Program-made: the position numbers and the translations under genes
Shown here: positions 1 to 63,455 of the stretch, one piece after another
Layout: the number at the start of each line of letters is the position of its first letter
How positions within the stretch are numbered: the stretch's first letter is position 1
Assembly (NCBI RefSeq): GCF_008831545.1
Contig: NZ_CP044526.1
Location: forward strand, 1 to 63,455
Length of the DNA: 63,455 nucleotides
From: Halorussus halophilus
GTDB taxonomy: Archaea > Halobacteriota > Halobacteria > Halobacteriales > Haladaptataceae
Reading direction: 5' to 3'
The notes under the pieces: generated by a model
What the model saw: the letters and a program-made list of their open reading frames with translations, nothing else
Told to the model about the DNA's origin: nothing
Database searches by the model: none

Positions 1-1108
<1,108 letters not shown>

Positions 1109-1179
1109 AACGTCCGAGACCAGGCCTCGTGCCTGGCTCACCTTTCATCCTCGGAGTTTCTCCGAGGACGGATTTCAAT

Positions 1180-1223
1180 CGCTATGGTGGTGTTCCGTTC
1201 TGGAACGCCGACCAAGGCTCGCA
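1180..1223 (+). other. 3' strand of 16S pre-rRNA processing stem
   Basis: CCAAGGCTCGCA at 1212-1223 is the exact complement of TGCGAGCCTTGG in the leader at 63026-63037. CTATGGT near 1182 can pair with ACCATAG further along the same leader. A small hairpin (GTTCC/GGAAC) bulges out between them. This fits the bulge-helix-bulge stem that encloses archaeal 16S precursors. The pairing links the two ends of the window. Confidence 0.7.
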
Positions 1224-1277
1224 CCTCTCTCCGAGAGGTCGGGTTCAGCTCGCCGGGAGCACACCCCTCGTGGGTGG

Positions 1278-1301
1278 CTGGGTTCGAGTCCCAGTGAGCC
1301 A
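1278..1301 (+). pseudogene. tRNA-Ala remnant: T arm and 3' acceptor strand only
   Basis: The T stem CTGGG/CCCAG encloses a standard TTCGAGT loop and is followed by a seven-base acceptor-like strand TGAGCCA. The place and T-arm sequence resemble the tRNA-Ala that haloarchaeal rRNA operons usually carry. No matching D arm, anticodon arm or clean 5' acceptor strand is seen at normal distance, so I read it as a decayed tRNA. A pre-rRNA stem that imitates a T arm is the alternative. Confidence 0.45.
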
Positions 1302-1443
1302 ATACCTTCGGACCGAATCGTTCCCCTTAAGTGTGGGACGAGGATACGTTCAGGTCCGAGATAACCGATGCACCATCCCGTGCAAGCGCGGATGGGAAGG
1401 GTTCGACGAACGCGACTGCTTCACCCGCAGGGCGTTCGATGAC

Positions 1444-1514
1444 GACCGTATGTACGTGCAATCCAGGCGTCCACTGGATCCGAGTACGGAACTCCGGGTC
1501 ACAGTGAATGCAAC
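1444..1514 (+). other. 5' strand of 23S processing stem
   Basis: This stretch is nearly complementary along its whole length to 4448-4519. Both arms share blocks such as TGTACGTGCAATCCAG and CTGGATCCGAGT (read as sequence here and as reverse complement there). Such long stems carry the bulge-helix-bulge cut by archaeal splicing endonuclease to free pre-23S. The stem sets approximate mature 23S limits. Confidence 0.8.
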
Positions 1515-4447
<2,933 letters not shown>

Positions 4448-4519
4448 GTTGCACCGCACTGCGATTCGAGTACCGCACTCGGATCCAGGCGCGAACTGGA
4501 TTGCACGTACATTACGGTC
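4448..4519 (+). other. 3' strand of 23S processing stem
   Basis: Reverse complement of 1444-1514 with few mismatches, closing the 23S precursor loop. The following 23S-5S linker (4520-4575) holds a short hairpin with a T-arm-like core (CGCGG TTCGATT CCGCG), which I do not take as a tRNA because no other arms are present. Confidence 0.8.
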
Positions 4520-4575
4520 ACAGTTGAACCACCGATACTGGCGTATTAGACGCGGTTCGATTCCGCGTGTCGGCG

Positions 4576-4697
4576 TTAAGGCGGCCATAGCGGCGGGGCC
4601 TACACCCGTACCCATCCCGAACACGGAAGTTAAGCCCGTCTGCGTTGTGGTGAGTACTGGAGTGCGCGAGCCTCTGGGAGACCCACTTCGCCGCCTC
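4576..4697 (+). rRNA. rrf: 5S ribosomal RNA
   Basis: Starts TTAAGGCGGCCATAGCGG and ends with the pairing strand CCGCC, about 122 nt. The conserved CCCATCCCGAACACGGAAG loop is at about 4612-4630. It is the last gene of the rRNA operon. The tRNA-Cys that often follows 5S in haloarchaea is absent, because a terminator comes directly after. Confidence 0.96.
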
Positions 4698-4710
4698 CAC
4701 TCATATCTCG

Positions 4711-4745
4711 AAACCCCATCCAACGACGAGTTGGATGGGGTTTTT
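4711..4745 (+). terminator. Intrinsic-type terminator of the rRNA operon
   Basis: A perfect stem (AACCCCATCCAA / TTGGATGGGGTT) with a 7-nt loop runs straight into TTTTT, followed by more T-rich sequence. It lies 14 nt past the 5S end. A hairpin plus U tract is unusually bacterial-looking for an archaeal terminator. Confidence 0.85.
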
Positions 4746-4885
4746 GTATTTATTTTCCGGAGCCCCCGCTCCGGTTCATCACGTTCGATAGCGACAGCGC
4801 TCGGCCGCGAGACGGCCGTCTCGCGGCCTCGCGCCTGCTTTACCAACTGGATAATAAAGCCGTCTGGTGACGAAGCAGCACCTAA

Positions 4886-5872
4886 ATGAACCGGGTCAGC
4901 GTCATCATCCCGACCTACAACCGAGCGGACATTCTTCCGCGGGCAATCGACAGCGTCCTCGACCAGACGTTCGAAGATTTCGAGTTGCTCGTCGTCGACG
5001 ACGCATCGACCGACGAGACGCGCGACGTCGTCACCGGTTACGACGACGAGCGCGTGACGTACCTCGCACACGACGAGAATCAAGGTGCGTGTGCAGCACG
5101 AAACACGGGTCTCGAAGCCGCGACGGGGGAGTACATCGCATACTTCGACTCCGACGACGTGTGGCACGAAGAGAAACTCGAACGGCAAATCGACCGACTC
5201 GACGCCGAAGCGGACGACTGGGTCGCGGCGTACTGCGACTTCGAGCGCGACCTTCCCGGCGCGAGTGGCACGTTCGAAGAAGTCGTCGCGGGGATGCTCG
5301 GCAACGACGGCGACAGAAAGCGAAAGGAGGGCGGCCGAGAACTCATCGGTGACGTACTGGCCGACACGTTCGTGACGTGTGCAGGCTCGACACTCGTCGT
5401 CAAGCGCGAAATCGTCGAGGAAATCGGTGGGTTCGACGAGACGCTCGACAGATTCCAGGACCCGGAGTTCGTCGTCCGCGTCTTGGAAGCTGGCAAACTC
5501 GCCTACGTGGACGAGACGCTGGTCACGCTGTACGGGACCGGTTCGCCAGCACCCGAAATCATCCGTGGGGCCGACGAAGAGTACCTCGACAAACACGCCG
5601 ACTACGTCGAAGAGTTCGAGGCGAGAGGTCACGACATCCGTTCGACCCACGCGTTGCTGCTCGCCAAGGAATTCTACGCCGACGGCCAGCTATTAGAGGG
5701 GACCAAGCACCTGTCGAACGCGTCGGTCGATTCGAGCCAGTATCCCGGTGTGGCGTGGGCTGCGTTCGAGGGAATTCGACGGAAAAACGGAACTACAACT
5801 GTCGCGGCCGGGGTAGTCGGTGCTGTCGCACTCGCCGCACTCGTCGGCGGATTCGGTCTGCGGCGACGATAG
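4886..5872 (+). CDS. Family 2 glycosyltransferase with C-terminal membrane anchor
   Basis: 328 aa. The N-terminal half is a GT-A fold: VSVIIPTYNRADILPRAI opens it, VVDDAST binds nucleotide, and FDSDD (about residues 88-92) is the DxD-type metal and sugar-nucleotide motif. The family transfers a sugar from a nucleotide sugar to an acceptor. The last 30 residues form one hydrophobic helix ending in RRR, so the enzyme is probably tethered to the membrane with the catalytic domain in the cytoplasm. It stands alone after the rRNA terminator. Large ORFs on the opposite strand here are shadows. The donor and acceptor cannot be told. Confidence 0.88.
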   Translation: MNRVSVIIPTYNRADILPRAIDSVLDQTFEDFELLVVDDASTDETRDVVTGYDDERVTYLAHDENQGACAARNTGLEAATGEYIAYFDSDDVWHEEKLERQIDRLDAEADDWVAAYCDFERDLPGASGTFEEVVAGMLGNDGDRKRKEGGRELIGDVLADTFVTCAGSTLVVKREIVEEIGGFDETLDRFQDPEFVVRVLEAGKLAYVDETLVTLYGTGSPAPEIIRGADEEYLDKHADYVEEFEARGHDIRSTHALLLAKEFYADGQLLEGTKHLSNASVDSSQYPGVAWAAFEGIRRKNGTTTVAAGVVGAVALAALVGGFGLRRR

Positions 5873-6157
5873 AAGTTCACTGTCTGCTGTAATTTTTCGA
5901 CTAATGAAACGCTACTGATGGTGGTTGGTGGTGGCGCGCGAGGAGACCTTCGTTCGAGCTACAGAGTTACGACCCCTAGAACAGCGCCGTAGCTCCCGGT
6001 TGTTGATCAGTAGCAGTGATATTGGGTTGCGAGCCCAGGCCAATGAACACCGAATGGTGCGTCTGCTCTTCGAAACTCTCCGCACATAAACATTTCCCCT
6101 AATCGAACAAAATGGCTTGGACACCAGACAGACAGACAGACCCACTTCTGTCGAATG

Positions 6158-7855
6158 TCAGGCCAACTGACGTGAACCAGAGACGGTCGAAAGGTCTTGA
6201 TTGTCGAGTATTCGGTCGCGCCACACCGCGAAGGTGATGAGATTCCACGTCAACCGTCCGTAACTCTCGACGTGGTCCGAACGCATCTGTTCGGGGACGA
6301 AGCTTGGCGCGTCGTACTTCTCGAAGATGTCCGCGAGCGCACCGTCCTCGAAGTACCGTTCGATGGGAAGCGACCCCGAGCCTTTCTTCTGACGTGTCGG
6401 ATACTCCGGAAGCCGGTGCTGCAGGAGCGACTTGAGGTGGTACTTCTGCGTGAGGTCACGTCCGGCCGTCGCACCCTGGATGTAACGCTTCTTCGGGGGG
6501 ACCGAGAGTGCACACTCTGCCATGCTCCGCGTCTTGAACGGCGTGAAGAAGCTTCGGTCGTGTTCGTAGCCGATCTGTCGCCACTGGTTGACCGTGTTGT
6601 GTCGGAAGAAGCTGAGTAAGTGACCGAACTCGGCTTGCTTGGCGAATCGGTCGCCGTTGGCCGTCGGTGTGACTCGGCCACGAACGTACTCTGCCTGTTT
6701 GCGGAAGCGGTCGGCGACGAGCGAGTCGCCGACGAATTCACCTGCGAGCGACGGTTCTGTGAAGAAGCTGAGGTGCTGTGCGAACGACTCGGCGTCGGAG
6801 ACTGGGCGCTGGAGTCTGTCGGCTAGTCGAGTCAGAGAACTGTACTGCCCCGCGACCGCGTCTGGAGCGACGTCGGACAACGAATCGGCGACTTGTTCGG
6901 AGAGCAATGGCTCCAACCACGCTGCAATTCGGAGTCCCTTCGTCCCGGTGAGACCGAAGAGGGCGTCTGCACCCTCACCGTTGAGGTACCGGTACCCGTC
7001 GTCGCGTCGGAGCGCTGCGTCGGTCGTCACGGTCTGAGCGTAGTGAGAGGGGAATCCGAGCGCGTCCACGCTCGCTTCGAGATGACTGAGGAAGTCGTCC
7101 TCGCCGACGGTGACCTTTCGATGGTCGGTGTCGAGCATTCGGCGGGCGCGCTTTGCGTACTCGGTCTCGAAGGCGAACTCCGGCGAATCGACGCCCATGA
7201 TGAACGCTGGCGAGTCGTCGAGATAGGTGTGGAGGAGCGTTGAGTCGATGCCTCCCGAGAGCATGTTCGCTGTCTCTGCGTCGCAGCCCTGTTCGAGGAG
7301 GTCGTCTAACGTCGCGTCGATAGACGCGCTCGCGACGTCTGGTGGGCAAGGATTCCCCGGTTCGAGTCGGTCAACTTGTTCTGTCTGCCATTCATCGTTC
7401 GTCCCGTCCCAGCGAAGCCACCCACCTTGTTCGAGCGCGTTGACGCGCGTCGCGTACGTTCGCGGCTCGATTGGCGCACGGAAAAGCAGGTGGTCGGCGA
7501 CGACTTCGTCGGACACCTCGCGTTCTTCGGCGTCCAACTGTGCGAGTGCGTTTCTGAAGTGGTCAGTCACGACGAGGTCGTCGCTCCCGTCTCGGAGGTA
7601 GTAGATGTCTCTCGTGCCAGTCACGCTCCGATACGCTTCGACTCGCGGTTCGTCGCGTCCCGACTCGACGTAGACGGCGGTCGCGTCCTCGGTGACCTCC
7701 GGGAGCGTCTCTCGGAGCTCTTTCGGCCTATCGGCGTCGCGTACCGCCTCTCGTAGCGTCTCGGTCTGGAGTCCAGAGAATATCCAGCGTCCGTCGTCGG
7801 TATCGACGGTCTCGGCGTCGGGGTTCGCAGTCAGAACCCGAACGTCTCGGCCCAT
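6158..7855 (-). CDS. Asparagine-synthase-like ATP-dependent amidotransferase (degenerate N-terminal domain)
   Basis: 565 aa. The C-terminal synthetase domain has the PP-loop SGGIDS (200-205) and GEGADALFG (293-301), so it can bind ATP and adenylate a carboxylate. The N-terminal third occupies the place of the class II glutaminase domain but starts MGRD, without the Cys2 nucleophile, so ammonia cannot come from glutamine by the usual route. Many haloarchaeal genomes have such proteins in surface-polysaccharide loci. In bacterial O-antigen clusters, related proteins (WbpS type) amidate uronic acids. Two more distant relatives lie at 19615 and 56035. Substrate unknown. Confidence 0.85.
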   Translation of the reverse strand: MGRDVRVLTANPDAETVDTDDGRWIFSGLQTETLREAVRDADRPKELRETLPEVTEDATAVYVESGRDEPRVEAYRSVTGTRDIYYLRDGSDDLVVTDHFRNALAQLDAEEREVSDEVVADHLLFRAPIEPRTYATRVNALEQGGWLRWDGTNDEWQTEQVDRLEPGNPCPPDVASASIDATLDDLLEQGCDAETANMLSGGIDSTLLHTYLDDSPAFIMGVDSPEFAFETEYAKRARRMLDTDHRKVTVGEDDFLSHLEASVDALGFPSHYAQTVTTDAALRRDDGYRYLNGEGADALFGLTGTKGLRIAAWLEPLLSEQVADSLSDVAPDAVAGQYSSLTRLADRLQRPVSDAESFAQHLSFFTEPSLAGEFVGDSLVADRFRKQAEYVRGRVTPTANGDRFAKQAEFGHLLSFFRHNTVNQWRQIGYEHDRSFFTPFKTRSMAECALSVPPKKRYIQGATAGRDLTQKYHLKSLLQHRLPEYPTRQKKGSGSLPIERYFEDGALADIFEKYDAPSFVPEQMRSDHVESYGRLTWNLITFAVWRDRILDNQDLSTVSGSRQLA

Positions 7856-7938
7856 GTGTTGGGTAAATAGAGCGTTGCTGTGGGCTTTGTTATGGGTTCG
7901 ATAAGCCAGCCTTCACTCGTCGAGTCGTCGTTCGTTCG

Positions 7939-8637
7939 TCACTCGTCGTCTGCGAGTGTCCGGCCGATGAGTTCCGCGGTCGCTCGACGAAGTCGCTGAG
8001 AGACCGCCGACGGCGAGATGTCGAGCGCTTCGGCGAGTTCGTTCTGTGAAATCCCTCGGGGGATGTCGTAGTACCCTTCTTCGTACGCGGTCACGAGCAT
8101 CTGGCGCTGCTCTTCGGAGACCGTCGTCCGGTACTGTTGGTCCGAGAGGTCCGGACTGTACAGTTGCTTGAGGTGGAAAGTGACGTCGTTGTCTACGCAG
8201 AACTCGCGGAACTCGACGAGCATCTCGCGTGACGGAATCCGCATCTGGACGAGCCAACCCCCGTCTTCGCTGTGCATTTCGAGAATTCGAGCGCCCAACT
8301 CCGCGATTTGCGGCGCGAAGTGACGAACGTCGGGGGCGAGTTCCACCTGATAGACGCGTCGGTCAGAGAACACGTCCACGCAGAGTTCGTCGTCGATAGT
8401 GGGGTCTTCGACCAGTGCAGTTTCGAAGCATTCGAACTCCTCCCCGCTCGCCGAGAAGAAGAGTCGGCGCTGTCCCGAACTAATGACAGACTGATATTCT
8501 GGATGAACCGTCATGTCCGGAACTTCCTGAATAGCGTGGCTCAGCACGAGGTTCGGATGCCGAAGGTGGACCTCAGCGATGAGCGCACCATCGCGTGACG
8601 AGTCTGAAATTTGTACTGGTACGTTACACGAGTCCAT
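7939..8637 (-). CDS. Bat-type transcription regulator with HTH_10 domain
   Basis: 232 aa. The C-terminal 55 residues, with ISQNELAEALDISPSAVSQRLRRA, are the HTH_10 DNA-binding domain of the bacterio-opsin-activator family. The N-terminal 170 residues are the usual companion ligand or protein-interaction domain without a recognisable cofactor motif. It sits downstream of nothing on its strand and could control the asparagine-synthase-like gene beside it, though that is only proximity. A second member of the same family is at 17124-17804. The target genes are unknown. Confidence 0.88.
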   Translation of the reverse strand: MDSCNVPVQISDSSRDGALIAEVHLRHPNLVLSHAIQEVPDMTVHPEYQSVISSGQRRLFFSASGEEFECFETALVEDPTIDDELCVDVFSDRRVYQVELAPDVRHFAPQIAELGARILEMHSEDGGWLVQMRIPSREMLVEFREFCVDNDVTFHLKQLYSPDLSDQQYRTTVSEEQRQMLVTAYEEGYYDIPRGISQNELAEALDISPSAVSQRLRRATAELIGRTLADDE

Positions 8638-9303
8638 GTTCTCCCCGTCGAAAGCCCTGTCAGTCGAACCGCGCTACTCCAAGATTCATCGCTAGGACGT
8701 TTTATTATCCGCCGCGTATCCGTTTTTTATCCCTTCATTAAGCCGCCGGATAGGTTCTCATCCGGAGCAAAGCGATGTTCTGACAGAAGTCGAACGTGGG
8801 CCGTCGTCCCACCCACCGACACCATTATGTCCGTACGGTTCGATGTCGCGGATGCTCCGTATTTCATAAGCGTGGTGGCTGATGGTACGGAGCACGGACC
8901 ATTCCGGTCCGTCGAACTGACGCTCTTGCTCGACGCTACTCGGCGTGCTCACTGTCACGGACGGTCGTAACTTTCGTGCTAGCTCGCGTTAGTTTCACTT
9001 TCACCGGCAGTTCGTTCGAGCGGTGAGCAGAATTTAGTGTATCAGGGTCTAATTGGCGGGTTTACGAGCATTCCAGCAACTGCCGGGTTTCATTTTCACT
9101 TTCACCCTGCTGTTGCCTAACTCCTTTAGAGTCAGGCGGTGAAAAAACGGATAGCGGGTGCCACACCCGTGTCCACCATCAGCCACCACAAAATACCCAG
9201 CAGTCGTGCGATGACTGCGATACGGAGTTTTTCCTTCGATGCACTACGCGACGAACGAGTTGCTGTCGCTGTTCCGCTAGAGACCAAAGAAAGAACACCC
9301 ACT
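8638..9303. other. Gene-poor spacer
   Basis: No convincing gene. A 66-codon minus-strand frame (8758-8958) begins with GTG and lacks a clear promoter. It might be a small hypothetical protein, but I do not call it. The string TTTCACTTTCACC occurs twice, near 8994 and 9093. TATA-like stretches near 8700 could serve the regulator to the left. Confidence 0.5.
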
Positions 9304-9488
9304 TCAGAGAACCTGTCGCAATTGGACGCTGTAGTGGTAGCCCCCAGTCGAGGCGTTCTCGTGCGCTTCGACCACGCGGATCTCTTCGCCCGCGCTCGCG
9401 TAGGCGTCGATGTCGGCGCTTGACCCGTCGTTGACCGAGGAGTCTACGCCGACGCTGCGCCGCGGCCTGCTCGGCCGACGGTGGGCAT
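9304..9488 (-). pseudogene. Small gene split by a frameshift
   Basis: An ATG at 9488 opens MPTVGRAGRGAASA and stops at 9444-9446. In the next frame the reading continues with DSSVNDGSSADIDAYAS and ends ...YHYSVQLRQVL at a TGA at 9304-9306. The downstream part has haloarchaeal codon use, and joining the frames near 9445 gives about 60 aa. A TATA-like ATATAAATA (9534-9542) lies about 46 nt upstream of the ATG, which supports this start. I do not recognise the family. A single-base sequencing error would explain it equally well. Confidence 0.4.
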
Positions 9489-9703
9489 CAGATTGACTCG
9501 ACGGAACTTCCTACGAATCGAGTTATTTATATGAGGTTTCACAGCCCAGTGGAAGTGACCCGGCAAAGGAGGCCACAGAATTTGTATAGCGTTCTTCAAT
9601 TCATCAAATAACAGCCAGTAGTAGCGGGGGTATTCGTGGGTCTGACGGTGTGAATACGTCTGTTTGTTCCCGTGAACAAGATAGAAAATCAACTAATGTC
9701 TCG

Positions 9704-9725
9704 AGTCGGCGGATATTCGCCGACT
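9704..9725 (-). terminator. Hairpin downstream of the partition operon
   Basis: AGTCGGCG pairs with CGCCGACT around a 6-nt loop, 50 nt past the stop of the last par gene. It lacks a long T tract directly after it, but TTGATTTTC follows on the minus strand. Probably a transcript end or a stabilising hairpin. Confidence 0.45.
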
Positions 9726-9773
9726 TAGAATCCCGAGACGAAGAGCGAGCGGCTTATTGGAGCCAGAACTTCG

Positions 9774-10202
9774 CTACAAATCGAGGTCGTCTTCGATTTC
9801 GTCCAACTCACGCTCTCGAACGTCGCCCAACTGCGCCAGTCCGAGTCGGAGCAGACCAGCATAGAAGTCCTTGTTCTTCTGGAGTTTGTCGTCGCGCTCG
9901 CGCCGGTAGCGGAGTTTCAGTTCTTCGAAGGTCAGGTCGAGTTCCCGATACAGTTCGGGGTCGAGATACAGCATCTGAGACTGCATCTCGCGCGTGGTGA
10001 GTTCGTCTCCGTCACTGTCGTCTGGTGTCTCGGTTGTCTGTTCGGCCAGTGTACCTTCAATGTCGTCACTAGCAGATGCTACTTCTTCGACGTCGCTCGT
10101 TCCGGACTCAGAATCGTCGCCTTCGGTTTCAGTTTCGGAGTCAGACTCCGGACCCCATCGACCGGCGAGTTTCTCCGCTCGGTCGTCACTGTCGCCGCTC
10201 AT
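9774..10202 (-). CDS. Putative ParA partner / centromere-binding protein
   Basis: 142 aa. The first 75 residues are acidic and low in complexity (many D, E, S, T). The last 65 are helical and charged (ELYRELDLTFEELKLRYRRERDDKLQKNKDFY) and could form a coiled coil or a small DNA- or partner-binding domain. Its start overlaps the parA stop by 4 bp (ATGA), so the two are translationally coupled, as in partition operons where the second gene encodes the DNA-binding adaptor. There is no sequence match I recognise to ParB or to ribbon-helix-helix proteins. The role is inferred from position only. Confidence 0.6.
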   Translation of the reverse strand: MSGDSDDRAEKLAGRWGPESDSETETEGDDSESGTSDVEEVASASDDIEGTLAEQTTETPDDSDGDELTTREMQSQMLYLDPELYRELDLTFEELKLRYRRERDDKLQKNKDFYAGLLRLGLAQLGDVRERELDEIEDDLDL

Positions 10203-10984
10203 GCGAGACCACCCTCCTGTTCGAGACCGGCAGCGATGTCATCGAACACAGCCTCCATGTCGCAGTCTTCGTCGTGCGTGAGAATCGACCGCCCGTTCAT
10301 CATCGCGCGCTGGAGCGCGACCCGCTTTCGCACCTCGTAGATGGGCACCGACTCGCCGAACACCTGCTCGAACCACTCTAACATCTCTTCGGAGACGCCG
10401 TCGGTGCGAACTTCGTTCGCGACCAGTCCGACCGGTCGAATCTCCATGTTCGGGAAGACGATACCGAGGCTGTCGATCTGGTCTTTCAGCAGTTCGAGCG
10501 CACGCATGGAGGTGGCCTTCGTCTCGGCAGGAATGAGAACGTTGCCAGTCGCCAGTAGTGCGTTGTCCGTCAGTGCACCCAAGCCCGGTGGACAATCGAC
10601 GACGATCACGTCGTACTGGCGGTCGAAGCGGTCGAGCGCCATCCGCAGTCGCCGTTCGCCACCCTTCGCTTGTTGGAGTTGCGTCTGGGTGTTCTTCGCG
10701 GTCAGGGTCGCGTTCGAGGGCACCACGTCGAACTCGTTGCCGTCTTCGACGAGGTCACCGAGTCGGTCGATATTGTCGAGTTCGAGCAACACGTCGTGGA
10801 GGGTGAACTCGGTATCGTCGTAGGCCTCCGCGACACCGGTCGCTTCGGTCGCGTACCCTTGCGGGTCGAGGTCTACGAGCAGTACGTCGTTGCCACGGTT
10901 GGCCAGTGCCCCGGCCACGTTGACCGCGACGGTGGTCTTGCCAGTCCCTCCTTTCTGATTGGTCACGCAGACGCGAAAGGTCAT
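10199..10984 (-). CDS. parA: ParA/Soj-type partition ATPase
   Basis: 261 aa. The deviant Walker A motif KGGTGKTT (residues 11-18) with signature lysine, the switch sequence VDLDPQGYAT and Walker B IVVDCPPG identify a ParA ATPase. Such proteins position plasmids or chromosomes together with an adaptor bound to a centromere. Length is standard. It is the first gene of a two-gene operon with the 142-aa protein. Upstream, a TATA-like stretch and the palindrome CGTCTTAGACG (11048-11058) form the promoter region. The same palindrome recurs at 49.5-49.9 kb. Confidence 0.93.
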   Translation of the reverse strand: MTFRVCVTNQKGGTGKTTVAVNVAGALANRGNDVLLVDLDPQGYATEATGVAEAYDDTEFTLHDVLLELDNIDRLGDLVEDGNEFDVVPSNATLTAKNTQTQLQQAKGGERRLRMALDRFDRQYDVIVVDCPPGLGALTDNALLATGNVLIPAETKATSMRALELLKDQIDSLGIVFPNMEIRPVGLVANEVRTDGVSEEMLEWFEQVFGESVPIYEVRKRVALQRAMMNGRSILTHDEDCDMEAVFDDIAAGLEQEGGLA

Positions 10985-11040
10985 GTGCGACCGTGCCGTC
11001 TAAACCGCCTTATACTTTTATTCGTATTTCTGCCTTGTAC

Positions 11041-11060
11041 GTATATTCGTCTTAGACGAC
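11041..11060. promoter_or_regulatory. Palindromic site upstream of parA
   Basis: GTATATTCGTCTTAGACG occurs here and again, identically, at 49863-49880. A near copy is at 49526-49543. The core CGTCTTAGACG is an 11-bp palindrome around a central base. It lies 64-74 bp upstream of the parA start, above the likely TATA box, fitting an operator or centromere half recognised by the ParA partner. Confidence 0.5.
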
Positions 11061-11152
11061 TGTCCGTACCCGGCAGGTAGTGAGAATTCGGTCGTTCGAG
11101 AACCCTGTCGAGCCACGCCCCCGTGGCCAACACTACACGTCAGTAGAGAAGA

Positions 11153-11743
11153 TTACTCGCTGCTACCGAACTGATCCATCGCCAGTACAGTAAACGCAGT
11201 CAGCGCGACGACGCCGACCGCGGCGACACTGAGGAGCGAGAGGAGCGAAAGGTTAAGCGCTGCACCACCGAGGAGGAGCGTACTGAGCCCGAGCACACCA
11301 CCGTAGTAACTGCCGCGTTTGTCGAGCATCGTGCTCTGCGCATCTGTCGCCTCGTCGTCGTCGCTGTCACCGAGATACGGGTCGAGTTGTGCCGCCTGCT
11401 CGGTGCGTTCGACGATACCGCGACTCTGGTTGTAGTTGATGATGCCCTCCTCGTCCAGTTTCGGCAGGTGCGACTGATACAGAGCGATGTAGACGCGCTG
11501 GCGCTCGTCGGAAGTCAGCGCTTGCAGAGTCGTGTCGTGTTCCCATGCAGCGACCTGCTCTGCCAAGTCTCGCATGCGGACGGTCTCGTCCGCCTTCTTG
11601 AGATAGCGCAGCGAGTCGCGCCGACGCTGGTTCTGCAGGATGTGGAAGATGTCGTCTTTCTCCAACAGTTCGTTCTGCTCATCTACGTCGCCCTGTGCGT
11701 CGGGACCGGCCGAATCCGGAGTGGAATGTTCTGTCGTGCTCAT
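11153..11743 (-). CDS. DUF7344-type winged-helix membrane protein
   Basis: About 196 aa from the ATG at 11743; the longer reading lacks acidic haloarchaeal character. Residues 25-115 are the DUF7344 winged-helix domain (FHILQNQRRRDSLRYL, then HLPKLDEEGIINYNQSR). The C-terminal 60 residues hold two hydrophobic segments, so it is a membrane-tied putative regulator. It is a close paralogue of 40665-41258, with stretches such as ITNYNQSRGIVERT-like cores almost identical. Target unknown. It opens the signalling island but is separated from the kinase by 255 bp. Confidence 0.85.
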   Translation of the reverse strand: MSTTEHSTPDSAGPDAQGDVDEQNELLEKDDIFHILQNQRRRDSLRYLKKADETVRMRDLAEQVAAWEHDTTLQALTSDERQRVYIALYQSHLPKLDEEGIINYNQSRGIVERTEQAAQLDPYLGDSDDDEATDAQSTMLDKRGSYYGGVLGLSTLLLGGAALNLSLLSLLSVAAVGVVALTAFTVLAMDQFGSSE

Positions 11744-11998
11744 TGGCCTAAGATAGTCTATAGACTTGAAAGTAATAAAGCCGTAAAGCCGTCGCAGGCA
11801 TTGCATACCGTTTCGAACGGCCAATTAGCGTGATTTCGAGAGTTTCAGGCTTAGTACATGGAAATGGAGAGTTTAGGGTAGTCGGGCTGACGTTAGTAGC
11901 CGATTACGCAGTTCCAAATCGTTGCAGACATCGTCCCGTACCGTTTCACTCCGTTTAAACCGCGAAAACCGTGGCTTCAGCGTTTCTTTCAAAATTAG

Positions 11999-13444
11999 TC
12001 ACTCCACGTATATGTCCGTAATCTGGAATCGTGCGCCACCGTAGTCTCCTTCGGTGACCGAGATGCTCCAGTCGTGAGCTTCCACCACGCGCCGGACGAT
12101 GGTCAGTCCGAGACCAACGCCGCTCTCTGCCGCACTGTAGCCACGGTCGAAAATATCGACGCGCTTCTCTTCGGAAATGCCAGACCCGTCGTCCTCGACG
12201 TAGATACCGGCCGACGACTCGTCGGCCTCGTCGATTGTGCCGACCTCCACGGTCACGTCGTCACCGCCGTGTTCGACCGCGTTTCGGAACAGGTTCTCGA
12301 AGACTTCGCGTAACCGCTGTGGGTCCGCCTGTACCGTCGCGTCCACGTCTACGACGAGGTCCGCGTCGGGGGCGACTACCTGAGACCACGCCTCGTTGGC
12401 GGCGGCGTGAAGATCGACGAGGTGAGTCTCACCGACAGTTTCGCCACGGCGAGCGAGGTCGAGCAGTCGGTCTATCATCCGGTCCATGCGCTTGAGCGCG
12501 TTGTCGATTTGGTCGAACGACTCCTCGTCACCCTCCGACTCGGCCATGTTGAGATACACCTGTGCGATGCCGAGCGGATTGCGCAACTCGTGAGCGAGCA
12601 TGCTAGCAAACTCGTCCAGTCGCTCGTTCTTGCGCTCTAGCTCTGCCTCGCGCTGTCGGCGCTCGGTCACGTCACGAAGGACGCCGATAATCTCGGTGTT
12701 GCTCTCGCCCGGCACCGGTGCCGTATTCACTTCCGCGTATCGCGTCTCACCCTCTCGGGTGGTGTACGTGACCGTGTACGGCGTTCGGGCGGTCGCGTCG
12801 TCGGCCGTACGCTCCTCTAAGTCCTCGTTGAGTTTCTCGACCGCGTTCGAGGGGAACGCCTCGATGTCGGCGAGCGGATAGCCGACGATGTCGGCGTCCA
12901 CGAGTCCGGTCAGTCGCCGGAAGGCGTCGCTGACTGCACGGATTCGGCCGTCGGCGTCGAGGACGAAGACTGGGTCCGGAGCGGTGTCGAACAGCGTTCG
13001 AAACCGCTCTTCGCTCTGCTCTTTCTCTTGGTAGAGGTCCAGCGACAAGCGACGACGTTCGAGCAGGCCGTCGATACGCGCGCGGAGTATCGCTTTTTCG
13101 ACGGGGCTCGTGATGACTTCGTCCACGTACTGCCACATCTCCGGGTTTCGGGCCGGAGACGGCGTCTGTGTCACTAGCAAGTACGGAAGAAATCGCGGGT
13201 TCGCGGCCGACTTCCGCGCTTCGAGGTCTTCGAGGTTGCGCGTGAACGACGACTCGTCCACCAGACAGAGATCGAACGCACTGTCCAGCGGTTCTCGGTC
13301 CGGGTCCGGCGTGAGAACAGTGTAGGTCGGAGCGAGCCAGTTGGCGAGCAGTCGTCGATTCTGGTCGTGGTCGACCAACAGCAAGATACGGTCGACGGCA
13401 GAGTCGGCAGACGGGCTACCGAAGGACTCCGGACCAGCAGTCAT
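11999..13444 (-). CDS. Hybrid-type sensor histidine kinase: pseudo-receiver, PAS, HisKA, HATPase
   Basis: 481 aa. Residues 18-130 look like a receiver with LLLVDHD and CLVDESS, but the conserved Lys is replaced (ITSPVEK), so it is probably a pseudo-receiver. A PAS domain follows (about 146-265; FDTAPDPVFVLDADGRI). HELRNP carries the phospho-accepting His285, and NAVEHGG, DDGSGIS and GVGLGL are the ATP-binding boxes. No transmembrane segment, so it is cytoplasmic. Its start is 2 bp from the KaiC-like gene stop, so the two are one transcript and probably one pathway with the HalX response regulator upstream. Confidence 0.92.
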   Translation of the reverse strand: MTAGPESFGSPSADSAVDRILLLVDHDQNRRLLANWLAPTYTVLTPDPDREPLDSAFDLCLVDESSFTRNLEDLEARKSAANPRFLPYLLVTQTPSPARNPEMWQYVDEVITSPVEKAILRARIDGLLERRRLSLDLYQEKEQSEERFRTLFDTAPDPVFVLDADGRIRAVSDAFRRLTGLVDADIVGYPLADIEAFPSNAVEKLNEDLEERTADDATARTPYTVTYTTREGETRYAEVNTAPVPGESNTEIIGVLRDVTERRQREAELERKNERLDEFASMLAHELRNPLGIAQVYLNMAESEGDEESFDQIDNALKRMDRMIDRLLDLARRGETVGETHLVDLHAAANEAWSQVVAPDADLVVDVDATVQADPQRLREVFENLFRNAVEHGGDDVTVEVGTIDEADESSAGIYVEDDGSGISEEKRVDIFDRGYSAAESGVGLGLTIVRRVVEAHDWSISVTEGDYGGARFQITDIYVE

Positions 13445-13446
13445 CG

Positions 13447-14907
13447 TTAGTCGTCGCTCGACCCTCGGAGTTCAGGTTGTCCGCTCATGATTCCTCGAAC
13501 GCCTGACAACGGTTCGCCGACTCTGAGACCGTGCTCGGTGATTTCGAACTCCCGAAGGGTGCGCTCGAAGTCGCTGGTCCGCTTTTTCAGCACGCCGACG
13601 GCCTTCCGCATCTCGCCGTCGAGTTCGAGATGTCGCAGGAAGACGATGTTGTCGGCGAGATAGCTGATTCCCACCTCGGTCGCTTGGAAGTCACCGCTAA
13701 TTCCGCCCACCTCCTCTACCAAGATGACGGTGACGCCCATGTTCTTCAGATAACGACAGAGCGTGTGCAGTTTTCGAACGAGTTCGTTCTCCTCGCCGCG
13801 GAGCGAGAGCTTGTAGCCGTCGATGCCGTCCAGCATCACGATGGACGTGTCGCGCTCCTCGACCTCGTTTTTGACCATCTGAGCGAACTCCTCGGCGGAA
13901 CGGTTCAAGGGTTCGACCTCTTGGACCGACAGGGTGTCGTGGTCGAGCATCTCCTTGACCGGAATGTTGACGGCTTCGCTGCGCTCGAGGAACGTCGGTT
14001 TCGTCTCCTCGAACATGTACATCACCGACCGCTCGCCGCGACCCGCCGCCTCTTTCATGAACTGCGTCCCGGCCGTGGTCTTGCCGACGCCGGTCGGTCC
14101 GCTCAGAACAGTCACGGTGCCACGTTCGAGACCGCCGTTGAGTAGTTCGTCCACCGCCGGAACGCCCGACGGAACCGATTCGAGTTCGAACTCCCGTTCG
14201 GTCTCGCTCGGCGAGAGTTTCGGATACACTTCGAGACCCGCGTCCGAAATTCGGAGCGCGTGAGTGCCACTTCGAACGTCCGAGCCCCTGAACTTGGGGA
14301 CCGAAATCGTTCGTCCGGCAGATCCACGAGAGAGTTCGATCATGCCGTCGCTGAGGAACTGGAGGTCTTCGTCCGACGACTCGCTCGTGTTTTGGGAGGT
14401 AAATAGTACGGTCGAGTCGCGCTCTCGAAGATAACTAATCAGTGAGATGACTTGCTTGCGGAACTGGTACTCGTCGGCGGTGAGATGTCGCAGTTGTGTG
14501 AGTGGGTCGATGAACACCCGAGACGGCGAAATTTCCTCGATGCGGTTCGTGATTGCCTCCGTCAGTGGTTCGCCTTCGACTTCGTTCGGGAGGAAGATGT
14601 CGTACGACTGGCCCTCCGAGAAGTTCTCGGAGTTCGGACTCAAGTCGAGGAAGTCGATTTCCGAGAGGTCCACGCCGACCGCCTCGGCGTTTCGTTTCAC
14701 TTCCCGTTCGCTCTCCTCTAAGTTGACGTAGAGGACCGTCTCGCCGTCGTCTGCGCCAGCGAGTAGATAGTTGATACCCAACAGCGTCTTGCCGGTACCT
14801 GGTTCGCCGCGAACGAGATATCCTCGGCCGGGGATGAAACCACCGCAGAGAACGTCGTCTAGTCCAGTAGTTCCGGCCGAGATTCGTTGCGGCGACCCTT
14901 CGACCAT
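13447..14907 (-). CDS. KaiC-like double-domain RecA-superfamily ATPase
   Basis: 486 aa, two tandem KaiC domains. Walker A motifs are GEPGTGKT (34-41) and GPTGVGKTT (270-278), and the paired catalytic glutamates are seen as LEES and FEET. In cyanobacterial KaiC the second domain autophosphorylates on adjacent Ser-Thr. Here the aligned motif is GISYLADN, Ser415-Tyr416. The family couples ATP hydrolysis to protein-protein signalling in hexamers. It has its own AT-rich promoter (TATA-like stretch at 14912-14940) and is coupled to the histidine kinase downstream. A close paralogue is at 17981-19462. Confidence 0.92.
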   Translation of the reverse strand: MVEGSPQRISAGTTGLDDVLCGGFIPGRGYLVRGEPGTGKTLLGINYLLAGADDGETVLYVNLEESEREVKRNAEAVGVDLSEIDFLDLSPNSENFSEGQSYDIFLPNEVEGEPLTEAITNRIEEISPSRVFIDPLTQLRHLTADEYQFRKQVISLISYLRERDSTVLFTSQNTSESSDEDLQFLSDGMIELSRGSAGRTISVPKFRGSDVRSGTHALRISDAGLEVYPKLSPSETEREFELESVPSGVPAVDELLNGGLERGTVTVLSGPTGVGKTTAGTQFMKEAAGRGERSVMYMFEETKPTFLERSEAVNIPVKEMLDHDTLSVQEVEPLNRSAEEFAQMVKNEVEERDTSIVMLDGIDGYKLSLRGEENELVRKLHTLCRYLKNMGVTVILVEEVGGISGDFQATEVGISYLADNIVFLRHLELDGEMRKAVGVLKKRTSDFERTLREFEITEHGLRVGEPLSGVRGIMSGQPELRGSSDD

Positions 14908-14957
14908 TGTTGTATGTTTAAATATTATTGTATATATCGCTTCGGATACAGTGAGCG

Positions 14958-15560
14958 TTACCGTCCTTCGTGGAACTCCGCCCGGAGGTCCTCGTCGTCG
15001 AGGCCAGTCGCTGTACTCGACAAGTGTTCTCTGAGTTCCGCCAACTGCGACTGTAGTTTCGCGTACTCCTCGTTGGCTTCCAAGTCCTCACGACTCTTCT
15101 TCGCTTCGAGGGCCGCCTTCTTGGTCGCGAGCGAGAGGAACTGCTGCATCTGGGAGTCGTACGTCGTTCGGCGGAGTAGCGTCTCGACCGTCTCGCGAAG
15201 CTCGTCGGCTTCCGAGACGGGTTTTTCGAGGTAGGCGTCGAAACCGAGTTCGAGGATGTCGAAGTCGGGTTCGACTGCCGAGACGAGCGCGACGCGACAG
15301 CCGAGGTCTTGCTCGTGTATCTCGGTGAGTACGTCCTCACCGGAGAGGTCGGGCATCCGCCTGTCTAGCAACACGACGTCCACGGTGTCGTCGAGTTCGT
15401 CGAGTGCTTCGGAACCGCTGTAGGCAGTCCGAACCTCGTAGTCGTTCTCTAACCACTGTGCGTACGCGTCCGTTATCGGTTGCTCGTCGTCAACGATGAG
15501 CACCGTCGGTTCGTCGGACTCCGCTCCGATTTCTCCTCCGCTTTGCACTGATTCACTCAT
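14958..15560 (-). CDS. Response regulator: receiver plus HalX domain
   Basis: 200 aa. Residues 17-120 are a complete receiver: acidic pair in LIVDDEQ, phospho-acceptor Asp66 in LLDRRMPD, and Lys113 in LEKPVSE. The C-terminal 70 residues are the charged helical HalX domain, a haloarchaeal output module of unknown partner and with no DNA-binding motif. It lies 50 bp upstream of the KaiC-like/histidine-kinase pair on the same strand. His285 of that kinase is the natural phosphate donor (inference). Confidence 0.92.
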   Translation of the reverse strand: MSESVQSGGEIGAESDEPTVLIVDDEQPITDAYAQWLENDYEVRTAYSGSEALDELDDTVDVVLLDRRMPDLSGEDVLTEIHEQDLGCRVALVSAVEPDFDILELGFDAYLEKPVSEADELRETVETLLRRTTYDSQMQQFLSLATKKAALEAKKSREDLEANEEYAKLQSQLAELREHLSSTATGLDDEDLRAEFHEGR

Positions 15561-15652
15561 TGTGGGACTCCAGCGACTGTGTTTCGTTGTCCTCCGCTCG
15601 CCAACTCTCGCGACGAACAGGCGTCCATTCGTTTGTCATTTGGCCTCATCAG

Positions 15653-16774
15653 TCAGTCCAGCTCCTTTTCGAACGGCGATTTAGTCGATTCCGGTTCGTA
15701 GCCACTCAAGAAGACGAGGTTGCCCCGACCGACTTGAACGCGGGTGATGAGACCCTTGTCCTCCATCTTCGAGAGCTTCCGACTGACCGTCGATTTCGAC
15801 CAGTCGGTCTCGTCGGTAACGTCGGTCTGTTTCATCCGGCCACCGTACTGCGTGAGTAGTTCCCGGATGCGGTCCTCGTCGGTGAGCATCGCGTCCTCCG
15901 GGAGGTCGCTGAACTCACTGTCGGGACCCGAAACGTCGTCGTTTCCAGCCGCTGGGGCGTTCGTCGGCGGCGACCCGACCGTTGAGTCGGATTCGTCGCC
16001 GGCCGTCTCGGCGGTGTTCGCGTCGTCTGACTCCGAAGAACTGGAGAACAGCCCTGTCAGTGAGTTTCGAACCGCGGAAAACAGCCCACCGTCCGAATCG
16101 TCCCCAGCCGTTTCTGTCTCGTGCGATTGGGCGTGGTCGCTCGTCGCACTTCGGTCGCCGTACGTCTCTTTGACCGACCACTCGTCCTCGTCGGCGGACA
16201 CTTCGACGACGGCGTCGAACAGCGTCTTCAGCGTGTTGACGGTCTCGGCGTCGTGGATGTCCGGGTCCATGTGGTAGTAGCCGACTGCGTCCGCAGACTG
16301 CACACGGTGAGTGAGGATGTGCAAGTAGCGGAACGCAGTGTCGAAATCGACGTACTCCAGCAGGATAGACAAGGTCTGGACGGAAATGACAGCCTGATCG
16401 TCGTTCGTCTGCCACCGCGTAAGCTGTTCGCTCAGCGGTGCGATGATGTCCATCGGCTGGTTCGGATCGACTCGTGCGACGGTCGTGTCGGGTGGTAACG
16501 CTTCAGTGTTCGTCTCGTCTGCGTCCGTCTGAACCTTGTTCGCGTGGATGAACGCCAACTCGGCAGGAAGCGTCTCCATATGTGCGTTCCAGTCCGATAT
16601 CCACGTCTCCGGCGGTGGCGTGTACGTCACTGCGGCGACGTTCGTCTGCTCCGGCGGCGTCGTCGCTGTCAGTAGCTCTAAACACGCCCGATTACCAGTC
16701 GGCGTCAACGGTGCTAGCAGGAGTACGTTCGAAGCACGTTCGAGTTGCCTCCTGTCCGATGTATCGATGTTCAT
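15653..16774 (-). CDS. DUF7504-like domain fused to C-terminal winged helix
   Basis: 373 aa. The N-terminal 200 residues resemble a KaiC/RecA fold that has lost its Walker A (LLLAPLTPTGNRAC where a P-loop would be), as in haloarchaeal DUF7504 proteins. A long acidic Ser-rich linker (about 205-300) leads to a winged helix of MarR/IclR style (ELLTQYGGRMKQTDVTDETDWSKSTVSRKLSKMEDKGLI). It is likely a DNA-binding regulator whose N-terminal part may dock on the active KaiC-like hexamers nearby (inference). Same strand as the kinase operon, 92 bp upstream of the response regulator. Confidence 0.82.
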   Translation of the reverse strand: MNIDTSDRRQLERASNVLLLAPLTPTGNRACLELLTATTPPEQTNVAAVTYTPPPETWISDWNAHMETLPAELAFIHANKVQTDADETNTEALPPDTTVARVDPNQPMDIIAPLSEQLTRWQTNDDQAVISVQTLSILLEYVDFDTAFRYLHILTHRVQSADAVGYYHMDPDIHDAETVNTLKTLFDAVVEVSADEDEWSVKETYGDRSATSDHAQSHETETAGDDSDGGLFSAVRNSLTGLFSSSSESDDANTAETAGDESDSTVGSPPTNAPAAGNDDVSGPDSEFSDLPEDAMLTDEDRIRELLTQYGGRMKQTDVTDETDWSKSTVSRKLSKMEDKGLITRVQVGRGNLVFLSGYEPESTKSPFEKELD

Positions 16775-17123
16775 TCGTTGTTGTGCAGTATCGCCAGTTG
16801 TTTCCCCAATTTTGAAAGATGGTGCCGAGTAGTAGGATATATATCCATCGCGAGTATTAATCTATTGCTGTTTCGGGAGGGCAGTCAGTATGTGTTTAAT
16901 CGTCGCGAGGTAGCGTGGCGTTGCCGGGTCACTCCGACCGCCTCCGTACCGTCACGACGCACCCTTCCATCCGCAACGTGATTTGGCACCATCCTCAAAC
17001 GTACTTTCTCCGAGAGACTTTCAGTAGGAAAAAGAGACCGGGGGCATATAAAAGCGAGGCAGTATCACTCACGGCTATTATAAATACACGGCCGAACCGT
17101 CTGAATCTCAATTAATAGAGTGG
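16775..17123. other. Spacer, promoters only
   Basis: No gene seen. It holds TATA-like stretches, for example GATATATATCC near 16838, which would serve the DUF7504/winged-helix gene, and others near 17045 and 17080 that could start transcripts in either direction. Confidence 0.5.
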
Positions 17124-17804
17124 TCAGTCACTATTTGCTAGTGAATTTCCATTTTTGGCCGTCTTGTGGAGGAGCGTGTTCTCGATGAGGTTGTTGTGTC
17201 CCCGGCGGAGACGGGTCGAGAGTGCGTTCGGGGAGATGTCGAGGTCGTTGGCGAGTTCTTCGAGCGTGACTCCACGCGGGACCGAGAAGTACTGGGATTC
17301 TGCTGCCACAGTCAGGGCTTCGTGCTGTTTCTCGGTGACGTCGTACTTCCCGACTGCTTCGGGATTGCGAGACTCGTAGAGCCGTGAGAGGTCGAATTCG
17401 AGACCGTAGGTCGCACAGAAGTCGTGGAACTTCGAGAGCGACTCTTCTTCGGGGAACAACGCACGAAGTTCCCACCCGTCTGCGGTCCCTTGGGCGGTGA
17501 GAATCGTCGCCTCCGTCTCGGAGATGGCGAACGAGATGCCGCTGTTGTTGTCGTTCCACGACGCCCGATAGAAGCGCTTGTCGTCGTGTTCTTCGAGCGT
17601 ACCGATGCTATCGACCGTTGAGTCGGTCTCCATCGCTGCTTCGAACGCCTCGAAGTTCGTTCCAACTGCCCAGAAGTACGGCGTGATTTCTCGCTCGTCG
17701 GCGACGACGCGTTCGACTTCGATTCCGACCTCTGGGACGGTCTTCAGTGCTGTGCCGAGCAGGAACTTCTCCGCTGGGACACTGAACTCGGCTAGGATGC
17801 TCAT
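17124..17804 (-). CDS. Bat-type transcription regulator with HTH_10 domain
   Basis: 226 aa. The C-terminal domain (PRGVTLEELANDLDISPNALSTRLRRG, cut short here) is HTH_10. The N-terminal 150 residues are the family's variable sensing part. It is paralogous to 7939-8637, sharing the order 'L-G-F-DL--LY' then 'T-KQ-E-L--A-E--Y--PRG'. It is divergent from the KaiC-like gene at 17981, with a shared 176-bp promoter region, which suggests it may regulate that gene (inference from position). Confidence 0.88.
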   Translation of the reverse strand: MSILAEFSVPAEKFLLGTALKTVPEVGIEVERVVADEREITPYFWAVGTNFEAFEAAMETDSTVDSIGTLEEHDDKRFYRASWNDNNSGISFAISETEATILTAQGTADGWELRALFPEEESLSKFHDFCATYGLEFDLSRLYESRNPEAVGKYDVTEKQHEALTVAAESQYFSVPRGVTLEELANDLDISPNALSTRLRRGHNNLIENTLLHKTAKNGNSLANSD

Positions 17805-17980
17805 TAGTGAAGTGTACGATACTAAAGTAGATAAGGTTAGGTTTCGTTTCGTCGTTTGTTCTACGTTGAGCTGAACTTAGGCCGGTGTTATAAAATTTCG
17901 AGTACACTTCGTAGTGGAGCGATACACCTTGGGGTTTTATTATCGAACCGTCTGATGGGTCGATACGTAAGTTCCGTAGC

Positions 17981-19462
17981 ATGAGCGGGCGTTTCCCAGA
18001 GCGAATCTCGACCGGTACGGAAGGGTTGGACGATATCCTCCAAGGTGGTCTCGTCCCGAACAGGAGTTATCTCGTTCGGGGCGACCCTGGAACTGGCAAG
18101 ACCATCCTCGGTCTGAACTTTCTGACCGCGAAGCGCGAAGACGAGACCGCGCTCTACGTCAACCTCGAAGAGACGGAGGAAGACATCAGAACCAACGCCG
18201 CTTCCGTCGGCATCGATATCGGCGACGTCGAGTTTTTAGACCTCTCTCCCGAGTCACAGGTGTTCTCGCAAGACCAGTCCTACGACATCTTCGCTCCCGA
18301 CGAAGTCGAACAGGACCCACTGACCACCAAGATTACCGACCGCGTCGAAGCGCTCTCGCCCGACCGAGTGTTCATCGACCCGCTGACGAAGTTACGGTAT
18401 CTCACGGCCGACGAGTACCAGTTCCGCAAGCAGGTCATCTCGTTCATGCAGTATCTCCGCGAGCGAGGGGCGACGGTGCTGTTCACCTCCCAGAACACGA
18501 GCGAGTCGTCGGACGAAGACCTCCAGTTCCTCAGCGACGGTATGATAGAACTCGCGCGCGACAGCAGTGGCCGAACGATTTCGGTGCCCAAGTTCCGTGG
18601 CTCTGGAACGCAGAGCGGGACCCACTCGCTGTCCATCGGCGACGACGGCATTCGAGTGTATCCCGAGATACAACCCGAAAAACACGACAGCGAGTTCGTC
18701 TCAGAGCCGCTGTCGTCGGGCGTTCCACAGATAGACGACCTGCTCGGTGGCGGGTTAGAGCGCGGAACCATCACCATCATCAGCGGACCGACCGGTGTCG
18801 GAAAGACGACCACCGGGTCGCAGTTCGTGAAGGAAGCGGCTGGACGTGGGGAGCGGTCGGTGATGTACATGTTCGAGGAGACGAAACCGACGTTCCTCGA
18901 ACGCAGCGAAGCCGTCAACATTCCCGTCGAAGAGATGTTGGGCCAAGAGGTGCTCTCCGTACAGGAGGTCGAACCGCTGAACCACTCTGCGGAGGAGTTC
19001 GCCCAGATGGTCAAGAGCGAAGTCGAGGAGAACGATACCGACATCGTGATGCTGGACGGCATCGACGGCTACAAGCTTGCGCTCCGCGGCGAGGAGGACA
19101 ACCTCGTCCGGAAACTGCACTTGCTCGGTCGCTACCTGAAGAATATGGGCGTCACCGTCATCCTGGTGGACGAAACGGCGGGCGTCACGGGCGAGTTCCG
19201 TGCGACCGACTCCGGCATCAGCTACCTCGCGGACAACATCGTCGTCCTTCGGCACATGGAAGTGCAAGGTGAACTTCGGAAAGCCATCGGCGTGCTGAAA
19301 AAGCGGACCAGCGACTTCGAGCGCACCCTACGAGAGTTCGAGATTACCGAACACGGTCTCACGGCCGGGGAGCCGTTGACAGAGCTTCAAGGCGTTCTCA
19401 GCGGAACGCCGAAGTGGGTCGGCGAGACCGACGCCGAACAGAAGTTCATCGACGAGGAGTAA
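17981..19462 (+). CDS. KaiC-like double-domain ATPase, second copy
   Basis: 493 aa, aligned end to end with the protein at 13447-14907. Walker A motifs GDPGTGKT and GPTGVGKTT, glutamate pairs in NLEET and MFEET, and the same GISYLADN in place of the KaiC Ser-Thr phosphorylation pair. The two copies differ mainly at the N and C termini, so they probably form homo- or hetero-hexamers with different partners. It is transcribed away from the bat-type regulator. Its 3' end has been copied into a short degenerate tandem array (see 19445-19546). Confidence 0.92.
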   Translation: MSGRFPERISTGTEGLDDILQGGLVPNRSYLVRGDPGTGKTILGLNFLTAKREDETALYVNLEETEEDIRTNAASVGIDIGDVEFLDLSPESQVFSQDQSYDIFAPDEVEQDPLTTKITDRVEALSPDRVFIDPLTKLRYLTADEYQFRKQVISFMQYLRERGATVLFTSQNTSESSDEDLQFLSDGMIELARDSSGRTISVPKFRGSGTQSGTHSLSIGDDGIRVYPEIQPEKHDSEFVSEPLSSGVPQIDDLLGGGLERGTITIISGPTGVGKTTTGSQFVKEAAGRGERSVMYMFEETKPTFLERSEAVNIPVEEMLGQEVLSVQEVEPLNHSAEEFAQMVKSEVEENDTDIVMLDGIDGYKLALRGEEDNLVRKLHLLGRYLKNMGVTVILVDETAGVTGEFRATDSGISYLADNIVVLRHMEVQGELRKAIGVLKKRTSDFERTLREFEITEHGLTAGEPLTELQGVLSGTPKWVGETDAEQKFIDEE

Positions 19463-19546
19463 AGACGGGTCTTCGGTGAGGGGTACAGAGGGTCTTCGGC
19501 GAGGAGTAGAGTTCTTCGACAGGGGGTAGCTTCGACAAGGAGTAAA
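19445..19546. repeat. Degenerate tandem repeat spanning the stop codon of the KaiC-like gene
   Basis: The last 18 coding bases (TTCATCGACGAGGAGTAA) are followed by about four imperfect copies of the same unit, for example TCTTCGGCGAGGAGTAGA and CTTCGACAAGGAGTAAA. Several copies keep an in-register stop codon. The array fills most of the gap before the convergent gene. Confidence 0.65.
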
Positions 19547-19614
19547 TTTCTACGCGCGTGGGAGTTCGACCGGCTCGTCCCGAGTGGTGACCGATATTTC
19601 GGCGTACGGGTGAG

Positions 19615-21306
19615 TCACGTCGGTTTTTCTCGTGGCTCGCCGAACCACCAGCGAAGGTCGTTGACCCGGAGTTGCTGACGTGGTGGGAGGTCTTGGACGG
19701 TCGTGGCGTCGGGGAACAGTCGCTCGCCCATCTCGCTCTGGTGGAACATCTTCCGGCGGTCGGGCCACGCCGGGTCGAAGCTGTCGAAGAACGGCAGTTT
19801 CCGGCGGGCGAACCGCTCGATTTGGTTGAGATGGTGGGAATCGTACGGTTTGTCCGGCGGCCGGTGTCGGTAGATGTCGTCGTCGAGTCGGCGGATAGCC
19901 GCTCGAACGGTGTCGCGGTTCCGCAGTTCCGGCGGCGTTCGAAGGTGCCAGTCCAGCAACTCGCTGTCGATGGTGACGAACGCTTCGAGGTAGTTGTCCG
20001 CGAGGTGGACGCGGAACGGAAGCGCAGGCTGGTTTCGAATGATGAGTACGTCCATCAGGTTGTGGACCGAGTCCGCGCGCGACCAACACCTACGAAGCTC
20101 CGACCGGAGGCTGTCTTCGAGGAACGCTTCGGGGTCGGCGATTTCGAGGTCCGCGTCGAAGCCGAGACTGTCGAGCGCTGGCGTCACGCAGTCAGCGAGT
20201 CGGTCGCTCCCGTCGGGGAGGAAACCGAGCGTGTCCAACAGCGAATCGATGGGTCGAGGGTTGTCGTCGAGGCGCTTGAGTGGAATCTCTAATCCGAGAA
20301 CGTCGAGCGTCTCCTCTTGCAGGAAATATCCCTTGAACAGCGTGTCGTACAGTAATCCGTGGTACATCGTATCGAGTTCGATGTCCACGTCGTAGGCGGC
20401 GTGGTGGATGTGCAGCGACTCTTTGATGCCCTGGGAGTACCGGACTTTCTCGCCCGCGGCGAACAGATACCGGCGGCACGGTTCCAGTATCTCGTGGTCC
20501 GAGCCGTACTGCTCGGCCAACCGCTCGGCGACATCTACCTCCTGTGAACCGGCGCGGCCGAGGGTGTAGCACCGCTCGATGTCCGGAATTTGGGAGAGCA
20601 GCGTCCGAGAGTCCTGACCCGCAGACAGCAACAGCCCCTTCGTTCCGGGGTAGTGCGAACGGCGGGCGATGGCACTCCGAAGTCGGTCGGCGAGTTCGCC
20701 GACGTGGTCGAATTCGTCGGCGTCGCACGGGTCGTAGACGAACCGGTCGAGTTCGGCCGTCTCTGCCGGAGTGAGATAGCCGTCGAACGGTACGCGGCGA
20801 ATCTGGTCGAAGACAGTTCGCTCCCCGAGTACCGTCCCGAGGTGGAGAAATTCGAGCAGTGCGTGCCGGTCCACCGATGGCTCGTCGAGTATCGACCGGA
20901 GCGAACCGATGTCCGAGCCGAACGTTCGGACGCCGGTGGCGTCGGTGTAGAAGCACTCCCAAGAGCGAATCGGGTCAGTAGCGACGACGGCGTCGCCCTC
21001 GTAGTCCACGCACGCCAAGTACGACCCGTTCAGTTCCGAGAATGCTGCTCGACCGTCCTGCGCGTATCGCTCGAAGAACCACTCGGCAGTGTCCGCGACA
21101 CCATCAGCCGCGGAGAACGCCTCGCCCCAGACGAGACAACACCCGCGCTCGTCTTCGTAGACCGCGCTCCGACCCGGAATACCGAGTGCTGGGTCACGGA
21201 CGGCGACGGTCATCGAAGGGCCGGAGACGACGGCGTCGAATGCCCGTTCTGTCCGAATTTCCGATAAATCTGTGTCACCAAAGACGCCGAATATCTCCTT
21301 GTTCAT
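19615..21306 (-). CDS. Asparagine-synthase-like protein, degenerate at both active sites
   Basis: 563 aa. The N-terminal domain keeps the fold of class II glutaminases (DPIRSWECFYTDATGVRTFGSD) but begins MNKEIFGVFG, without Cys2. The synthetase P-loop is SAGQDS (228-233) rather than SGGxDS, and no GEGADELF motif is seen, so ATP use is uncertain. It is a close paralogue of 56035-57723, whose loop is intact (SGGYDS). The family is typical of surface-polysaccharide loci. It could be a divergent carboxylate amidase or a regulatory or structural subunit. Convergent with the KaiC-like gene. Confidence 0.82.
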   Translation of the reverse strand: MNKEIFGVFGDTDLSEIRTERAFDAVVSGPSMTVAVRDPALGIPGRSAVYEDERGCCLVWGEAFSAADGVADTAEWFFERYAQDGRAAFSELNGSYLACVDYEGDAVVATDPIRSWECFYTDATGVRTFGSDIGSLRSILDEPSVDRHALLEFLHLGTVLGERTVFDQIRRVPFDGYLTPAETAELDRFVYDPCDADEFDHVGELADRLRSAIARRSHYPGTKGLLLSAGQDSRTLLSQIPDIERCYTLGRAGSQEVDVAERLAEQYGSDHEILEPCRRYLFAAGEKVRYSQGIKESLHIHHAAYDVDIELDTMYHGLLYDTLFKGYFLQEETLDVLGLEIPLKRLDDNPRPIDSLLDTLGFLPDGSDRLADCVTPALDSLGFDADLEIADPEAFLEDSLRSELRRCWSRADSVHNLMDVLIIRNQPALPFRVHLADNYLEAFVTIDSELLDWHLRTPPELRNRDTVRAAIRRLDDDIYRHRPPDKPYDSHHLNQIERFARRKLPFFDSFDPAWPDRRKMFHQSEMGERLFPDATTVQDLPPRQQLRVNDLRWWFGEPREKPT

Positions 21307-21670
21307 CGTTGCACCTGCTCCCGAGCGAGGACGCTACTCGCTGGTGGCGTTCTCGGACGTTCGTACGAGTTCATATCGGCCGACACGGCTCATCTTGCTG
21401 TAAACAGGAATCCCCGACTATCAGTCATAGAGGGATGTACTCGACAATCTGTACTATCACGTGAGTCGATGCTTCAACCTCCTCCGCTGGCGTATTAGTA
21501 GCGTCGAACTCACGGCGGGCGAGTGTGTTAGCGCCTGCTGCTGGTCGTAGGTCCGTTGTACCGACGACACCGCAGACGCCCATCATTGCTGTCGATAGTG
21601 GTTGACGGCGACTCGACACTTTATTATCGACTGTATAATCGGTTGTCGGGCGGTAAGCGCGGGAAAACAG
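21307..21670. other. Spacer with one doubtful small ORF
   Basis: A minus-strand ATG at 21586 gives a 53-residue frame to 21425 starting MMGVCGVVGT, faintly like the start of a class II glutaminase domain. Codon use is weak, so it may be a relic or chance. TATA-like TTATTATCG and TATAATCGG are at 21620-21640. Confidence 0.3.
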
Positions 21671-21868
21671 TTAATCGTCGTCGCACTTCTGAAGTTCAGT
21701 TATTTCGACCATCCAATCGGGAATGTCCATCTGACTGTCCCGAAACGTCCACGCACGGTCGAACGAGATTTCGCCTTGAGAGCCACGTCGAAGCAAGTCC
21801 GCCAGTTCGGTTCGAAACTCCGTCGGAGTCATCGGTTCCTCGTTTCCCTGTTCGTCGCGCTCTTCCAT
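21671..21868 (-). CDS. Small acidic protein with PDWMV motif
   Basis: 65 aa from the ATG at 21868; the longer frame upstream is basic and unlike haloarchaeal proteins. It is a paralogue of 22126-22329: both have an F--(E/A)L--LLR segment, a charged middle (DRAW-FR) and end in PDWMVEI--L-K. I do not recognise the family. Small acidic helical proteins like these often bind a partner protein. Both are on the same strand, 257 bp apart. Confidence 0.7.
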   Translation of the reverse strand: MEERDEQGNEEPMTPTEFRTELADLLRRGSQGEISFDRAWTFRDSQMDIPDWMVEITELQKCDDD

Positions 21869-22125
21869 GTTCAAGTTGCCCGCGTTCGCGTGAGTTCGGG
21901 ATATTCGCGGAGTGGAACCACAGAGTCGCCGACGTCCGAACCTGACCCCAAACGGGACCGACTGCTCGGACGCCACAGTAGCTGAACCATACGTCAAAAT
22001 CAACCCATACCCAGCAAAGCGTTTCCTTTCGTATATCCAGCTATTAAATACTGGTGGCCGGGCGGGCGGGAACCGTAGCCGACGCAAACGAGCCTCCGCC
22101 GTCTCGAAACTCCGTCTCCGCGAAA

Positions 22126-22329
22126 TCAACGACGCTTCTTCAGACGGGAGATGTCTACCATCCAGTCCGGCTGGTTCCCATCAGTTCGGAAGTCGTACGC
22201 TCGTTCGAGTTCGACGTCGTGACTGTCCGCCGCGCGAAGCAGTTCTTCCAGCGCCGCTTGGAAGTCTTCGTTGGTCGGCTGATAACTTTCCGCCGTAACT
22301 TCTTTCGATATGCTGTCAGCGAGGCTCAT
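22126..22329 (-). CDS. Small acidic protein with PDWMV motif, second copy
   Basis: 67 aa. Shared pattern with 21671-21868: ALEELLR, ERAYDFR and QPDWMVDISRLKK. A TATA-like stretch near 22333 lies close to the start, fitting a short leader. Function unknown. The pair flanks no other gene. Confidence 0.72.
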   Translation of the reverse strand: MSLADSISKEVTAESYQPTNEDFQAALEELLRAADSHDVELERAYDFRTDGNQPDWMVDISRLKKRR

Positions 22330-22671
22330 GACTATATGAATCTTCTACATCGTCAAAGGGAAAAAAGGAGTAAACGTTCCCAACCGTTCCATCCGTTTCA
22401 CGCTTAAAGAGTGTCAAATAACACGCTGAGAGACTGTCGTCATCGAGACTAGCCATTGCTTGCCACAGCTATCGGTGAGAAAGAAAGCGGCTGAAAAATA
22501 GCCAAGTTTGGCGTCTTCTAGATATATTCAGTTCACACACAGTTTCGGGACGTGGTCCATTCCCCCATTACAAATATAATTAATTTTGGCTTCTCTAAGG
22601 CTATGAGCCGCGAAAACGGTAATTTCGGCATATGTATCAACCGCACTATCCGAACGTGTGGAAGATAGACC
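22330..22671. other. Divergent promoter spacer
   Basis: No gene. AT-rich stretches (AAATATAATTAATTTTGGC near 22572) probably contain the promoter of the lipoprotein gene to the right. Confidence 0.5.
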
Positions 22672-22932
22672 ATGACCCGACTCAAGGTAGCTACCGGCGT
22701 TATGGCTCTGATGCTAGTGTTCGCTGGCTGTGCCGGCTCTGGTGGCGGGGGCGAAGCTCCGGCAAATAGTAGCGCGGGAACAAGTAGTCGAGACATGGGC
22801 GGCGACAGGTCCAGATCCAACGCCGACAGTGGAATGGACGAAGATGCAGGCGAGATGGACGACACCACGACGGAATCGATGAACTCTACCACGGAATCGA
22901 CGAACACCACCAGTACCAACGCGTCCACGTAA
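22672..22932 (+). CDS. Small lipoprotein, Ser/Thr/Asp-rich
   Basis: 86 aa. A short hydrophobic signal ends in the lipobox LVFAGC with Cys20. The mature part is low-complexity: GGGG, then acidic, then TTTESMNSTTESTNTT, a likely O- or N-glycosylated spacer outside the cell. No enzymatic domain. The 3' end is tandemly duplicated (22920-22961). It is followed by the phosphodiesterase gene on the same strand. Confidence 0.75.
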   Translation: MTRLKVATGVMALMLVFAGCAGSGGGGEAPANSSAGTSSRDMGGDRSRSNADSGMDEDAGEMDDTTTESMNSTTESTNTTSTNAST

Positions 22933-22961
22933 CGAGTAGACGCGTCCGCGTAACGAGCGGG
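22920..22961. repeat. Two-copy tandem repeat across a stop codon
   Basis: GCGTCCACGTAACGAG spans the stop codon of the lipoprotein gene and recurs 21 bp later as GCGTCCGCGTAACGAG. The second copy again contains TAA in the same register. Confidence 0.7.
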
Positions 22962-23129
22962 GTAGAACGCTCTTTGCGGTCCCTTTTTCAGCGGTCGCAG
23001 TCGGAACAAACGCTTATCCGACTCATAAACAAATGCGTCGAAGCCGTTGCTCTACGTAATGTGTACGAGTAACGGCAGTCGAACGGGGCGAACGACGAGA
23101 GGTGAGTCGCCGTGAGCGGTGACGACGGC

Positions 23130-24785
23130 ATGGAGATGCTGGTTATCGGCATCGACGCGGGCTGTCTGCCCGTGTTCGAGCGACTCTCTGAGGACGGAGT
23201 CATCCCGAACATCGACGCTATTCGCGGGAAGGGAAGCGACGAGAGCGACAGCGACCAAGCTGAAAGCGAAGGCGCGGAAGCCCCGCTCCAGTCCCAAATT
23301 CCACCGTGGACACCGAGTGCGTGGCCCTCTATCTACACTGGAGTCAATCCGGCCAAGCACGGTGCGTTCGGGTTCGTCGATTACGACGGCTACGACTGGT
23401 CGGTCGTCACCGGCGACAACGTCAACGAACACGCCATCTGGAACGTCCTCGACGAACAGGGCTACAGCAGCGTCGTCCTCAACGCGCCGGTGACCCACCC
23501 GCCGGACGAAATCGACGGTGCCATCGTCCCCGGCTTCATTGGCCCGGAGAATCCGACCTGCTACCCACGCGGCACGCTCGAAGACGTCCGCGACGCAGTC
23601 GGCGAGTACCGCGTCTATCCGAGCTACTCGCGAGACGACGGCGAAGTGACGAAGCTGGACAAGAAGCGCGAGTACCGAAATCTCGCTCGAATGCGCGGCG
23701 AAGCGTTCCGCTATCTCGTCGAGGAACACGAACCCGACTTCGGCTTCCTCCAGTTCCAGCGGACCGACACCGTCTTCCACGAGTTCGAAGGCGACGAGAA
23801 GATGGTCGATGCAGTCTACGACGAGACCGACCGCCAAATCGGGAAGGTCTTGGAGCATTGTGACCCCGATAACGTCGTTCTGGTCAGCGACCACGGGATG
23901 GGCCACTACGAAGAGTACGAGTTCCGCGTCAACGAGTTCCTCAAACAAGAGGGCTACGTCGAGGAGACCATGGGTGGCAAAGGGATGCCCGGGTGGGGTC
24001 CCATCCGCGACGACCTGAAAGACGGCGAAGACGTGGAGTCGTGGGAGCCGTCGATGGCCGAACAGATGGCCGCGAAGGCCGCGGAGTTCGGCGTCACAGC
24101 GAGTCGCATCCGCCAGATGCTGGAGAAGGTGAACCTCGCAGAAGTGGCGAAGCGATACGCGCCCAAGAACGTCACTCGAACCGGGAACAAGCAGGTTGAC
24201 TTCCAGAATTCGCAGGCGTACTTGCGCTCGCGGACCGAACTCGGCATTCGCATCAACCTCGCGGGCCGCGAACCGAACGGTGTCGTCCCGGAAAGTGAGT
24301 ACGACGACCTTCGCGCCGAACTCATTCAGAAGCTCCGACGGGTCGAGACTCCCGACGGCGAACCGATGTTCGCGGAAGTCGCACCGCGCGAAGAGTACTT
24401 CGACGGGCCGTACGAGGAGGACGCTCCCGACATCGTCATCGTCCCTAACGAGTTCCGCCACTTCCTGTCGGACCAACTGCTCGGCGAGCAGTTCGTGAAG
24501 ACGGACATCTGGAACCACAAGCGCGACGGCGTCATCGCGGCGACCGGCGACGCCATCGACCCCGAAGGAATGCCCGAGCATCCGCATCTGTACGACGTGG
24601 CACCCACCGTACTCTCGGCGATGAGCGTCCCATACAGCGACCGAATGGACGGCGAGGCGATTCCGCTGGTCGAGGACGCCGGTGCCCACGCCTACCGCGA
24701 GTACAACTCGACGGGCGCGACGCCCGAGACGAAAGCCGGGCAAGGCGTCGAAGACAGACTCGCCGACCTCGGATATCTCGACTAG
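23130..24785 (+). CDS. Alkaline-phosphatase-superfamily phosphodiesterase / nucleotide pyrophosphatase
   Basis: 551 aa from the ATG at 23130; a GTG 18 bp earlier is also possible. IGIDAG and VSDHGMGH supply metal-binding Asp and His, and PPWTPSAWPS holds the likely Thr nucleophile, as in type I phosphodiesterases. Additional ligands lie near residues 400-480. Such enzymes hydrolyse phosphodiesters or nucleotide sugars and are common near glycan genes in haloarchaea. No signal peptide, so cytoplasmic. A large opposite-strand frame is a shadow. Substrate unknown. Confidence 0.87.
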   Translation: MEMLVIGIDAGCLPVFERLSEDGVIPNIDAIRGKGSDESDSDQAESEGAEAPLQSQIPPWTPSAWPSIYTGVNPAKHGAFGFVDYDGYDWSVVTGDNVNEHAIWNVLDEQGYSSVVLNAPVTHPPDEIDGAIVPGFIGPENPTCYPRGTLEDVRDAVGEYRVYPSYSRDDGEVTKLDKKREYRNLARMRGEAFRYLVEEHEPDFGFLQFQRTDTVFHEFEGDEKMVDAVYDETDRQIGKVLEHCDPDNVVLVSDHGMGHYEEYEFRVNEFLKQEGYVEETMGGKGMPGWGPIRDDLKDGEDVESWEPSMAEQMAAKAAEFGVTASRIRQMLEKVNLAEVAKRYAPKNVTRTGNKQVDFQNSQAYLRSRTELGIRINLAGREPNGVVPESEYDDLRAELIQKLRRVETPDGEPMFAEVAPREEYFDGPYEEDAPDIVIVPNEFRHFLSDQLLGEQFVKTDIWNHKRDGVIAATGDAIDPEGMPEHPHLYDVAPTVLSAMSVPYSDRMDGEAIPLVEDAGAHAYREYNSTGATPETKAGQGVEDRLADLGYLD

Positions 24786-25003
24786 CGCCCACTGTTTGTC
24801 GGCGGCTCTATTTCTCCTGTTCTGCTCTATCTCTTCGTTCTCTGGATGTCTTAGCGTCTCCTCTCAGCAGAGTGTCGCCGCTCGTCGCGTCGATGCGGGC
24901 CGGACTGTGCGACTAGGTACGTCGGGTACGTCGGTTACGTCGCGGAGAAGAATCGTCGTCCGGACGGGTGAGAATCGGTCAGTCGATACGGTAGTTCTGT
25001 ACG

Positions 25004-25288
25004 CTATGCACTCTCTTTCGGCATGTACTCGGACTGCCAGTGCCAGCGGTCTTGCAGCACTTTTCGTCCCTGGTCGGTCAACTCGTAACGATTCGTTCTG
25101 CCGTCGTGCTTGCCCTTCTTGATGAAGCCTTCTTCGACCAGCGTGTTGAGGTTAGTGTACAGTCTACCGTGTTGGATGCTACGGTTCTGTGAGCGTTCAA
25201 GTTCTTGTTTGATGTCCTGTCCGTTCGGGTCCTCGAGTCCGTTGAGGACGAACAACAGGTCGCGCTGGAAGCCAGTATAGTCGTGCAT
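25004..25288 (-). CDS. PadR-family transcription regulator
   Basis: 94 aa from the ATG at 25288. It is a winged helix of the PadR type: FQRDLLFVLNGLEDPNGQDI, then the recognition region (GRLYTNLNTLVEEGFIKKGKHDGRTNRYELT). It lacks the long C-terminal dimer helices of larger PadR proteins, as usual in haloarchaea. It stands alone. Its promoter (TATATATGACC region at 25318-25328) is divergent from the candidate RNA at 25432. Confidence 0.9.
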   Translation of the reverse strand: MHDYTGFQRDLLFVLNGLEDPNGQDIKQELERSQNRSIQHGRLYTNLNTLVEEGFIKKGKHDGRTNRYELTDQGRKVLQDRWHWQSEYMPKESA

Positions 25289-25431
25289 CGAAACCCCTAC
25301 CGACAACTTGGAGAGTCGTGTATATATGACCCGGAGACCGTTGTGGAAAATAGCGGTTCTGTAAGCTTCTCGCGGAACAGGTTATTCTCCGGTCAACCTC
25401 GAAAAACCGCCTCTAAGCGGGGTTTAGGAGC

Positions 25432-25755
25432 CATATAATAAGAAGGCTGTACGTCATACGTAGTCATGTGTCGCCACGCGACTAACCCATACTCCCCTCA
25501 TCCCCCACCCACCCACCTGCCAACCCAGCTCGGTGGCGACACAACTTGCTTCCTGAACCTACGACCGTGAGCGAGAGCTATGGCCTGCGAACGCGAGTCA
25601 TCGTGGTCGATGTAGTCGAGACGGTCGAAGCCACTGCCGAGAGACTGTTTACAGCTTGGTGGAAGTGATACGAGACTCGTCGGACAGTCGGTGACCACGT
25701 TGGCAGGTTCGCTCTCCAAAATTTTTGCGCACCCGCCTAGCGGCGGGTTTCGGCC
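25432..25755 (+). ncRNA. Candidate small RNA transcription unit
   Basis: CATATAATAAG at 25432-25442 is a strong TATA box. About 25 nt downstream begins GTGTCGCCAC (25468-25477), which pairs perfectly with GTGGCGACAC (25533-25542). A 6-bp hairpin CCCGCC/GGCGGG followed by TTT at 25732-25752 could end the RNA, giving about 290 nt. I could not match it to RNase P or SRP RNA. A 34-codon ORF from the ATG at 25466 (MCRHATNPY...) is an alternative product. Confidence 0.4.
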
Positions 25756-25870
25756 CGTGACACAGCCGAACGCGGTCGCGGCACCGCCGCGGGGTGGCCG
25801 CGGCGCGGTCGAGGGTGAGGAAAGAGGGGAGGTGCGGAGGGGAGAAAGGAGAGGGAGACAGTTAGGGATA

Positions 25871-25923
25871 CTAATCGCAAGAAGGGACGCTTTTGTGCAC
25901 ACTACTATGCACAAAAGTACCCG
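25871..25923 (+). repeat. Hairpin element, copy A
   Basis: Begins CTAATCGCAAGA, then GGG, GCT, an apical stem TTGTGCA/TGCACAA with an 8-nt loop, AGT and CCCG. The order (conserved octamer, outer GGG/CCC, GCT/AGC-like pairing, variable apical stem) is shared by four copies. Confidence 0.8.
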
Positions 25924-25987
25924 TGTGGCGTCTTCTGGAACTGTCACGGGTAGTCCGGAGGGAGTTTCCGAAGAGTGGTCGTCGCTT

Positions 25988-26040
25988 CTAATCGCAAGAC
26001 GGCGGTCTTTCGTGAAGGGGTGTCTTCACGATAGCCACCC
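25988..26040 (+). repeat. Hairpin element, copy B
   Basis: CTAATCGCAAGA, then an apical stem TCGTGAAG/CTTCACGA with loop GGGTGT, then TAGCCACCC. The apical stem differs wholly from copy A but still pairs perfectly. It starts 117 bp after copy A. Confidence 0.8.
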
Positions 26041-26092
26041 ATGCAGGTGATTCCGCGGTCGCTGTTCTCGGTTCCTTCCGGAATCGGAGATA

Positions 26093-26146
26093 CTAATCGC
26101 AGGACGGGGAGCTTCTGTGCACCACGTGGTGCACAATAGCCCCCCG
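26093..26146 (+). repeat. Hairpin element, copy C
   Basis: CTAATCGCAGGA, CGGGG, AGCTT, then an apical part that includes the 18-bp perfect palindrome GTGCACCACGTGGTGCAC, then TAGCCCCCCG. It starts 105 bp after copy B. Copies A and C share the GTGCAC type of tip and the upstream bases GATA. Confidence 0.8.
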
Positions 26147-26199
26147 TAGTTGGTAAACCCCGCTAGGCGAACGACTGTTCGGTCGTTGCTGAAGCTGTA

Positions 26200-26330
26200 A
26201 ATTAGGCGTTAGAGATAAATAAAGCTACTATAACACTATATAACTACTCTACTACCCTCTAACAAAATAACCATTTTATTAATGTCAGTAAAAAATAATT
26301 GTACTAGAGATCACTTCTATAAACGGGGAA
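26200..26330. other. AT-rich stretch between hairpin elements C and D
   Basis: Long runs of A/T, with ATAAATAAAG, ACTATATAACTA and AAAAAATAATTG, in a GC-rich genome. It has no gene. Flanked by inverted copies of the hairpin element, it looks like an easily melted region, such as a replication or recombination site. AT-rich foreign DNA is also possible. Confidence 0.6.
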
Positions 26331-26415
26331 GGACAGGAAAACGGACAGAGAACCACCGCTATCGGTTAGATACAGACGTATCCAATCGAGACACACAGAA
26401 CAAGCAGTACCATAA

Positions 26416-26469
26416 CGGGTGGCTATCGTGAAGACACCCCTTCACGAAAGCTTTCCCTCTGGCGATTAG
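26416..26469 (-). repeat. Hairpin element, copy D (inverted)
   Basis: Read on the minus strand: CTAATCGCCAGA, GGG, AAAGCTT, apical stem TCGTGAAG/CTTCACGA with loop GGGTGT (identical to copy B), TAGCCACCCG. It lies on the far side of the AT-rich stretch and points toward copies A-C. Confidence 0.8.
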
Positions 26470-26504
26470 CTAGGTAGAAACGTCAGAACATCATCGCCAC
26501 ATCG

Positions 26505-26912
26505 CTAGCGAGAAAGGTGCATTTCTGTGCTGGTGAACTGAACGAGAGCAGGTCGTCCCGGCGTCTCTACGATTTCTTTGTCTCGGAGGTCGCCAACGAA
26601 CCCCTTGACCCGGCGCTTGCTTAGTTCGAGTTCTTCCGCAAGAGTATCATATCCGACGCCGTGTCGTCGCTCCACCAGCCGACGCAACAATTCGAGTCGA
26701 GTTCGGCCTCCAGACCGAATCCAATGAAGTAGTGACCGATACGCTTGCTCGTGTTCGGAGTGGAGGCGGAAGAGATTCAGAACGCTACGAGCACTCACAC
26801 CTTCCTCGTCTAAACACTCCCAGACCTCATCCGGAACGTCCAACTCTTCTCGGAATTTCAGTCGCTCGCGAGACGGACCAAGCGGTTCGTCCGGTCTGTT
26901 CGGATGCGTCAT
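26505..26912 (-). CDS. Small winged-helix protein
   Basis: 135 aa. The middle (about 65-125) reads as a winged helix: RTRLELLRRLVERRHGVGY, then DTLAEELELSKRRVKGFVGD and a wing up to the C terminus (PALVQFTSTEM). The N-terminal 60 residues are acidic and helical. There is no clear family name. It lies directly beside the hairpin-element cluster, 36 bp from copy D, and may bind those elements (inference). Its start overlaps by ATGA with a possible 35-residue ORF upstream. Confidence 0.7.
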   Translation of the reverse strand: MTHPNRPDEPLGPSRERLKFREELDVPDEVWECLDEEGVSARSVLNLFRLHSEHEQAYRSLLHWIRSGGRTRLELLRRLVERRHGVGYDTLAEELELSKRRVKGFVGDLRDKEIVETPGRPALVQFTSTEMHLSR

Positions 26913-27016
26913 CGCCAGACACCTCCGCTCGGCGCATCCAATTCGTCATCTCCCTGTTTGCCAGTCCGCGGTTCGCGGTTCAGTGCTGTGCTGTCAATCG
27001 TGGTCGTGTCGTACAT
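26909..27016 (-). CDS. Possible 35-residue leader protein coupled to the winged-helix gene
   Basis: ATG at 27016 gives MYDTTTIDSTALNREPRTGK... ending in a TGA that overlaps the ATG of the winged-helix gene. The composition is hydrophilic and mildly acidic, and the overlap suggests translational coupling. A longer start at 27091 is basic and less likely. No family recognised. Confidence 0.35.
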   Translation of the reverse strand: MYDTTTIDSTALNREPRTGKQGDDELDAPSGGVWR

Positions 27017-27352
27017 CGTGGTCGTCACTCTCGATGGCCGACGCCCGAAGACGCCACGCGAGGGATAGCGTTGCCACTCTCCGAAGGGCAATCTATTTCA
27101 TCCTCCCGCGAGAAACCAGAATTGTTCAGGCCCCGGTTTCTCAGCGAGTTGTGTTCTCGATAGCAGTGCGTTTCGTCTGTAGTGACTATTCTCCACCGAT
27201 TAGTCTTAATTCCTGCGGGAGCGCAGGCGAGCGAAGGGGGAAAGAGCGCCGAGAACGCGACCGTCCAAAGCCATCAACTATCCAAATTTTCCGTTCTAGA
27301 CGGGGTAGTTAGACCCTCTATATTAAGGTTCGGCGTAGTGTATAATTCTCTC

Positions 27353-28666
27353 ATGTTCGGAACGAGCGGCATCCGTGGAGAGGTGGGTGACGTAGTGACC
27401 TGCGACCTCGCGCTCGCAGTCGGCCGCGCACTGGCAAGTGAAGGCTACGAGAAAGTCGTCGTCGGCCGCGACCCGCGCGAGAGCGGTGAGATGCTATCTG
27501 ACGCCGTTTCTGCGGGGCTTCGAGAATGTGGTGCGGACGTGGTCCGACTTGGACAGGCCGCGACGCCGACCGTCGCTCGGAGCGTCGGCTGGCAAGACGC
27601 CGACGCTGGGGTCTCGGTCACGGCGAGTCACAACCCCGCGAAGGACAACGGACTCAAGCTGTGGAACCCCTCCGGGCAGGCGTTCGACACTGCTCAGCGC
27701 GAGACCATCGCCGAACGCGTGCGCGAAGAAGACGCCGACTTGCGGCCGTGGGACGGATTGGGCGGCCAGCGCCGTTGGGAGGAAGCCGACGAGTACCACG
27801 CCACGGCCCTCGACGAAGCGGTAGACATCGAGGACGACCTCACCGTCGTCGTGGACGTGGGCAACGGTGCTGGCGGCGTCACCGCCGAAGCACTCCAGCG
27901 ACAGGGGTGTACCGTGACAACGCTGAACGCCCAGCCAGACGGCAGTTTCCCCGCTCGACCGAGCGAACCGACCGAAGAAGCCTGCACGCGACTCTGGCAG
28001 ACCGTCGCGGCGACCGACGCCGACCTCGGTATCGCCCACGACGGAGACGCCGACCGAATGCAGGCTGTCACCGCCGACGGAGAGTTCGTGTCCGGTGACG
28101 TGCTGTTGGCACTGTTCGCACGGGAAACTGCTAGCGAAGGCGACCTCGCGGCGGCACCACTCAACGTCAGTCTCGCGGTGGACGACGCGCTCGCCGAAGT
28201 CGGCGCGTCACTCACTCGAACCAAAGTCGGCGACGTGTTCGTCGCGGAGCGAGCAGCAGAGCCGAACGTCACCTTCGGTGGCGAGGAGAGCGGTGCGTGG
28301 ATTTGGCCCGAAGAGATTCTCTGTCCCGACGGTCCGCTCGCGGCGTGTAAGCTCGCCGAGCTGGTGACCGAACGCGGCCCACTCGCTGACCTCGTCGGCG
28401 AGATTCCGACCTACCCAATCGAGCGGACGAACGTTCGCACCGACGAGAAGGAAGCAGCGATGGAGCGCATCGCTGCGGAGGTCGCAGACCACTACGAAGA
28501 CGTGACGACCGACGACGGCGTTCGCGTGGAGACCGACGACGGCTGGTTCCTCGTTCGAGCGAGCGGTACCCAGCCGTTGATTCGAGTGACAGCGGAGGGT
28601 CGAACCGAATTGCAAGCCGAGGAGTTGTTCGAGGCGGCGTCAGAAATCGTCGAGAAAGCGACGTAG
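27353..28666 (+). CDS. glmM: Phosphoglucosamine mutase-type phosphohexomutase
   Basis: 437 aa from the ATG at 27353, where MFGTSGIRGE is the standard N terminus. The phosphoserine loop TASHNP (about residues 89-94), metal-binding DGDADR, the sugar-binding GEESGAW loop and the C-terminal phosphate-binding RASGTQPLIRV are all present. It converts glucosamine-6-P to glucosamine-1-P, or a related hexose phosphate. With glmS (38171) and the glmU-like gene (29074) it completes a UDP-GlcNAc route. The exact sugar specificity is not shown by sequence alone. Confidence 0.92.
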   Translation: MFGTSGIRGEVGDVVTCDLALAVGRALASEGYEKVVVGRDPRESGEMLSDAVSAGLRECGADVVRLGQAATPTVARSVGWQDADAGVSVTASHNPAKDNGLKLWNPSGQAFDTAQRETIAERVREEDADLRPWDGLGGQRRWEEADEYHATALDEAVDIEDDLTVVVDVGNGAGGVTAEALQRQGCTVTTLNAQPDGSFPARPSEPTEEACTRLWQTVAATDADLGIAHDGDADRMQAVTADGEFVSGDVLLALFARETASEGDLAAAPLNVSLAVDDALAEVGASLTRTKVGDVFVAERAAEPNVTFGGEESGAWIWPEEILCPDGPLAACKLAELVTERGPLADLVGEIPTYPIERTNVRTDEKEAAMERIAAEVADHYEDVTTDDGVRVETDDGWFLVRASGTQPLIRVTAEGRTELQAEELFEAASEIVEKAT

Positions 28667-28732
28667 ATAGCGTTGCGCACAGAGCTACCGCTGGTGTACG
28701 CGACGTCAATCTAACTGAAGACTCCAGAAGAG

Positions 28733-28921
28733 CTACTGGCGGTGATAATCGGCGGTGTCCAGTTCTCGGTAGGTTGCGCAGTTGGGGCAGGCTTTCACGA
28801 TGTCGGCGTTGTCGCCGAACACACGGGCGAACTGCCGCGTGACGTGTTCGCCGCAGTTCGTACAGTTCGTGCCTGCACCACTCGTATTACCGGGAACCCA
28901 CGCGTTCTGTGGTTTGCTCAT
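28733..28921 (-). CDS. DUF7563-like zinc-ribbon protein
   Basis: 62 aa from the ATG at 28921. Two CxxC knuckles (CTNCG and CPNCA), 25 residues apart, form a zinc ribbon. FGDNADIVKACPNCATYREL is typical of the haloarchaeal small zinc-finger family. Such proteins often act in regulation, but no role is known here. It lies between glmM and the glmU-like gene on the opposite strand. Confidence 0.82.
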   Translation of the reverse strand: MSKPQNAWVPGNTSGAGTNCTNCGEHVTRQFARVFGDNADIVKACPNCATYRELDTADYHRQ

Positions 28922-29073
28922 GACATCTGTTGTATGGACGGATTGCAGGTTTACTATTGGCCGTATAACCATCGAACGAAACAGTTGTAGAGTGTTGTAC
29001 GCGCCGTTTCAGGCCGAACGAGCGGGGTTTAATTCCAAGATAATTAAACCACTACGCGCGAAATTGCCTCCTA

Positions 29074-30255
29074 ATGCAAGCAGTGATTCTGGCCGCGGGC
29101 CAGGGGACCCGTATCCGCCCCTTGTCGGCGTCGCTCCCGAAACCGATGTTGCCCGTCGCCGACCGGCCGCTCGTCGCTCACACGGCGACAGCAGCGGCCG
29201 ACGCTGGCGCAGACGAACTGATACTGGTCGTCGGCTACGAGGCCGACGCGGTCCGCGACTACTTCGGCGCGGAGTTCGCCGGTGTGCCAGTCAGCTACGC
29301 CGTCCAGAAAGAGCAGTCGGGGACGGCCGACGCAGTGCGGGCCGCCCAAGAACACATCGACGGGTCGTTCGCGGTGTTGAACGGCGACAACCTCTACGAA
29401 CCCGAGGCAGTCGCCGAACTGTTCGCCGACGGGCCAGCCATCGGCGCGGTTCGCGTCGAAAATCCCTCGAACTACGGCGTTCTCAGCACGGCGGCCGGAA
29501 CGGTCACCGACATCGTAGAAAAACCGGCCGACCCACCGACGAACCTCGCCAACGCCGGTGCCTACGCCTTCCCGGCGGAAGCCCGCGAGTGGCTCGACGT
29601 CGGCAAGAGCGAGCGTGGCGAGTACGAGATTACGGACGTTCTCGCCCGCGTCGTAGACGAGTACGACGTCAGTTTCGCCGAGATGGACAAGTGGCTCGAC
29701 GTGGGGCGTCCGTGGGAACTGCTGGAAGCCAACGAGTGGAAGCTCGACGAACTCGAACGCGACGTTCGAGGCAACGTTCACGAAGACGCCGACCTTCGGG
29801 GTGACGTGGTCGTCGAAGAAGGCGCGACGGTCGATGCTGGCGTCGTAGTCGAGGGACCGGCACTGATTCGCTCGGGCGCGAGCGTCGGACCGAACGCCTA
29901 CATTCGCGGCGCGACGCTGGTCGGCGAAGGCGCGAAAATCGGCCACAGCGTCGAGGTCAAGAACAGCGTTCTCAGCGAGGGAGCGAGCGTCGGCCACCTC
30001 AGTTACGTCGGCGACAGCGTCCTCGGACGTGACGTGAACTTCGGTGCGGGGACGAACGTCGCCAACCTCCGTCACGACGACGAGGCAGTGAAGTTCACAG
30101 TCAAAGGCGACCGCATCTCGACGGGACGCCGAAAGTTCGGCGTCGTCGCAGGTGACGAGGCAAAGACCGGCATCAACAGTAGTCTGAACGCAGGACTGAA
30201 ACTCTCCGCAGGTGCGACGACGAAGCCCGGAGAGGTCGTCACGCGTGACCGCTGA
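29074..30255 (+). CDS. GlmU-like sugar-1-phosphate nucleotidyltransferase with left-handed beta-helix
   Basis: 393 aa. The N terminus has the nucleotidyltransferase signature LAAGQGTRIRPL with Lys in LPKPMLPVAD, then LNGDNLY. From about residue 235, hexapeptide repeats form the acyltransferase beta-helix (VVVEEGATVDAG, VGPNAYIRGA). This is the archaeal GlmU arrangement: acetylation of GlcN-1-P and transfer to UTP to give UDP-GlcNAc. A glucose-1-P thymidylyltransferase-like role is an alternative. The Thr-rich protein gene starts 11 bp after its stop. Confidence 0.9.
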   Translation: MQAVILAAGQGTRIRPLSASLPKPMLPVADRPLVAHTATAAADAGADELILVVGYEADAVRDYFGAEFAGVPVSYAVQKEQSGTADAVRAAQEHIDGSFAVLNGDNLYEPEAVAELFADGPAIGAVRVENPSNYGVLSTAAGTVTDIVEKPADPPTNLANAGAYAFPAEAREWLDVGKSERGEYEITDVLARVVDEYDVSFAEMDKWLDVGRPWELLEANEWKLDELERDVRGNVHEDADLRGDVVVEEGATVDAGVVVEGPALIRSGASVGPNAYIRGATLVGEGAKIGHSVEVKNSVLSEGASVGHLSYVGDSVLGRDVNFGAGTNVANLRHDDEAVKFTVKGDRISTGRRKFGVVAGDEAKTGINSSLNAGLKLSAGATTKPGEVVTRDR

Positions 30256-30266
30256 GAGGTAAATCA

Positions 30267-30776
30267 ATGAGCAAAACGATGCACGCAGTGCTTGCGTTCG
30301 CCGGGGTCGCACTCCTCGCTGCGGGACTCGCAGTGTCGCTGAGCGGTGCCGGGTTCACCACCGGACCCTCTCAGAGTTCCGCGGACGCGACGACGACAGT
30401 GACCTCGACGCAGGCACCGAACGACCAGCAGACCACCCAGAGTGACCAGTCGCAGGCGACGACGCAGGCCCAGCAGGAGACGACGGAACAGCAGACGACC
30501 GCCGCGACGACGACCGCAGGAACCACGACCGCGAACGGGACGACCACGGCGAACGGAACGGCGACGACGACCACAGGGACGACGACCGGAACCACGACTA
30601 GCGGAACGACAACTACGACCCAGACGACCACCGCGACGACTACCACATCCACGACTACGACCACCGCAACGACGACTACGACTACCACAACCACGACTAC
30701 GACCACCGCAACGACGACGACGACCACCGCAACGACGACTCAGACGACCACGACGAATACGTCTGTCTCGGTGTAA
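30267..30776 (+). CDS. Mucin-like Thr-rich membrane-anchored protein
   Basis: 169 aa. Residues 7-29 form one hydrophobic helix (VLAFAGVALLAAGLAVSLSG). The rest is mostly Thr with Ala, Gln and Gly, ending in pure Thr runs coded by mixed ACN codons. It would sit outside the cell as an extended, probably heavily O-glycosylated stalk. The same helix-plus-Thr-tail design is fused to the flippase at 60220-62472, with similar LxxxGxxLLxxGxxVxLxG helices. It follows the glmU-like gene by 11 bp, which ties it to glycan supply. The nearby antisense poly-Val frame is a shadow. Confidence 0.8.
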   Translation: MSKTMHAVLAFAGVALLAAGLAVSLSGAGFTTGPSQSSADATTTVTSTQAPNDQQTTQSDQSQATTQAQQETTEQQTTAATTTAGTTTANGTTTANGTATTTTGTTTGTTTSGTTTTTQTTTATTTTSTTTTTATTTTTTTTTTTTTATTTTTTATTTQTTTTNTSVSV

Positions 30777-30960
30777 CGACTGTTGAGTTTCCTTCGCGAC
30801 GGAGGACCAGAGACGCTATTCGATGGCCGCGAGGGCAACTTCTTTGTCCTCTCCGTTCCACCGTCCGATACGGAACATGGGTCGAACGATAGTTCGACAC
30901 CTCTACCCTCGCATGAAATGAGACGGGACCTCCCCAGGTTCGGACGGAGTTCCCCGTGTT

Positions 30961-31007
30961 CGTGTTGCGAATCGGACCGCGATCCGAGATCCCTGTTCCG
31001 CAACACG
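30961..31007. promoter_or_regulatory. Nested inverted repeat just before the HalOD1 gene
   Basis: CGTGTTGCG (30961-30969) pairs with CGCAACACG (30999-31007), and inside it TCGGA pairs with TCCGA. It ends 10 bp before the ATG at 31018, so it could be an operator or an RNA hairpin affecting translation. Confidence 0.5.
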
Positions 31008-31017
31008 ATTGATCTGT

Positions 31018-31392
31018 ATGTCACGTAATTCGGACGACGAGTTGCCGTTCGACCGCATCGACTTCGACGACAGAGCAGGGTGCTATCACGTCGAGTGCGA
31101 CTGGCGGTCTGGAGAGTCGCTGACCGACACTATCGTCGCCAGTATCGTCGCTATTTCCGACAAAAAACGGGACAACCTCGCGACGCTCGACGCCGTGCTG
31201 AACACCGACTCTCTCGACGAGATCTTCGTCCCCGACGACGCGGGGACGCCACGAAAAGGCGGCCGCCTCTCGTTCGTTTTCGAGGAACACGAGATTACCA
31301 TCCACCGCCACGGAACCATCGTCATCTACCCGCCGGAGCGAGAGTGGTCTGGACTACGAGAGTTACGAAGTCGCCCGTCGTTCGACGACTGA
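31018..31392 (+). CDS. HalOD1 output-domain protein
   Basis: 124 aa from the ATG at 31018. The single domain (YHVECDWRSGESLTDTIVASIVAISD, cut short; later LDEIFVPD, GGRLSFVFEEHEITIHRHG) is HalOD1, a haloarchaeal domain often at the end of response regulators and thought to act as signalling output. This is a stand-alone copy with no receiver. A structured inverted repeat lies directly upstream. Confidence 0.85.
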   Translation: MSRNSDDELPFDRIDFDDRAGCYHVECDWRSGESLTDTIVASIVAISDKKRDNLATLDAVLNTDSLDEIFVPDDAGTPRKGGRLSFVFEEHEITIHRHGTIVIYPPEREWSGLRELRSRPSFDD

Positions 31393-31423
31393 AATCGAAG
31401 AAGGAAAAGAGGTCGCTGGCTCC

Positions 31424-32044
31424 TCAGTCCGCCCGCGAGAATCCGCTGTTGCCGCCAATATCGACTGGACAGCCCGCGATTTCGCCGCCGCGCATCCCGT
31501 CGGCGAGCCAGTAGATGGAGAAGACGAGCATCAGCAGTGCCAGAATCGTGAACTCCGCGCCTTCGAGCGGGAGCATAGTCAGCGCCCCGGCCGCACCGAA
31601 CAGCGAGAAGACGCCAGCGATGAGCGCCGACCCACAAGCTGCACACCCAGCGCCGAGCGTGCCGAGGACCATCCCGAAGATGCTGCCCGAACCGCTCTTG
31701 ACCGAGACGCGCTCGCGCTTGAGGTGGTAGGTCAGCATAGCGAGGTTGACACCAGTCAGTAGGCCTGCAGCGACGAGTAGCACCTCCGTCATCGGTCGGA
31801 ACGCAGTCCCGACGAACGGATACAGGTTCACCAGAACCGTCAGGCGCGCGTCCAAGGGGAGTGCGCCGTTCAGCACGACGTTTCGGACGAGGTTGACGTT
31901 CTGCGAGAGGACGAACACAGAGAGTCCAACCGCCGAGGCGAACAGGGTCAACGCCGCGTACGCGGGTATCGTAACGACGAGTCTGACCGTTCGAGCGATG
32001 AGACGCAAGTCGTCGGTACTGGTCGGAAGTCGAATCCCACTCAT
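31424..32044 (-). CDS. Multi-pass membrane protein with CxxC motif, partner of DsbA-like protein
   Basis: 206 aa with about five membrane segments. GAGCAACGSA puts Cys134-x-x-Cys137 at the edge of a segment, and Cys192 lies near the C terminus. Its ATG overlaps the stop of the DsbA-like gene (ATGA). A membrane protein with a dithiol pair, coupled to an extracellular thiol oxidase, fits the role of DsbB/VKOR or DsbD/CcdA (recharging the partner), although no such family signature is visible. It is a candidate new electron-transfer partner. Confidence 0.75.
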   Translation of the reverse strand: MSGIRLPTSTDDLRLIARTVRLVVTIPAYAALTLFASAVGLSVFVLSQNVNLVRNVVLNGALPLDARLTVLVNLYPFVGTAFRPMTEVLLVAAGLLTGVNLAMLTYHLKRERVSVKSGSGSIFGMVLGTLGAGCAACGSALIAGVFSLFGAAGALTMLPLEGAEFTILALLMLVFSIYWLADGMRGGEIAGCPVDIGGNSGFSRAD

Positions 32045-32904
32045 AGGCCTAGGGAGTTTTTGAAGACACTATAACTCTGATTGCCGGTGAATCGCGTGAC
32101 GAACTCACCGTCCTTGAAGAGGAAGAAGACCGGCGTTCCGTTGACGTTGGCCTTCTTCCGGGCCTGTTCGTCGGCTTTGTAAATCTCGTCGTAGGCTTCG
32201 TTTTTGACGTCGTGGATGACTGCGTCGGCGTTGACCTGCGTCTCCTCGCTGACGAACGTGTACGTCTTGTCGAGGATGTTGTCCGTCGTGAACTTTCCTT
32301 GGTTGGCGTAGTACCACGATTTGAGTTTCCAGTAGGTGTTTCGCCGACGAGCGTACGTCGAGTTGAGCGCCCGCGTGGCTTGCTCGGCCCAGTCGTGCGT
32401 GTGGGCGTAGTCGCGAGAAACGAAGGTCACCTTCCCCGTCTGAATGAGGTTCGAGTAGAGCATCGGGAACGTCTGTGCGTCGAACCGCTGGCAGATGGCA
32501 CAGGAGGCGTCCTGAAACTCGACGATAGTCGCCTTCGTCTGGTCCGGGAACTTTCCGGCGGTCGGTTCGAGACCGATGTTCTTCGCGGCAGGGTGACCGA
32601 AATCGACCTGATAGTGGCGGTCGAGTTCCGGATGCGAGTAGCTAGACTCCGAATCGTCGTCGCACGGATCCGAACAATCTCCGTCCGACCCTGTCGTAGT
32701 CGTCTGCTCGCTCTCGGTCGTCGTCTGCCGAGTGGTCGTTTCGGAGTCAGTAGTCGTTCCGATGCTACTAATCGTCGTCTGACTCGAAGACGTGTCGTTC
32801 TGTGGGCGTTGCTGTGAGCCGGTCCCTCCGAGACACCCCGAGAGGAGTGTTCCGGAGGTTGCGACGGCTGCGAGGAATCGTCGGCGGCGAATACGTTCGC
32901 TCAT
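32041..32904 (-). CDS. DsbA-family thioredoxin-fold lipoprotein
   Basis: 287 aa from the ATG at 32904. RRRRF plus a hydrophobic stretch and LLSGC (Cys24) form a lipoprotein signal of twin-arginine style. A Thr-rich linker with GDCSDPCDDD follows. The thioredoxin fold has the active site CAIC (ASCAICQRF) and later NGTPVFFLFKDGEF with the cis-Pro. It would form or reduce disulfides outside the cell. It is co-transcribed with the CxxC membrane protein. Confidence 0.9.
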   Translation of the reverse strand: MSERIRRRRFLAAVATSGTLLSGCLGGTGSQQRPQNDTSSSQTTISSIGTTTDSETTTRQTTTESEQTTTTGSDGDCSDPCDDDSESSYSHPELDRHYQVDFGHPAAKNIGLEPTAGKFPDQTKATIVEFQDASCAICQRFDAQTFPMLYSNLIQTGKVTFVSRDYAHTHDWAEQATRALNSTYARRRNTYWKLKSWYYANQGKFTTDNILDKTYTFVSEETQVNADAVIHDVKNEAYDEIYKADEQARKKANVNGTPVFFLFKDGEFVTRFTGNQSYSVFKNSLGL

Positions 32905-33150
32905 ATCGTGGTTATCTCCCGAGTGTGGAACCCCAGCACACTCTGCTATACACGGATAGACGGCCCGTTGCCCCATTACTATCATCTCGCTAACTCCAGG
33001 ACGTGAGCAGTGACCCTCATTATCGCACTCGTAAAACAGTTACCGACCGACCGACGTGTGCGCGATGAACCCGGACATATCACCGTGATAGCTCGTGAAC
33101 GGTTTACCGAAGCGATAATAAAGGAACTTCCAAACCAACGTTATTTTGAA

Positions 33151-34203
33151 ATGAAACGAGGATCGAGCGTGACGTTCCGGCACGTCGGTGTGGCGTTGAT
33201 GGTCGCCCTGTTAGTCGTGAGTGCAGGCTGTTCGGGAATGGGTGGCGGTGGCCAAGACACGCCGACGGAGTCGGGGGCAAGCAACGGCACGACGACGGCT
33301 GGCGGACTTAGCGATACCACGACGGCGAGCGAAACCCAAAGTGCAACGACGAACGACACGGCGAACGAAACGACCACTGCGGGCGAGGGGACTAACGACA
33401 CGTCGGAGGATAATTCCTCGAACGCGAGCGAACACGACCATTCGAGTCACGACCACGGGAACGAAACCACCAGTGAGTCCGACAGTTCGGACAAGTATCT
33501 CAGCGGTGAGATGACCGTCGTCGTCGGTGACGACCGACTCGAATACCCCAGCGGGTCGGAAGACGCGGGCTTCTGGTTCACCGACCAGCACAAGATTTGG
33601 AACGCGAAGACAGACGGCGAGGTCACGCTCGCGGAAGCACTGGCGCAGTTCGACGTCGAGGCCTCTGCCGACTCGTTCAGCTACGACGGTGAGACCTACG
33701 CCGAGAGCGACTCGGGCGTCTCGGTAGACTACCGCGTCAACGGCCAGTCGGTCGATCCGCAAGAGTACGTCCTGCAAGACGGCGACGAGATCTGGGTTAC
33801 TGTCGAGACTCCAGATATGGAACGGTCGGTCCCCGGTGACCACATCGACCACGAGTACTCCCACATCCACGGTAGCATCGACTTCACCGTGAACGGGAAG
33901 ACCCTCGACTTCAGCAAGGACAAGTACCAGACCGCAGGCCACAGTCGCTACTTCCACTTCGAAGGCGGACACGCCGACCCGTGGCACGCCCACTCTTACT
34001 CGGTGACTCTCCAGTACGCGATGGCGACCCTGCAGGGTCTCTCGGTTGCAGAAGGCGAAGTCACCTACAACGGCACGACCTACAGTGACAGTGACGCCGA
34101 CACGAACGTCCAGGTCATGGTCAACGGTGAAGAAGTTGACCCCAGCGAGTACTTCCTCAAGGATGGCGACGAAGTGGAGATTGTCGTCGAAAGCGAGTCG
34201 TAG
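33151..34203 (+). CDS. His-rich lipoprotein with duplicated domain
   Basis: 350 aa from the ATG at 33151; a TATA-like GATAATAAAG lies about 35 bp upstream. The lipobox LVVSAGC has Cys27, followed by a long acidic Thr/Asn linker with HDHSSHDHGNE. Two similar domains then follow, each ending Y-V-DGDE(I/V)-(V/I)-VE and containing a 'T-AEAL--F' or 'T-QYAM--L' helix. The second has extra His (FHFEGGHADPWHAH). Metal binding outside the cell is plausible. No known enzyme family. It is divergent from the DsbA-like gene. Confidence 0.75.
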   Translation: MKRGSSVTFRHVGVALMVALLVVSAGCSGMGGGGQDTPTESGASNGTTTAGGLSDTTTASETQSATTNDTANETTTAGEGTNDTSEDNSSNASEHDHSSHDHGNETTSESDSSDKYLSGEMTVVVGDDRLEYPSGSEDAGFWFTDQHKIWNAKTDGEVTLAEALAQFDVEASADSFSYDGETYAESDSGVSVDYRVNGQSVDPQEYVLQDGDEIWVTVETPDMERSVPGDHIDHEYSHIHGSIDFTVNGKTLDFSKDKYQTAGHSRYFHFEGGHADPWHAHSYSVTLQYAMATLQGLSVAEGEVTYNGTTYSDSDADTNVQVMVNGEEVDPSEYFLKDGDEVEIVVESES

Positions 34204-34324
34204 AGTCGAGCGATTTGTGAAGTTGGAAGGTTCGTAGACCCGGTTTAGACGGCTTCTTTTTACGTATTTTTCGGGATACTCACTCGGTATGAAGGGTGGG
34301 TGTGCTTTGATGGAAGTCGTTCAG

Positions 34325-34341
34325 GACACACCGCGTTTCCG
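34325..34341 (+). repeat. Origin-recognition-box-like repeat, class B
   Basis: ACACACCGCGTTTCC just past the stop of the first orc1/cdc6 gene. It matches the class B boxes at 35661 and 35839 (inverted). Confidence 0.6.
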
Positions 34342-34344
34342 CTG

Positions 34345-35574
34345 TTATTCGTCGGCGTAGTAGTCAGAGAGCGACTCGTGAACGCCAATCGAATCTATTG
34401 TCTCCTTCAACGCAGAGACTACCAGACCGAGGTCCTGTTGGAGGTCGTATTCGAGGTACTTTCCTCCGGCACGACCCTTGTTCTGCTCGGTCACAGATAG
34501 AATCCCGAGCATACCGAGTTCGTCAAGATGGTCGCGGAGCCAGCGACCGGTGTGCTTCTCGTGGCCAGCGAGTGAGCAGATGTACTGGTACCGAGGGTAA
34601 ATTTCTCGTGACCGAACCGGCGTTTCGTCCTCAGCAGTGAGCGTTGCGAGAGCATACAAAATGTATCGCTCGTGGTCGTTCAAATCCGAGATACCCTCCT
34701 CGATTTCTTTTCTTTCGACACGTGCCAGTGCTTCCTCTACGTGTACCTCTTGAACGACTTCCTCGTCATCTCCACGAGCAATATCCCCTGCAGTCAGTAG
34801 TAGGTCAAGTGCATGCCGAGCATCACCTGATGCCTGTGCCCCCAACGCGGCGCATTTTGGAATCACATCTTCAGTAAGACCATCGTCTTTGAACGCGACA
34901 CTGGCACGCTGTCTGAGAACTTCACGAAGTTCGTTCGCATTATAGTGAGGGAACGAAATCGTGCGTTCGCAGAGCGAGGACCGGACCTTTGGAGAAAGGC
35001 GTTCACGGAATGTAAGATCATTACTAATTCCGATGACGCCGACGCGAGCGTCTTTGAGATTCCCGTTCTCACGGGCACGGGAGAGTTGGTAGAGGACGCT
35101 ATCTTCGCCCTTATGGATATGATCAACCTCGTCGAGAACGAGAAGAACGATGCCACCACGGTCGTCAAGTTCGCGCCACAATTTGGTGTATATTTCACTT
35201 TTGCTGTAGCCAGATTCCGAAATATGATTCTCGGACAAGCGAAGGGCATTGAGAAGAGCAATACCGACTCGATAGCTAGTTTCGAAGCCATCACAGTTGA
35301 TATAGGCAGTGGTGAGACTAAGGTCGGGATACTGTTCAGCGTCTTCTTCCAAGTTGCGGAGAAGGTATCGGGTGGCAGCAGTTTTACCCACACCAGCTTT
35401 ACCGTAGAGAAAAACGTTGTTGGGCTGTTCGCCGTAGATGACGGGTTCGAGAGCTTCGTGGTACTCGTCAATTTCCTCGTCCCGACCGACGAATCTGTCT
35501 GGAGTATAATCATCGAGAAGAGCTTCCCGATTCTCGAACGGTGTGATCGACCGTTCGAAGCTGTGAGAGCTCAT
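34345..35574 (-). CDS. orc1: Orc1/Cdc6-type origin-binding AAA+ protein
   Basis: 409 aa from the ATG at 35574; a start at 35601 is possible. Walker A GKAGVGKT (58-65), Walker B LLVLDEVDHI, sensor 1 GISND and a C-terminal winged helix (YPRYQYICSLAGHEKHTGRWLRDHL, cut short) make it an archaeal initiator. It lies next to three class B origin boxes and AT-rich DNA, so it probably drives the origin at 35575-35880. It is only distantly similar to its neighbour at 35987. Codon use is less GC-rich than around, hinting at plasmid ancestry. Confidence 0.93.
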   Translation of the reverse strand: MSSHSFERSITPFENREALLDDYTPDRFVGRDEEIDEYHEALEPVIYGEQPNNVFLYGKAGVGKTAATRYLLRNLEEDAEQYPDLSLTTAYINCDGFETSYRVGIALLNALRLSENHISESGYSKSEIYTKLWRELDDRGGIVLLVLDEVDHIHKGEDSVLYQLSRARENGNLKDARVGVIGISNDLTFRERLSPKVRSSLCERTISFPHYNANELREVLRQRASVAFKDDGLTEDVIPKCAALGAQASGDARHALDLLLTAGDIARGDDEEVVQEVHVEEALARVERKEIEEGISDLNDHERYILYALATLTAEDETPVRSREIYPRYQYICSLAGHEKHTGRWLRDHLDELGMLGILSVTEQNKGRAGGKYLEYDLQQDLGLVVSALKETIDSIGVHESLSDYYADE

Positions 35575-35880
35575 GTTAACGCGAGAAATAACGTCCCACA
35601 TAGATAAAGTGCCTGTTCCTTTGTTTCCAGTGTTTCCTCTGTTCTCGTTCTTTAAGTAAGACACACACACCGTGTTTCCGCTGCTCTTGGTTCGACTGGA
35701 ACACTTGGAACAAATCGGCTTCTAGAAAACACGAATCTTTAATAGAATCGATTAGAAACAGCAACCGTAGTATAGTCAATTTAGACTACAAAACAGAGAG
35801 AATCGGTCCCTACCCCCACTCTATCAGAGGAAAACAAAGGAAACGCGGTGTGTGTCCGGCGGCTTTAGTGCGGTAACTCT
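35575..35880. other. Candidate replication origin 1 (class B boxes around AT-rich DNA)
   Basis: ACACACCGTGTTTCC at 35663-35677 and its inverted partner GGAAACGCGGTGTGTG at 35840-35855 flank AT-rich DNA containing TAGAAAACACGAATC and AATAGAATCGATTAG. The initiator gene starts immediately to the left. The layout (initiator, inverted boxes, unwinding element) is that of haloarchaeal origins. Confidence 0.65.
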
Positions 35881-35933
35881 TAACGTATTATGCGGACACG
35901 GTGGGGTCCCCTACTCTACCAACTCCCGAGAGA

Positions 35934-35955
35934 ACACACCACCTTTCCAGTGAAA
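35934..35955 (+). repeat. Origin-recognition box, class A, downstream of second orc1 gene
   Basis: ACACACC-A-CTTTCCAGTGAAA. It has the TTTCCAGTGAAA core of class A boxes and lies just beyond the stop of the initiator at 35987. Confidence 0.7.
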
Positions 35956-35986
35956 GTTCGTTATCAATCCACGGACGACGCGTCGT

Positions 35987-37177
35987 TCAATCCTCGGACA
36001 GCACGTTGTCTACGACGCGCGGCTCTTCGAGTAGTCGGTGCTCGGTGTAGCTACCCTCCGCACTCCCGCCGCTCTGGCGGGCTTGCTCGATGACGTCGAG
36101 GAAGGCGTGTTCGCGAAGCAAATCCCTGACCCGGCGAGTCGAGAGCGGGTCTACGCCTTCCTGTTCGCAGATTCGCTCATAGGCCTCGTAGACGGTCGAG
36201 GTGCGGAACGCCGAGCCGTCTTTGTCGTTGAGCGCGAGGATGGCGAGCGCGCGCAGTGCGTGCTTCGAGTGGGGCGTCGCACCGCGGATGAGTTCGCGGA
36301 AGCGGTCGTTCTCTGCGTGGTCGCGAGCCTGCTCGATGTAGTTCTCTCGGACGACGTTCTCCTCGCGGGACTGGGCGATTTCACCAGCGTAGCGGAGGAT
36401 GTCGATAGCCTTGCGTGCGTCGCCGTGTTCGCGAGCCGCGAGCGCGGCCGCCTTCGGGATAGTGCCATCTTCCAGAACGTCGTCTTTGAACGCGTCACTG
36501 CGGGCTTCCATGATGGAGCGCAGTTGGTTGGCGTCGTACGGCGGGAAGACGAACTCGCGCTCGCAGAGACTCGACTTGACGCGCTCGTCCATCCGGTCTT
36601 TGTACTTTATCTTGTTACTGATGCCGATGGTGCCGAGCTTGCAGTTGTCGAGTTTCCCGGCTTCGCCGGCGCGCGAAAGCTGCATGAGGATGGCGTCGTC
36701 TTCGAGTTTGTCGATCTCGTCGAGGATGACCACGGTCACGTCGTACTCGGCATCGAGGATGCGCCAGAGGCGTTTGTAGTACGTCGAGGTCGATATTCCT
36801 TTGTCGGGAACGCTGACAGGGGTTTCAGGCGTGTTGAGTTCGCTCGCAATCGTTTGGACGGTCTGAGTCTCGGTATTGTCCTGCGCGCAATCGACGTACG
36901 CGCGACCGACGGTGACGCCCTCCTTCTCCGCTTCGGAGACGAGTTGCTGGGAGACGTGTTTCGCACAGAGGGACTTCCCGGTCCCGGTCTTCCCGTAGAC
37001 GAGGACGTTGCTCGGACTCTGACCGAACAGCGCGGGGTTGAGCGCGTTGGCCAGCGACTGGAGTTCTTCGTCGCGACCAACGATGCGACCGTCGTCCGGG
37101 AGATGGTTGATTTCGAGTAGCTCCTTGTCCGCGAAGATAGGGTCCTCCCGAGAGAAGAGTTCGCTGGAGTCGGCCAT
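35987..37177 (-). CDS. orc1: Orc1/Cdc6-type origin-binding AAA+ protein, second copy
   Basis: 396 aa from the ATG at 37177. Walker A GKTGTGKS (62-69), Walker B VVILDEIDKL and sensor 1 GISNKI, then a C-terminal winged helix (VYEAYERICEQEGVDPLSTRRVRDLL, cut short). Class A origin boxes begin 2 bp before its start and continue to 37973, with one more past its stop. It is the likely initiator for origin 2. Sequence GC and codon use match the host genome better than those of its neighbour. Confidence 0.95.
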   Translation of the reverse strand: MADSSELFSREDPIFADKELLEINHLPDDGRIVGRDEELQSLANALNPALFGQSPSNVLVYGKTGTGKSLCAKHVSQQLVSEAEKEGVTVGRAYVDCAQDNTETQTVQTIASELNTPETPVSVPDKGISTSTYYKRLWRILDAEYDVTVVILDEIDKLEDDAILMQLSRAGEAGKLDNCKLGTIGISNKIKYKDRMDERVKSSLCEREFVFPPYDANQLRSIMEARSDAFKDDVLEDGTIPKAAALAAREHGDARKAIDILRYAGEIAQSREENVVRENYIEQARDHAENDRFRELIRGATPHSKHALRALAILALNDKDGSAFRTSTVYEAYERICEQEGVDPLSTRRVRDLLREHAFLDVIEQARQSGGSAEGSYTEHRLLEEPRVVDNVLSED

Positions 37178-37178
37178 G

Positions 37179-37341
37179 ACACCACGTTTCCAGTGAAATA
37201 TCTTTAGTGTTCGGACTGGCGGCCGGACAGACACACCAGGTTTCCAGTGAAACGCCTCGAAGAGGGGTGGACGGTCCAGTCGAAACGGAGGTTCGTTCAC
37301 TGGAAACTAGGTCTGCGTTCACCGGAAACGTGGTGTGTTCC
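37179..37341. repeat. Cluster of class A origin boxes
   Basis: TTTCCAGTGAAA-core boxes at 37179-37198 and 37231-37253 point one way. TTCACTGGAAAC (about 37298) and TTCACCGGAAACGTGGTGTG (37319-37338) point the other. They overlap the promoter of the initiator gene, so initiation and autoregulation are probably linked. Confidence 0.75.
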
Positions 37342-37493
37342 GAACCAACCCACTCTCAGAAAGTTGAGAAATGAACAGAGATATCGCTACTAAATCCCTT
37401 AATCCGCCTAAAATCGAGGTGTTCGAAGAGTCCGAAGTCGAACATACTCTCGGAACGAGTTTCCGGGAGTCGGGGAAAATCGAGGTGAGACAT

Positions 37494-37973
37494 ACACACC
37501 AGGTTTCCAGTGAAACGAGAGATAACGGTGGGTGGGGGCACCCCTGGAGTCGGTTGAAAAGAGCCGGTTCAGAACTCAACGCTCAGACGCACGAATAGAA
37601 TAGTCGTTTCGACAGAGAACACGAAGCTCTCGAATGGTGGGAAAGACGTACAGACCGACCGAAATCGCCGTTTCACGTCCAACAATCCGTGACAAAGTCA
37701 CGGATTATTTAATTGTCTTTGACTAACTTAATGGACTTTGAAGTAGGGTAAGATAATAAAGTTCTAGGAAACAGCTCCACTACTGGATAGAGTTCTTATA
37801 TTAATCATAACTGGTTCTCTAGCAACATAGCGGAAATAATCTCCGCATTCCCCTCTCACGGATACGCCTTTTGAACCCGTTTCACTGGAAACACGGTGTG
37901 TGTCCGCACCACGTTTCGACTCCAACTGCTTCCACTTTCGCGACTATCGTTTCACTGGAAACCCGGTGTGTGG
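37494..37973. other. Candidate replication origin 2 (class A boxes around AT-rich DNA)
   Basis: ACACACCAGGTTTCCAGTG (37494-37512) on the left, and two inverted boxes TTTCACTGGAAACMCGGTGT at 37880-37903 and 37950-37973 on the right, enclose about 360 bp with very AT-rich parts (37700-37840). Inside is a perfect inverted repeat AATCCGTGAC/GTCACGGATT (37684-37706). This is the typical arrangement of an Orc1/Cdc6-dependent origin. The G-rich tail seen in the main-chromosome haloarchaeal box is replaced here by GTGTGTG. Confidence 0.8.
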
Positions 37974-38060
37974 CTTTACCACGCTAACAGCACTCTCACT
38001 AGAAACCAAGCAACGCGAAAGACCAAATCACGCTAAAAACCCAAGTCGCGGCGAAAACTG

Positions 38061-38141
38061 AACTACGACAAAATAGACTGCAACTCAAAATAGAATACAA
38101 CCCGAAAATAGACTGCAATCCGAAAATAGGCCGCAAACCGG
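38061..38141 (-). repeat. Tandem 18-bp repeats carrying T tracts downstream of glmS
   Basis: On the glmS strand, about four copies of a unit like TTGCAGTCTATTTTCGGA follow the stop by 30-110 nt. Each copy has a TATTTT core. Archaeal transcription ends at U-rich stretches, so this looks like an array of terminators between glmS and the origin. Confidence 0.6.
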
Positions 38142-38170
38142 ATGGTCGAAACAACGCGTCGGGGAGCCGT

Positions 38171-40000
38171 CTACTCGACGGTGACGCTCTTCGCCAAGTT
38201 CCGCGGCTTGTCGATGGGACGGCTCAATTGGTCCGCAGCGTAGTACGACACCAGCTGAAGCTGGACGTTGGCCAACAGTCCAGCCCAGACCGGGTGCGTG
38301 TCCGGCACCACGAGGTGTTCGTCCGCGATCGACGCCGCCTCGTGACCTTCCGGTGCGACCGCGACGAGCGGGGCACCCCGAGCTTGTGCTTCTTCGGCGT
38401 TCTTCCGGGTCTTCTTGTCCTGCTCTTCGTCACCCGTGAAGATAGCGAACACTGGCGTGTCCTGTGTGACGAGTGCGAGCGGGCCGTGTTTCAGCTCGCC
38501 GGACGCGAACCCTTCGGCGTGTTCGTAGGTGATCTCCTTGAACTTCAGCGCGCCTTCCTTCGCGACCGAGTTCGCCATTCCTCGCCCGATGAAGAAGTAC
38601 GCGTCACTGTCGCGGTACTTCCGGGAGAGTTCTTCGGCTTTGTGCCGGTCGAGTATCTCGCTGATACCGTCGGGCAGTTCGTGGAGTGCCGAGAGGTACT
38701 CCGTGACGTCGTCGCGAGTGTCGGCGTCCGGTACGTCTTCGGTGAGTCGGTGCGCGAGCAGCGACAGCGCGACCGCTTGCGAGGAGAACGTCTTCGTCGC
38801 GGCGACGCCGATTTCCGGACCGGCGCGGATGAACAGCGCTTCGTCGGCCTCGCGTGCGGCAGTCGAACCGACGACGTTGGTCACCGTGACCGTCGAGGCA
38901 CCCTTATCCTGAGCGCGCCGGAGTGCGCCGAGCGTGTCGGCAGTTTCACCACTCTGGGTGACTGCGATGACGAGGGTCTGCTCGTCGATGGGGCCAGACG
39001 AGAGTTCGTACTCGTTCGCGCGGTGAACCTCGGCTCGGACACCCGCCTGCTTCAGCGACTGTGCGCCGTACAGCGCGGCGTGGTACGACGTGCCACAGGC
39101 GACTAGTTGGACCTCGCGCACGTCCTCGAAGATTCCGTCCGGGAAGTCTTCGAGGTCCACGGTACCTTCGACGGGGTCGATGCGCCCGTCGATGGTGTTC
39201 GACAGCGCCGTCGGTTGGGTGTCGATTTCCTTCAGCATGAAGTGGTCGTAGCGACCCTTCCCGGTCTCTTCGGGGTCCCAATCGACTCTCTCGATTTCAC
39301 GCTCGACGACGTTGCCTTCGAGGTCGGTCACCGTCAAGTCGTCCGGCCGAGCGATGACCACGTCGCCGTCTTCGAGGAACGCGACTTCGTCCGTGTATTC
39401 GAGGAAGGCGGGCACGTCGCTCGCGAGGAAGTACTCGCCTGCTTCTTCGTCCTGTCCCAGCACGAGCGGCGACCCCTGTCGCGCGGCGTAGACGACATCT
39501 TCGTCGTCCACGAGCGCGGCGACGGCGTAGCTACCTTCCAGCTCTTCGACGGCTTTCCGGAACGCGGTCTCGCTGTCGCCGGTCTCTTCGAGGTACTCCT
39601 CCATCAAGTGGGGGATGACCTCGGTGTCGGTGTCGCTCGTGAACTCCCGACCCTTCGCCTGTAGCTCCTCGCGGAGCGTGTCGTAGTTCTCGATGACGCC
39701 GTTGTGGACGACCGCGACGTTCGTCGTCGAGGTACTGTGCGGGTGGGCGTTCTCGTCGGTCGGCGGGCCGTGGGTACTCCAACGGGTGTGACCGATACCG
39801 ACGTTACCTTTCGGCTGGCGCTCGCGGAGGTCGGTGGCGAGGTCTTCGACGCGCCCCGACTGCTTGTGAATCTTGATGCCGTGACCGTTCTGGACCGCGA
39901 CACCTGCCGAGTCGTAGCCTCGATATTCGAGGTTTTCGAGGCCCGTCAGGAGGGTATCGACGGAATCGCCGTTTCCGACGCGTGCGATGATGCCACACAT
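38171..40000 (-). CDS. glmS: Glutamine-fructose-6-phosphate aminotransferase (isomerizing)
   Basis: 609 aa from the ATG at 40000, where MCGIIARVGN puts the glutaminase nucleophile at Cys2. Residues 1-220 are the class II glutaminase (GHTRWSTHG). Two SIS domains follow (CGTSYHAAL, VTQSGETADT, ending KPRNLAKSVTVE). It makes glucosamine-6-P from fructose-6-P and glutamine, the first step to UDP-GlcNAc. A 17-bp sequence upstream (40106-40122) recurs upstream of the asparagine-synthase-like gene at 57.7 kb. Its 3' side faces the origin. Confidence 0.97.
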   Translation of the reverse strand: MCGIIARVGNGDSVDTLLTGLENLEYRGYDSAGVAVQNGHGIKIHKQSGRVEDLATDLRERQPKGNVGIGHTRWSTHGPPTDENAHPHSTSTTNVAVVHNGVIENYDTLREELQAKGREFTSDTDTEVIPHLMEEYLEETGDSETAFRKAVEELEGSYAVAALVDDEDVVYAARQGSPLVLGQDEEAGEYFLASDVPAFLEYTDEVAFLEDGDVVIARPDDLTVTDLEGNVVEREIERVDWDPEETGKGRYDHFMLKEIDTQPTALSNTIDGRIDPVEGTVDLEDFPDGIFEDVREVQLVACGTSYHAALYGAQSLKQAGVRAEVHRANEYELSSGPIDEQTLVIAVTQSGETADTLGALRRAQDKGASTVTVTNVVGSTAAREADEALFIRAGPEIGVAATKTFSSQAVALSLLAHRLTEDVPDADTRDDVTEYLSALHELPDGISEILDRHKAEELSRKYRDSDAYFFIGRGMANSVAKEGALKFKEITYEHAEGFASGELKHGPLALVTQDTPVFAIFTGDEEQDKKTRKNAEEAQARGAPLVAVAPEGHEAASIADEHLVVPDTHPVWAGLLANVQLQLVSYYAADQLSRPIDKPRNLAKSVTVE

Positions 40001-40105
40001 TAGTGGCACACCCCCGTGACGCGCAGCGGCGAATTTCGACCAGACGTTGCGTTCTGCGTCGTGGTCGTAGCGTTGTTTTCGACCATACACCAATTACTGT
40101 CTCCT

Positions 40106-40122
40106 GGTTCCCTTACTATAGG
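40106..40122 (-). promoter_or_regulatory. 17-bp motif shared with 57898-57914
   Basis: GGTTCCCTTACTATAGG occurs identically at both places, about 105 and 175 bp upstream of minus-strand genes (glmS and the asparagine-synthase-like gene). Read on the gene strand it contains CTATAGTAAGGG, which may be a TATA-type promoter or a shared operator. Confidence 0.5.
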
Positions 40123-40363
40123 CCATATAAGGCGTTTCTACAGCGAAATTAAGTTATCGAACAGTGTGCGACAGTGGGATTAGCCGGGTTCTAACAACGG
40201 GGAACTGAAAGAGAGTTGAGAATGTCTATCATTTCGACGGCGAGATAGCGGTCTGTTCGGCAGTCGAGCGACACCCCGACTTTTCGGCGAACTAGCAGGA
40301 GGTCACAGGAGCGCACAACTACTCGGTGCAGAATCAGTCAGTGTACGACCAGTCCGCGAAGAA

Positions 40364-40477
40364 CCAGACCACGTGTAGACCAATCAGTCCACGTCGTAGA
40401 CCAATCAGACCACGTTGTAGACCAACCAAACCACGTAGACCAATCAGTACCAGACCACCAAGACTACGTAGACCAGT
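40364..40477. repeat. 21-bp tandem repeat array
   Basis: Four to five imperfect copies of a unit like ACCACGTYGTAGACCAATCAG. Spacing is two helical turns. No ORF is supported. Confidence 0.75.
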
Positions 40478-40511
40478 ATCACCGCGCGTAGGCGCGTCGA
40501 AACAACAGAAC

Positions 40512-40608
40512 GGGCTCGATAGACACAGCGGACATCGGTAGATACAACGAACGTCGATAGACACCATGGGCGTCGAGAGAAGCGATTGACGTCGAGAGAA
40601 ACGACAGC
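40512..40608. repeat. 19-20-bp tandem repeat array
   Basis: Five imperfect copies of a unit like ACGTCGATAGACACCATGG, directly after the 21-bp array and different in sequence. It ends 57 bp before the stop of the DUF7344 gene. Confidence 0.7.
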
Positions 40609-40664
40609 GTAGCTGCGAGCGCGTGTGAGCAACGTTCCTCGGCACCCCGGCCCCGAAGGCGAAC

Positions 40665-41258
40665 TTACGCGAACTGCTCGGACTCGGACACCAACTGCGC
40701 GACGGTCACCAACGCGAACATGGTGAAGATGACGACGCCCGTCTGGAAGCCCGAGAGCATCCCGATAGTCGGTAGATTGCTTGCGGAACTGACCAACAGG
40801 ACCATCCCGATGACCGAGACACCCAGCTGGTACGAACTCCACTGGACCTCTTCGTCGGCGTCTTCGTCGGCGATTCGCTCGGTGTCCAGGTAGCGCTGAA
40901 GTTCGTCGGCCAGCGGCGTCCGCTCGACGATGCCTCGACTCTGGTTGTAGTTGATGATGCCTTCCTCGTCCAGTTTCGGCAGGTGCGTCTGGTAGAGCGC
41001 GATGTAGACGCGCTGGCACTCGTCGGAGGTCAGTGCTTGGAGCGTCGTATCGTGTTCCCACGCGGCGACCTGTTCGGCCATCTCCCGCATCGCTACCGGC
41101 CCCTCGACCCCTTGCAGATACCGTAGTACGTCGCGTCGGCGCTGATTCTGGAGCAGGTGGAAGACGTCGTCCTTCGTTAGTTGCTCGTCTTCGTCCGCTG
41201 GTCCGCTTCCCGCCCCGAGGTCAGACGGTGTGTCCGTCTGTTGCTCTGTTGCGTTCAT
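40665..41258 (-). CDS. DUF7344-type winged-helix membrane protein, second copy
   Basis: 197 aa from the ATG at 41258. Shares long near-identical blocks with 11153-11743 (VFHLLQNQRRRDVLRYL, AAWEHDTTLQALTSDE, HLPKLDEEGIINYNQSR). Two C-terminal hydrophobic segments differ more. The conserved part is a winged helix, so a membrane-associated transcription regulator is likely. The two copies probably arose by duplication, and this one stands near glmS and the glycan genes. Confidence 0.85.
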   Translation of the reverse strand: MNATEQQTDTPSDLGAGSGPADEDEQLTKDDVFHLLQNQRRRDVLRYLQGVEGPVAMREMAEQVAAWEHDTTLQALTSDECQRVYIALYQTHLPKLDEEGIINYNQSRGIVERTPLADELQRYLDTERIADEDADEEVQWSSYQLGVSVIGMVLLVSSASNLPTIGMLSGFQTGVVIFTMFALVTVAQLVSESEQFA

Positions 41259-41728
41259 TGTTCGTACTACTAACTTCCACGAATATCCAATAAACAAGCT
41301 CGCCTGTCCCAACGATTGCAAATCGTTGTGGTTTCGAGCCTTCAATTTATCACACTCCAAAATCTATCTCTAAATGGACCTTACGAGAGTGCTTATTTCG
41401 TTGGGGGCTGCAAAAACTGGCATTCACCACGAGAAAATCAGGTTGGTGTGAAATGAAATTGATATTAGCGGGTGGCAAAACCACTGAAACAGCGGCGAGA
41501 ACCGATTTTAGCGACCGACCCCGAACGGTCGCTTCGTCCGGTACCGTCGTCGCCGTCGATGACTGTTCTTGCACTGCACGCTTCGAGGGACGAGAACGAG
41601 ACCGAACAAGAGACCTACGAGAAGCGGACGAACGGAGCGAACTGCCGTGGCAGCAGACGGAGAGAACGGAGAGAGTGGTGTGGCGCCCCACCTGCCGCTG
41701 ATGGACGCGAGTGTCGCGTGGAGAATTC
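41259..41728. other. Spacer, nothing supported
   Basis: Several frames cross this stretch, but none has acidic haloarchaeal composition or a clear start. TATA-like TCAATTTATCACAC near 41342 may serve the DUF7344 gene. Confidence 0.5.
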
Positions 41729-43053
<1,325 letters not shown>

Positions 43054-43054
<1 letters not shown>

Positions 43055-43209
43055 CAGTGTTCACCTGCGACTTCCGGCTCGGTTTCGTAACTCTCTGGCT
43101 CGGGTTCTTCACTCGTGTCCGTGCCGCGTCGCGCGTACAGCGCGCCGACGGCGACGAGTGCGAGTAGTGCTGCACCCGGCTTCGAGACGATTTTGCTTCG
43201 TAGGTTCAT
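43054..43209 (-). CDS. 51-residue single-helix membrane protein coupled to the dehydrogenase
   Basis: MNLRSKIVSKPGAALLALVA, then VGALYARRG and an acidic tail ending EPEVAGEH (read directly from the sequence). One short hydrophobic helix with basic N side and acidic C-terminal tail. The TGA and the next ATG overlap (TGATG), so it is translationally coupled with the dehydrogenase. Possibly a membrane tether or small subunit. No family recognised. Confidence 0.7.
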
Positions 43210-43606
43210 GGTTCCCCTCCGCAGAGCCAGTCTCTGCGGCGTTGTTGATATCCACGAGTTCTCGGGCTTTGGTTATAGGCGAGATAAGAAGCTGCTTACA
43301 CCCTGTGTAAGGGTTCGTCGGCGGTTCTATCCACTGGATAACTCAGCATTTCGACTGTTCGAGGGGGTGGTAGCCGGATAGATTCGAATCGGCGGCGAGT
43401 CGTCCCCGTCCGTCGATATGGTGCGTCTCTGGGGGGCCTTCTCACCAGTTTCGGACCGTTCGGCCGTGTTACGGCCCCTTACCCGCTCTATAATAAAGCC
43501 TCGTCCTACCCTTCGATGAAACGAACGACCACAGTCGCCCGGCGGTCCACCGGGGCCGCTGGGCGTCGAGGGGACCGCACCGGCCGACTATCGCCGGAGG
43601 AGACCA
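43210..43606. promoter_or_regulatory. Divergent promoter region of the glycan operon
   Basis: CTCTATAATAAAGCC near 43488-43501 is a good TATA element for the rightward operon. A GGAGGAG ribosome-binding site stands just before the ATG at 43607. Nothing else seen. Confidence 0.6.
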
Positions 43607-44101
43607 ATGTCACAGGACCACACCCAGTCCGGGAGTGAGACCGTCGAGGAAGTACCGCGGCCCACCATATCGAGTGGCGAATCGCCGACGTCGAACGTGA
43701 CCGCAGTGACGGTCAACACGCTCGCCCGCGCGGGCAAACATCCCGCGAGTAGTCGCGTGCTCGTCGTCGGACTACGCGACCCGGACACTGGGAACGACGC
43801 CCACGTTCGGACCATCGTAGAGTGTCTCGACAAGGAGGGCGTCGAGGTGGTCGGCTACGACCGCAGACTCGACGCGGAAGCTACTGCGAGCCTCGACGTC
43901 GAGATACAGGACTCGCTCTCGTTGGACGACTTCGACGGCGTCATCCTGACGACGCCGGACCCTGCCTGTACGACCGACGAACTGGATTCGATGGCGACCG
44001 CGCTCTGTGGTCATCCAATCGTGGTAGACTTGACGGGCTCTATCGACGTGCGAGCGGCCGCAGAGCATGGAATCACCGCGGTCTCCTACTGGGGGGTCTG
44101 A
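43607..44101 (+). CDS. Stand-alone UDP-sugar dehydrogenase C-terminal-domain protein
   Basis: 164 aa. Residues 30-164 align with the C-terminal domain of the dehydrogenase at 41729: VNTLARAGKHPASSRVLVVGL matches its LKALNKSGKVPRQSRLLVMGL, and LSLDDFDGVILTTPD matches LALEDYDGVILGTNH. No NAD-binding or catalytic domain is present, so it cannot be a dehydrogenase. It could bind a UDP-sugar or pair with the full enzyme as a regulator (inference). It is the first gene of the operon, and its stop touches the ATG of the next gene. Confidence 0.8.
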   Translation: MSQDHTQSGSETVEEVPRPTISSGESPTSNVTAVTVNTLARAGKHPASSRVLVVGLRDPDTGNDAHVRTIVECLDKEGVEVVGYDRRLDAEATASLDVEIQDSLSLDDFDGVILTTPDPACTTDELDSMATALCGHPIVVDLTGSIDVRAAAEHGITAVSYWGV

Positions 44102-45232
44102 ATGTACCGAGACCACACCATCGGCGTCGTCGTCCCCGCGTACAACGAGGAAGGCCACGTCGCCGACGTACTGGACGAGGTTCCGGAGTTCGTGGACCGC
44201 GTCTTCGTCGTGGACGACGCTTCGACGGACGATACGTGGGCCGAAATCAACGAGTACGCCAAGTCGGTCAACCCCGGCGAGTCGGCCGCGGAGGACGAGG
44301 ACGAAGCCACAGACGGCGACGAATCGGCCGAAGCGGTGGTCGCCGACGGCGGAGCTACGGTCGCCGACGCTAGCACCGCGACCACTGAGAGCGGGGCGGC
44401 CGACACCGGTCCCGAAATCGTCCCGATTCGCCACGAGACGAATCAGGGGGCAGGCGGCGCGCTCAAGACTGGCTACATTCGCGCACGCGACGAGGGGATG
44501 GAGGTCACGGTCACTATCGACGCCGACGGCCAGATGGACCCGGACATCATGGACCGCTTCTTGGACCCCATCGTCTCCGGCGAGGCCGACTACACGAAGG
44601 GGAATCGATTTGCGAACCCCGACTACCGCGAGGAGATGCCCGAGTTCCGGCAAGTCGGCAACCAGATTCTGACCTACCTCACTCGAATTGCGAGTGGGTA
44701 CTGGCGGATGGCCGACCCGCAGAACGGCTACACAGCCATCTCCATCGAGGCGCTCTGGGCCATCGAAATCGAGGAGATGTACGAGTACTACGGCTACTGC
44801 AACGACGTCCTCGTCAAACTCAACGCCAAGGGGATGACCGTCGCGGACGTGCCGATGCCCGCCAAGTACGGCGACGAGGAGAGCAGCATCACCTACAGCG
44901 AGTACATCCCGAAGGTGTCGGGAATGTTGCTTCGCAACTTCTTCTGGCGACTGAAGGAGCGCTACAGTCCGACCGACACTACGCCGCTGGCGTACGCGAC
45001 TGGAACTCTCTTCGGCCTCCTCGCGCTCCGTTCGGGCGGTGCCGCACTCGCCTCCTTCGTCGGCGAGAACGACACCGCCGACGGAGCGGCAGAGTCGGCC
45101 TCCGAGGGCTCGGTTTCAGATTCGAACTCGGCGGGGTCGATGCTCAAACGACTGTTCGTCGGCGTGTTCGCCGTCCTCGCCGGAATGGTGCTGGACAGAC
45201 GAGCCAACGAGGACCGGGAGGCCCACCAATGA
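44102..45232 (+). CDS. Family 2 glycosyltransferase (dolichol-phosphate-sugar-synthase type) with acidic insertion
   Basis: 376 aa. IGVVVPAYNEEGHV and VVDDASTDDT open a GT-A domain, and TIDADGQMDPD is the DxD motif. Between the two, about 60 residues of acidic, Ala-rich low-complexity sequence (AAEDEDEATDGDESAEA...) interrupt the fold before IRHETNQGAGGALKTG. After the catalytic domain come one or two hydrophobic segments (residues 300-320 and 350-365), so it is membrane-bound. It probably charges a lipid carrier with a sugar. Its stop overlaps the next start by 4 bp. Confidence 0.88.
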   Translation: MYRDHTIGVVVPAYNEEGHVADVLDEVPEFVDRVFVVDDASTDDTWAEINEYAKSVNPGESAAEDEDEATDGDESAEAVVADGGATVADASTATTESGAADTGPEIVPIRHETNQGAGGALKTGYIRARDEGMEVTVTIDADGQMDPDIMDRFLDPIVSGEADYTKGNRFANPDYREEMPEFRQVGNQILTYLTRIASGYWRMADPQNGYTAISIEALWAIEIEEMYEYYGYCNDVLVKLNAKGMTVADVPMPAKYGDEESSITYSEYIPKVSGMLLRNFFWRLKERYSPTDTTPLAYATGTLFGLLALRSGGAALASFVGENDTADGAAESASEGSVSDSNSAGSMLKRLFVGVFAVLAGMVLDRRANEDREAHQ

Positions 45233-46329
45233 GAGTCGTCGTCACCATCCAGCATCCGGCGCACGTCCACTTCTTCAAGCACGCCATCCGCGAACTGGAG
45301 GCCCAAGACCACGAGGTCCACGTCTTCGCGCGCGAGAAGGAGATGGCTATCGACCTGCTGGAGACCTACGACATCGACTACGAGGTACTGGCAGGCGAGT
45401 CGGACTCGCTGGCGTCGCTGGCGATGGTGCAGGCGACTTACGAGGCAAAACTGCTTCGGCGTGCGCGCAAAATCGACCCGGACGTCATCACCGCAATCGG
45501 CGGCGTCGCGGCGTCCCACGTCGCGAAAGTGACCGACGCGAAGTCGGTCGTCTTCTACGACACCGAACACGCCGAACTCATCCAGCAACTCGCCTACCCG
45601 TTCGCGGACGCCGTCTTCACGCCGGACTGCTTCCGTCGCGAGGTCGAGGCCCCGCACGTCCGGTACGCGGGCTACCACGAACTCGCCTACCTCCACCCCG
45701 ACCGATTCGACCCGGACCCTTCGGTCTTGGACGATCTCGGTGTCGAAGTCGGGGACGACGAGCAACTCGTCGTCTGCCGACTGGTCGAGTGGGGTGCCTC
45801 TCACGACGTGGGCAACGGCGGATTCGACGACATCGAAGACGTCGTCTCGCAACTCGAAGACGCGGGTGGGAAGGTCCTCATCACCGCAGAGGGCGACCTG
45901 CCAGAGTCGCTCGAATCCTACCAAGTCTCGGTCGCGCCCGAGCGGATGCACGACCTACTCGCGCACGCCGACCTGTTCGTCGGCGAGGGGGCGACGATGG
46001 CCGCCGAGAGCGCGGTGCTGGGCACTCCGGCAGTGTACGTCAACACGCTCTCGATGGGCTACACCGACGAACTCGAAGACTACGGTCTGCTCTACCACTT
46101 CGATGGCGAGGAGCGCCACCAGCGCGGACTCCATCAGTCCGTCGAGATACTGGAGCGCGAAGCACCGACGTTCTGGGAGGGCCGCCGCGAGTCGATGCTG
46201 GCGGACAAGACGGACGCGCCGGACATGATTCTCCGGGCTATCGAGACTGTCGTGCCCGAGGACGTGGCTCTCCGCGAGGAGGCCCGCCTTCGTAGAGAGG
46301 CCCGCCGCGAGGAGGTGACGACTACGTGA
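45229..46329 (+). CDS. DUF354 / UDP-GlcNAc 2-epimerase-like GT-B protein
   Basis: 366 aa. IQHPAHVHFFKHAIRELE at the start and GEGATMAAESAVLGTPAVY in the C-terminal half match the DUF354 family, which has the GT-B fold shared by 2-epimerases and glycosyltransferases. The second motif is the nucleotide-sugar site. It could be a glycosyltransferase or epimerase. It is coupled by 4-bp overlaps to genes on both sides, so it belongs to one glycan pathway. Confidence 0.85.
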   Translation: MRVVVTIQHPAHVHFFKHAIRELEAQDHEVHVFAREKEMAIDLLETYDIDYEVLAGESDSLASLAMVQATYEAKLLRRARKIDPDVITAIGGVAASHVAKVTDAKSVVFYDTEHAELIQQLAYPFADAVFTPDCFRREVEAPHVRYAGYHELAYLHPDRFDPDPSVLDDLGVEVGDDEQLVVCRLVEWGASHDVGNGGFDDIEDVVSQLEDAGGKVLITAEGDLPESLESYQVSVAPERMHDLLAHADLFVGEGATMAAESAVLGTPAVYVNTLSMGYTDELEDYGLLYHFDGEERHQRGLHQSVEILEREAPTFWEGRRESMLADKTDAPDMILRAIETVVPEDVALREEARLRREARREEVTTT

Positions 46330-47339
46330 AGGCACTACAGCTTACGACGACGCCGCGACCGTTCTTCGACCAACAGGTCGCGGCCCTCGAAGAGAGAGGC
46401 ATCGAATGCGAGACGCTCTCCGTGCCGCGAACTGGCGACGACGGCCGCTCGCCGGACGACTACCTGCGGTACCTCCCGCAGGTCCTCGGCGAGTCTGCCG
46501 ACTACGACCTCGTCCACGCGAACTACGGACTGGTCGCGCCGTACGCGCTCGGTGCCGCCCGCCGAGCAGGTGCGCCGCTAGTCATCACCTTCTGGGGAAC
46601 CGACCTGATGGGACCGACGTGGCTTCGGCGACTCAGCACCGCCACCGCGAAGTTCGCGGACGGTGTCGTCCTGCCCAGTCGGGCGATGGACGCCCACCTC
46701 GACGACGACTACACCTACGTCCCGTTCGGGGTCGATACCGACATGTTCCGACCGATTCCGCGCGACGAGGCCCGCGAGCGCGTCGGGTGGTCCGACGAGG
46801 AGTACTCCGTCCTCTTCCCCTACGACACCGACCGTCCGGAGAAGGACTACGAGCGCGCGAAGAAAGTGGTCACCCAAAGCGGTCCCGACGCCGAACTGCG
46901 GACGATTTCAGGTGTCGAGTACGAGGAGATGCCCTACTACATGAACGCCGCAGACGCCCTGATCGTGACTTCCGAGCGCGAGAGCGGTCCGATGGTCGTC
47001 AAGGAGGCCGCCGCCTGCAACGTCCCGGTCGTCTCGACGGACGTCGGATTCGTCCGTGAGACCATCGAAGGCGTCGAAGGCTCGGCGGTCTGCACGACCG
47101 ACGAGGAACTCGTCGCAGGTCTCGAAACTGCGTTCGACGCCGAGCGCTCGGACGGTCGCGACTCGATACCCTGCCTGAGCGTCAATGCGATGGGCGACCG
47201 ACTCGCGGGGCTGTACGACCGCGTTTGCAGCGGTGCGGATGCGGGCGTGGATGTGAGTGCGGGAGCAGGTTCGAGTGCAGATGTGGATGCGGATGCGAGT
47301 CCAGGTGCGGCAGCAGGAGGTGGCCACCGTGGGAATTAG
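46326..47339 (+). CDS. Family 1 (GT-B) glycosyltransferase
   Basis: 337 aa with a GTG start overlapping the previous stop. VHANYGLVAPYALGAARRAG and FWGTDLMG are N-domain motifs. SERESGPMVVKEAAACNVPVV is the donor-binding C-domain motif with Glu-x7-Glu spacing. The last 35 residues are a low-complexity A/G/D/S tail from a GCN-rich direct repeat, perhaps recently extended. It overlaps the next gene by 11 bp. Confidence 0.88.
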   Translation: MKALQLTTTPRPFFDQQVAALEERGIECETLSVPRTGDDGRSPDDYLRYLPQVLGESADYDLVHANYGLVAPYALGAARRAGAPLVITFWGTDLMGPTWLRRLSTATAKFADGVVLPSRAMDAHLDDDYTYVPFGVDTDMFRPIPRDEARERVGWSDEEYSVLFPYDTDRPEKDYERAKKVVTQSGPDAELRTISGVEYEEMPYYMNAADALIVTSERESGPMVVKEAAACNVPVVSTDVGFVRETIEGVEGSAVCTTDEELVAGLETAFDAERSDGRDSIPCLSVNAMGDRLAGLYDRVCSGADAGVDVSAGAGSSADVDADASPGAAAGGGHRGN

Positions 47340-49323
47340 GTCCGGCGCGCAGGGCTGGCTCGCAAACCGCCGGTTCGACGTGAACGCCGCGGTCATCGGC
47401 TTGGTGATGGCGTTGGCGATGTTCCCGCTACGGTTCGTCATCGACCAGATTTACGTCGAGACCGTCCCGCTCGTGCTGGGACTGGCGTGTCTCCTCTACC
47501 TCGCGGCGGCGTACACGGACAACTTCTCGTCGGGACTGCCGACGGTCTCGCGACCGGTCTCACGGCTGTTGCCCAGCATCGCGCTCGTCGGCATGGCCAT
47601 GTTGATTCTGGTCGCCGTGCTGTCGGGTGGTCGCACCCTGTTGTTCTACTCGATAGCCGGAATCACGGGGACGGTCGTCCTCATCCAGACGCTGTTCACC
47701 CACGAAGAGGACTTCCAGACCGCGCTCTACCTCTTCGAAATCGTCACGCTGGCGTTCATCGTCAGGTTCGCCGCGCTGTACACGACACCGGGACTCATCG
47801 GCATCGACATCTGGACGCACATCTACGGTCTCGCGGCACAAATTCAGGAAGCGAACTCGCTGAGTGCAATTGCAAACAACAAACACGTCGCCTCGCCGCT
47901 GTTCCACTTGATAGTCGTGACGACATCGATGTTCGCCGACGTGTCGCTCCGCACTGGTCTGTACCTCTCTATCGGTATTGTGATGCCGCTGTCGGTGTTG
48001 CTGGTCTACGCGACGACCGCGCACATCGTGAACGCTCGGTGGGCCGTGATAGCCGCGCTCCTGTTCTCGTTCGGCGACTACTTCATCGAGTGGGGAATCC
48101 ACCTCATCCCGACGAGTCACGGGCTCATCTTCTACCTCGCGGTCCTCTACATGCTCGTGCGGGTGATGCGGACGGACTACCGTATGCGGGACTTCGGCCT
48201 GCTGGTCTTCCTGACGGTCGCTGTCATCTTCACTCACCAGGTGTCGTCGTTCATCATGCTGGTGCTACTGGGCGCGGCCCTGCTCGCACAGCTCGTACTG
48301 CAACTCGGGCTGTTCGACCCGCCGGATGCGAAGGGTGCTCTCGGCTCGAAGAACCCCGCGAACCTCGTCGGCCTGCTGGTCTTCGACATGGGGCTAGCCA
48401 TCTTCACGTGGTCGCTCACTCCGTACAACCAAGGGTCGTTCCTCGGGACGGTGTTGAGCTATCTCACCGAGACTATCGAGTCCAGTGCCGGATTCGGCAA
48501 CACCGCACAGGGTGTCCAAGAAGTCGAGGGCGTCGCGTCCCAGATTCCGGACCCGACGCTGCTCGAACAGGTGACGACCTACATCGACGCGACAGGATTC
48601 CTGCTGTTGCTGTTCGGTGCGTTCGTCGGCTGTCTGTACGTGGTGAATCGACGCCACGCGCGACACTCGGTGTTCACGCTCCTGATTTCGTCGGCGTTCA
48701 TGCTGGTGTTCGTCCTCGGACTGCCGATGTTCGGCATCCGTAACTTCATCCCCCAGCGCTGGTTCGCGTTCCTCTACGCGCCGCTGGCTATCCTGACTGC
48801 CGTCGGGTTCCGGTACTTCTCGGCCGAACTCGACCCGCGAATCTTCGCGGTAGGGTTGGTCATCTTCGCGCTGGTGTTCCCCGGCGCGATGGTGATGTCC
48901 AACAACGGGACGCTCGACAACCCTGCGTTCGACCACCAAACGCGGGTCTCCTACACGCAGACTGAACTCGCGGCGGTCGATTCCATCGCCGAGATGACTG
49001 GGTCACCCGAATCGGGGAACCTGCTGCCCCAAGAGGTGATATACTCGGACCAGCCGTACTACCAGGTGTTCATGCGAACCGGGTCGTACCCCGCGGAGAT
49101 GGCGACCGTCCCAGCCAACGACACCCAGGTGAATCGCAACGTCACCGTCTACCGGGAGTACCAATCGACCGGTGCGCCGCTGTGGAACGTCGGGACCGGC
49201 GTCGGTTGGAGCTCCCAAATCGACAAGTCGCGGATGTGTCGCCCGAACCAGGCGACTCTCTACACGAACGGCGACGTGCGTCTCTGCGTGGACAACAGCC
49301 AGACGCGGAACGTCGATAACTGA
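47329..49323 (+). CDS. Large multi-pass membrane protein, likely GT-C-type transferase or polymerase
   Basis: 664 aa from a GTG at 47329, chosen because AGGAGGTGG stands 7 bp upstream and earlier frames are low complexity. About 12 membrane helices, with an outside loop GLIGIDIWTHIYGL holding Asp and His after the early helices, as in GT-C enzymes and O-antigen polymerases. The C-terminal 120 residues are a soluble extracellular domain. It ends the glycan operon. It could polymerise or transfer lipid-linked sugars outside the membrane. The exact family is not recognised. Confidence 0.78.
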   Translation: MGIRSGAQGWLANRRFDVNAAVIGLVMALAMFPLRFVIDQIYVETVPLVLGLACLLYLAAAYTDNFSSGLPTVSRPVSRLLPSIALVGMAMLILVAVLSGGRTLLFYSIAGITGTVVLIQTLFTHEEDFQTALYLFEIVTLAFIVRFAALYTTPGLIGIDIWTHIYGLAAQIQEANSLSAIANNKHVASPLFHLIVVTTSMFADVSLRTGLYLSIGIVMPLSVLLVYATTAHIVNARWAVIAALLFSFGDYFIEWGIHLIPTSHGLIFYLAVLYMLVRVMRTDYRMRDFGLLVFLTVAVIFTHQVSSFIMLVLLGAALLAQLVLQLGLFDPPDAKGALGSKNPANLVGLLVFDMGLAIFTWSLTPYNQGSFLGTVLSYLTETIESSAGFGNTAQGVQEVEGVASQIPDPTLLEQVTTYIDATGFLLLLFGAFVGCLYVVNRRHARHSVFTLLISSAFMLVFVLGLPMFGIRNFIPQRWFAFLYAPLAILTAVGFRYFSAELDPRIFAVGLVIFALVFPGAMVMSNNGTLDNPAFDHQTRVSYTQTELAAVDSIAEMTGSPESGNLLPQEVIYSDQPYYQVFMRTGSYPAEMATVPANDTQVNRNVTVYREYQSTGAPLWNVGTGVGWSSQIDKSRMCRPNQATLYTNGDVRLCVDNSQTRNVDN

Positions 49324-49413
49324 CGCTCGATTCGTTCTCGACCCGAATTCGGTTTTCTGTGGTTCGTGGGAAGTGGCACCTTCGAGTCCGCGACCTGGAG
49401 CGCGACTATTCGC

Positions 49414-49484
49414 GTAGACGAGTGAGACGAACAGACGCACAATACGACGTAGACGAGCAAGGCGGAACAGGCGGGCAATACGCC
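49414..49484. repeat. Two-copy 35-36-bp tandem repeat
   Basis: Both units start GTAGACGAG, continue with a GGCGGAACAGGCG-like middle, and end CAATACG. A weaker third unit may follow up to about 49520. Confidence 0.65.
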
Positions 49485-49525
49485 CAAAACGTGTAACACG
49501 GGACAGTCGTGCAACACGCCTATCC

Positions 49526-49692
49526 GAATATACGTCTTAGGCGCCTGTTCGAATTCCCGTATATTCGAATAGCTGTGTCCGATGCCCGGACTGCAATCTC
49601 TACGAATCACTGTCGTCCCGGTAGTATCTGTCCTAATCCGCGGTTCGTGCATTCGAATAGTTGCATATTCGTATATTCGACTATTCGAATAG
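49526..49692. promoter_or_regulatory. Cluster of ATTCGAATAG palindromes (iteron-like)
   Basis: ATTCGAATAG occurs at 49563-49572, 49651-49660 and 49683-49692, the last within the perfect palindrome CTATTCGAATAG. Related TATTCG half-sites lie between them. A near copy of the parA-upstream motif (GAATATACGTCTTAGGCG) is at 49526-49543. Confidence 0.65.
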
Positions 49693-49862
49693 GTGTATAC
49701 ACGAATTTTCAAAAATGCGCTGGATACGTTCTGTCCAAACGGTCGAGGCGTTTGCCGACCGAACTGTAGTCGATGTCGGTGAGTGGACTTCCACGGTCTG
49801 GCCCTCGTGTCGTCCTCGCTCTTTCCCACCAACGAGACGGCTGACCGAAAAGACGACTATCT

Positions 49863-49880
49863 GTATATTCGTCTTAGACG
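49863..49880. promoter_or_regulatory. Exact copy of the parA-upstream palindromic motif
   Basis: GTATATTCGTCTTAGACG, 18 of 18 bases identical to 11041-11058. It is followed by CCAAAGACG, which repeats the half-site. Confidence 0.6.
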
Positions 49881-50073
49881 CCAAAGACGAAAATTCGAAC
49901 GAGACGTCTCCATCCGACGACCGAACCGTCGTTCCTTTAAGTGCTTCTGGCGACAAGGGATAGATACGAGGAGGTTTCGCGCGGGTCCGTCGGGACCCGT
50001 CTTTTGCAGTACTCGACTCTCGAAAGCTGTAGCTCCGTGCCCGTCCGTCTCGTCGCTCGGCCAGTCAACCGAT

Positions 50074-50874
50074 TTAGTCGCTACTCTCGGCGCCGTCACT
50101 TTCGCCGTCGCTGTTTTCTCCCGCAGGGTCTTCACTGCGCGCGGTGAGACTCGGCAGGTTCGGGTCGCGGTGCGGGTTGCGCCCGTGGACGGCGTCTTCT
50201 AGGTCCTGCTGGTCGATTTGGTCTTCGAGGACGCGCCGAAGTCGGTTGAGACTCGTGATGTCGAGACCGTGTTTTTCGAGCAAGTCGTCGAACCGCTGCT
50301 CGTCGGTGATGGAGCGGAACTGGTCGTAGAGGCCGTTCAGTTGCTCGGGACCGAGGCGGCCTATCCAATCGTGGTCGTGCAGTCCGAGGTAGTGTTCGCG
50401 CTCGCGGTCCACCACGTGGCGAATGACGACGAGCGCGACTTTCGGGATGGCGCGCTGGCTCCCGAACGCGGTGAGGTCGAGGTCCGACATGACGCCGACC
50501 GCGCGGTCGCGCTGCCACGGCGTCAGCGAGAGGTCGTTGCAGAGCGCGTGGGTGATGCGAAGCTTGTCGAGACGGTGCATACGCTCGCTGTGGCCGGCCA
50601 TCGCGCCGTGGCGCTCCTCGTGGAGTCGCCGCACGCTCTCGCTGAGGTCTTCGTCCGGCGACCGGGCGCGACCGATTTGGGTCGCGCTCGGTGTGACTGG
50701 TCCCCAGCGGCGCACCGTCTGGTCGCGCTGGAGGTCCGCCCGCGCTACGGTGCCGTCGCCCGGCCGCTGGCTGAGTTGCCGGTCATCCCGGCGGTGTCGC
50801 TCCCCCGATGCGTCGTCTCCTATCGCCCCGTGTTGCCACGCCGCGGTCTGCGTGTCGCCACCACCCTCGGTCAT
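50074..50874 (-). CDS. Haloarchaeal DNA-directed RNA polymerase subunit epsilon-type protein
   Basis: 266 aa. The middle (about 95-235) matches what I know as the haloarchaeal RNA polymerase epsilon family: LDKLRITHALCNDLSLTPWQ, AFGSQRAIPKVALVVIRHVVD and GRNPHRDPNLPSL. Ends are acidic and variable. The fold of the middle resembles TFIIB-like cyclin helices. Its exact role with RNA polymerase is poorly known. It is transcribed alone, toward the palindrome-rich spacer. Confidence 0.65.
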   Translation of the reverse strand: MTEGGGDTQTAAWQHGAIGDDASGERHRRDDRQLSQRPGDGTVARADLQRDQTVRRWGPVTPSATQIGRARSPDEDLSESVRRLHEERHGAMAGHSERMHRLDKLRITHALCNDLSLTPWQRDRAVGVMSDLDLTAFGSQRAIPKVALVVIRHVVDREREHYLGLHDHDWIGRLGPEQLNGLYDQFRSITDEQRFDDLLEKHGLDITSLNRLRRVLEDQIDQQDLEDAVHGRNPHRDPNLPSLTARSEDPAGENSDGESDGAESSD

Positions 50875-51028
50875 AGACTCCGTCTACTCAACGCGAATAG
50901 TTCAAAGGTTTGCTAAGGAAAGTGGCATTTTCGACAGAAACAGATGTCTCTCGGGAGCAATAAGTACGCGTAGAATCGCCGCACCTCCGTCCGTATCTAC
51001 ACCTTGTGACGAGAATGACTTAAAGGAA

Positions 51029-51631
51029 TTAGGCTGGTCGTTCGCCCGGTTCGTCGCGGTCGGGCTTGACCCACGACCACAGCGCCGAGAGGATCGGCAC
51101 GCCGTCGTACACCCAGACGAGGAAGGCGACGAACAGGAAGGCCAACTCCGCGAGCAGGAACGGACTCGGTTCCAGCGCGACCAACTGTTCGAGGTAGCGG
51201 TCGGTGTAGTAGAGGAACCGGTCCAGCGCGGAGATGTCGTTCTCGTACGGCGGCAGCGTCACCAGCGGCCAGAGTATCTTCTTGGCGCTGATGGGGTCGC
51301 CGAAGACGACGGGGTAGACCACGTCGCCGAAGAGATGTGAGAGGTAGGCGACGCCGAACGCGACGCCGACGAACGGCCGATTTCGCTTGGCCGCCACCGC
51401 GAAGACGACGGTCGAGAGAATCCCAGCGACGAATATCGAGTGGCCGACCGAGTACCCCTGCGGGAAGATTTCGAGGACCCACGACAGCGTCTTGTCCACG
51501 AGGTCCGGGCCGAGCGTGGCGGCGACGACTGCGACCGCGGCCGCGTCGCTCGGCGACCGTCCGGCGAGATGCGCTAGCAGCGAGTAGCAGAGGTATCCGA
51601 AGGCGACGTGCTCCCAAGGGAACATCGTCAA
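51029..51631 (-). CDS. YdjM/DUF457-type membrane-bound metal-dependent hydrolase
   Basis: 200 aa. Four to five membrane helices with His/Asp positions typical of the family: HVAFGYLCYS, LGPDLVDK, VGHSIFVAG and YLSHLFGDVVYP. Members are predicted metal hydrolases acting on membrane substrates, but the substrate is unknown. It overlaps by 4 bp with the DUF1616 gene upstream, so they are one operon. Confidence 0.85.
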   Translation of the reverse strand: MTMFPWEHVAFGYLCYSLLAHLAGRSPSDAAAVAVVAATLGPDLVDKTLSWVLEIFPQGYSVGHSIFVAGILSTVVFAVAAKRNRPFVGVAFGVAYLSHLFGDVVYPVVFGDPISAKKILWPLVTLPPYENDISALDRFLYYTDRYLEQLVALEPSPFLLAELAFLFVAFLVWVYDGVPILSALWSWVKPDRDEPGERPA

Positions 51632-52674
51632 TCCCCACTAACTTCGCTTGCTTGCTCTGGCGGCGCGAGGGAGTTCGACCCGCCGCCGGAGACGTTCACC
51701 GGCATCTTCAGCGTGTAGTCCGCGTTCTGCACTGTCGGGTTCGCGGGTGGGTCGCCCGTGTACAGCAGGTAGACGATTCGGAGGTCGTCACCCGACGCGG
51801 TCGGCGTGACTTCGTGGGTGTGATTGTACTGTTCGCCCGGCGTCAGCGTCTTACTGAACGTGTCGAGCTGGTCTGCTCCCGTCACGCGGACGCTGTCGCC
51901 GCCATCGGCCGTCTCGACGCGCTGGAGTTGGACGACTGCGGTGTACTCGACCGCTCGTCCTTCTTGATTCTCGATAGACACTGTGTAGGACTGAGCCTGT
52001 CCCTTCGTCAGGTCACTCGCGTAGGACGGCGGCGAACCTTGACCGCCCGGTTCGTCGGTGACGAGGTAGAAGTTCGTGAACTGTTCGGACTTGGGCTGTT
52101 GTGTGGCCGCGAACGCTCCGCTCGCCGCGACCAGCAGGATGGCCACGACGAGGACGACGTTCAGGATTCGAACGGTCGAACCGTCGTCGTGACGAGGACC
52201 GAACAGTCCCTCGACCAGGAGACCCAGCGAGGAGGGAGCAACGGCGTACCGGTCTTCGGGGCTGACCCGAAGCCGCGAGATGGCAGTCAGCAGCGTGAAC
52301 AGGACGGTCACTCCGACAACACCCATCAGAACCGGCATCAGCGTGATGCCCATCGGCGTGAAGTGAGCGATGGCCGCGACCATCGGTACGACTGCGACGC
52401 TCACCACGGCCGAGAGGACGAACCGCTCGGCACCACTGACGGCGTAGCGGTCCGGCGGTTGCATCGAGTCGTCGAACGCCGGAAGCGACGAGGTACCGTC
52501 TCGCCGCGGGTAGACGGCCGCTATCACTACGTATCCGGGGACGAAGACGATGAGCGGCACCACCAGTGCGGCCCGAATCACACCCCCGACGATTCCCATC
52601 GCGGCGACCGCGGCCACCCCCGTGTAGGCGAGGATGGCCAGCAGGTCGAGAAACCACCAACTGTGTCGTTCCAT
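51628..52674 (-). CDS. DUF1616 membrane protein
   Basis: 348 aa from the ATG at 52674. Helices at the N terminus (WFLDLLAILAYTGVAAVAAM, VVPLIVFVPGYVVIAA) and the P-G-Y motif FVPGYV are typical of archaeal DUF1616 proteins. After five helices comes an extracellular beta domain (FYLVTDEPGGQG, YTVSIENQEGRAVEY) ending in an Asn/Ser-rich tail. Often found in S-layer and glycan loci. Molecular role unknown. A TATA-like GGATAATAAACC lies about 35 bp upstream. Confidence 0.85.
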   Translation of the reverse strand: MERHSWWFLDLLAILAYTGVAAVAAMGIVGGVIRAALVVPLIVFVPGYVVIAAVYPRRDGTSSLPAFDDSMQPPDRYAVSGAERFVLSAVVSVAVVPMVAAIAHFTPMGITLMPVLMGVVGVTVLFTLLTAISRLRVSPEDRYAVAPSSLGLLVEGLFGPRHDDGSTVRILNVVLVVAILLVAASGAFAATQQPKSEQFTNFYLVTDEPGGQGSPPSYASDLTKGQAQSYTVSIENQEGRAVEYTAVVQLQRVETADGGDSVRVTGADQLDTFSKTLTPGEQYNHTHEVTPTASGDDLRIVYLLYTGDPPANPTVQNADYTLKMPVNVSGGGSNSLAPPEQASEVSGD

Positions 52675-52818
52675 GTGCGCGGGGCTACGGCGTAGAGTAG
52701 GTTTATTATCCGGAGGGTAAGGTCCGCTCACCGAGTCGAACGAACGAAATTCGGTTTTCGAATGCGGTCGCGAAAACGTGTATCGACCTGACTGCAACTG
52801 CCGTGGAGTTCCGTCCGG

Positions 52819-54180
52819 CTACTCGATGTAACCCAGTTCTTCCAGATTGTCCCGCACGGCGTCCGAAAGTTCGTCCTGCCCGTCTTCCAGCGCCGCGTTC
52901 GCTTTCCCGACCTTGTTCCGCTGCATCCACTCGGCGTGGTCCTCCGCTATCTCGCGGAGTTCGGCCAACTTCTCCGGATGTTCGTCCGAAATGTCTTCGT
53001 CGTCCGGTTCGTCGTAACTGCCGCGGTAGAGTTCTTCCTCGCCGGTGTCCTCGACGTGGATGTACTTCCACTCGCCGACGCGGACCGCCTGCTCGGGGTC
53101 CGGCTCGGTCAGGCTGAAGTGAATCGGCGTGTCGTTCCCGCGGTCAGTCTCTTGGAGCGTGTCGCCGACCCAGTGGTTCGAGGGTTGGGCGTTGACATCG
53201 GCGACGAGCGTCGGCGGGATGTCGAGGTGCTGGACCGGATACTCGTCAACGCGGCCCTGTTCGAGGTCGGGCGAGCGAACCAGCAGCGGGACGCGAGTCA
53301 TGCTGCTGTACAGCGACGCGGTGTGGAAGCCTTTGTAGCGGCCGAACTCCTCGCCGTGGTCGCCGGTGATTGCGACCGTCGCGTCGTCCGAAACAGTGTC
53401 GAGAATTTTCCCGATTTCCTCGTCGGCACTTCGGATGCCCGAGTCGTAGGCGTCTCGAACCTTCTGCTGAACGCTCGCTTCGCCTAGTTCGACGACGCCG
53501 TGGGGGTCGATGACGTGTTCGATGTCGGTGTCGCCCCGCAGGGCTTCGAGGTGTTCGTTCCACCGGCCGTAGGGCGTGTGGGCGTCCATCAGGTGAATCC
53601 ACGCGAAGTACGGCTCGTTGCTGCGCTCTTTGTCCTGAATCCAGTCAAGCGCGTGGCCACAGACCTCTTCGTCAGTCGTGTGCGGCCGGTACTGGCCGTC
53701 GTCGTCCTCTTGGGCCTTCTTCAGTAAGTTGTGCATCGGCGCGAGGACCTTCTCGCGGACGAAGTCGCTCTGGAGTTTCTCGTTGAGGGCGACGCCGGTG
53801 CGCTTGAGCGGGTGGTCTTTGAACTCTTGGACGCCGTAGTAGCAGTCGAACGCCTTGTCGTAGTTGTAGTCTCGCGTCAGAAATCCGTTCTTGCCGAACC
53901 CGCCAGTGGCGTAGCCCGCTTGCTTGAACTGCTCTGCGAGCGCGACGCCGCGTTCTTCGGGGATTCCGAGGCCGTCGATTTGGTCGGGCCACGCACCGGC
54001 GTGGATGGTCTGGAGCGCCCACCGCGTGCCGGGTCCGTTCGAGAAACTTCGCTCGAAGAGAGTGGATTCTTCCGCGAACTCGTCGATGTTCGGTGTCGTC
54101 GGTCGGTCGTATCCGTAACAACCCACGTGGTCCGACCGCAGACAGTCTACGGTGACGAGTACGACTGAACGATTTTCCAT
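52819..54180 (-). CDS. Sulfatase-like hydrolase without the formylglycine cysteine
   Basis: 453 aa from the ATG at 54180. VTVDCLRSDHVGCYGYDR and ITGDHGEEFGRYKGFH supply the metal-binding Asp and His of the alkaline phosphatase/sulfatase superfamily. Where sulfatases have C-x-P-S-R, this has NGPGTRW, so a formylglycine cannot form and Thr is the likely nucleophile. A phosphodiesterase or phosphotransferase acting on glycans or lipids is more probable than a true sulfatase. No signal peptide. It shares a GCGCAYATG start context with the DUF1616 gene. Confidence 0.85.
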   Translation of the reverse strand: MENRSVVLVTVDCLRSDHVGCYGYDRPTTPNIDEFAEESTLFERSFSNGPGTRWALQTIHAGAWPDQIDGLGIPEERGVALAEQFKQAGYATGGFGKNGFLTRDYNYDKAFDCYYGVQEFKDHPLKRTGVALNEKLQSDFVREKVLAPMHNLLKKAQEDDDGQYRPHTTDEEVCGHALDWIQDKERSNEPYFAWIHLMDAHTPYGRWNEHLEALRGDTDIEHVIDPHGVVELGEASVQQKVRDAYDSGIRSADEEIGKILDTVSDDATVAITGDHGEEFGRYKGFHTASLYSSMTRVPLLVRSPDLEQGRVDEYPVQHLDIPPTLVADVNAQPSNHWVGDTLQETDRGNDTPIHFSLTEPDPEQAVRVGEWKYIHVEDTGEEELYRGSYDEPDDEDISDEHPEKLAELREIAEDHAEWMQRNKVGKANAALEDGQDELSDAVRDNLEELGYIE

Positions 54181-54283
54181 ATGCGCGGGATTTCTCTCCG
54201 CGCCCATCTTATTATACGCTCGTTAAGTGGAGTGAGACGAGCAATAAACGCCTGATACGACCGAATAGGAATCGGTGAAACCG

Positions 54284-55867
54284 TTAGCTGAAGTCGTTGC
54301 CCCAGGCGCGGTAGCTATCGACGCCGTCGAGTTCGATGCCGTTCTCGATGTTGCACTTCTTGATGACGATGCCGTCGCCGTCTACGAGACGAATACCCTC
54401 GCCACCGTTGCCGGTCATGGCGTACACCGACTCGATCCACGCGTCGTTGCCGATGTTGTAGACGGCGGTGTCACTGCCGACGAACGAACTGTTGTAGATG
54501 AGTGCGTCGTCGCCGTCGTTGACGAGCGCGCGGCGCATGCTCGATCCGGTCTGGGTCACGTCCAGCGCGCGGTACTCGACGTTGTCGCGGTTGCTCCAGA
54601 TGCCCGCTCGGTTGCTCTCGTGGCCTGCGTCGCCGTAGATCTTCGACTCTTCGACGACGGTTGGTTCGGGGTCGCTGCCCGCGTCTTCGATTCGAATCGC
54701 CGCACCGCCTGCGGTGTCGAAGTCGATGTCGAGCGAGTCGAGCAGAACGCGGCCGGTGTCGCTTCGGATGTTGATACCGTGGTTGACACCGTCGCCGTGG
54801 ACGGTGATGTTGCACTTCGTAATGCGGATGTATTCGGGGTCGAGCGACCGAATGGCGTCGCCGTTCGGCGACGTGAGGTTGAGCGTGCAGTTCCGGATGC
54901 GGATGGCCTCGCTCGACTCGGCACGGATGCCCAACTGGTTCGTGTCGGAGTCACGGTTCTCGTTGATTTCGATGGTCGCACCATCGACGTAGCTGTTCGG
55001 ACCGCCGATTCGGATGTTCGCGGCCTGACTGTTGGCGTAGTAACCGCCTTCGACTTGGACCTTTCCGCCGTCGCTCCGTGCGTACAGGCCGTTGTCCGGG
55101 AATCCGCCGAGCGTACAGTTTTTGAACGTGATCGTCCCTTCGTTGTAGTCGTTGCAGAGGATGCCGGTCGGGCCACGCCAGACGTTGCCGTCGTTGGGTG
55201 TGTTCTGGACCCACGCACCGCCGTCGGGGGCGTTGAAGTTCTCGACGATACCGCTACCACCGGCGTCGTTGATGCAGAACCGTCCCGGACCGGCCAGACC
55301 GCTGTCGTGCTGGCCGACGATGTCGATGTTTCGGACTTCGAGGCCGTCGGAGATGTCGGCTTCGAGGACTCGAACGCCCGTGTCGTCGGCGGTCTGGTCG
55401 ATCGTGAGGCCCTCGAAGAGGAGGTCTCGGCCGGAACTGTAGTAGATACCGAGTCGGAACAGTCGAGGGTTGTCGCGGTCGAAGTCCCAGTAGTTGGCGG
55501 GGACGATGGTGGCTCCGTCGCCGACGATGCCGAAGTTGTCGAACCCGGTGAACCGGAACTGCCGGTCCATGTAGTATCTACCTTCGGGGAAGTAGAGGAG
55601 CGTGTCGTCGTCGGCGTGTTCTTCCAGTAGAGCGTTTATCTGCTCGTCGCCGTTGGGGTCCGCCCCGGCGTCCACCATGTCGATGATGGTGCCGAACCGG
55701 TCTTCGTATTCGTGAAGTGCGCTCGCATTACCGGAAGCGAGGGGTGCGGCGAGACCTGCGGCCGCTACCCCTTTCAGTACAGTTCGCCGCGTCGAACCCA
55801 CCGAATCTGCCGAAGAATCGCTCGTGTTTTGAGTATCAGCGTGAGTGGACTGCTTGTCGGAAGCCAT
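54284..55867 (-). CDS. Secreted right-handed beta-helix protein (pectate-lyase-like)
   Basis: 527 aa. STRRTVLKGVAAAGLAAPLA is a twin-arginine signal. The rest is repeated short strands (GLEVRNIDIVGQHDSG, IRIRNCTLNLTSPNGDAI, YIRITKCNITVHGDGV) of a parallel beta-helix, with ALLEEHADDDTLLYFPEGRYY near the start as in pectate-lyase folds. It is exported folded and likely binds or cleaves a polysaccharide. No catalytic triad can be assigned. It lies between the sulfatase-like and asparagine-synthase-like genes. Confidence 0.87.
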   Translation of the reverse strand: MASDKQSTHADTQNTSDSSADSVGSTRRTVLKGVAAAGLAAPLASGNASALHEYEDRFGTIIDMVDAGADPNGDEQINALLEEHADDDTLLYFPEGRYYMDRQFRFTGFDNFGIVGDGATIVPANYWDFDRDNPRLFRLGIYYSSGRDLLFEGLTIDQTADDTGVRVLEADISDGLEVRNIDIVGQHDSGLAGPGRFCINDAGGSGIVENFNAPDGGAWVQNTPNDGNVWRGPTGILCNDYNEGTITFKNCTLGGFPDNGLYARSDGGKVQVEGGYYANSQAANIRIGGPNSYVDGATIEINENRDSDTNQLGIRAESSEAIRIRNCTLNLTSPNGDAIRSLDPEYIRITKCNITVHGDGVNHGINIRSDTGRVLLDSLDIDFDTAGGAAIRIEDAGSDPEPTVVEESKIYGDAGHESNRAGIWSNRDNVEYRALDVTQTGSSMRRALVNDGDDALIYNSSFVGSDTAVYNIGNDAWIESVYAMTGNGGEGIRLVDGDGIVIKKCNIENGIELDGVDSYRAWGNDFS

Positions 55868-56034
55868 TGAGACAAAAAAGTGAATGATTTCCGCCCCCCA
55901 AAGCCTGCGGCTTCAATTAGGTAGCCATTAAATACCGTGTTCGGAGAAGGTCAGAAATATACTCGCCTATCTTCGGGCGTTTTCAGACCGTCTTTCGAGG
56001 TGATAGTTGGTTTTCCTGAGCGCAATAATTTATG

Positions 56035-57723
56035 TCACGGATGGTGGACGACTTGGGTCGCGCTCACCGGTGAGTCGAGACACTGATCCATCCAACTTCT
56101 AACGTCGTTGATACGCAACTTCTCTCGAACCGGAAGGTCGTGGAGATGTTCCTGTGCCGGGAAGAACTTCGCGTCCATGTCGTGGCGGTCGTACAACTTT
56201 CGGCGGTCGGGCCACGGCGACTCGAACGCGGTCACGAACGGCAGCTTTCGACGGACGAACCGCTCGAACTCGTTGAGGAGTTCGGAGTCGTGCGGGCGGT
56301 CTGGCGGTCGGTGTTTGAGGATGTCGGCGTCCAGTCGCCGACAGGCATCGACGAACGTCTGTTTGTTGCGGTACTCCGGGGGCGTCTGGAGGTGCCAGTT
56401 GAGCAGGCCCGTGTCGGCGACGAAGAACGACTCCAGATAGTTGTCCGCCAGGTGCGACCGGAACGGCACCGACGGCTGGTTACGAAGCCCACAGAGGTCG
56501 ATTGCGTTCTGGGTCCCAGCGGCTCGCGACCAGCCTTTCTCGAACTCTTCGCCGACGGCTTCGCGGACGAACTCGGCCGGGTCTCGGTCGTCGATGCGGG
56601 CGATGTCGAAGAACTGCTCGCTGTGGTCGGGCGAGTAGCCGAATCGGTCGAGCAGCGTCTCGACTGGGTCCGGGTCGGGCTCTAACCCCGAGAGCGGGAT
56701 GTTCTTGCCGAACACGTCGAGGCTCTGGCGAGCGACGAAGTGACCACAGAGGTAGATGTCACAGAGGAGTCCGTGGTACATCGTATCGACTTTCATCGCT
56801 TCGTCGTAGCCCGCGTGGTGGATGTGCAGCGACTCTTTGATGCCCTGCGAGTAGCGGGTCTTCTCCTCGTCGGCGTCGATGTAGCGCGCGTTCGGCTCGA
56901 ACGTCGTGTGTTCGGCGTCGTACTGTTCGGCTAGCTTCCGAGCTACGTCTACCTCTTGGGCACTCGCGTCTCCGACCGTGTAGCATCGCTCGACGTTCGG
57001 AATCTTCGAGAGGATGAGACGCGAGTCGTACCCCCCGGAAAGCAGCATTCCTTTCGTGCCGGGCTGACGGCTCCGACGGACCAACGCGGCCTCCAAGCGG
57101 TCGGCCAACTCTTGGACGTAGTCGAACTCGTCGGGGTCGCGCGGGTCGTAGATGAACCGGTCGAGTTCCCCCACGTCCTCGGCGGTCAGGTAGCCGTCGA
57201 ACGGCAGGCGACCGAGGCGGTCGAACATCGTCTTGTGCCCGAGGACGACGCCGATGTAGACGAACTCCAACAGCGACCGCTTGCTGATTCGGGGGTCGTC
57301 TATCGTTCGCGCGACTTCGACCGAGTCCGAACCGAACGTCCGGACACCGGCCGCATCGGTGTAGAAGCACTCCCAGGAGCGAATCGGGTCGGTGGCGACG
57401 ATGGCGTCACCCTCGTAGTCCAGACACACCAAGTACGACCCGTTTAGCTCCGCTAGCGCGTCTCGACCCTTTTCTGCGTACCGGTCGAGTATCCACTCTG
57501 CTGTGTCGAGGCCGCGTTGGTTGGGGACGTACGCCTCTCCCCAGACGACACAGCACCCTCTGTCGTCCTCGTGCGCCGCGCTTCGACCCGGAATGCCGAG
57601 CCCTACGTCTCGTATCCCGACGGTCAGGGCGTCACCGGAGACGACGCGGTCGAACTCTTGTTCGGAGCGCAACTCCGCGAACGTCTCGCGCCCGCCGAAG
57701 ACGCCGAAAATTTCCTTGTTCAT
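56035..57723 (-). CDS. Asparagine-synthase-like protein with intact ATP loop
   Basis: 562 aa from the ATG at 57723 (MNKEIFGVFGGRE). The glutaminase-type domain has no Cys2. The ATP loop SGGYDS (229-234) is intact, but GEGADELF is replaced (MYHGLLCDIYLCGHF). It is paralogous over its whole length to 19615-21306 (shared DPIRSWECFYTDA, KESLHIHHA, PPEYRNKQT-like blocks). Placed among polysaccharide genes, it may amidate a sugar acid using free ammonia (inference). The 17-bp motif shared with glmS lies about 175 bp upstream. Confidence 0.85.
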   Translation of the reverse strand: MNKEIFGVFGGRETFAELRSEQEFDRVVSGDALTVGIRDVGLGIPGRSAAHEDDRGCCVVWGEAYVPNQRGLDTAEWILDRYAEKGRDALAELNGSYLVCLDYEGDAIVATDPIRSWECFYTDAAGVRTFGSDSVEVARTIDDPRISKRSLLEFVYIGVVLGHKTMFDRLGRLPFDGYLTAEDVGELDRFIYDPRDPDEFDYVQELADRLEAALVRRSRQPGTKGMLLSGGYDSRLILSKIPNVERCYTVGDASAQEVDVARKLAEQYDAEHTTFEPNARYIDADEEKTRYSQGIKESLHIHHAGYDEAMKVDTMYHGLLCDIYLCGHFVARQSLDVFGKNIPLSGLEPDPDPVETLLDRFGYSPDHSEQFFDIARIDDRDPAEFVREAVGEEFEKGWSRAAGTQNAIDLCGLRNQPSVPFRSHLADNYLESFFVADTGLLNWHLQTPPEYRNKQTFVDACRRLDADILKHRPPDRPHDSELLNEFERFVRRKLPFVTAFESPWPDRRKLYDRHDMDAKFFPAQEHLHDLPVREKLRINDVRSWMDQCLDSPVSATQVVHHP

Positions 57724-58293
57724 GCTGTTCTGTCCACCGAGACTCACGTTTCTAAGTCACCTCCGGACGTGGACGTGGCCCTAAGTTGACTGTCCGATTC
57801 TCCGACTTGGTTCGTCGTGGCGTACGAGTGCACATGGTTGCTGCTCACCGGGTCGTGGCCAGACCCACGTCGTTCTCTACTACCTCCTTGTACCTCGGGT
57901 TCCCTTACTATAGGGCCGCTAAGACCCGATATGAAGGTATTATGCACTATACCTATCCGATGACAGACATCGGCGGGATTCTCTCTGGCGCTCCCCCAGT
58001 TCGTGGCAGCGTAGTCACTGGCGGTTTCGACTCTTAGGCTTCTGTGTCGCTTCGTCTGACGCTCCCCCCGCTAACTCACCGTCTGACGGCCGCTGGAACG
58101 GTTTATCTTCTCTCTAAGGGGGCAACGAAACCGGTTCTCGCGTCGAAACACGCCCGGTTTAGGACACTCGGACTGCCGCCCTCGGGACGTTGTATGTTTC
58201 TGGACGTTCCAGCGAGTTCGAAATACTCCCGGCGTTATAATTCGAAATAAGAACCAGATAAGAAAGTGCGATAGCGTCATTTTTGGAACTACG
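57724..58293. other. Divergent spacer with shared 17-bp motif
   Basis: No gene. GGTTCCCTTACTATAGG at 57898-57914 is identical to 40106-40122. AT-rich TTATAATTCG near 58235 is a likely promoter for the deacetylase on the right. Confidence 0.55.
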
Positions 58294-59592
58294 ATGGGTG
58301 ACAGAAATCGACGAGCGTTCCTGACCGCAATGGGCGCCGCAGCAATTGCGGGCTGCTCTGGTGGGAACCCGACTGACGACTCGACGACCGCCCCGAACGG
58401 GAGCACCGTCGGCAACAGTACAACCTCCACGACCACGAACGCGGCGACGGAACAGGCGACGACCACAGCCGCACAGAATCCCGGCCAAATCGGCAAGACC
58501 GTCGAAGCGTTCGAGAAGCCCCAGGAGTGGGCGAAACTCGACAAGTACGGCAAGCGCGCCGGTACGACGAACGACGTCGCAGAGGGCAAAGGTGCCCTGA
58601 AACTCACGGCTGACAAGAGCGAACCGTACGTCGGCGTCTACAAGGCGATGGGCCAAGGCGGCGCGGATTTCAGCGGGAAGAACTTCTCCGCCGCAGTCAA
58701 GGTCAAGTCGCCCCAAGTTGCGAAACTTACGCTCGAACTGTACGCGCCGGACCGCGGCCATCCAATCGAGATGACGCGCACGTTCACCGGTCCTACCGAC
58801 CGCTGGATGCGCGTAGACTTCGGGACGACCGGCGAGGAGCGCGACCCGCGTCTCAAGCAGGTCCAAGAGATGCGCCTCGTCGCGCGCGGCCGAGACGAGG
58901 GCCAGAAGGTCGAGATGCTGGTGGACGACCTGCGAGTCGCCAACCGCCCCGACAAGGGTTACGTCTTCCTTACCTTCGACGACTCTCACATCACGCACTA
59001 CACGAAGGCGTACAAGATGATGCAGCAGTACGGCTTCCCCGGCGTGGAAGGCGTCATTCCACAGACCATCTACAAGGACGGCCGACTCGAAACGTCGCAA
59101 CTCCGGAAGATGCGCGACGCCGGCTGGGACGTCGCGTCTCACCCGTACGTCGGCAACAAGCCGCTGCCGGAGTTCTCGAAGTCCGAGCAGAAGAAGAAAA
59201 TCAAGAATACCAAGCAGTGGCTCGACAACCACGGGTTCACCAACGGGTCGCGCGTGTTCATCACACCGAAGAACCTGATGGGTAAGCACACGTGGGACCT
59301 CGTCAACGAGTACCACGACGCCGCCTTCCGATTCGGTGGTAGCCCGACGGGGCTTCCGATGACCGGCCCGCACAACATCGGCCGCATCAACGGCGAGTCC
59401 GTCGAGACGGCCAAGAAGATGATCGACTTCGCCGGGAAGTACAAGCAGAGCATCGGTCTGATGTACCACGTTATCGGCGAAGACGGCATCAGCGAGCAGG
59501 ACTTCCGCGCCACGCTCGACTACATCAAGAAGAAGAAGAACGTCGAGGTCTCGACCCCGACGAAGATCCTGAAAAAGCAGGGGCAGTGGTAA
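58294..59592 (+). CDS. Polysaccharide deacetylase-family lipoprotein
   Basis: 432 aa. RNRRAFLTAMGAAAIAGC is a Tat-type lipoprotein signal (Cys21). A Thr-rich linker leads to a jelly-roll-like domain (about 70-215), then a NodB domain with YVFLTFDDSHITHY (metal-binding Asp-Asp) and DVASHPYVG (His of the second motif). It would remove acetyl groups from an extracellular polysaccharide at the cell surface. GlcNAc-type sugars from the UDP-GlcNAc route are a fitting substrate (inference). Monocistronic. Confidence 0.88.
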   Translation: MGDRNRRAFLTAMGAAAIAGCSGGNPTDDSTTAPNGSTVGNSTTSTTTNAATEQATTTAAQNPGQIGKTVEAFEKPQEWAKLDKYGKRAGTTNDVAEGKGALKLTADKSEPYVGVYKAMGQGGADFSGKNFSAAVKVKSPQVAKLTLELYAPDRGHPIEMTRTFTGPTDRWMRVDFGTTGEERDPRLKQVQEMRLVARGRDEGQKVEMLVDDLRVANRPDKGYVFLTFDDSHITHYTKAYKMMQQYGFPGVEGVIPQTIYKDGRLETSQLRKMRDAGWDVASHPYVGNKPLPEFSKSEQKKKIKNTKQWLDNHGFTNGSRVFITPKNLMGKHTWDLVNEYHDAAFRFGGSPTGLPMTGPHNIGRINGESVETAKKMIDFAGKYKQSIGLMYHVIGEDGISEQDFRATLDYIKKKKNVEVSTPTKILKKQGQW

Positions 59593-60219
59593 GGTAGGAA
59601 AACCGCCGTCCGGCGGTGCGTCTCGACGTGGCTGGTCACGTCGCTGTCATGGTTTGGCTTGGTTCACCTTTTCTGCGTCCGGACGTTCCGGACGCCACGT
59701 TTCGTGTTCGTTGAGTACTACGACACCGACTGTTCTCGCATGGCTCCGTGCGCTCTTGTCTCGTCGCTCTCGTCTACTTTCGACGTGTGCGTTCCTGCTC
59801 TGTCTCCTGGACACCCTCTTCCATTGCTGGCGTGAACGCTCTCGCTCGCTCTGACTGACGGGACGTCGGCCCATCCACCGTCGCGCACAGAACTGACGGC
59901 GTTCCTCGTCTATTCTCGATTTTCGCTCGACTCGCGTCGAACAGTCTCACGCCACACGGACGGAGTCGCGTCACCGTCCCGATTGAGTGTTCGCTGTAGA
60001 ACGGTTCGCCTCGCGTACGCGCGAAACAACCTAATTTCGAAGAGAATGCCCGGCAGACACGCAGCTCAGTGAGGCGACTCGCGTCGCGACGAGTCGCTGC
60101 GAATCAGTCACGAGACTCTCGTCTCGACCTGCCGAGGAGGTAGCTAGCCCCTGTCGTCTCGTAACCCACCTCCGCTCGACGCTCGGTACGTACGAATCTC
60201 CCGTTCTCACTGCCCTCGC
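59593..60219. other. Spacer, nothing supported
   Basis: Over 600 bp between convergent genes. No ORF with haloarchaeal character and no clear repeats beyond short GC-rich inverted strings near 60070-60130. Confidence 0.5.
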
Positions 60220-62472
60220 TCACGCCGTCGTACTGTTGGTGGTCGTCGAGGACGAAGTAGTCGTGGTCGTCGTTGCGGTGGTGGTCGTAGTCGTCATGGT
60301 CGTAGTGGTAGTGGTAGTGGTAGTGGTAGTGGTAGTGGTAGTCGTCGTGGTCGTCGTTGCGGTGGTGGTCGTAGGCGTCGGCGTCGTGGTTTCTGTCGTC
60401 GTCTCTACGGTCGTTGTCTCCGTGGTCTCTGTCGCCTCGTCGGTCGTCTGGCCCGACGTGTCGTCGTCGGTAGTCGTCGTTTCGGTCGTCTCTGTCGGAG
60501 TAGTCGCCGACCCTTGGGTCGTCTGCTCGCCATCGCTATCTTCTCCACCACCTTCGTCAGTGGTCCCGTCGCCAGCCGTCTGCTCGTCGGTCGTCTGTCC
60601 ACCGTCGGAGTCCCCGTCGTCGGTCTGCCCCGCCGTCGTCTGCGTCGTGTCTTCGAGCGGTGGGATGGTCGTCCCCGCGCCATCGGCCTGCGTAGTCACT
60701 GGTCCCGCAGGAGCCGAATCGCCGCCCATCTTCGTGAGGTCCAGCGAGACGCCGCCAGTCAGTGCAACAGTGAATCCCACCGTGAGCAACACTGCTCCCA
60801 CCAGCGCGAGCGTCGCGTACAATCGCTTGCTCGACCGGTTCGAGGACCCTCTCTCGCTGGAACTACCCACTCGGTCGTGGAGCGCCGACGCCTTCGCACC
60901 GACTGGGTCGGGGAACGAACTCAGGACGTCGAATATCTCGCCCACCTCTACCGCACCCGTCAGTATCGCCACCACGAGGTAGATGAGGAACCCCGCAGGA
61001 GGAACGATAGCCAGCGCGAGGAACGTACTCTGGATGGTCGTCGCCAGCAGGACGATGGGGACGGCCGAGATGGCCCCGGTCACGCCGATGCGAAGCAGTC
61101 GTGCGTCTTTGAACGGCTGGAAGCCAAGCTTTCTGGCGACGGCGACTTGGAAGAGGGGCAACGAACCGTAGCCGATGGTGGTCGCGACGGCGGCCCCGAG
61201 GATGCCAAATCGAGGGATGAGCAGGGCGTTCAACCCGAGATTCAACATCGCAGTCGCGCCCGTCGCGGCGACGAGCGGTTTGAGGTCACCCTTCGCTTGA
61301 CTGATGGAGAGAATCGGCCGTGCGATAGCGAATCCAAGCGACCCCGGCAACAGGAGCAACAGCGGGAGGACGGCCGTCTGGAAGCTCTTCGGGTAGTAGA
61401 AGGGGACGAACTTGTTCGCTAGCGCCCCAATACCGATTGCTAGCAGGAGCGTGAGCAAGAGACCGTACCGGGTCACCCGCGAGGCGATTTCGTTTATCTT
61501 CTCGGTACGGCCATCCGCCCAGAGGTTTGAGGTAGACTGCACCATCACCGCTTGGAGTGCTTGCGGGCCGAACCAGAGGAACTCTGCCAGGACGAGTGCG
61601 GCCTTGTAGTAGCCGACTTGGTCCTTCGACACCTGCATCCCCAGCATTATCACGTCCACGTGGTACAGTGAGGTCAGCAGGAACATGTAGACGACAGAGA
61701 GGTTGTTGAACCCGATGAGCTTCCGCCGCGGGAAGTCCGAGGGCATCCGCTTGAAGATGTACGTGAGGTCGAGATGCTTCGCCGCGAAGTAGAACGCCAG
61801 TACGATAGTCACGACGAAGCCGACGATTCGACCGATGAGGACGCCCGCGACGCCCATGTCCACGAGCCACGGTCCGGCGAGCAGGATGCCGACGCCCGCG
61901 TAGATGAACGTGAACGAGATCTTGATGGGCTCGGAGATGTGTTCGAGCTTGAGCCCCATCAGCGAACGCCGAACGTAGTTGCTGAACTGCGCTAACGGCA
62001 CCATCAGCGCGAGGAGGTAGAAGTACGGCGTCAGCTGTTTGTCCGGAAACACCACATCGACAAAACCGAACGTCGCGGCCGCCCAGAATCCGAGGGCGAC
62101 CAGCAGTGCCAGCAGGAGCGCCATCCGGAAGTAGAACCCGAACACGAGGCTCTTCCAGTCCTCCCGGTCGCGCTCTTCGGAGAGGAACTTCCGAGACCCG
62201 CTGTTGATTCCTGCACTACAGAGAATCATCGTCAGGCTGAACACCGAGAGCAGACTGGCGTAGACGCCGTACTGGTCGGCACCGAGCAGGCGAACGATGA
62301 CTGGCGTGATGACCGCGAGCGAAAGCAGCATCGCCACTCGTCCGGCGATGACCGACAGGAACGCGGTTACCATGTTTCGGCTCACGGCTACCGCTCCTCC
62401 GGATACTCCCGTCCTGTCGCCGCTCGGGTACTCAAGCGGTTCTCCCCCAATCGCACTCGACGTGGTGGACAA
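60220..62472 (-). CDS. Polysaccharide flippase fused to a mucin-like Thr-rich tail
   Basis: 750 aa. Residues 30-500 are a Wzx/PST-type flippase with 12-14 helices (VSRNMVTAFLSVIAGRVAML, LVFGFYFRMALLLALLVAL). After a charged linker a further helix appears (LYATLALVGAVLLTVGFTVA), then about 190 residues rich in Thr, Asp and Gln that end in nearly pure Thr. The tail would be outside the cell and could be O-glycosylated. The extra helix and tail resemble the separate 169-aa protein at 30267. A flippase with such an extension is unusual. It moves lipid-linked glycans across the membrane. Confidence 0.87.
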   Translation of the reverse strand: MSTTSSAIGGEPLEYPSGDRTGVSGGAVAVSRNMVTAFLSVIAGRVAMLLSLAVITPVIVRLLGADQYGVYASLLSVFSLTMILCSAGINSGSRKFLSEERDREDWKSLVFGFYFRMALLLALLVALGFWAAATFGFVDVVFPDKQLTPYFYLLALMVPLAQFSNYVRRSLMGLKLEHISEPIKISFTFIYAGVGILLAGPWLVDMGVAGVLIGRIVGFVVTIVLAFYFAAKHLDLTYIFKRMPSDFPRRKLIGFNNLSVVYMFLLTSLYHVDVIMLGMQVSKDQVGYYKAALVLAEFLWFGPQALQAVMVQSTSNLWADGRTEKINEIASRVTRYGLLLTLLLAIGIGALANKFVPFYYPKSFQTAVLPLLLLLPGSLGFAIARPILSISQAKGDLKPLVAATGATAMLNLGLNALLIPRFGILGAAVATTIGYGSLPLFQVAVARKLGFQPFKDARLLRIGVTGAISAVPIVLLATTIQSTFLALAIVPPAGFLIYLVVAILTGAVEVGEIFDVLSSFPDPVGAKASALHDRVGSSSERGSSNRSSKRLYATLALVGAVLLTVGFTVALTGGVSLDLTKMGGDSAPAGPVTTQADGAGTTIPPLEDTTQTTAGQTDDGDSDGGQTTDEQTAGDGTTDEGGGEDSDGEQTTQGSATTPTETTETTTTDDDTSGQTTDEATETTETTTVETTTETTTPTPTTTTATTTTTTTTTTTTTTTTTTTTMTTTTTTATTTTTTSSSTTTNSTTA
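60302..60342 (-). repeat. Hexanucleotide microsatellite inside the Thr tail
   Basis: About seven perfect units of GGTAGT (ACTACC on the coding strand) encode Thr-Thr. Gain or loss of units keeps the frame, so tail length can vary by slippage. Confidence 0.85.
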
Positions 62473-62752
62473 CTCGACTCCGACTGCGTGTCCTCGGTCG
62501 ATTGCGCCCGTCCAAACACGCGCGCGTACATTCTCTTATTGAAAATAGTCTGCCTGCGGTTATTCTTATAAGCGGGCTAAACGTCTCGACACGGTCGTCA
62601 AGCCAATCGATGGCTCTCGTCGGCTCTGTGCGTCTGGGGCTGGATAAACAGTCTCCTAAACTCCGACTCGACCGTGAGGACCGGTGAAACGTGACTGCAA
62701 AACCACGATTCTATAGCCCTACTTTGTTGTTAATTGTCGCACCACTGAATGC
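62473..62752. other. Spacer upstream of flippase and rRNA promoters
   Basis: No gene. TTCTTATAAGCGGG at about 62564-62577 may be a promoter for the flippase or another upstream rRNA promoter. Confidence 0.45.
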
Positions 62753-62782
62753 GACTTCGACGGCCTTAAATATACAAGGGCA
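62753..62782 (+). promoter_or_regulatory. rRNA promoter P1
   Basis: TTCGACGGCCTTAAATATAC has the form of haloarchaeal rRNA promoters (TTCGACGG followed by an AT-rich TATA box). It is about 330 bp upstream of mature 16S. Confidence 0.7.
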
Positions 62783-62832
62783 ATACGAATAATCGTCAAC
62801 GCCTCAGGCGCTTCGGAACGTCCTCACGGACT

Positions 62833-62857
62833 GCTTCCGAAGCCCTTATACGTGGGC
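62833..62857 (+). promoter_or_regulatory. rRNA promoter P2
   Basis: TTCCGAAGCCCTTATACGTG repeats the same design 80 bp downstream of P1 (CGAAG element, then TTATA). Tandem promoters are normal for haloarchaeal rRNA operons. Confidence 0.65.
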
Positions 62858-63025
62858 GTCGTCTTCGCAGTAAATGCGAAGGCAGGTGGCGAGGTCTCCT
62901 CGCTACCTTCATGAAGTTGCCAAGGCGAGCGCCGCTCCGTTCGGAGCTATTTCTGCTCGCTGATGACGGCACTTTACAATATGAGGATTCCACCCCTGCG
63001 GTCCGCCGTACACGATGGAATCTGA

Positions 63026-63048
63026 TGCGAGCCTTGGAACCATAGTGA
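63026..63048 (+). other. 5' strand of 16S processing stem (leader)
   Basis: TGCGAGCCTTGG followed by ACCATAG pairs with 1180-1223 of the window, enclosing the 16S gene across the window ends. Confidence 0.7.
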
Positions 63049-63090
63049 TGTGGAATCTCCGCCAGACCCCCGAGTATTGAACTCGGAACC

Positions 63091-63455
63091 ATTCCGGTTG
63101 ATCCTGCCGGAGGCCATTGCTATCGGAGTCCGATTTAGCCATGCTAGTTGTGCGAATTTAGATTCGCAGCGGAAAGCTCAGTAACACGTGGCCAAACTAC
63201 CCTATGAACTGGAATAACCTCGGGAAACTGAGGCTAATGCCAGATACGGCTCCTCATCTGGAGTGAGAGGAGCTACAAACGCTACGGCGTCATAGGATGT
63301 GGCTGCGGCCGATTAGGTAGACGGTGGGGTAACGGCCCACCGTGCCGATAATCGGTACGGGTTGTGAGAGCAAGAGCCCGGAGACGGAATCTGAGACAAG
63401 ATTCCGGGCCCTACGGGGCGCAGCAGGCGCGAAAACTTTACACTGCACGCGAGTG
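63091..63455 (+). rRNA. rrs: 16S ribosomal RNA, 5' quarter (cut by window end)
   Basis: ATTCCGGTTGATCCTGCCGG is the archaeal 16S 5' end. The part present is 365 nt and ends ...CACTGCACGCGAGTG. The sequence expected next in haloarchaeal 16S (CGATAAGGGGACTCC) is what follows the first base of this window. The two parts therefore belong to the same 16S sequence, either one gene or two identical copies. Confidence 0.97.

Follow-up and report, generated by a model that had tools for sequence, protein, structure and literature searches.

KaiC-like ATPases reportedly act as archaeal signalling hubs, a concept credited to Makarova, Galperin and Koonin (mBio, 2017), who are said to have described archaeal gene neighbourhoods that join KaiC-family ATPases and inactive KaiC domains to kinases, receivers and helix-turn-helix proteins. 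The hub concept is already known, and here we describe an island of this kind, where KaiC genes neighbour those for a kinase, a receiver and transcription factors, on a probable plasmid of Halorussus halophilus. The present analysis finds a pseudo-receiver partner, its three fusion states, its co-occurrence with KaiC and a DUF7504-HalX core; neither the pseudo-receiver rule nor that core was found in the literature searched, a search that did not take in Makarova et al. 2017.

Close known systems include the cyanobacterial outputs through SasA, CikA and RpaA. CikA also carries a pseudo-receiver, as the island kinase does (PMC12632262), whereas SasA is described with an N-terminal KaiB-like domain (PMC5520375) and would thereby be set apart from the island kinase, which has a predicted receiver fold in that place. 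The island further differs from these outputs in that its regulator ends in HalX, a putative DNA binder, and in that KaiB is absent: PF07689 has no match in the source genome and none over the cut-off in 243 Halobacteriales genomes, in a search where the positive control Synechococcus elongatus was matched. In KaiA and KaiA3 a receiver-like domain is reported to work with KaiC, and KaiA3 is encoded together with kaiB3 and kaiC3 (PMC11372060). In contrast, Pfam finds no KaiA C-terminal domain in the proteins scanned, and the pseudo-receiver described here is fused to a kinase or a BAT protein, or stands solo. Among Archaea, a close case is cirC-fixL of Haloferax volcanii, where the only double-Walker Cir protein is described as adjoining a kinase gene (PMC3941300). 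The same pair is found in Haloferax sulfurifontis (locus L043), where the kinase carries a pseudo-receiver, and H. volcanii cirC is probably the ortholog. The authors of a 2025 review state that they know of no published work on archaeal pseudo-receiver function (PMC12632262).

Organization of the Island

The window, that is the whole stretch of 63,455 nucleotides analysed, carries two genes for tandem KaiC ATPases and, with them, genes for a histidine kinase, a REC-HalX response regulator, a DUF7504-winged helix protein and BAT regulators, and open reading frames, translations and Pfam matches agree with the gene positions given in a first-pass annotation. KaiC-a (13447..14907, minus strand) and KaiC-b (17981..19462, plus strand) each contain two PF06745 stretches (3.6e-75) and are double ATPases as proposed there. 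The histidine kinase gene (11999..13444, minus strand; PAS, HisKA and HATPase by Pfam) starts 2 bp after KaiC-a on the same strand, in keeping with the operon that had been suggested. The response regulator (14958..15560, minus strand) matches HalX at 3.6e-19 and REC at 4.4e-19, also as expected, and the next gene (15653..16774, minus strand) encodes DUF7504 (2.3e-29) joined to a C-terminal DUF7343 winged helix (3e-23). A BAT and HTH_10 transcription regulator (17124..17804, minus strand; HTH_10 1.3e-13, BAT 3.2e-10) is indeed divergent from KaiC-b, with a gap of 176 bp.

Three features had been absent from the first-pass annotation: the N-terminal pseudo-receiver of the kinase, a DUF7344 gene lying directly downstream of the kinase gene and a second BAT gene. 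The DUF7344 (PF24035) protein (11153..11824, minus strand; Pfam 1.6e-30) has C-terminal hydrophobic segments; its TTG start is the choice of the ORF tool, and a later ATG may be the true start. It is probably a further regulator of the island, and DUF7344 genes are present in the DUF7504 islands of loci L053, L071, L115, L255-L260 and L262. The second BAT and HTH_10 regulator (7939..8637, minus strand; Pfam) shares cluster #15 with BAT genes adjoining DUF7504 in Haladaptatus-type islands.

KaiC-a and KaiC-b are paralogs with 72% identity, and they are old because the four genes of the source genome (G000) and of G027 pair by position in the tree. An invertible cassette built from the two outward-facing KaiC genes was considered and rejected on account of this age and of arms that are just 79% alike.

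Proposed Working of the Island

The genes, domains and residues of the island, two recurrent linkages, the co-occurrence of KaiC with the pseudo-receiver and the lack of KaiB over the cut-off are directly established. Our preferred reading, which we put at slightly less than an even chance, is an island of two modules in which the pseudo-receiver reads KaiC and the kinase signals through HalX and DUF7504 to transcription. The first module would consist of the tandem KaiC ATPase and the kinase carrying the KaiC-associated pseudo-receiver, and the second of REC-HalX and the DUF7504 protein with its DNA-binding-type winged helix. The pseudo-receiver would dock on a KaiC hexamer, read its ATP or phosphorylation state and, together with the PAS domain, set the activity of the kinase, which would then phosphorylate REC-HalX. 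HalX may in turn act on DUF7504 so that transcription is altered, perhaps that of surface-polysaccharide genes, while KaiC-b and the BAT proteins could form an additional layer. A sugar-nucleotidyltransferase gene lies in the neighbourhood.

A Pseudo-Receiver That Follows KaiC

The N-terminal domain of the kinase (residues 15-140; 13025..13402, minus strand) has no Pfam match at E 0.1, and was identified from a predicted model, structure alignment and residues. AF2 with a 17-row alignment predicts a receiver fold (pLDDT 89.2, pTM 0.84), the model matches receiver chains in VIA-align (best Z 14.5, rmsd 2.6 over 121 residues), and the domain profile matches the REC profile at 96.5%. The domain is thus a predicted pseudo-receiver with a receiver fold, and its residues agree with this, phosphotransfer residues being lost: the island kinase keeps the phospho-Asp position and has lost the conserved Lys. 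Among 98 kinase-fused domains phospho-Asp is kept in 95, and neither the Lys nor an acidic residue at the first position is found in any. The 10 BAT-fused domains all keep phospho-Asp and none has the Lys; all 18 solo domains keep both and have lost the acidic pair (first-position Asp in 1, second in none). The pseudo-receivers of KaiA and CikA are absent among the 50 matches listed for each of two structure searches, which has no bearing on kinship.

In a single-sequence search the pseudo-receiver adjoins 127 of 150 tandem KaiC genes, and in a profile search 137 of 150, some of these rows having built the profile. Across 243 Halobacteriales genomes, counted raw and with kinship ignored, 136 have both KaiC and the domain, 4 only KaiC, 6 only the domain and 97 neither. 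In the window's family the pseudo-receiver is present in 13/13 KaiC genomes and 0/15 others, and in its genus (18 genomes) KaiC comes from three branches of the tree, each time with a pseudo-receiver. Family kinases other than orthologs match the island kinase only from residue 129 onward, so it is the pseudo-receiver itself that tracks KaiC. In 89 of the 150 cases the gene directly downstream of KaiC, in the same orientation, encodes a histidine kinase.

There are exceptions. KaiC-b has no pseudo-receiver gene adjoining it, one clade of five KaiCs likewise lacks an adjoining one, and in six genomes that have the domain a search at 1e-25 still finds no tandem KaiC. In Haladaptatus-type islands (8/15 family matches) the pseudo-receiver kinase adjoins HalX with no KaiC adjacent, KaiC being elsewhere in the genome. 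These KaiC-less HalX/kinase islands, the six domain-only genomes, KaiC-b and the five-KaiC clade count against the preferred reading.

The same Haladaptatus-type islands would fit an alternative where the pseudo-receiver regulates the kinase from within, by autoinhibition or ligand binding, and KaiC shares with it only a promoter and a stimulus. Published pseudo-receivers are described as acting inside kinases, and that of CikA as inhibiting autophosphorylation and binding quinones (PMC12632262). However, a purely internal role sits poorly with the tracking of KaiC across the 243 genomes, and with its other settings beside KaiC: 18 genes encode a related form as a solo protein, and in 10 genes the domain itself is joined to a BAT regulator. 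We judge the internal role unlikely and prefer a pseudo-receiver that docks on KaiC.

DUF7504 and its HalX Partner

The island regulator is a canonical REC-HalX protein, with the acidic pair, phospho-Asp, Ser and Lys all kept. The best matches to it and to DUF7504 are adjacent in 26 of the 28 family genomes, mostly without KaiC. In the source genome, which holds 17 DUF7504 and 3 HalX matches, only the island pair lies together. In the genus, a pseudo-receiver kinase is missing beside most of the DUF7504-HalX pairs, which also counts against the preferred reading. Conversely, most KaiC-kinase pairs have neither DUF7504 nor HalX, and KaiC lies between HalX and the kinase in some islands only.

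The N terminus of the DUF7504 protein had been read as an inactive KaiC fold joined to a winged helix, and this reading gains from our profile comparisons. When the DUF7504 profile is broadened, hhalign finds a 173-column match to KaiC (probability 69.5%, E 4.3e-5); the controls, histidine kinase, HalX, BAT and reversed KaiC, score no more than 0.3% (0.3% for the last). With narrow profiles no such match appears, a search of PDB sequences gave none, and single-sequence AlphaFold (pLDDT 34.7) yields no usable structural model. The island protein has lost the P-loop, reading APLTPTGNR where its same-genome paralog L272 keeps GPPMTGKR, and has also lost Walker B. Judged by its sequence, DUF7504 is a degenerate KaiC/RecA-like fold of the inactive KaiC-like (iKaiC) type. 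The broadened DUF7504 profile also matches DUF7344 (97.3%) over 53 columns beyond the DUF7504 part of the island protein, which we take as a winged-helix match. No DUF7504 was found in viral contigs, and a search for a shared operator in 14 upstream regions found only a TATA-like TTAATA and the start region conserved.

Could the island instead form one pathway centred on KaiC, with the inactive DUF7504 fold co-assembling with the hexamer and serving as its DNA-binding output? Besides the degenerate fold, this idea can point to the tree, where all 8 KaiC genes linked to DUF7504/HalX fall in one clade of 25 rows (support 95). However, DUF7504 orthologs are present in 28/28 family genomes and lie near KaiC in only three (G000, G027, G002); tandem KaiC is lacking from 15 family genomes that do have DUF7504, and the constant neighbour of DUF7504 is HalX. 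We regard co-assembly as quite improbable. The first-pass annotation had also proposed a complete pathway from sensor through ATPase hexamer to DNA-binding output. Its linkage is real, the order HalX-KaiC-kinase, with the three genes directly adjoining on one strand, being present at 11 of 150 tandem KaiC genes and the whole island being found once more within the genus, at L053 of another genome, so the genes are not scattered in relatives. It is not one fixed pathway, since DUF7504-HalX mostly travels without KaiC; the proposal is partly supported and appears mis-centred, gene neighbourhoods in relatives pointing to two separable modules.

Plasmid shuffling alone, which would gather regulators without joint function, is very unlikely: the replicon that carries the island is indeed small and encodes ParA and Orc1/Cdc6, and the island turns up again on small contigs, but the KaiC-kinase and DUF7504-HalX linkages are seen in many families on large contigs of chromosome size, and the KaiC and kinase genes are often a few bases apart or overlapping.

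The Tandem KaiC ATPases

Both island KaiCs have Walker A and Glu-Glu in both domains and belong to the tandem-domain KaiC family. The suggestion that the KaiC Ser-Thr pair aligns with Ser-Tyr is borne out: in the alignment to PDB KaiC chains GISYLADN falls on HISTITDT in an ungapped stretch, placing Ser-Tyr of KaiC-a at the Ser431/Thr432 positions, and no placement elsewhere was seen. As a special feature of the island KaiCs the pair was discarded, since SY is ordinary in haloarchaeal tandem KaiCs (123/148 distinct proteins, superseding 68/73 from fewer loci), and a similar remark on KaiC3 is already in print (PMC5520375). The clock-type Ser431-Thr432 pair is absent from the island KaiCs, which score 170 and 197 bits with the circadian clock equivalog TIGR02655 (cut-off 546.25) and 263 and 276 bits with NF006799 (cut-off 408).

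A timing device, with KaiC autophosphorylation cycling on Ser, perhaps Tyr, and the pseudo-receiver in the place of KaiA, could draw on the Ser at the Ser431 position (145/148), the CII Glu-Glu (146/148), autophosphorylation of archaeal KaiC3 proteins reported in vitro (PMC5520375), receiver-like N termini described for KaiA and KaiA3 (PMC12632262, PMC11372060) and a described light response of H. volcanii cir genes (PMC3941300), but is highly improbable given that no KaiB passes the cut-off and that Thr432 is replaced in 147/148 proteins and kept in 1.

Significance for Haloarchaeal KaiC

More broadly, a pseudo-receiver that docks on the KaiC hexamer and signals its state may be the rule in KaiB-less haloarchaea, whose tandem KaiCs would use a dedicated domain coupled interchangeably to a kinase, to BAT or standing solo. 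With such interchangeable coupling the domain would take, in Archaea, the functional place of KaiA, KaiB or the SasA sensor domain, a generalization that we offer as a possibility, with more doubt than confidence. Archaeal KaiCs are widespread; the pseudo-receiver, which follows the tandem KaiC across genomes and genes, is a candidate partner, and the question is testable in Haloferax volcanii, where cirC adjoins a kinase gene.

The island and its replicon

The window takes in all 63,455 bases of contig C4, one of four in a genome of 4.45 Mb, and is probably a plasmid, as it has a ParA-like gene (10199-10984) and an Orc1/Cdc6 gene (34345-35670). A surface-polysaccharide region (29074-62472) encodes a sugar nucleotidyltransferase, a GlmS-like protein, a UDP-sugar dehydrogenase, two glycosyltransferases, a sulfatase and a polysaccharide exporter. 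Two asparagine-synthase-like paralogs (19615-21306 and 56035-57747, both minus strand) share 55% identity over 564 columns, and a third Asn_synthase protein lies at 6158-7855.

Every gene that the first-pass annotation had placed in the island was confirmed. The histidine kinase (HK, 11999-13444), KaiC-a (13447-14907), the REC-HalX response regulator (HalX, 14958-15560), the DUF7504-DUF7343 protein (15653-16774) and the BAT regulator (17124-17804) share one orientation and KaiC-b (17981-19462) has the opposite one, with intergenic gaps of 2 bp (HK/KaiC-a), 50 bp (KaiC-a/HalX) and 92 bp (HalX/DUF7504). The two KaiCs are 72% identical and both score far under the cut-off of the clock-protein KaiC models.

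The Ser-Tyr pair noticed in place of the KaiC Ser-Thr phosphosites is real, since the alignment to PDB KaiC chains has no gap there, but it is ordinary: among 148 distinct tandem KaiCs (drawn from 150 genes, two being too short to align) the pair is SY in 123, SN in 13, SH in 6, SQ in 2 and SF, NY, TT and TY in one each. Threonine stands at the Thr426 position of 138/148, and Glu-Glu is retained in 146/148 CII and 112/148 CI domains. Passages of one paper describe tyrosine at the second phosphosite of some KaiC3 homologs and in vitro autophosphorylation of two archaeal KaiC3 proteins (PMC5520375); together with these tallies, they make it plausible that the CII ring can act as a kinase.

The DUF7504 N terminus had been read as an inactive KaiC fold. 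Profile comparison with 18 close homologs found no KaiC match, and a profile broadened with 16 paralogs from the same genome gave a 173-column alignment to KaiC (probability 69.5%, E 4.3e-5; reversed KaiC as control, 0.3%). In it APLTPTGN falls opposite the P-loop, VISVQTL opposite Walker B and FDAVVEV opposite the LSDGMIEL segment, which supports that reading at the level of sequence. One chromosomal paralog in the same genome (locus L272, 305-970, plus strand) retains an intact-looking P-loop, GPPMTGKR, and is apparently a nucleotide-binding relative among DUF7504 paralogs that lack one.

KaiC neighbourhoods in Halobacteriales

The survey took 243 Halobacteriales genomes and the loci around their listed tandem KaiC matches, plus named loci, with genes called mechanically and labelled by profiles grown from the window's proteins. 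Loci L041, L042 and L047 (duplicates), L050 (bacterial) and L039 (second of two like copies) were left out of the counts, and L051, L052 and at least one listed match (genome G184) lie outside the survey. HK is directly downstream on the same strand of 89/150 KaiC genes and within 5 kb of 113/150; REC-HalX and DUF7504 occur within 5 kb of 21/150 and 9/150, and HalX is immediately upstream of 11/150, all 11 of which have HK downstream. The complete window order (both KaiCs, BAT, DUF7504, HalX, HK and the DUF7344 gene) was found again in a single other genome, which belongs to the window's genus (L053).

In a FastTree tree of the 148 KaiCs, the eight DUF7504/HalX-linked genes all fall within one 25-row clade (local support 95), KaiC-a and KaiC-b each pair with their own counterpart in genome G027, and the wider HalX-KaiC-HK order is seen in other branches as well; the modules were therefore probably combined, or the combination transferred, on more than one occasion.

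In a separate class of KaiC loci the next gene encodes a BAT regulator and a small DUF7344 gene lies close by (L110, L111, L114, L118, L119, L144, L147-L149), the regulator bearing a pseudo-receiver in the copies checked; this is a KaiC-to-transcription arrangement without a kinase. On the Haladaptatus pallidirubidus chromosome the KaiC pair region occurs twice (L038, L039), about 552 kb apart with equal match scores, either because a large segment was duplicated or as an artefact of the assembly.

DUF7504 and HalX as a constant pair

Orthologs of the window's DUF7504 protein occur in 28/28 family genomes and a tandem KaiC (E 1e-80) in 13/28. Judged by eye, no more than about 3 kb separates the top DUF7504 match from the top REC-HalX match in 26/28; in G025 a split copy is that close, and G010 is the exception. 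REC-HalX is nearby in 25 of 26 DUF7504 loci (20 picked as orthologs, 6 already known near KaiC). In the window's genus, twelve loci have DUF7504-HalX without an adjoining kinase or KaiC of the island type, and six Haladaptatus-type loci have HalX-HK without KaiC. In the window's genome, which has 17 DUF7504 and 3 HalX matches, the island pair alone sits together. From these counts, the pairing of DUF7504 with HalX is what stays constant, and KaiC is inserted optionally. Of the single complete pathway first proposed, the KaiC linkage to HK and HalX recurs, but the DUF7504-HalX pair is independent of KaiC.

Haladaptatus-type DUF7504 islands (L255-L260, L262) lie near TFB and PadR-like genes, mostly on plasmid-sized contigs, some with ParA and a small protein gene too.

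A degenerate receiver domain accompanies KaiC

Where KaiC genes lack HK, the next gene encodes a receiver-like protein (solo, about 125 residues), and the window kinase has a related domain at residues 15-140, here called the pseudo-receiver. Two single-sequence queries (solo protein and kinase domain) placed it within 700 bp of 127/150 KaiC genes, borne by HK in 98 (81 downstream, 15 divergent, 2 upstream), BAT regulators in 10, solo proteins in 18 and another protein in 1. A profile search raised this to 137/150, some of these hits having built the profiles; the 13 remaining include KaiC-b, its L053 counterpart, one five-member clade and L093, where a kinase with a pseudo-receiver lies 2.2 kb further off.

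Pfam at E 0.1 gave no match in the window copy, the kinase-fused L043 copy or the BAT-fused L042 copy, and only a weak, unrelated one under the cut-off in the kinase-fused L045 copy; Response_reg matches came from two solo copies, one over the cut-off (1e-7) and one under it (4e-5). The pseudo-receiver profile matches REC-HalX receivers at 96.5% (E 7.5e-10) and the solo set at 96.1%, against at most 1.3% for four unrelated sets. In Foldseek and VIA-align searches with its AlphaFold model (17 rows, pLDDT 89.2, pTM 0.84) the top matches were receiver-domain proteins. Canonical residues are present in 18 REC-HalX receivers; of the 98 kinase-fused copies, 95 have the phospho-Asp, but none has the Lys or is acidic at the first of the acidic positions, a pattern shared by the 10 BAT-fused copies. 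In the 18 solo copies both Asp and Lys are retained and the acidic pair is lost. The Thr/Ser position was left out because the alignment is shifted there.

Within the family, the pseudo-receiver (E 1e-6) occurs in 13/13 genomes with tandem KaiC and 0/15 others; of its 15 matches there, 7 adjoin KaiC and the other 8 belong to HalX-HK islands of the Haladaptatus type. Across the 243 genomes both occur in 136, KaiC only in 4, the domain only in 6 (with no tandem KaiC even at 1e-25) and neither in 97 (phi 0.92, kinship ignored). Among 135 listed matches outside the family, 116 have a listed KaiC no more than 6 kb away and 5 do not, the other 14 being in genomes with KaiC unlisted in position or absent. 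The matches of other family kinases to the window kinase all begin at residue 129 or beyond; judged from these matches, what follows KaiC is the domain rather than the kinase. KaiB scored over the cut-off in 0/243 genomes, with weaker matches in 7 and a positive Synechococcus elongatus control.

Possible output and signal route

A sugar-nucleotidyltransferase gene starts divergently beside DUF7504 in 11/12 genus loci, the twelfth ending at a contig end. The window holds a homolog (29074-30255, 79% identical to the L061 copy) as well as glycosyltransferase, sugar dehydrogenase, sulfatase, GlmS-like and polysaccharide-export genes, and our guess, with modest support, is that the island's output is surface polysaccharide.

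Receiver-like domains are described in other Kai systems: the CikA pseudo-receiver binds KaiB and that of KaiA binds quinones and affects KaiC stimulation (PMC12632262), and the KaiA3 N terminus is receiver-like (PMC11372060), a likeness by analogy only. Our best reading is a route in which the pseudo-receiver would read KaiC, HK would phosphorylate HalX, and HalX would work through DUF7504. The original observation of the island was sound and its interpretation is partly supported; what is added to it is a more interesting core, a KaiC-associated pseudo-receiver and a DUF7504-HalX pair independent of KaiC.

Follow-up and report, generated by a model that had tools for sequence, protein, structure and literature searches.

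Four composite dyad elements around an AT-rich core in Halorussus halophilus, and a sequence block they share with other haloarchaea

What is the function of a short stretch of haloarchaeal DNA in which one imperfect hairpin occurs four times around an AT-rich core, next to a gene for a small protein? A first-pass annotation, made from the sequence of the window (the whole 63,455-nt stretch of Halorussus halophilus DNA analysed here), had suggested a single-stranded recombination site array of the attC or REP type, a plasmid origin with hairpins, or a family of small structured RNAs. We compared the array with haloarchaeal genomes, phages, plasmids and viral contigs and weighed these readings against the alternative that the repeats are double-stranded protein-binding sites.

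Geometry of the four elements

The array comprises three direct copies (A, B and C) and one inverted copy (D), placed and spaced (117 and 105 bp between the direct copies) as first described (Table 1). Each element is about 52 bp long: a constant block of 15 letters comes first and a palindrome of 28 letters after it, in all four copies on this one 63-kb contig. Their alignment reads CTAATCGC-NN-GANGG, then the 28-bp dyad, then CC(C); within the dyad the common text is CTT..GTG.A....T.CAC.A.AG, then CC. The octamer CTAATCGC is indeed invariant, and each copy has the outer GG(G)/CC(C) pairing, the inner CT/AG pairs and the apical stem previously assigned to it. The asymmetric 15-bp block of the array copies is CTAATCGCnnGAnGG, also written AATCGCAAGACGGCG. 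In all four copies the dyad centre lies exactly +33.5 from the octamer, and in copy C the four loop bases are palindromic too.

Table 1. Coordinates of the array and of its surroundings in the window
Feature	Coordinates	Strand	Details
Copy A	25871-25922	+	Block CTAATCGCAAGAAGG 25871-25885; 28-bp dyad 25890-25917; CCC 25920-25922
Copy B	25988-26040	+	Block CTAATCGCAAGACGG 25988-26002; dyad 26007-26034
Copy C	26093-26147	+	Block CTAATCGCAGGACGG 26093-26107; near-perfect dyad 26112-26139, centre TGTGCACCACGTGGTGCACA
Copy D, inverted	26417-26469	-	Block CTAATCGCCAGAGGG 26469-26455; dyad 26423-26450; apical stem as in B
AT-rich core	26196-26325		26.9% GC; lowest-GC 130 bp of the 63-kb window; between C and D
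135-aa orphan protein; C-terminal half probably a winged helix	26505-26912	-	About 35 nt between its stop codon and copy D
Segment with array, AT core and 135-aa gene	25544-27334		1.79 kb; replaced by 438 unrelated bp in G013
PadR-family regulator gene, conserved left flank	25004-25306	-	85% amino acid identity in G013
glmM-type phosphoglucosamine/phosphomannomutase gene, conserved right flank	27353-28666	+	Gene call, also in relatives

All eight half-sites of the dyads (in order, CTTTTGTGCAC, CTTTTGTGCAT, CTTTCGTGAAG, CTATCGTGAAG, CTTCTGTGCAC, CTATTGTGCAC, CTTTCGTGAAG and CTATCGTGAAG) fit CT[TA][TC][CT]GTG[CA]A (CTWYYGTGMA), and GTGnA is kept in every one. The two apical stems, TGTGCAC and CGTGAAG, had been regarded as unrelated; they share GTGnA and are forms of one degenerate half-site. 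A 28-bp dyad with conserved half-sites is what a dimeric helix-turn-helix protein typically occupies, and the array has the features of an operator cluster: several dyads, a half-site conserved eight times and a fixed geometry. Some observations count against an operator reading. The spacings of 117 and 105 bp are no common multiple of the helical repeat, and the array sits 3' of the 135-aa gene, whereas autoregulation usually acts through sites in the promoter. The inverted copy had been said to lie across about 130 bp of AT-rich DNA; the core does have this length, while the gap between C and D that contains it is about 270 bp.

A covariance model of the four copies detected no fifth copy in the organism's own 4.45-Mb genome, in which only the clustered four score. 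With four copies holding one geometry to the base and no further genomic copy, the array is beyond chance. It might nonetheless be functionless, one hairpin that was locally duplicated and is now drifting, given its confinement to a single genome and the identical apical stem of B and D. The latter two copies, which are 89% identical over 53 nt, are copies of one hairpin, a possibility that the first-pass annotation had itself raised. Drift is, however, difficult to reconcile with an invariant octamer, invariant GTGnA half-sites and base-exact geometry between spacers that have no detectable similarity to one another, or with the conservation of the block in other genomes (below), and we regard this as the least probable of the explanations considered.

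Copies A, B and C share a reading frame (LIARR... peptides). A coding origin of the repeats was rejected by inspection, given the single-base indels and the fixed codon third positions among the Natrialbaceae relatives.

A wider block and the loss of the hairpin

Each copy folds better than its shuffles, with z of -2.1 to -5.4 on one strand and of -3.3 to -6.6 on its complement. The two strands are thus about equal in folding, and neither is singled out as the one that would be RNA. Among the 12 pairs of the four-copy alignment, eight are invariant, one varies on one side and three are changed on both sides; the changes separate only A/C from B/D, that is, they record one or two events. The proposal that structure rather than sequence is kept therefore needs revision, since both are kept, and the joint retention of GTGnA half-sites and symmetry is as expected of operators.

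To find relatives of the element, 392 haloarchaeal genomes were searched. The full element is absent from every other genome of this sample. A covariance model built from the window copies alone matched 12 other genomes at E<=0.01, with about four expected by chance, and in three of the 12 (L024, L032 and L034, placed in Natrinema by an N. gari record) the match lies upstream of type IV pilin genes. The same three loci were the only matches outside the window to a spaced pattern (0 for the reversed control, 392 genomes), and a scan of genome contigs returned Natrinema gari, at the same place as L032, and a chance match in Nitrococcus. A DNA search with 631 bp of the array region found nothing in phages or plasmids, and pattern scans of viral contigs gave nothing or chance matches only. 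The block alone is far more widespread: CTAATCGCMAGASGG occurs 40 times in the 392 genomes against two reversed-control matches.

Iterated profiles extended the Natrinema matches to a conserved element, about 80 bp long, that precedes type IV pilin genes across a family that we infer to be Natrialbaceae. It reads AATCGCAAGACGGC...GCTTCAAG...GCTGKA...CTGATTMTCAGTTYTGAAA (loci L024, L032, L034, L044-L066 and L102-L215). A TATA box follows it after about 60 bp and the start codon after about 250 bp. In the fetched loci, 74 of 82 profile matches are followed on their own strand, 200-480 bp further on, by a pilin gene; the other eight comprise three before a divergent pilin type, one interrupted by a transposase, one relic-like and three weak. 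The model finds no such element beside four pilin loci, plus a weak fifth, located in the H. halophilus genome itself. A limited full-text literature search found no publication on the pilin element or on the block. When a Natrialbaceae-only profile was run on the window, its top four matches were B, D, C and A, through AATCGCnAGAnGG...TTC, and none of 4000 simulated 631-bp regions reached the best observed score, a blind test that is not fully independent because the profile's loci had been gathered with models containing the window copies.

In a second class, about 100 bp separate the block from the 3' end of a tRNA-Glu, -Gly or -Thr gene, and a tyrosine integrase gene stands on its opposite side; PF00589 was found in all three integrase genes tested. 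Here the block is repeated directly in the form AATCGCMAGACGG (L216, L222, L228, L232, L234, L235, L028 and L030), at +87 in six loci (+86 in one of them) and at -58 or -51 in four, against a chance level of 0.14 matches per 600 bp. These repeats are like integrase arm sites, and they have no dyad. In two further loci (L230 and L244) the block is subterminal and inverted in a MITE-like element, roughly 330 bp long, whose terminal inverted repeats (CCCATATTCCGCACCCC) measure 17 bp.

In L244 the MITE-like element adjoins one end of a CRISPR array; a role of the block as a CRISPR leader motif was rejected, as the block belongs to an element also found in L230. Blocks were also observed upstream of dnaK (L239 and L240), upstream of the hsp20-like gene of an hsp20/cdc48 pair (L242) and, inside a large inverted repeat, upstream of the gene for elongation factor 1-alpha (L245).

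None of these relatives has the hairpin. The Natrinema copies fold no better than shuffles, 28 of 29 other block-bearing loci fold at about the chance level, with single folds near z=0, and RNAalifold assigned 0 consensus pairs to a 25-sequence alignment of block relatives. Recurrence of the octamer together with covarying stems in many genomes, near the same gene or a recombinase, had been named as what would support the first proposals; the block does recur, near tyrosine integrases and pilins, but the covarying stems do not. Thus, the conserved entity is linear DNA and the palindrome is a local addition.

These results bear on the suggested RNA family. Hairpins that outdo shuffles and three pairs with compensatory change would suit a small structured RNA, or hairpins within a long transcript. 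We nevertheless consider this improbable: Rfam yielded no match up to E=1 in the 20-32 kb region of the window, the covariation is a single split between A/C and B/D, there is no strand preference, the inverted copy would yield an RNA of opposite strand, and the block relatives lost the hairpin or never had it. Both the RNA reading and functionless duplication are less likely than the two alternatives discussed next.

The neighbouring protein, the insertion and the contig

In a syntenic genome of the same genus (G013), the PadR gene and glmM are separated by 438 bp that lack the array segment, which is thus an insertion relative to this relative. Upstream of the PadR gene, positions 25463-25543 (GTGTCGCCACGCG...CCACCCACCTGCCAACCCAGCTCGGTGGCGACACA) are conserved in G013, can pair end to end and are possibly a leader hairpin.

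The insertion is one reason to consider that the array is a relic or miniature mobile element, about 599 bp long with CTAATCGC and GCGATTAG as its borders, whose repeats would be binding sites of a recombinase or transposase. The fixed spacing of the block beside tyrosine integrases elsewhere and its subterminal, inverted position in the MITE-like element point the same way. Set against this, the genome has no other copy, no matching target-site duplication was seen in the flanks, the integrase-linked blocks lack the dyad, and no integrase or tRNA gene was found near the array; a transposase is likewise missing from the surrounding ORFs, as had been noted at first. On balance, such a relic is unlikely.

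The 135-aa protein had been called a winged-helix protein; the matches behind this probable assignment are weak (RPA_C, E=0.008; Lrs14, E=0.0085; PHROG 15150 'transcriptional regulator', E=3.7e-5). No close relative was found in a protein search of phages, plasmids, viral contigs and 99 genomes, in which the best similarity covered the C-terminal HTH only (about 35% identity), and AlphaFold on the single sequence gave a model too poor for use (pLDDT 46).

The contig ends (1-1108 and 63091-63455) meet exactly within one 16S rRNA gene, and the rrn copy that the contig carries is about 1% divergent from the one on the chromosome (contig C1), so that the 63-kb contig is possibly a circular replicon with an rRNA operon. 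It encodes two Orc1/Cdc6 proteins and one ParA-like ATPase, the gene for the latter lying 15 kb from the array. A canonical haloarchaeal Orc1/ORB origin, with inverted TTCACTGGAAAC...GGTGTGT repeats around AT-rich DNA, is located at 37226-37983; it adjoins orc1 (35987-37300), is 11 kb from the array and shares no ORB sequence with it. The proposed plasmid origin, understood as an Orc1 origin, was therefore rejected for the array. Three AAAATAGACTGCAA-type repeats were also seen at 38070-38125, near the ORB origin.

A partition site or secondary origin would be a different matter: in a small replicon the dyads could be iteron-like or form a centromere of the parS kind, and the 135-aa protein could be the site-binding component that works with the ParA-like ATPase. 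This would agree with the possible circularity of the contig and its divergent rrn copy, with its complement of Orc1/Cdc6 and ParA-like genes, and with inverted repeats pointing towards the window's most AT-rich stretch. Yet the contig already has its canonical origin beside orc1, the ParA-like gene is distant, and the array is missing from the syntenic G013 contig and is therefore not essential for maintaining the region. Moreover, relatives carry glmM on their main contigs, with an rrn operon at a distance of 26-42 kb, so the segment may be simply chromosomal. We place this reading first among the alternatives, while still holding it to be doubtful.

A composite-site reading and its likeness to known systems

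The reading that we tentatively prefer, at a little under an even chance, is that the four copies are clustered composite sites at which a dimeric protein would bind double-stranded DNA, and that they were brought in by an insertion of about 1.8 kb; sites of this kind are preferred to RNA since the block recurs as linear DNA without a hairpin. Each site would have two parts: the asymmetric 15-bp block, a member of the wider haloarchaeal DNA motif, and the 28-bp dyad, whose CTWYYGTGMA half-sites would receive a dimeric protein. The orphan winged-helix protein whose gene is about 35 bp away is plausibly the binder, one dimer on each dyad, and the block might be held by the same protein or by another one. 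With all four sites occupied and turned towards a core that melts easily because it is AT-rich, one nucleoprotein complex could then form, which would control promoters in the core or else anchor or partition the DNA. The whole unit would have arrived between the PadR gene and glmM in one piece. The repeats with their dyads and fixed geometry, the wider distribution of the block, the missing hairpin in its relatives and the insertion relative to G013 are observed; protein binding, the identity of the binder and the regulatory or partition role are what we infer from sequence.

A variant of this reading assigns the block to another protein. Because the block recurs at integrase arms and in mobile-element ends and precedes both pilin promoters and heat-shock genes, AATCGCMAGASGG could be the site of an undescribed architectural or global factor of haloarchaea, IHF-like, and the array a four-fold composite of this site with dyads for the local winged-helix protein. 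We think this rather improbable.

The array is probably of an ordinary kind, clustered protein-binding dyads, in an unusual form, and the wider haloarchaeal block of 13-15 bp matters more than the array. If one protein reads all of these sites, pilus expression, mobile-element integration and the array would share a factor that could be isolated with one oligonucleotide.

Among known systems, REP/BIME and attC sites resemble the array in having an octamer followed by an imperfect hairpin and one inverted copy. Both had been suggested and both were rejected: the array is not dispersed, the four clustered copies being the only ones that score in the genome, and there are no cassettes, for which intervals of 105-117 bp leave no room. 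The ORFs around the array include no integron integrase (IntI) and no transposase such as a RAYT. Orc1/Cdc6 origins also have inverted repeats around AT-rich DNA, but they differ in their ORB sequence and adjoining orc1. The integrase/tRNA-junction repeats share with the array the block itself, in several direct copies at fixed spacing, and differ in standing beside a tyrosine integrase and a tRNA gene and in lacking the dyad. The Natrialbaceae pilin element shares the block AATCGCnAGAnGG with CTT about 4-6 bp later, and a few Natrinema pilin copies also contain ATAGC-N-NCC and match the array elements in total length (51-53 bp); the pilin element, however, is a single copy without the palindrome that runs into CTGATTMTCAG, whereas the array has no pilin nearby.

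Archaeal AspA-type partition sites are an example of the clustered operators or iterons of dimeric winged-helix DNA-binding proteins. The array resembles such operators and iterons in that several dyads of about 23-28 bp are clustered beside a small winged-helix gene. A review bears on such systems (PMC5120986). Compared with AspA-type sites, each dyad of the array carries an extra asymmetric 15-bp block and the ParA gene is distant; the likeness to AspA is one of arrangement.
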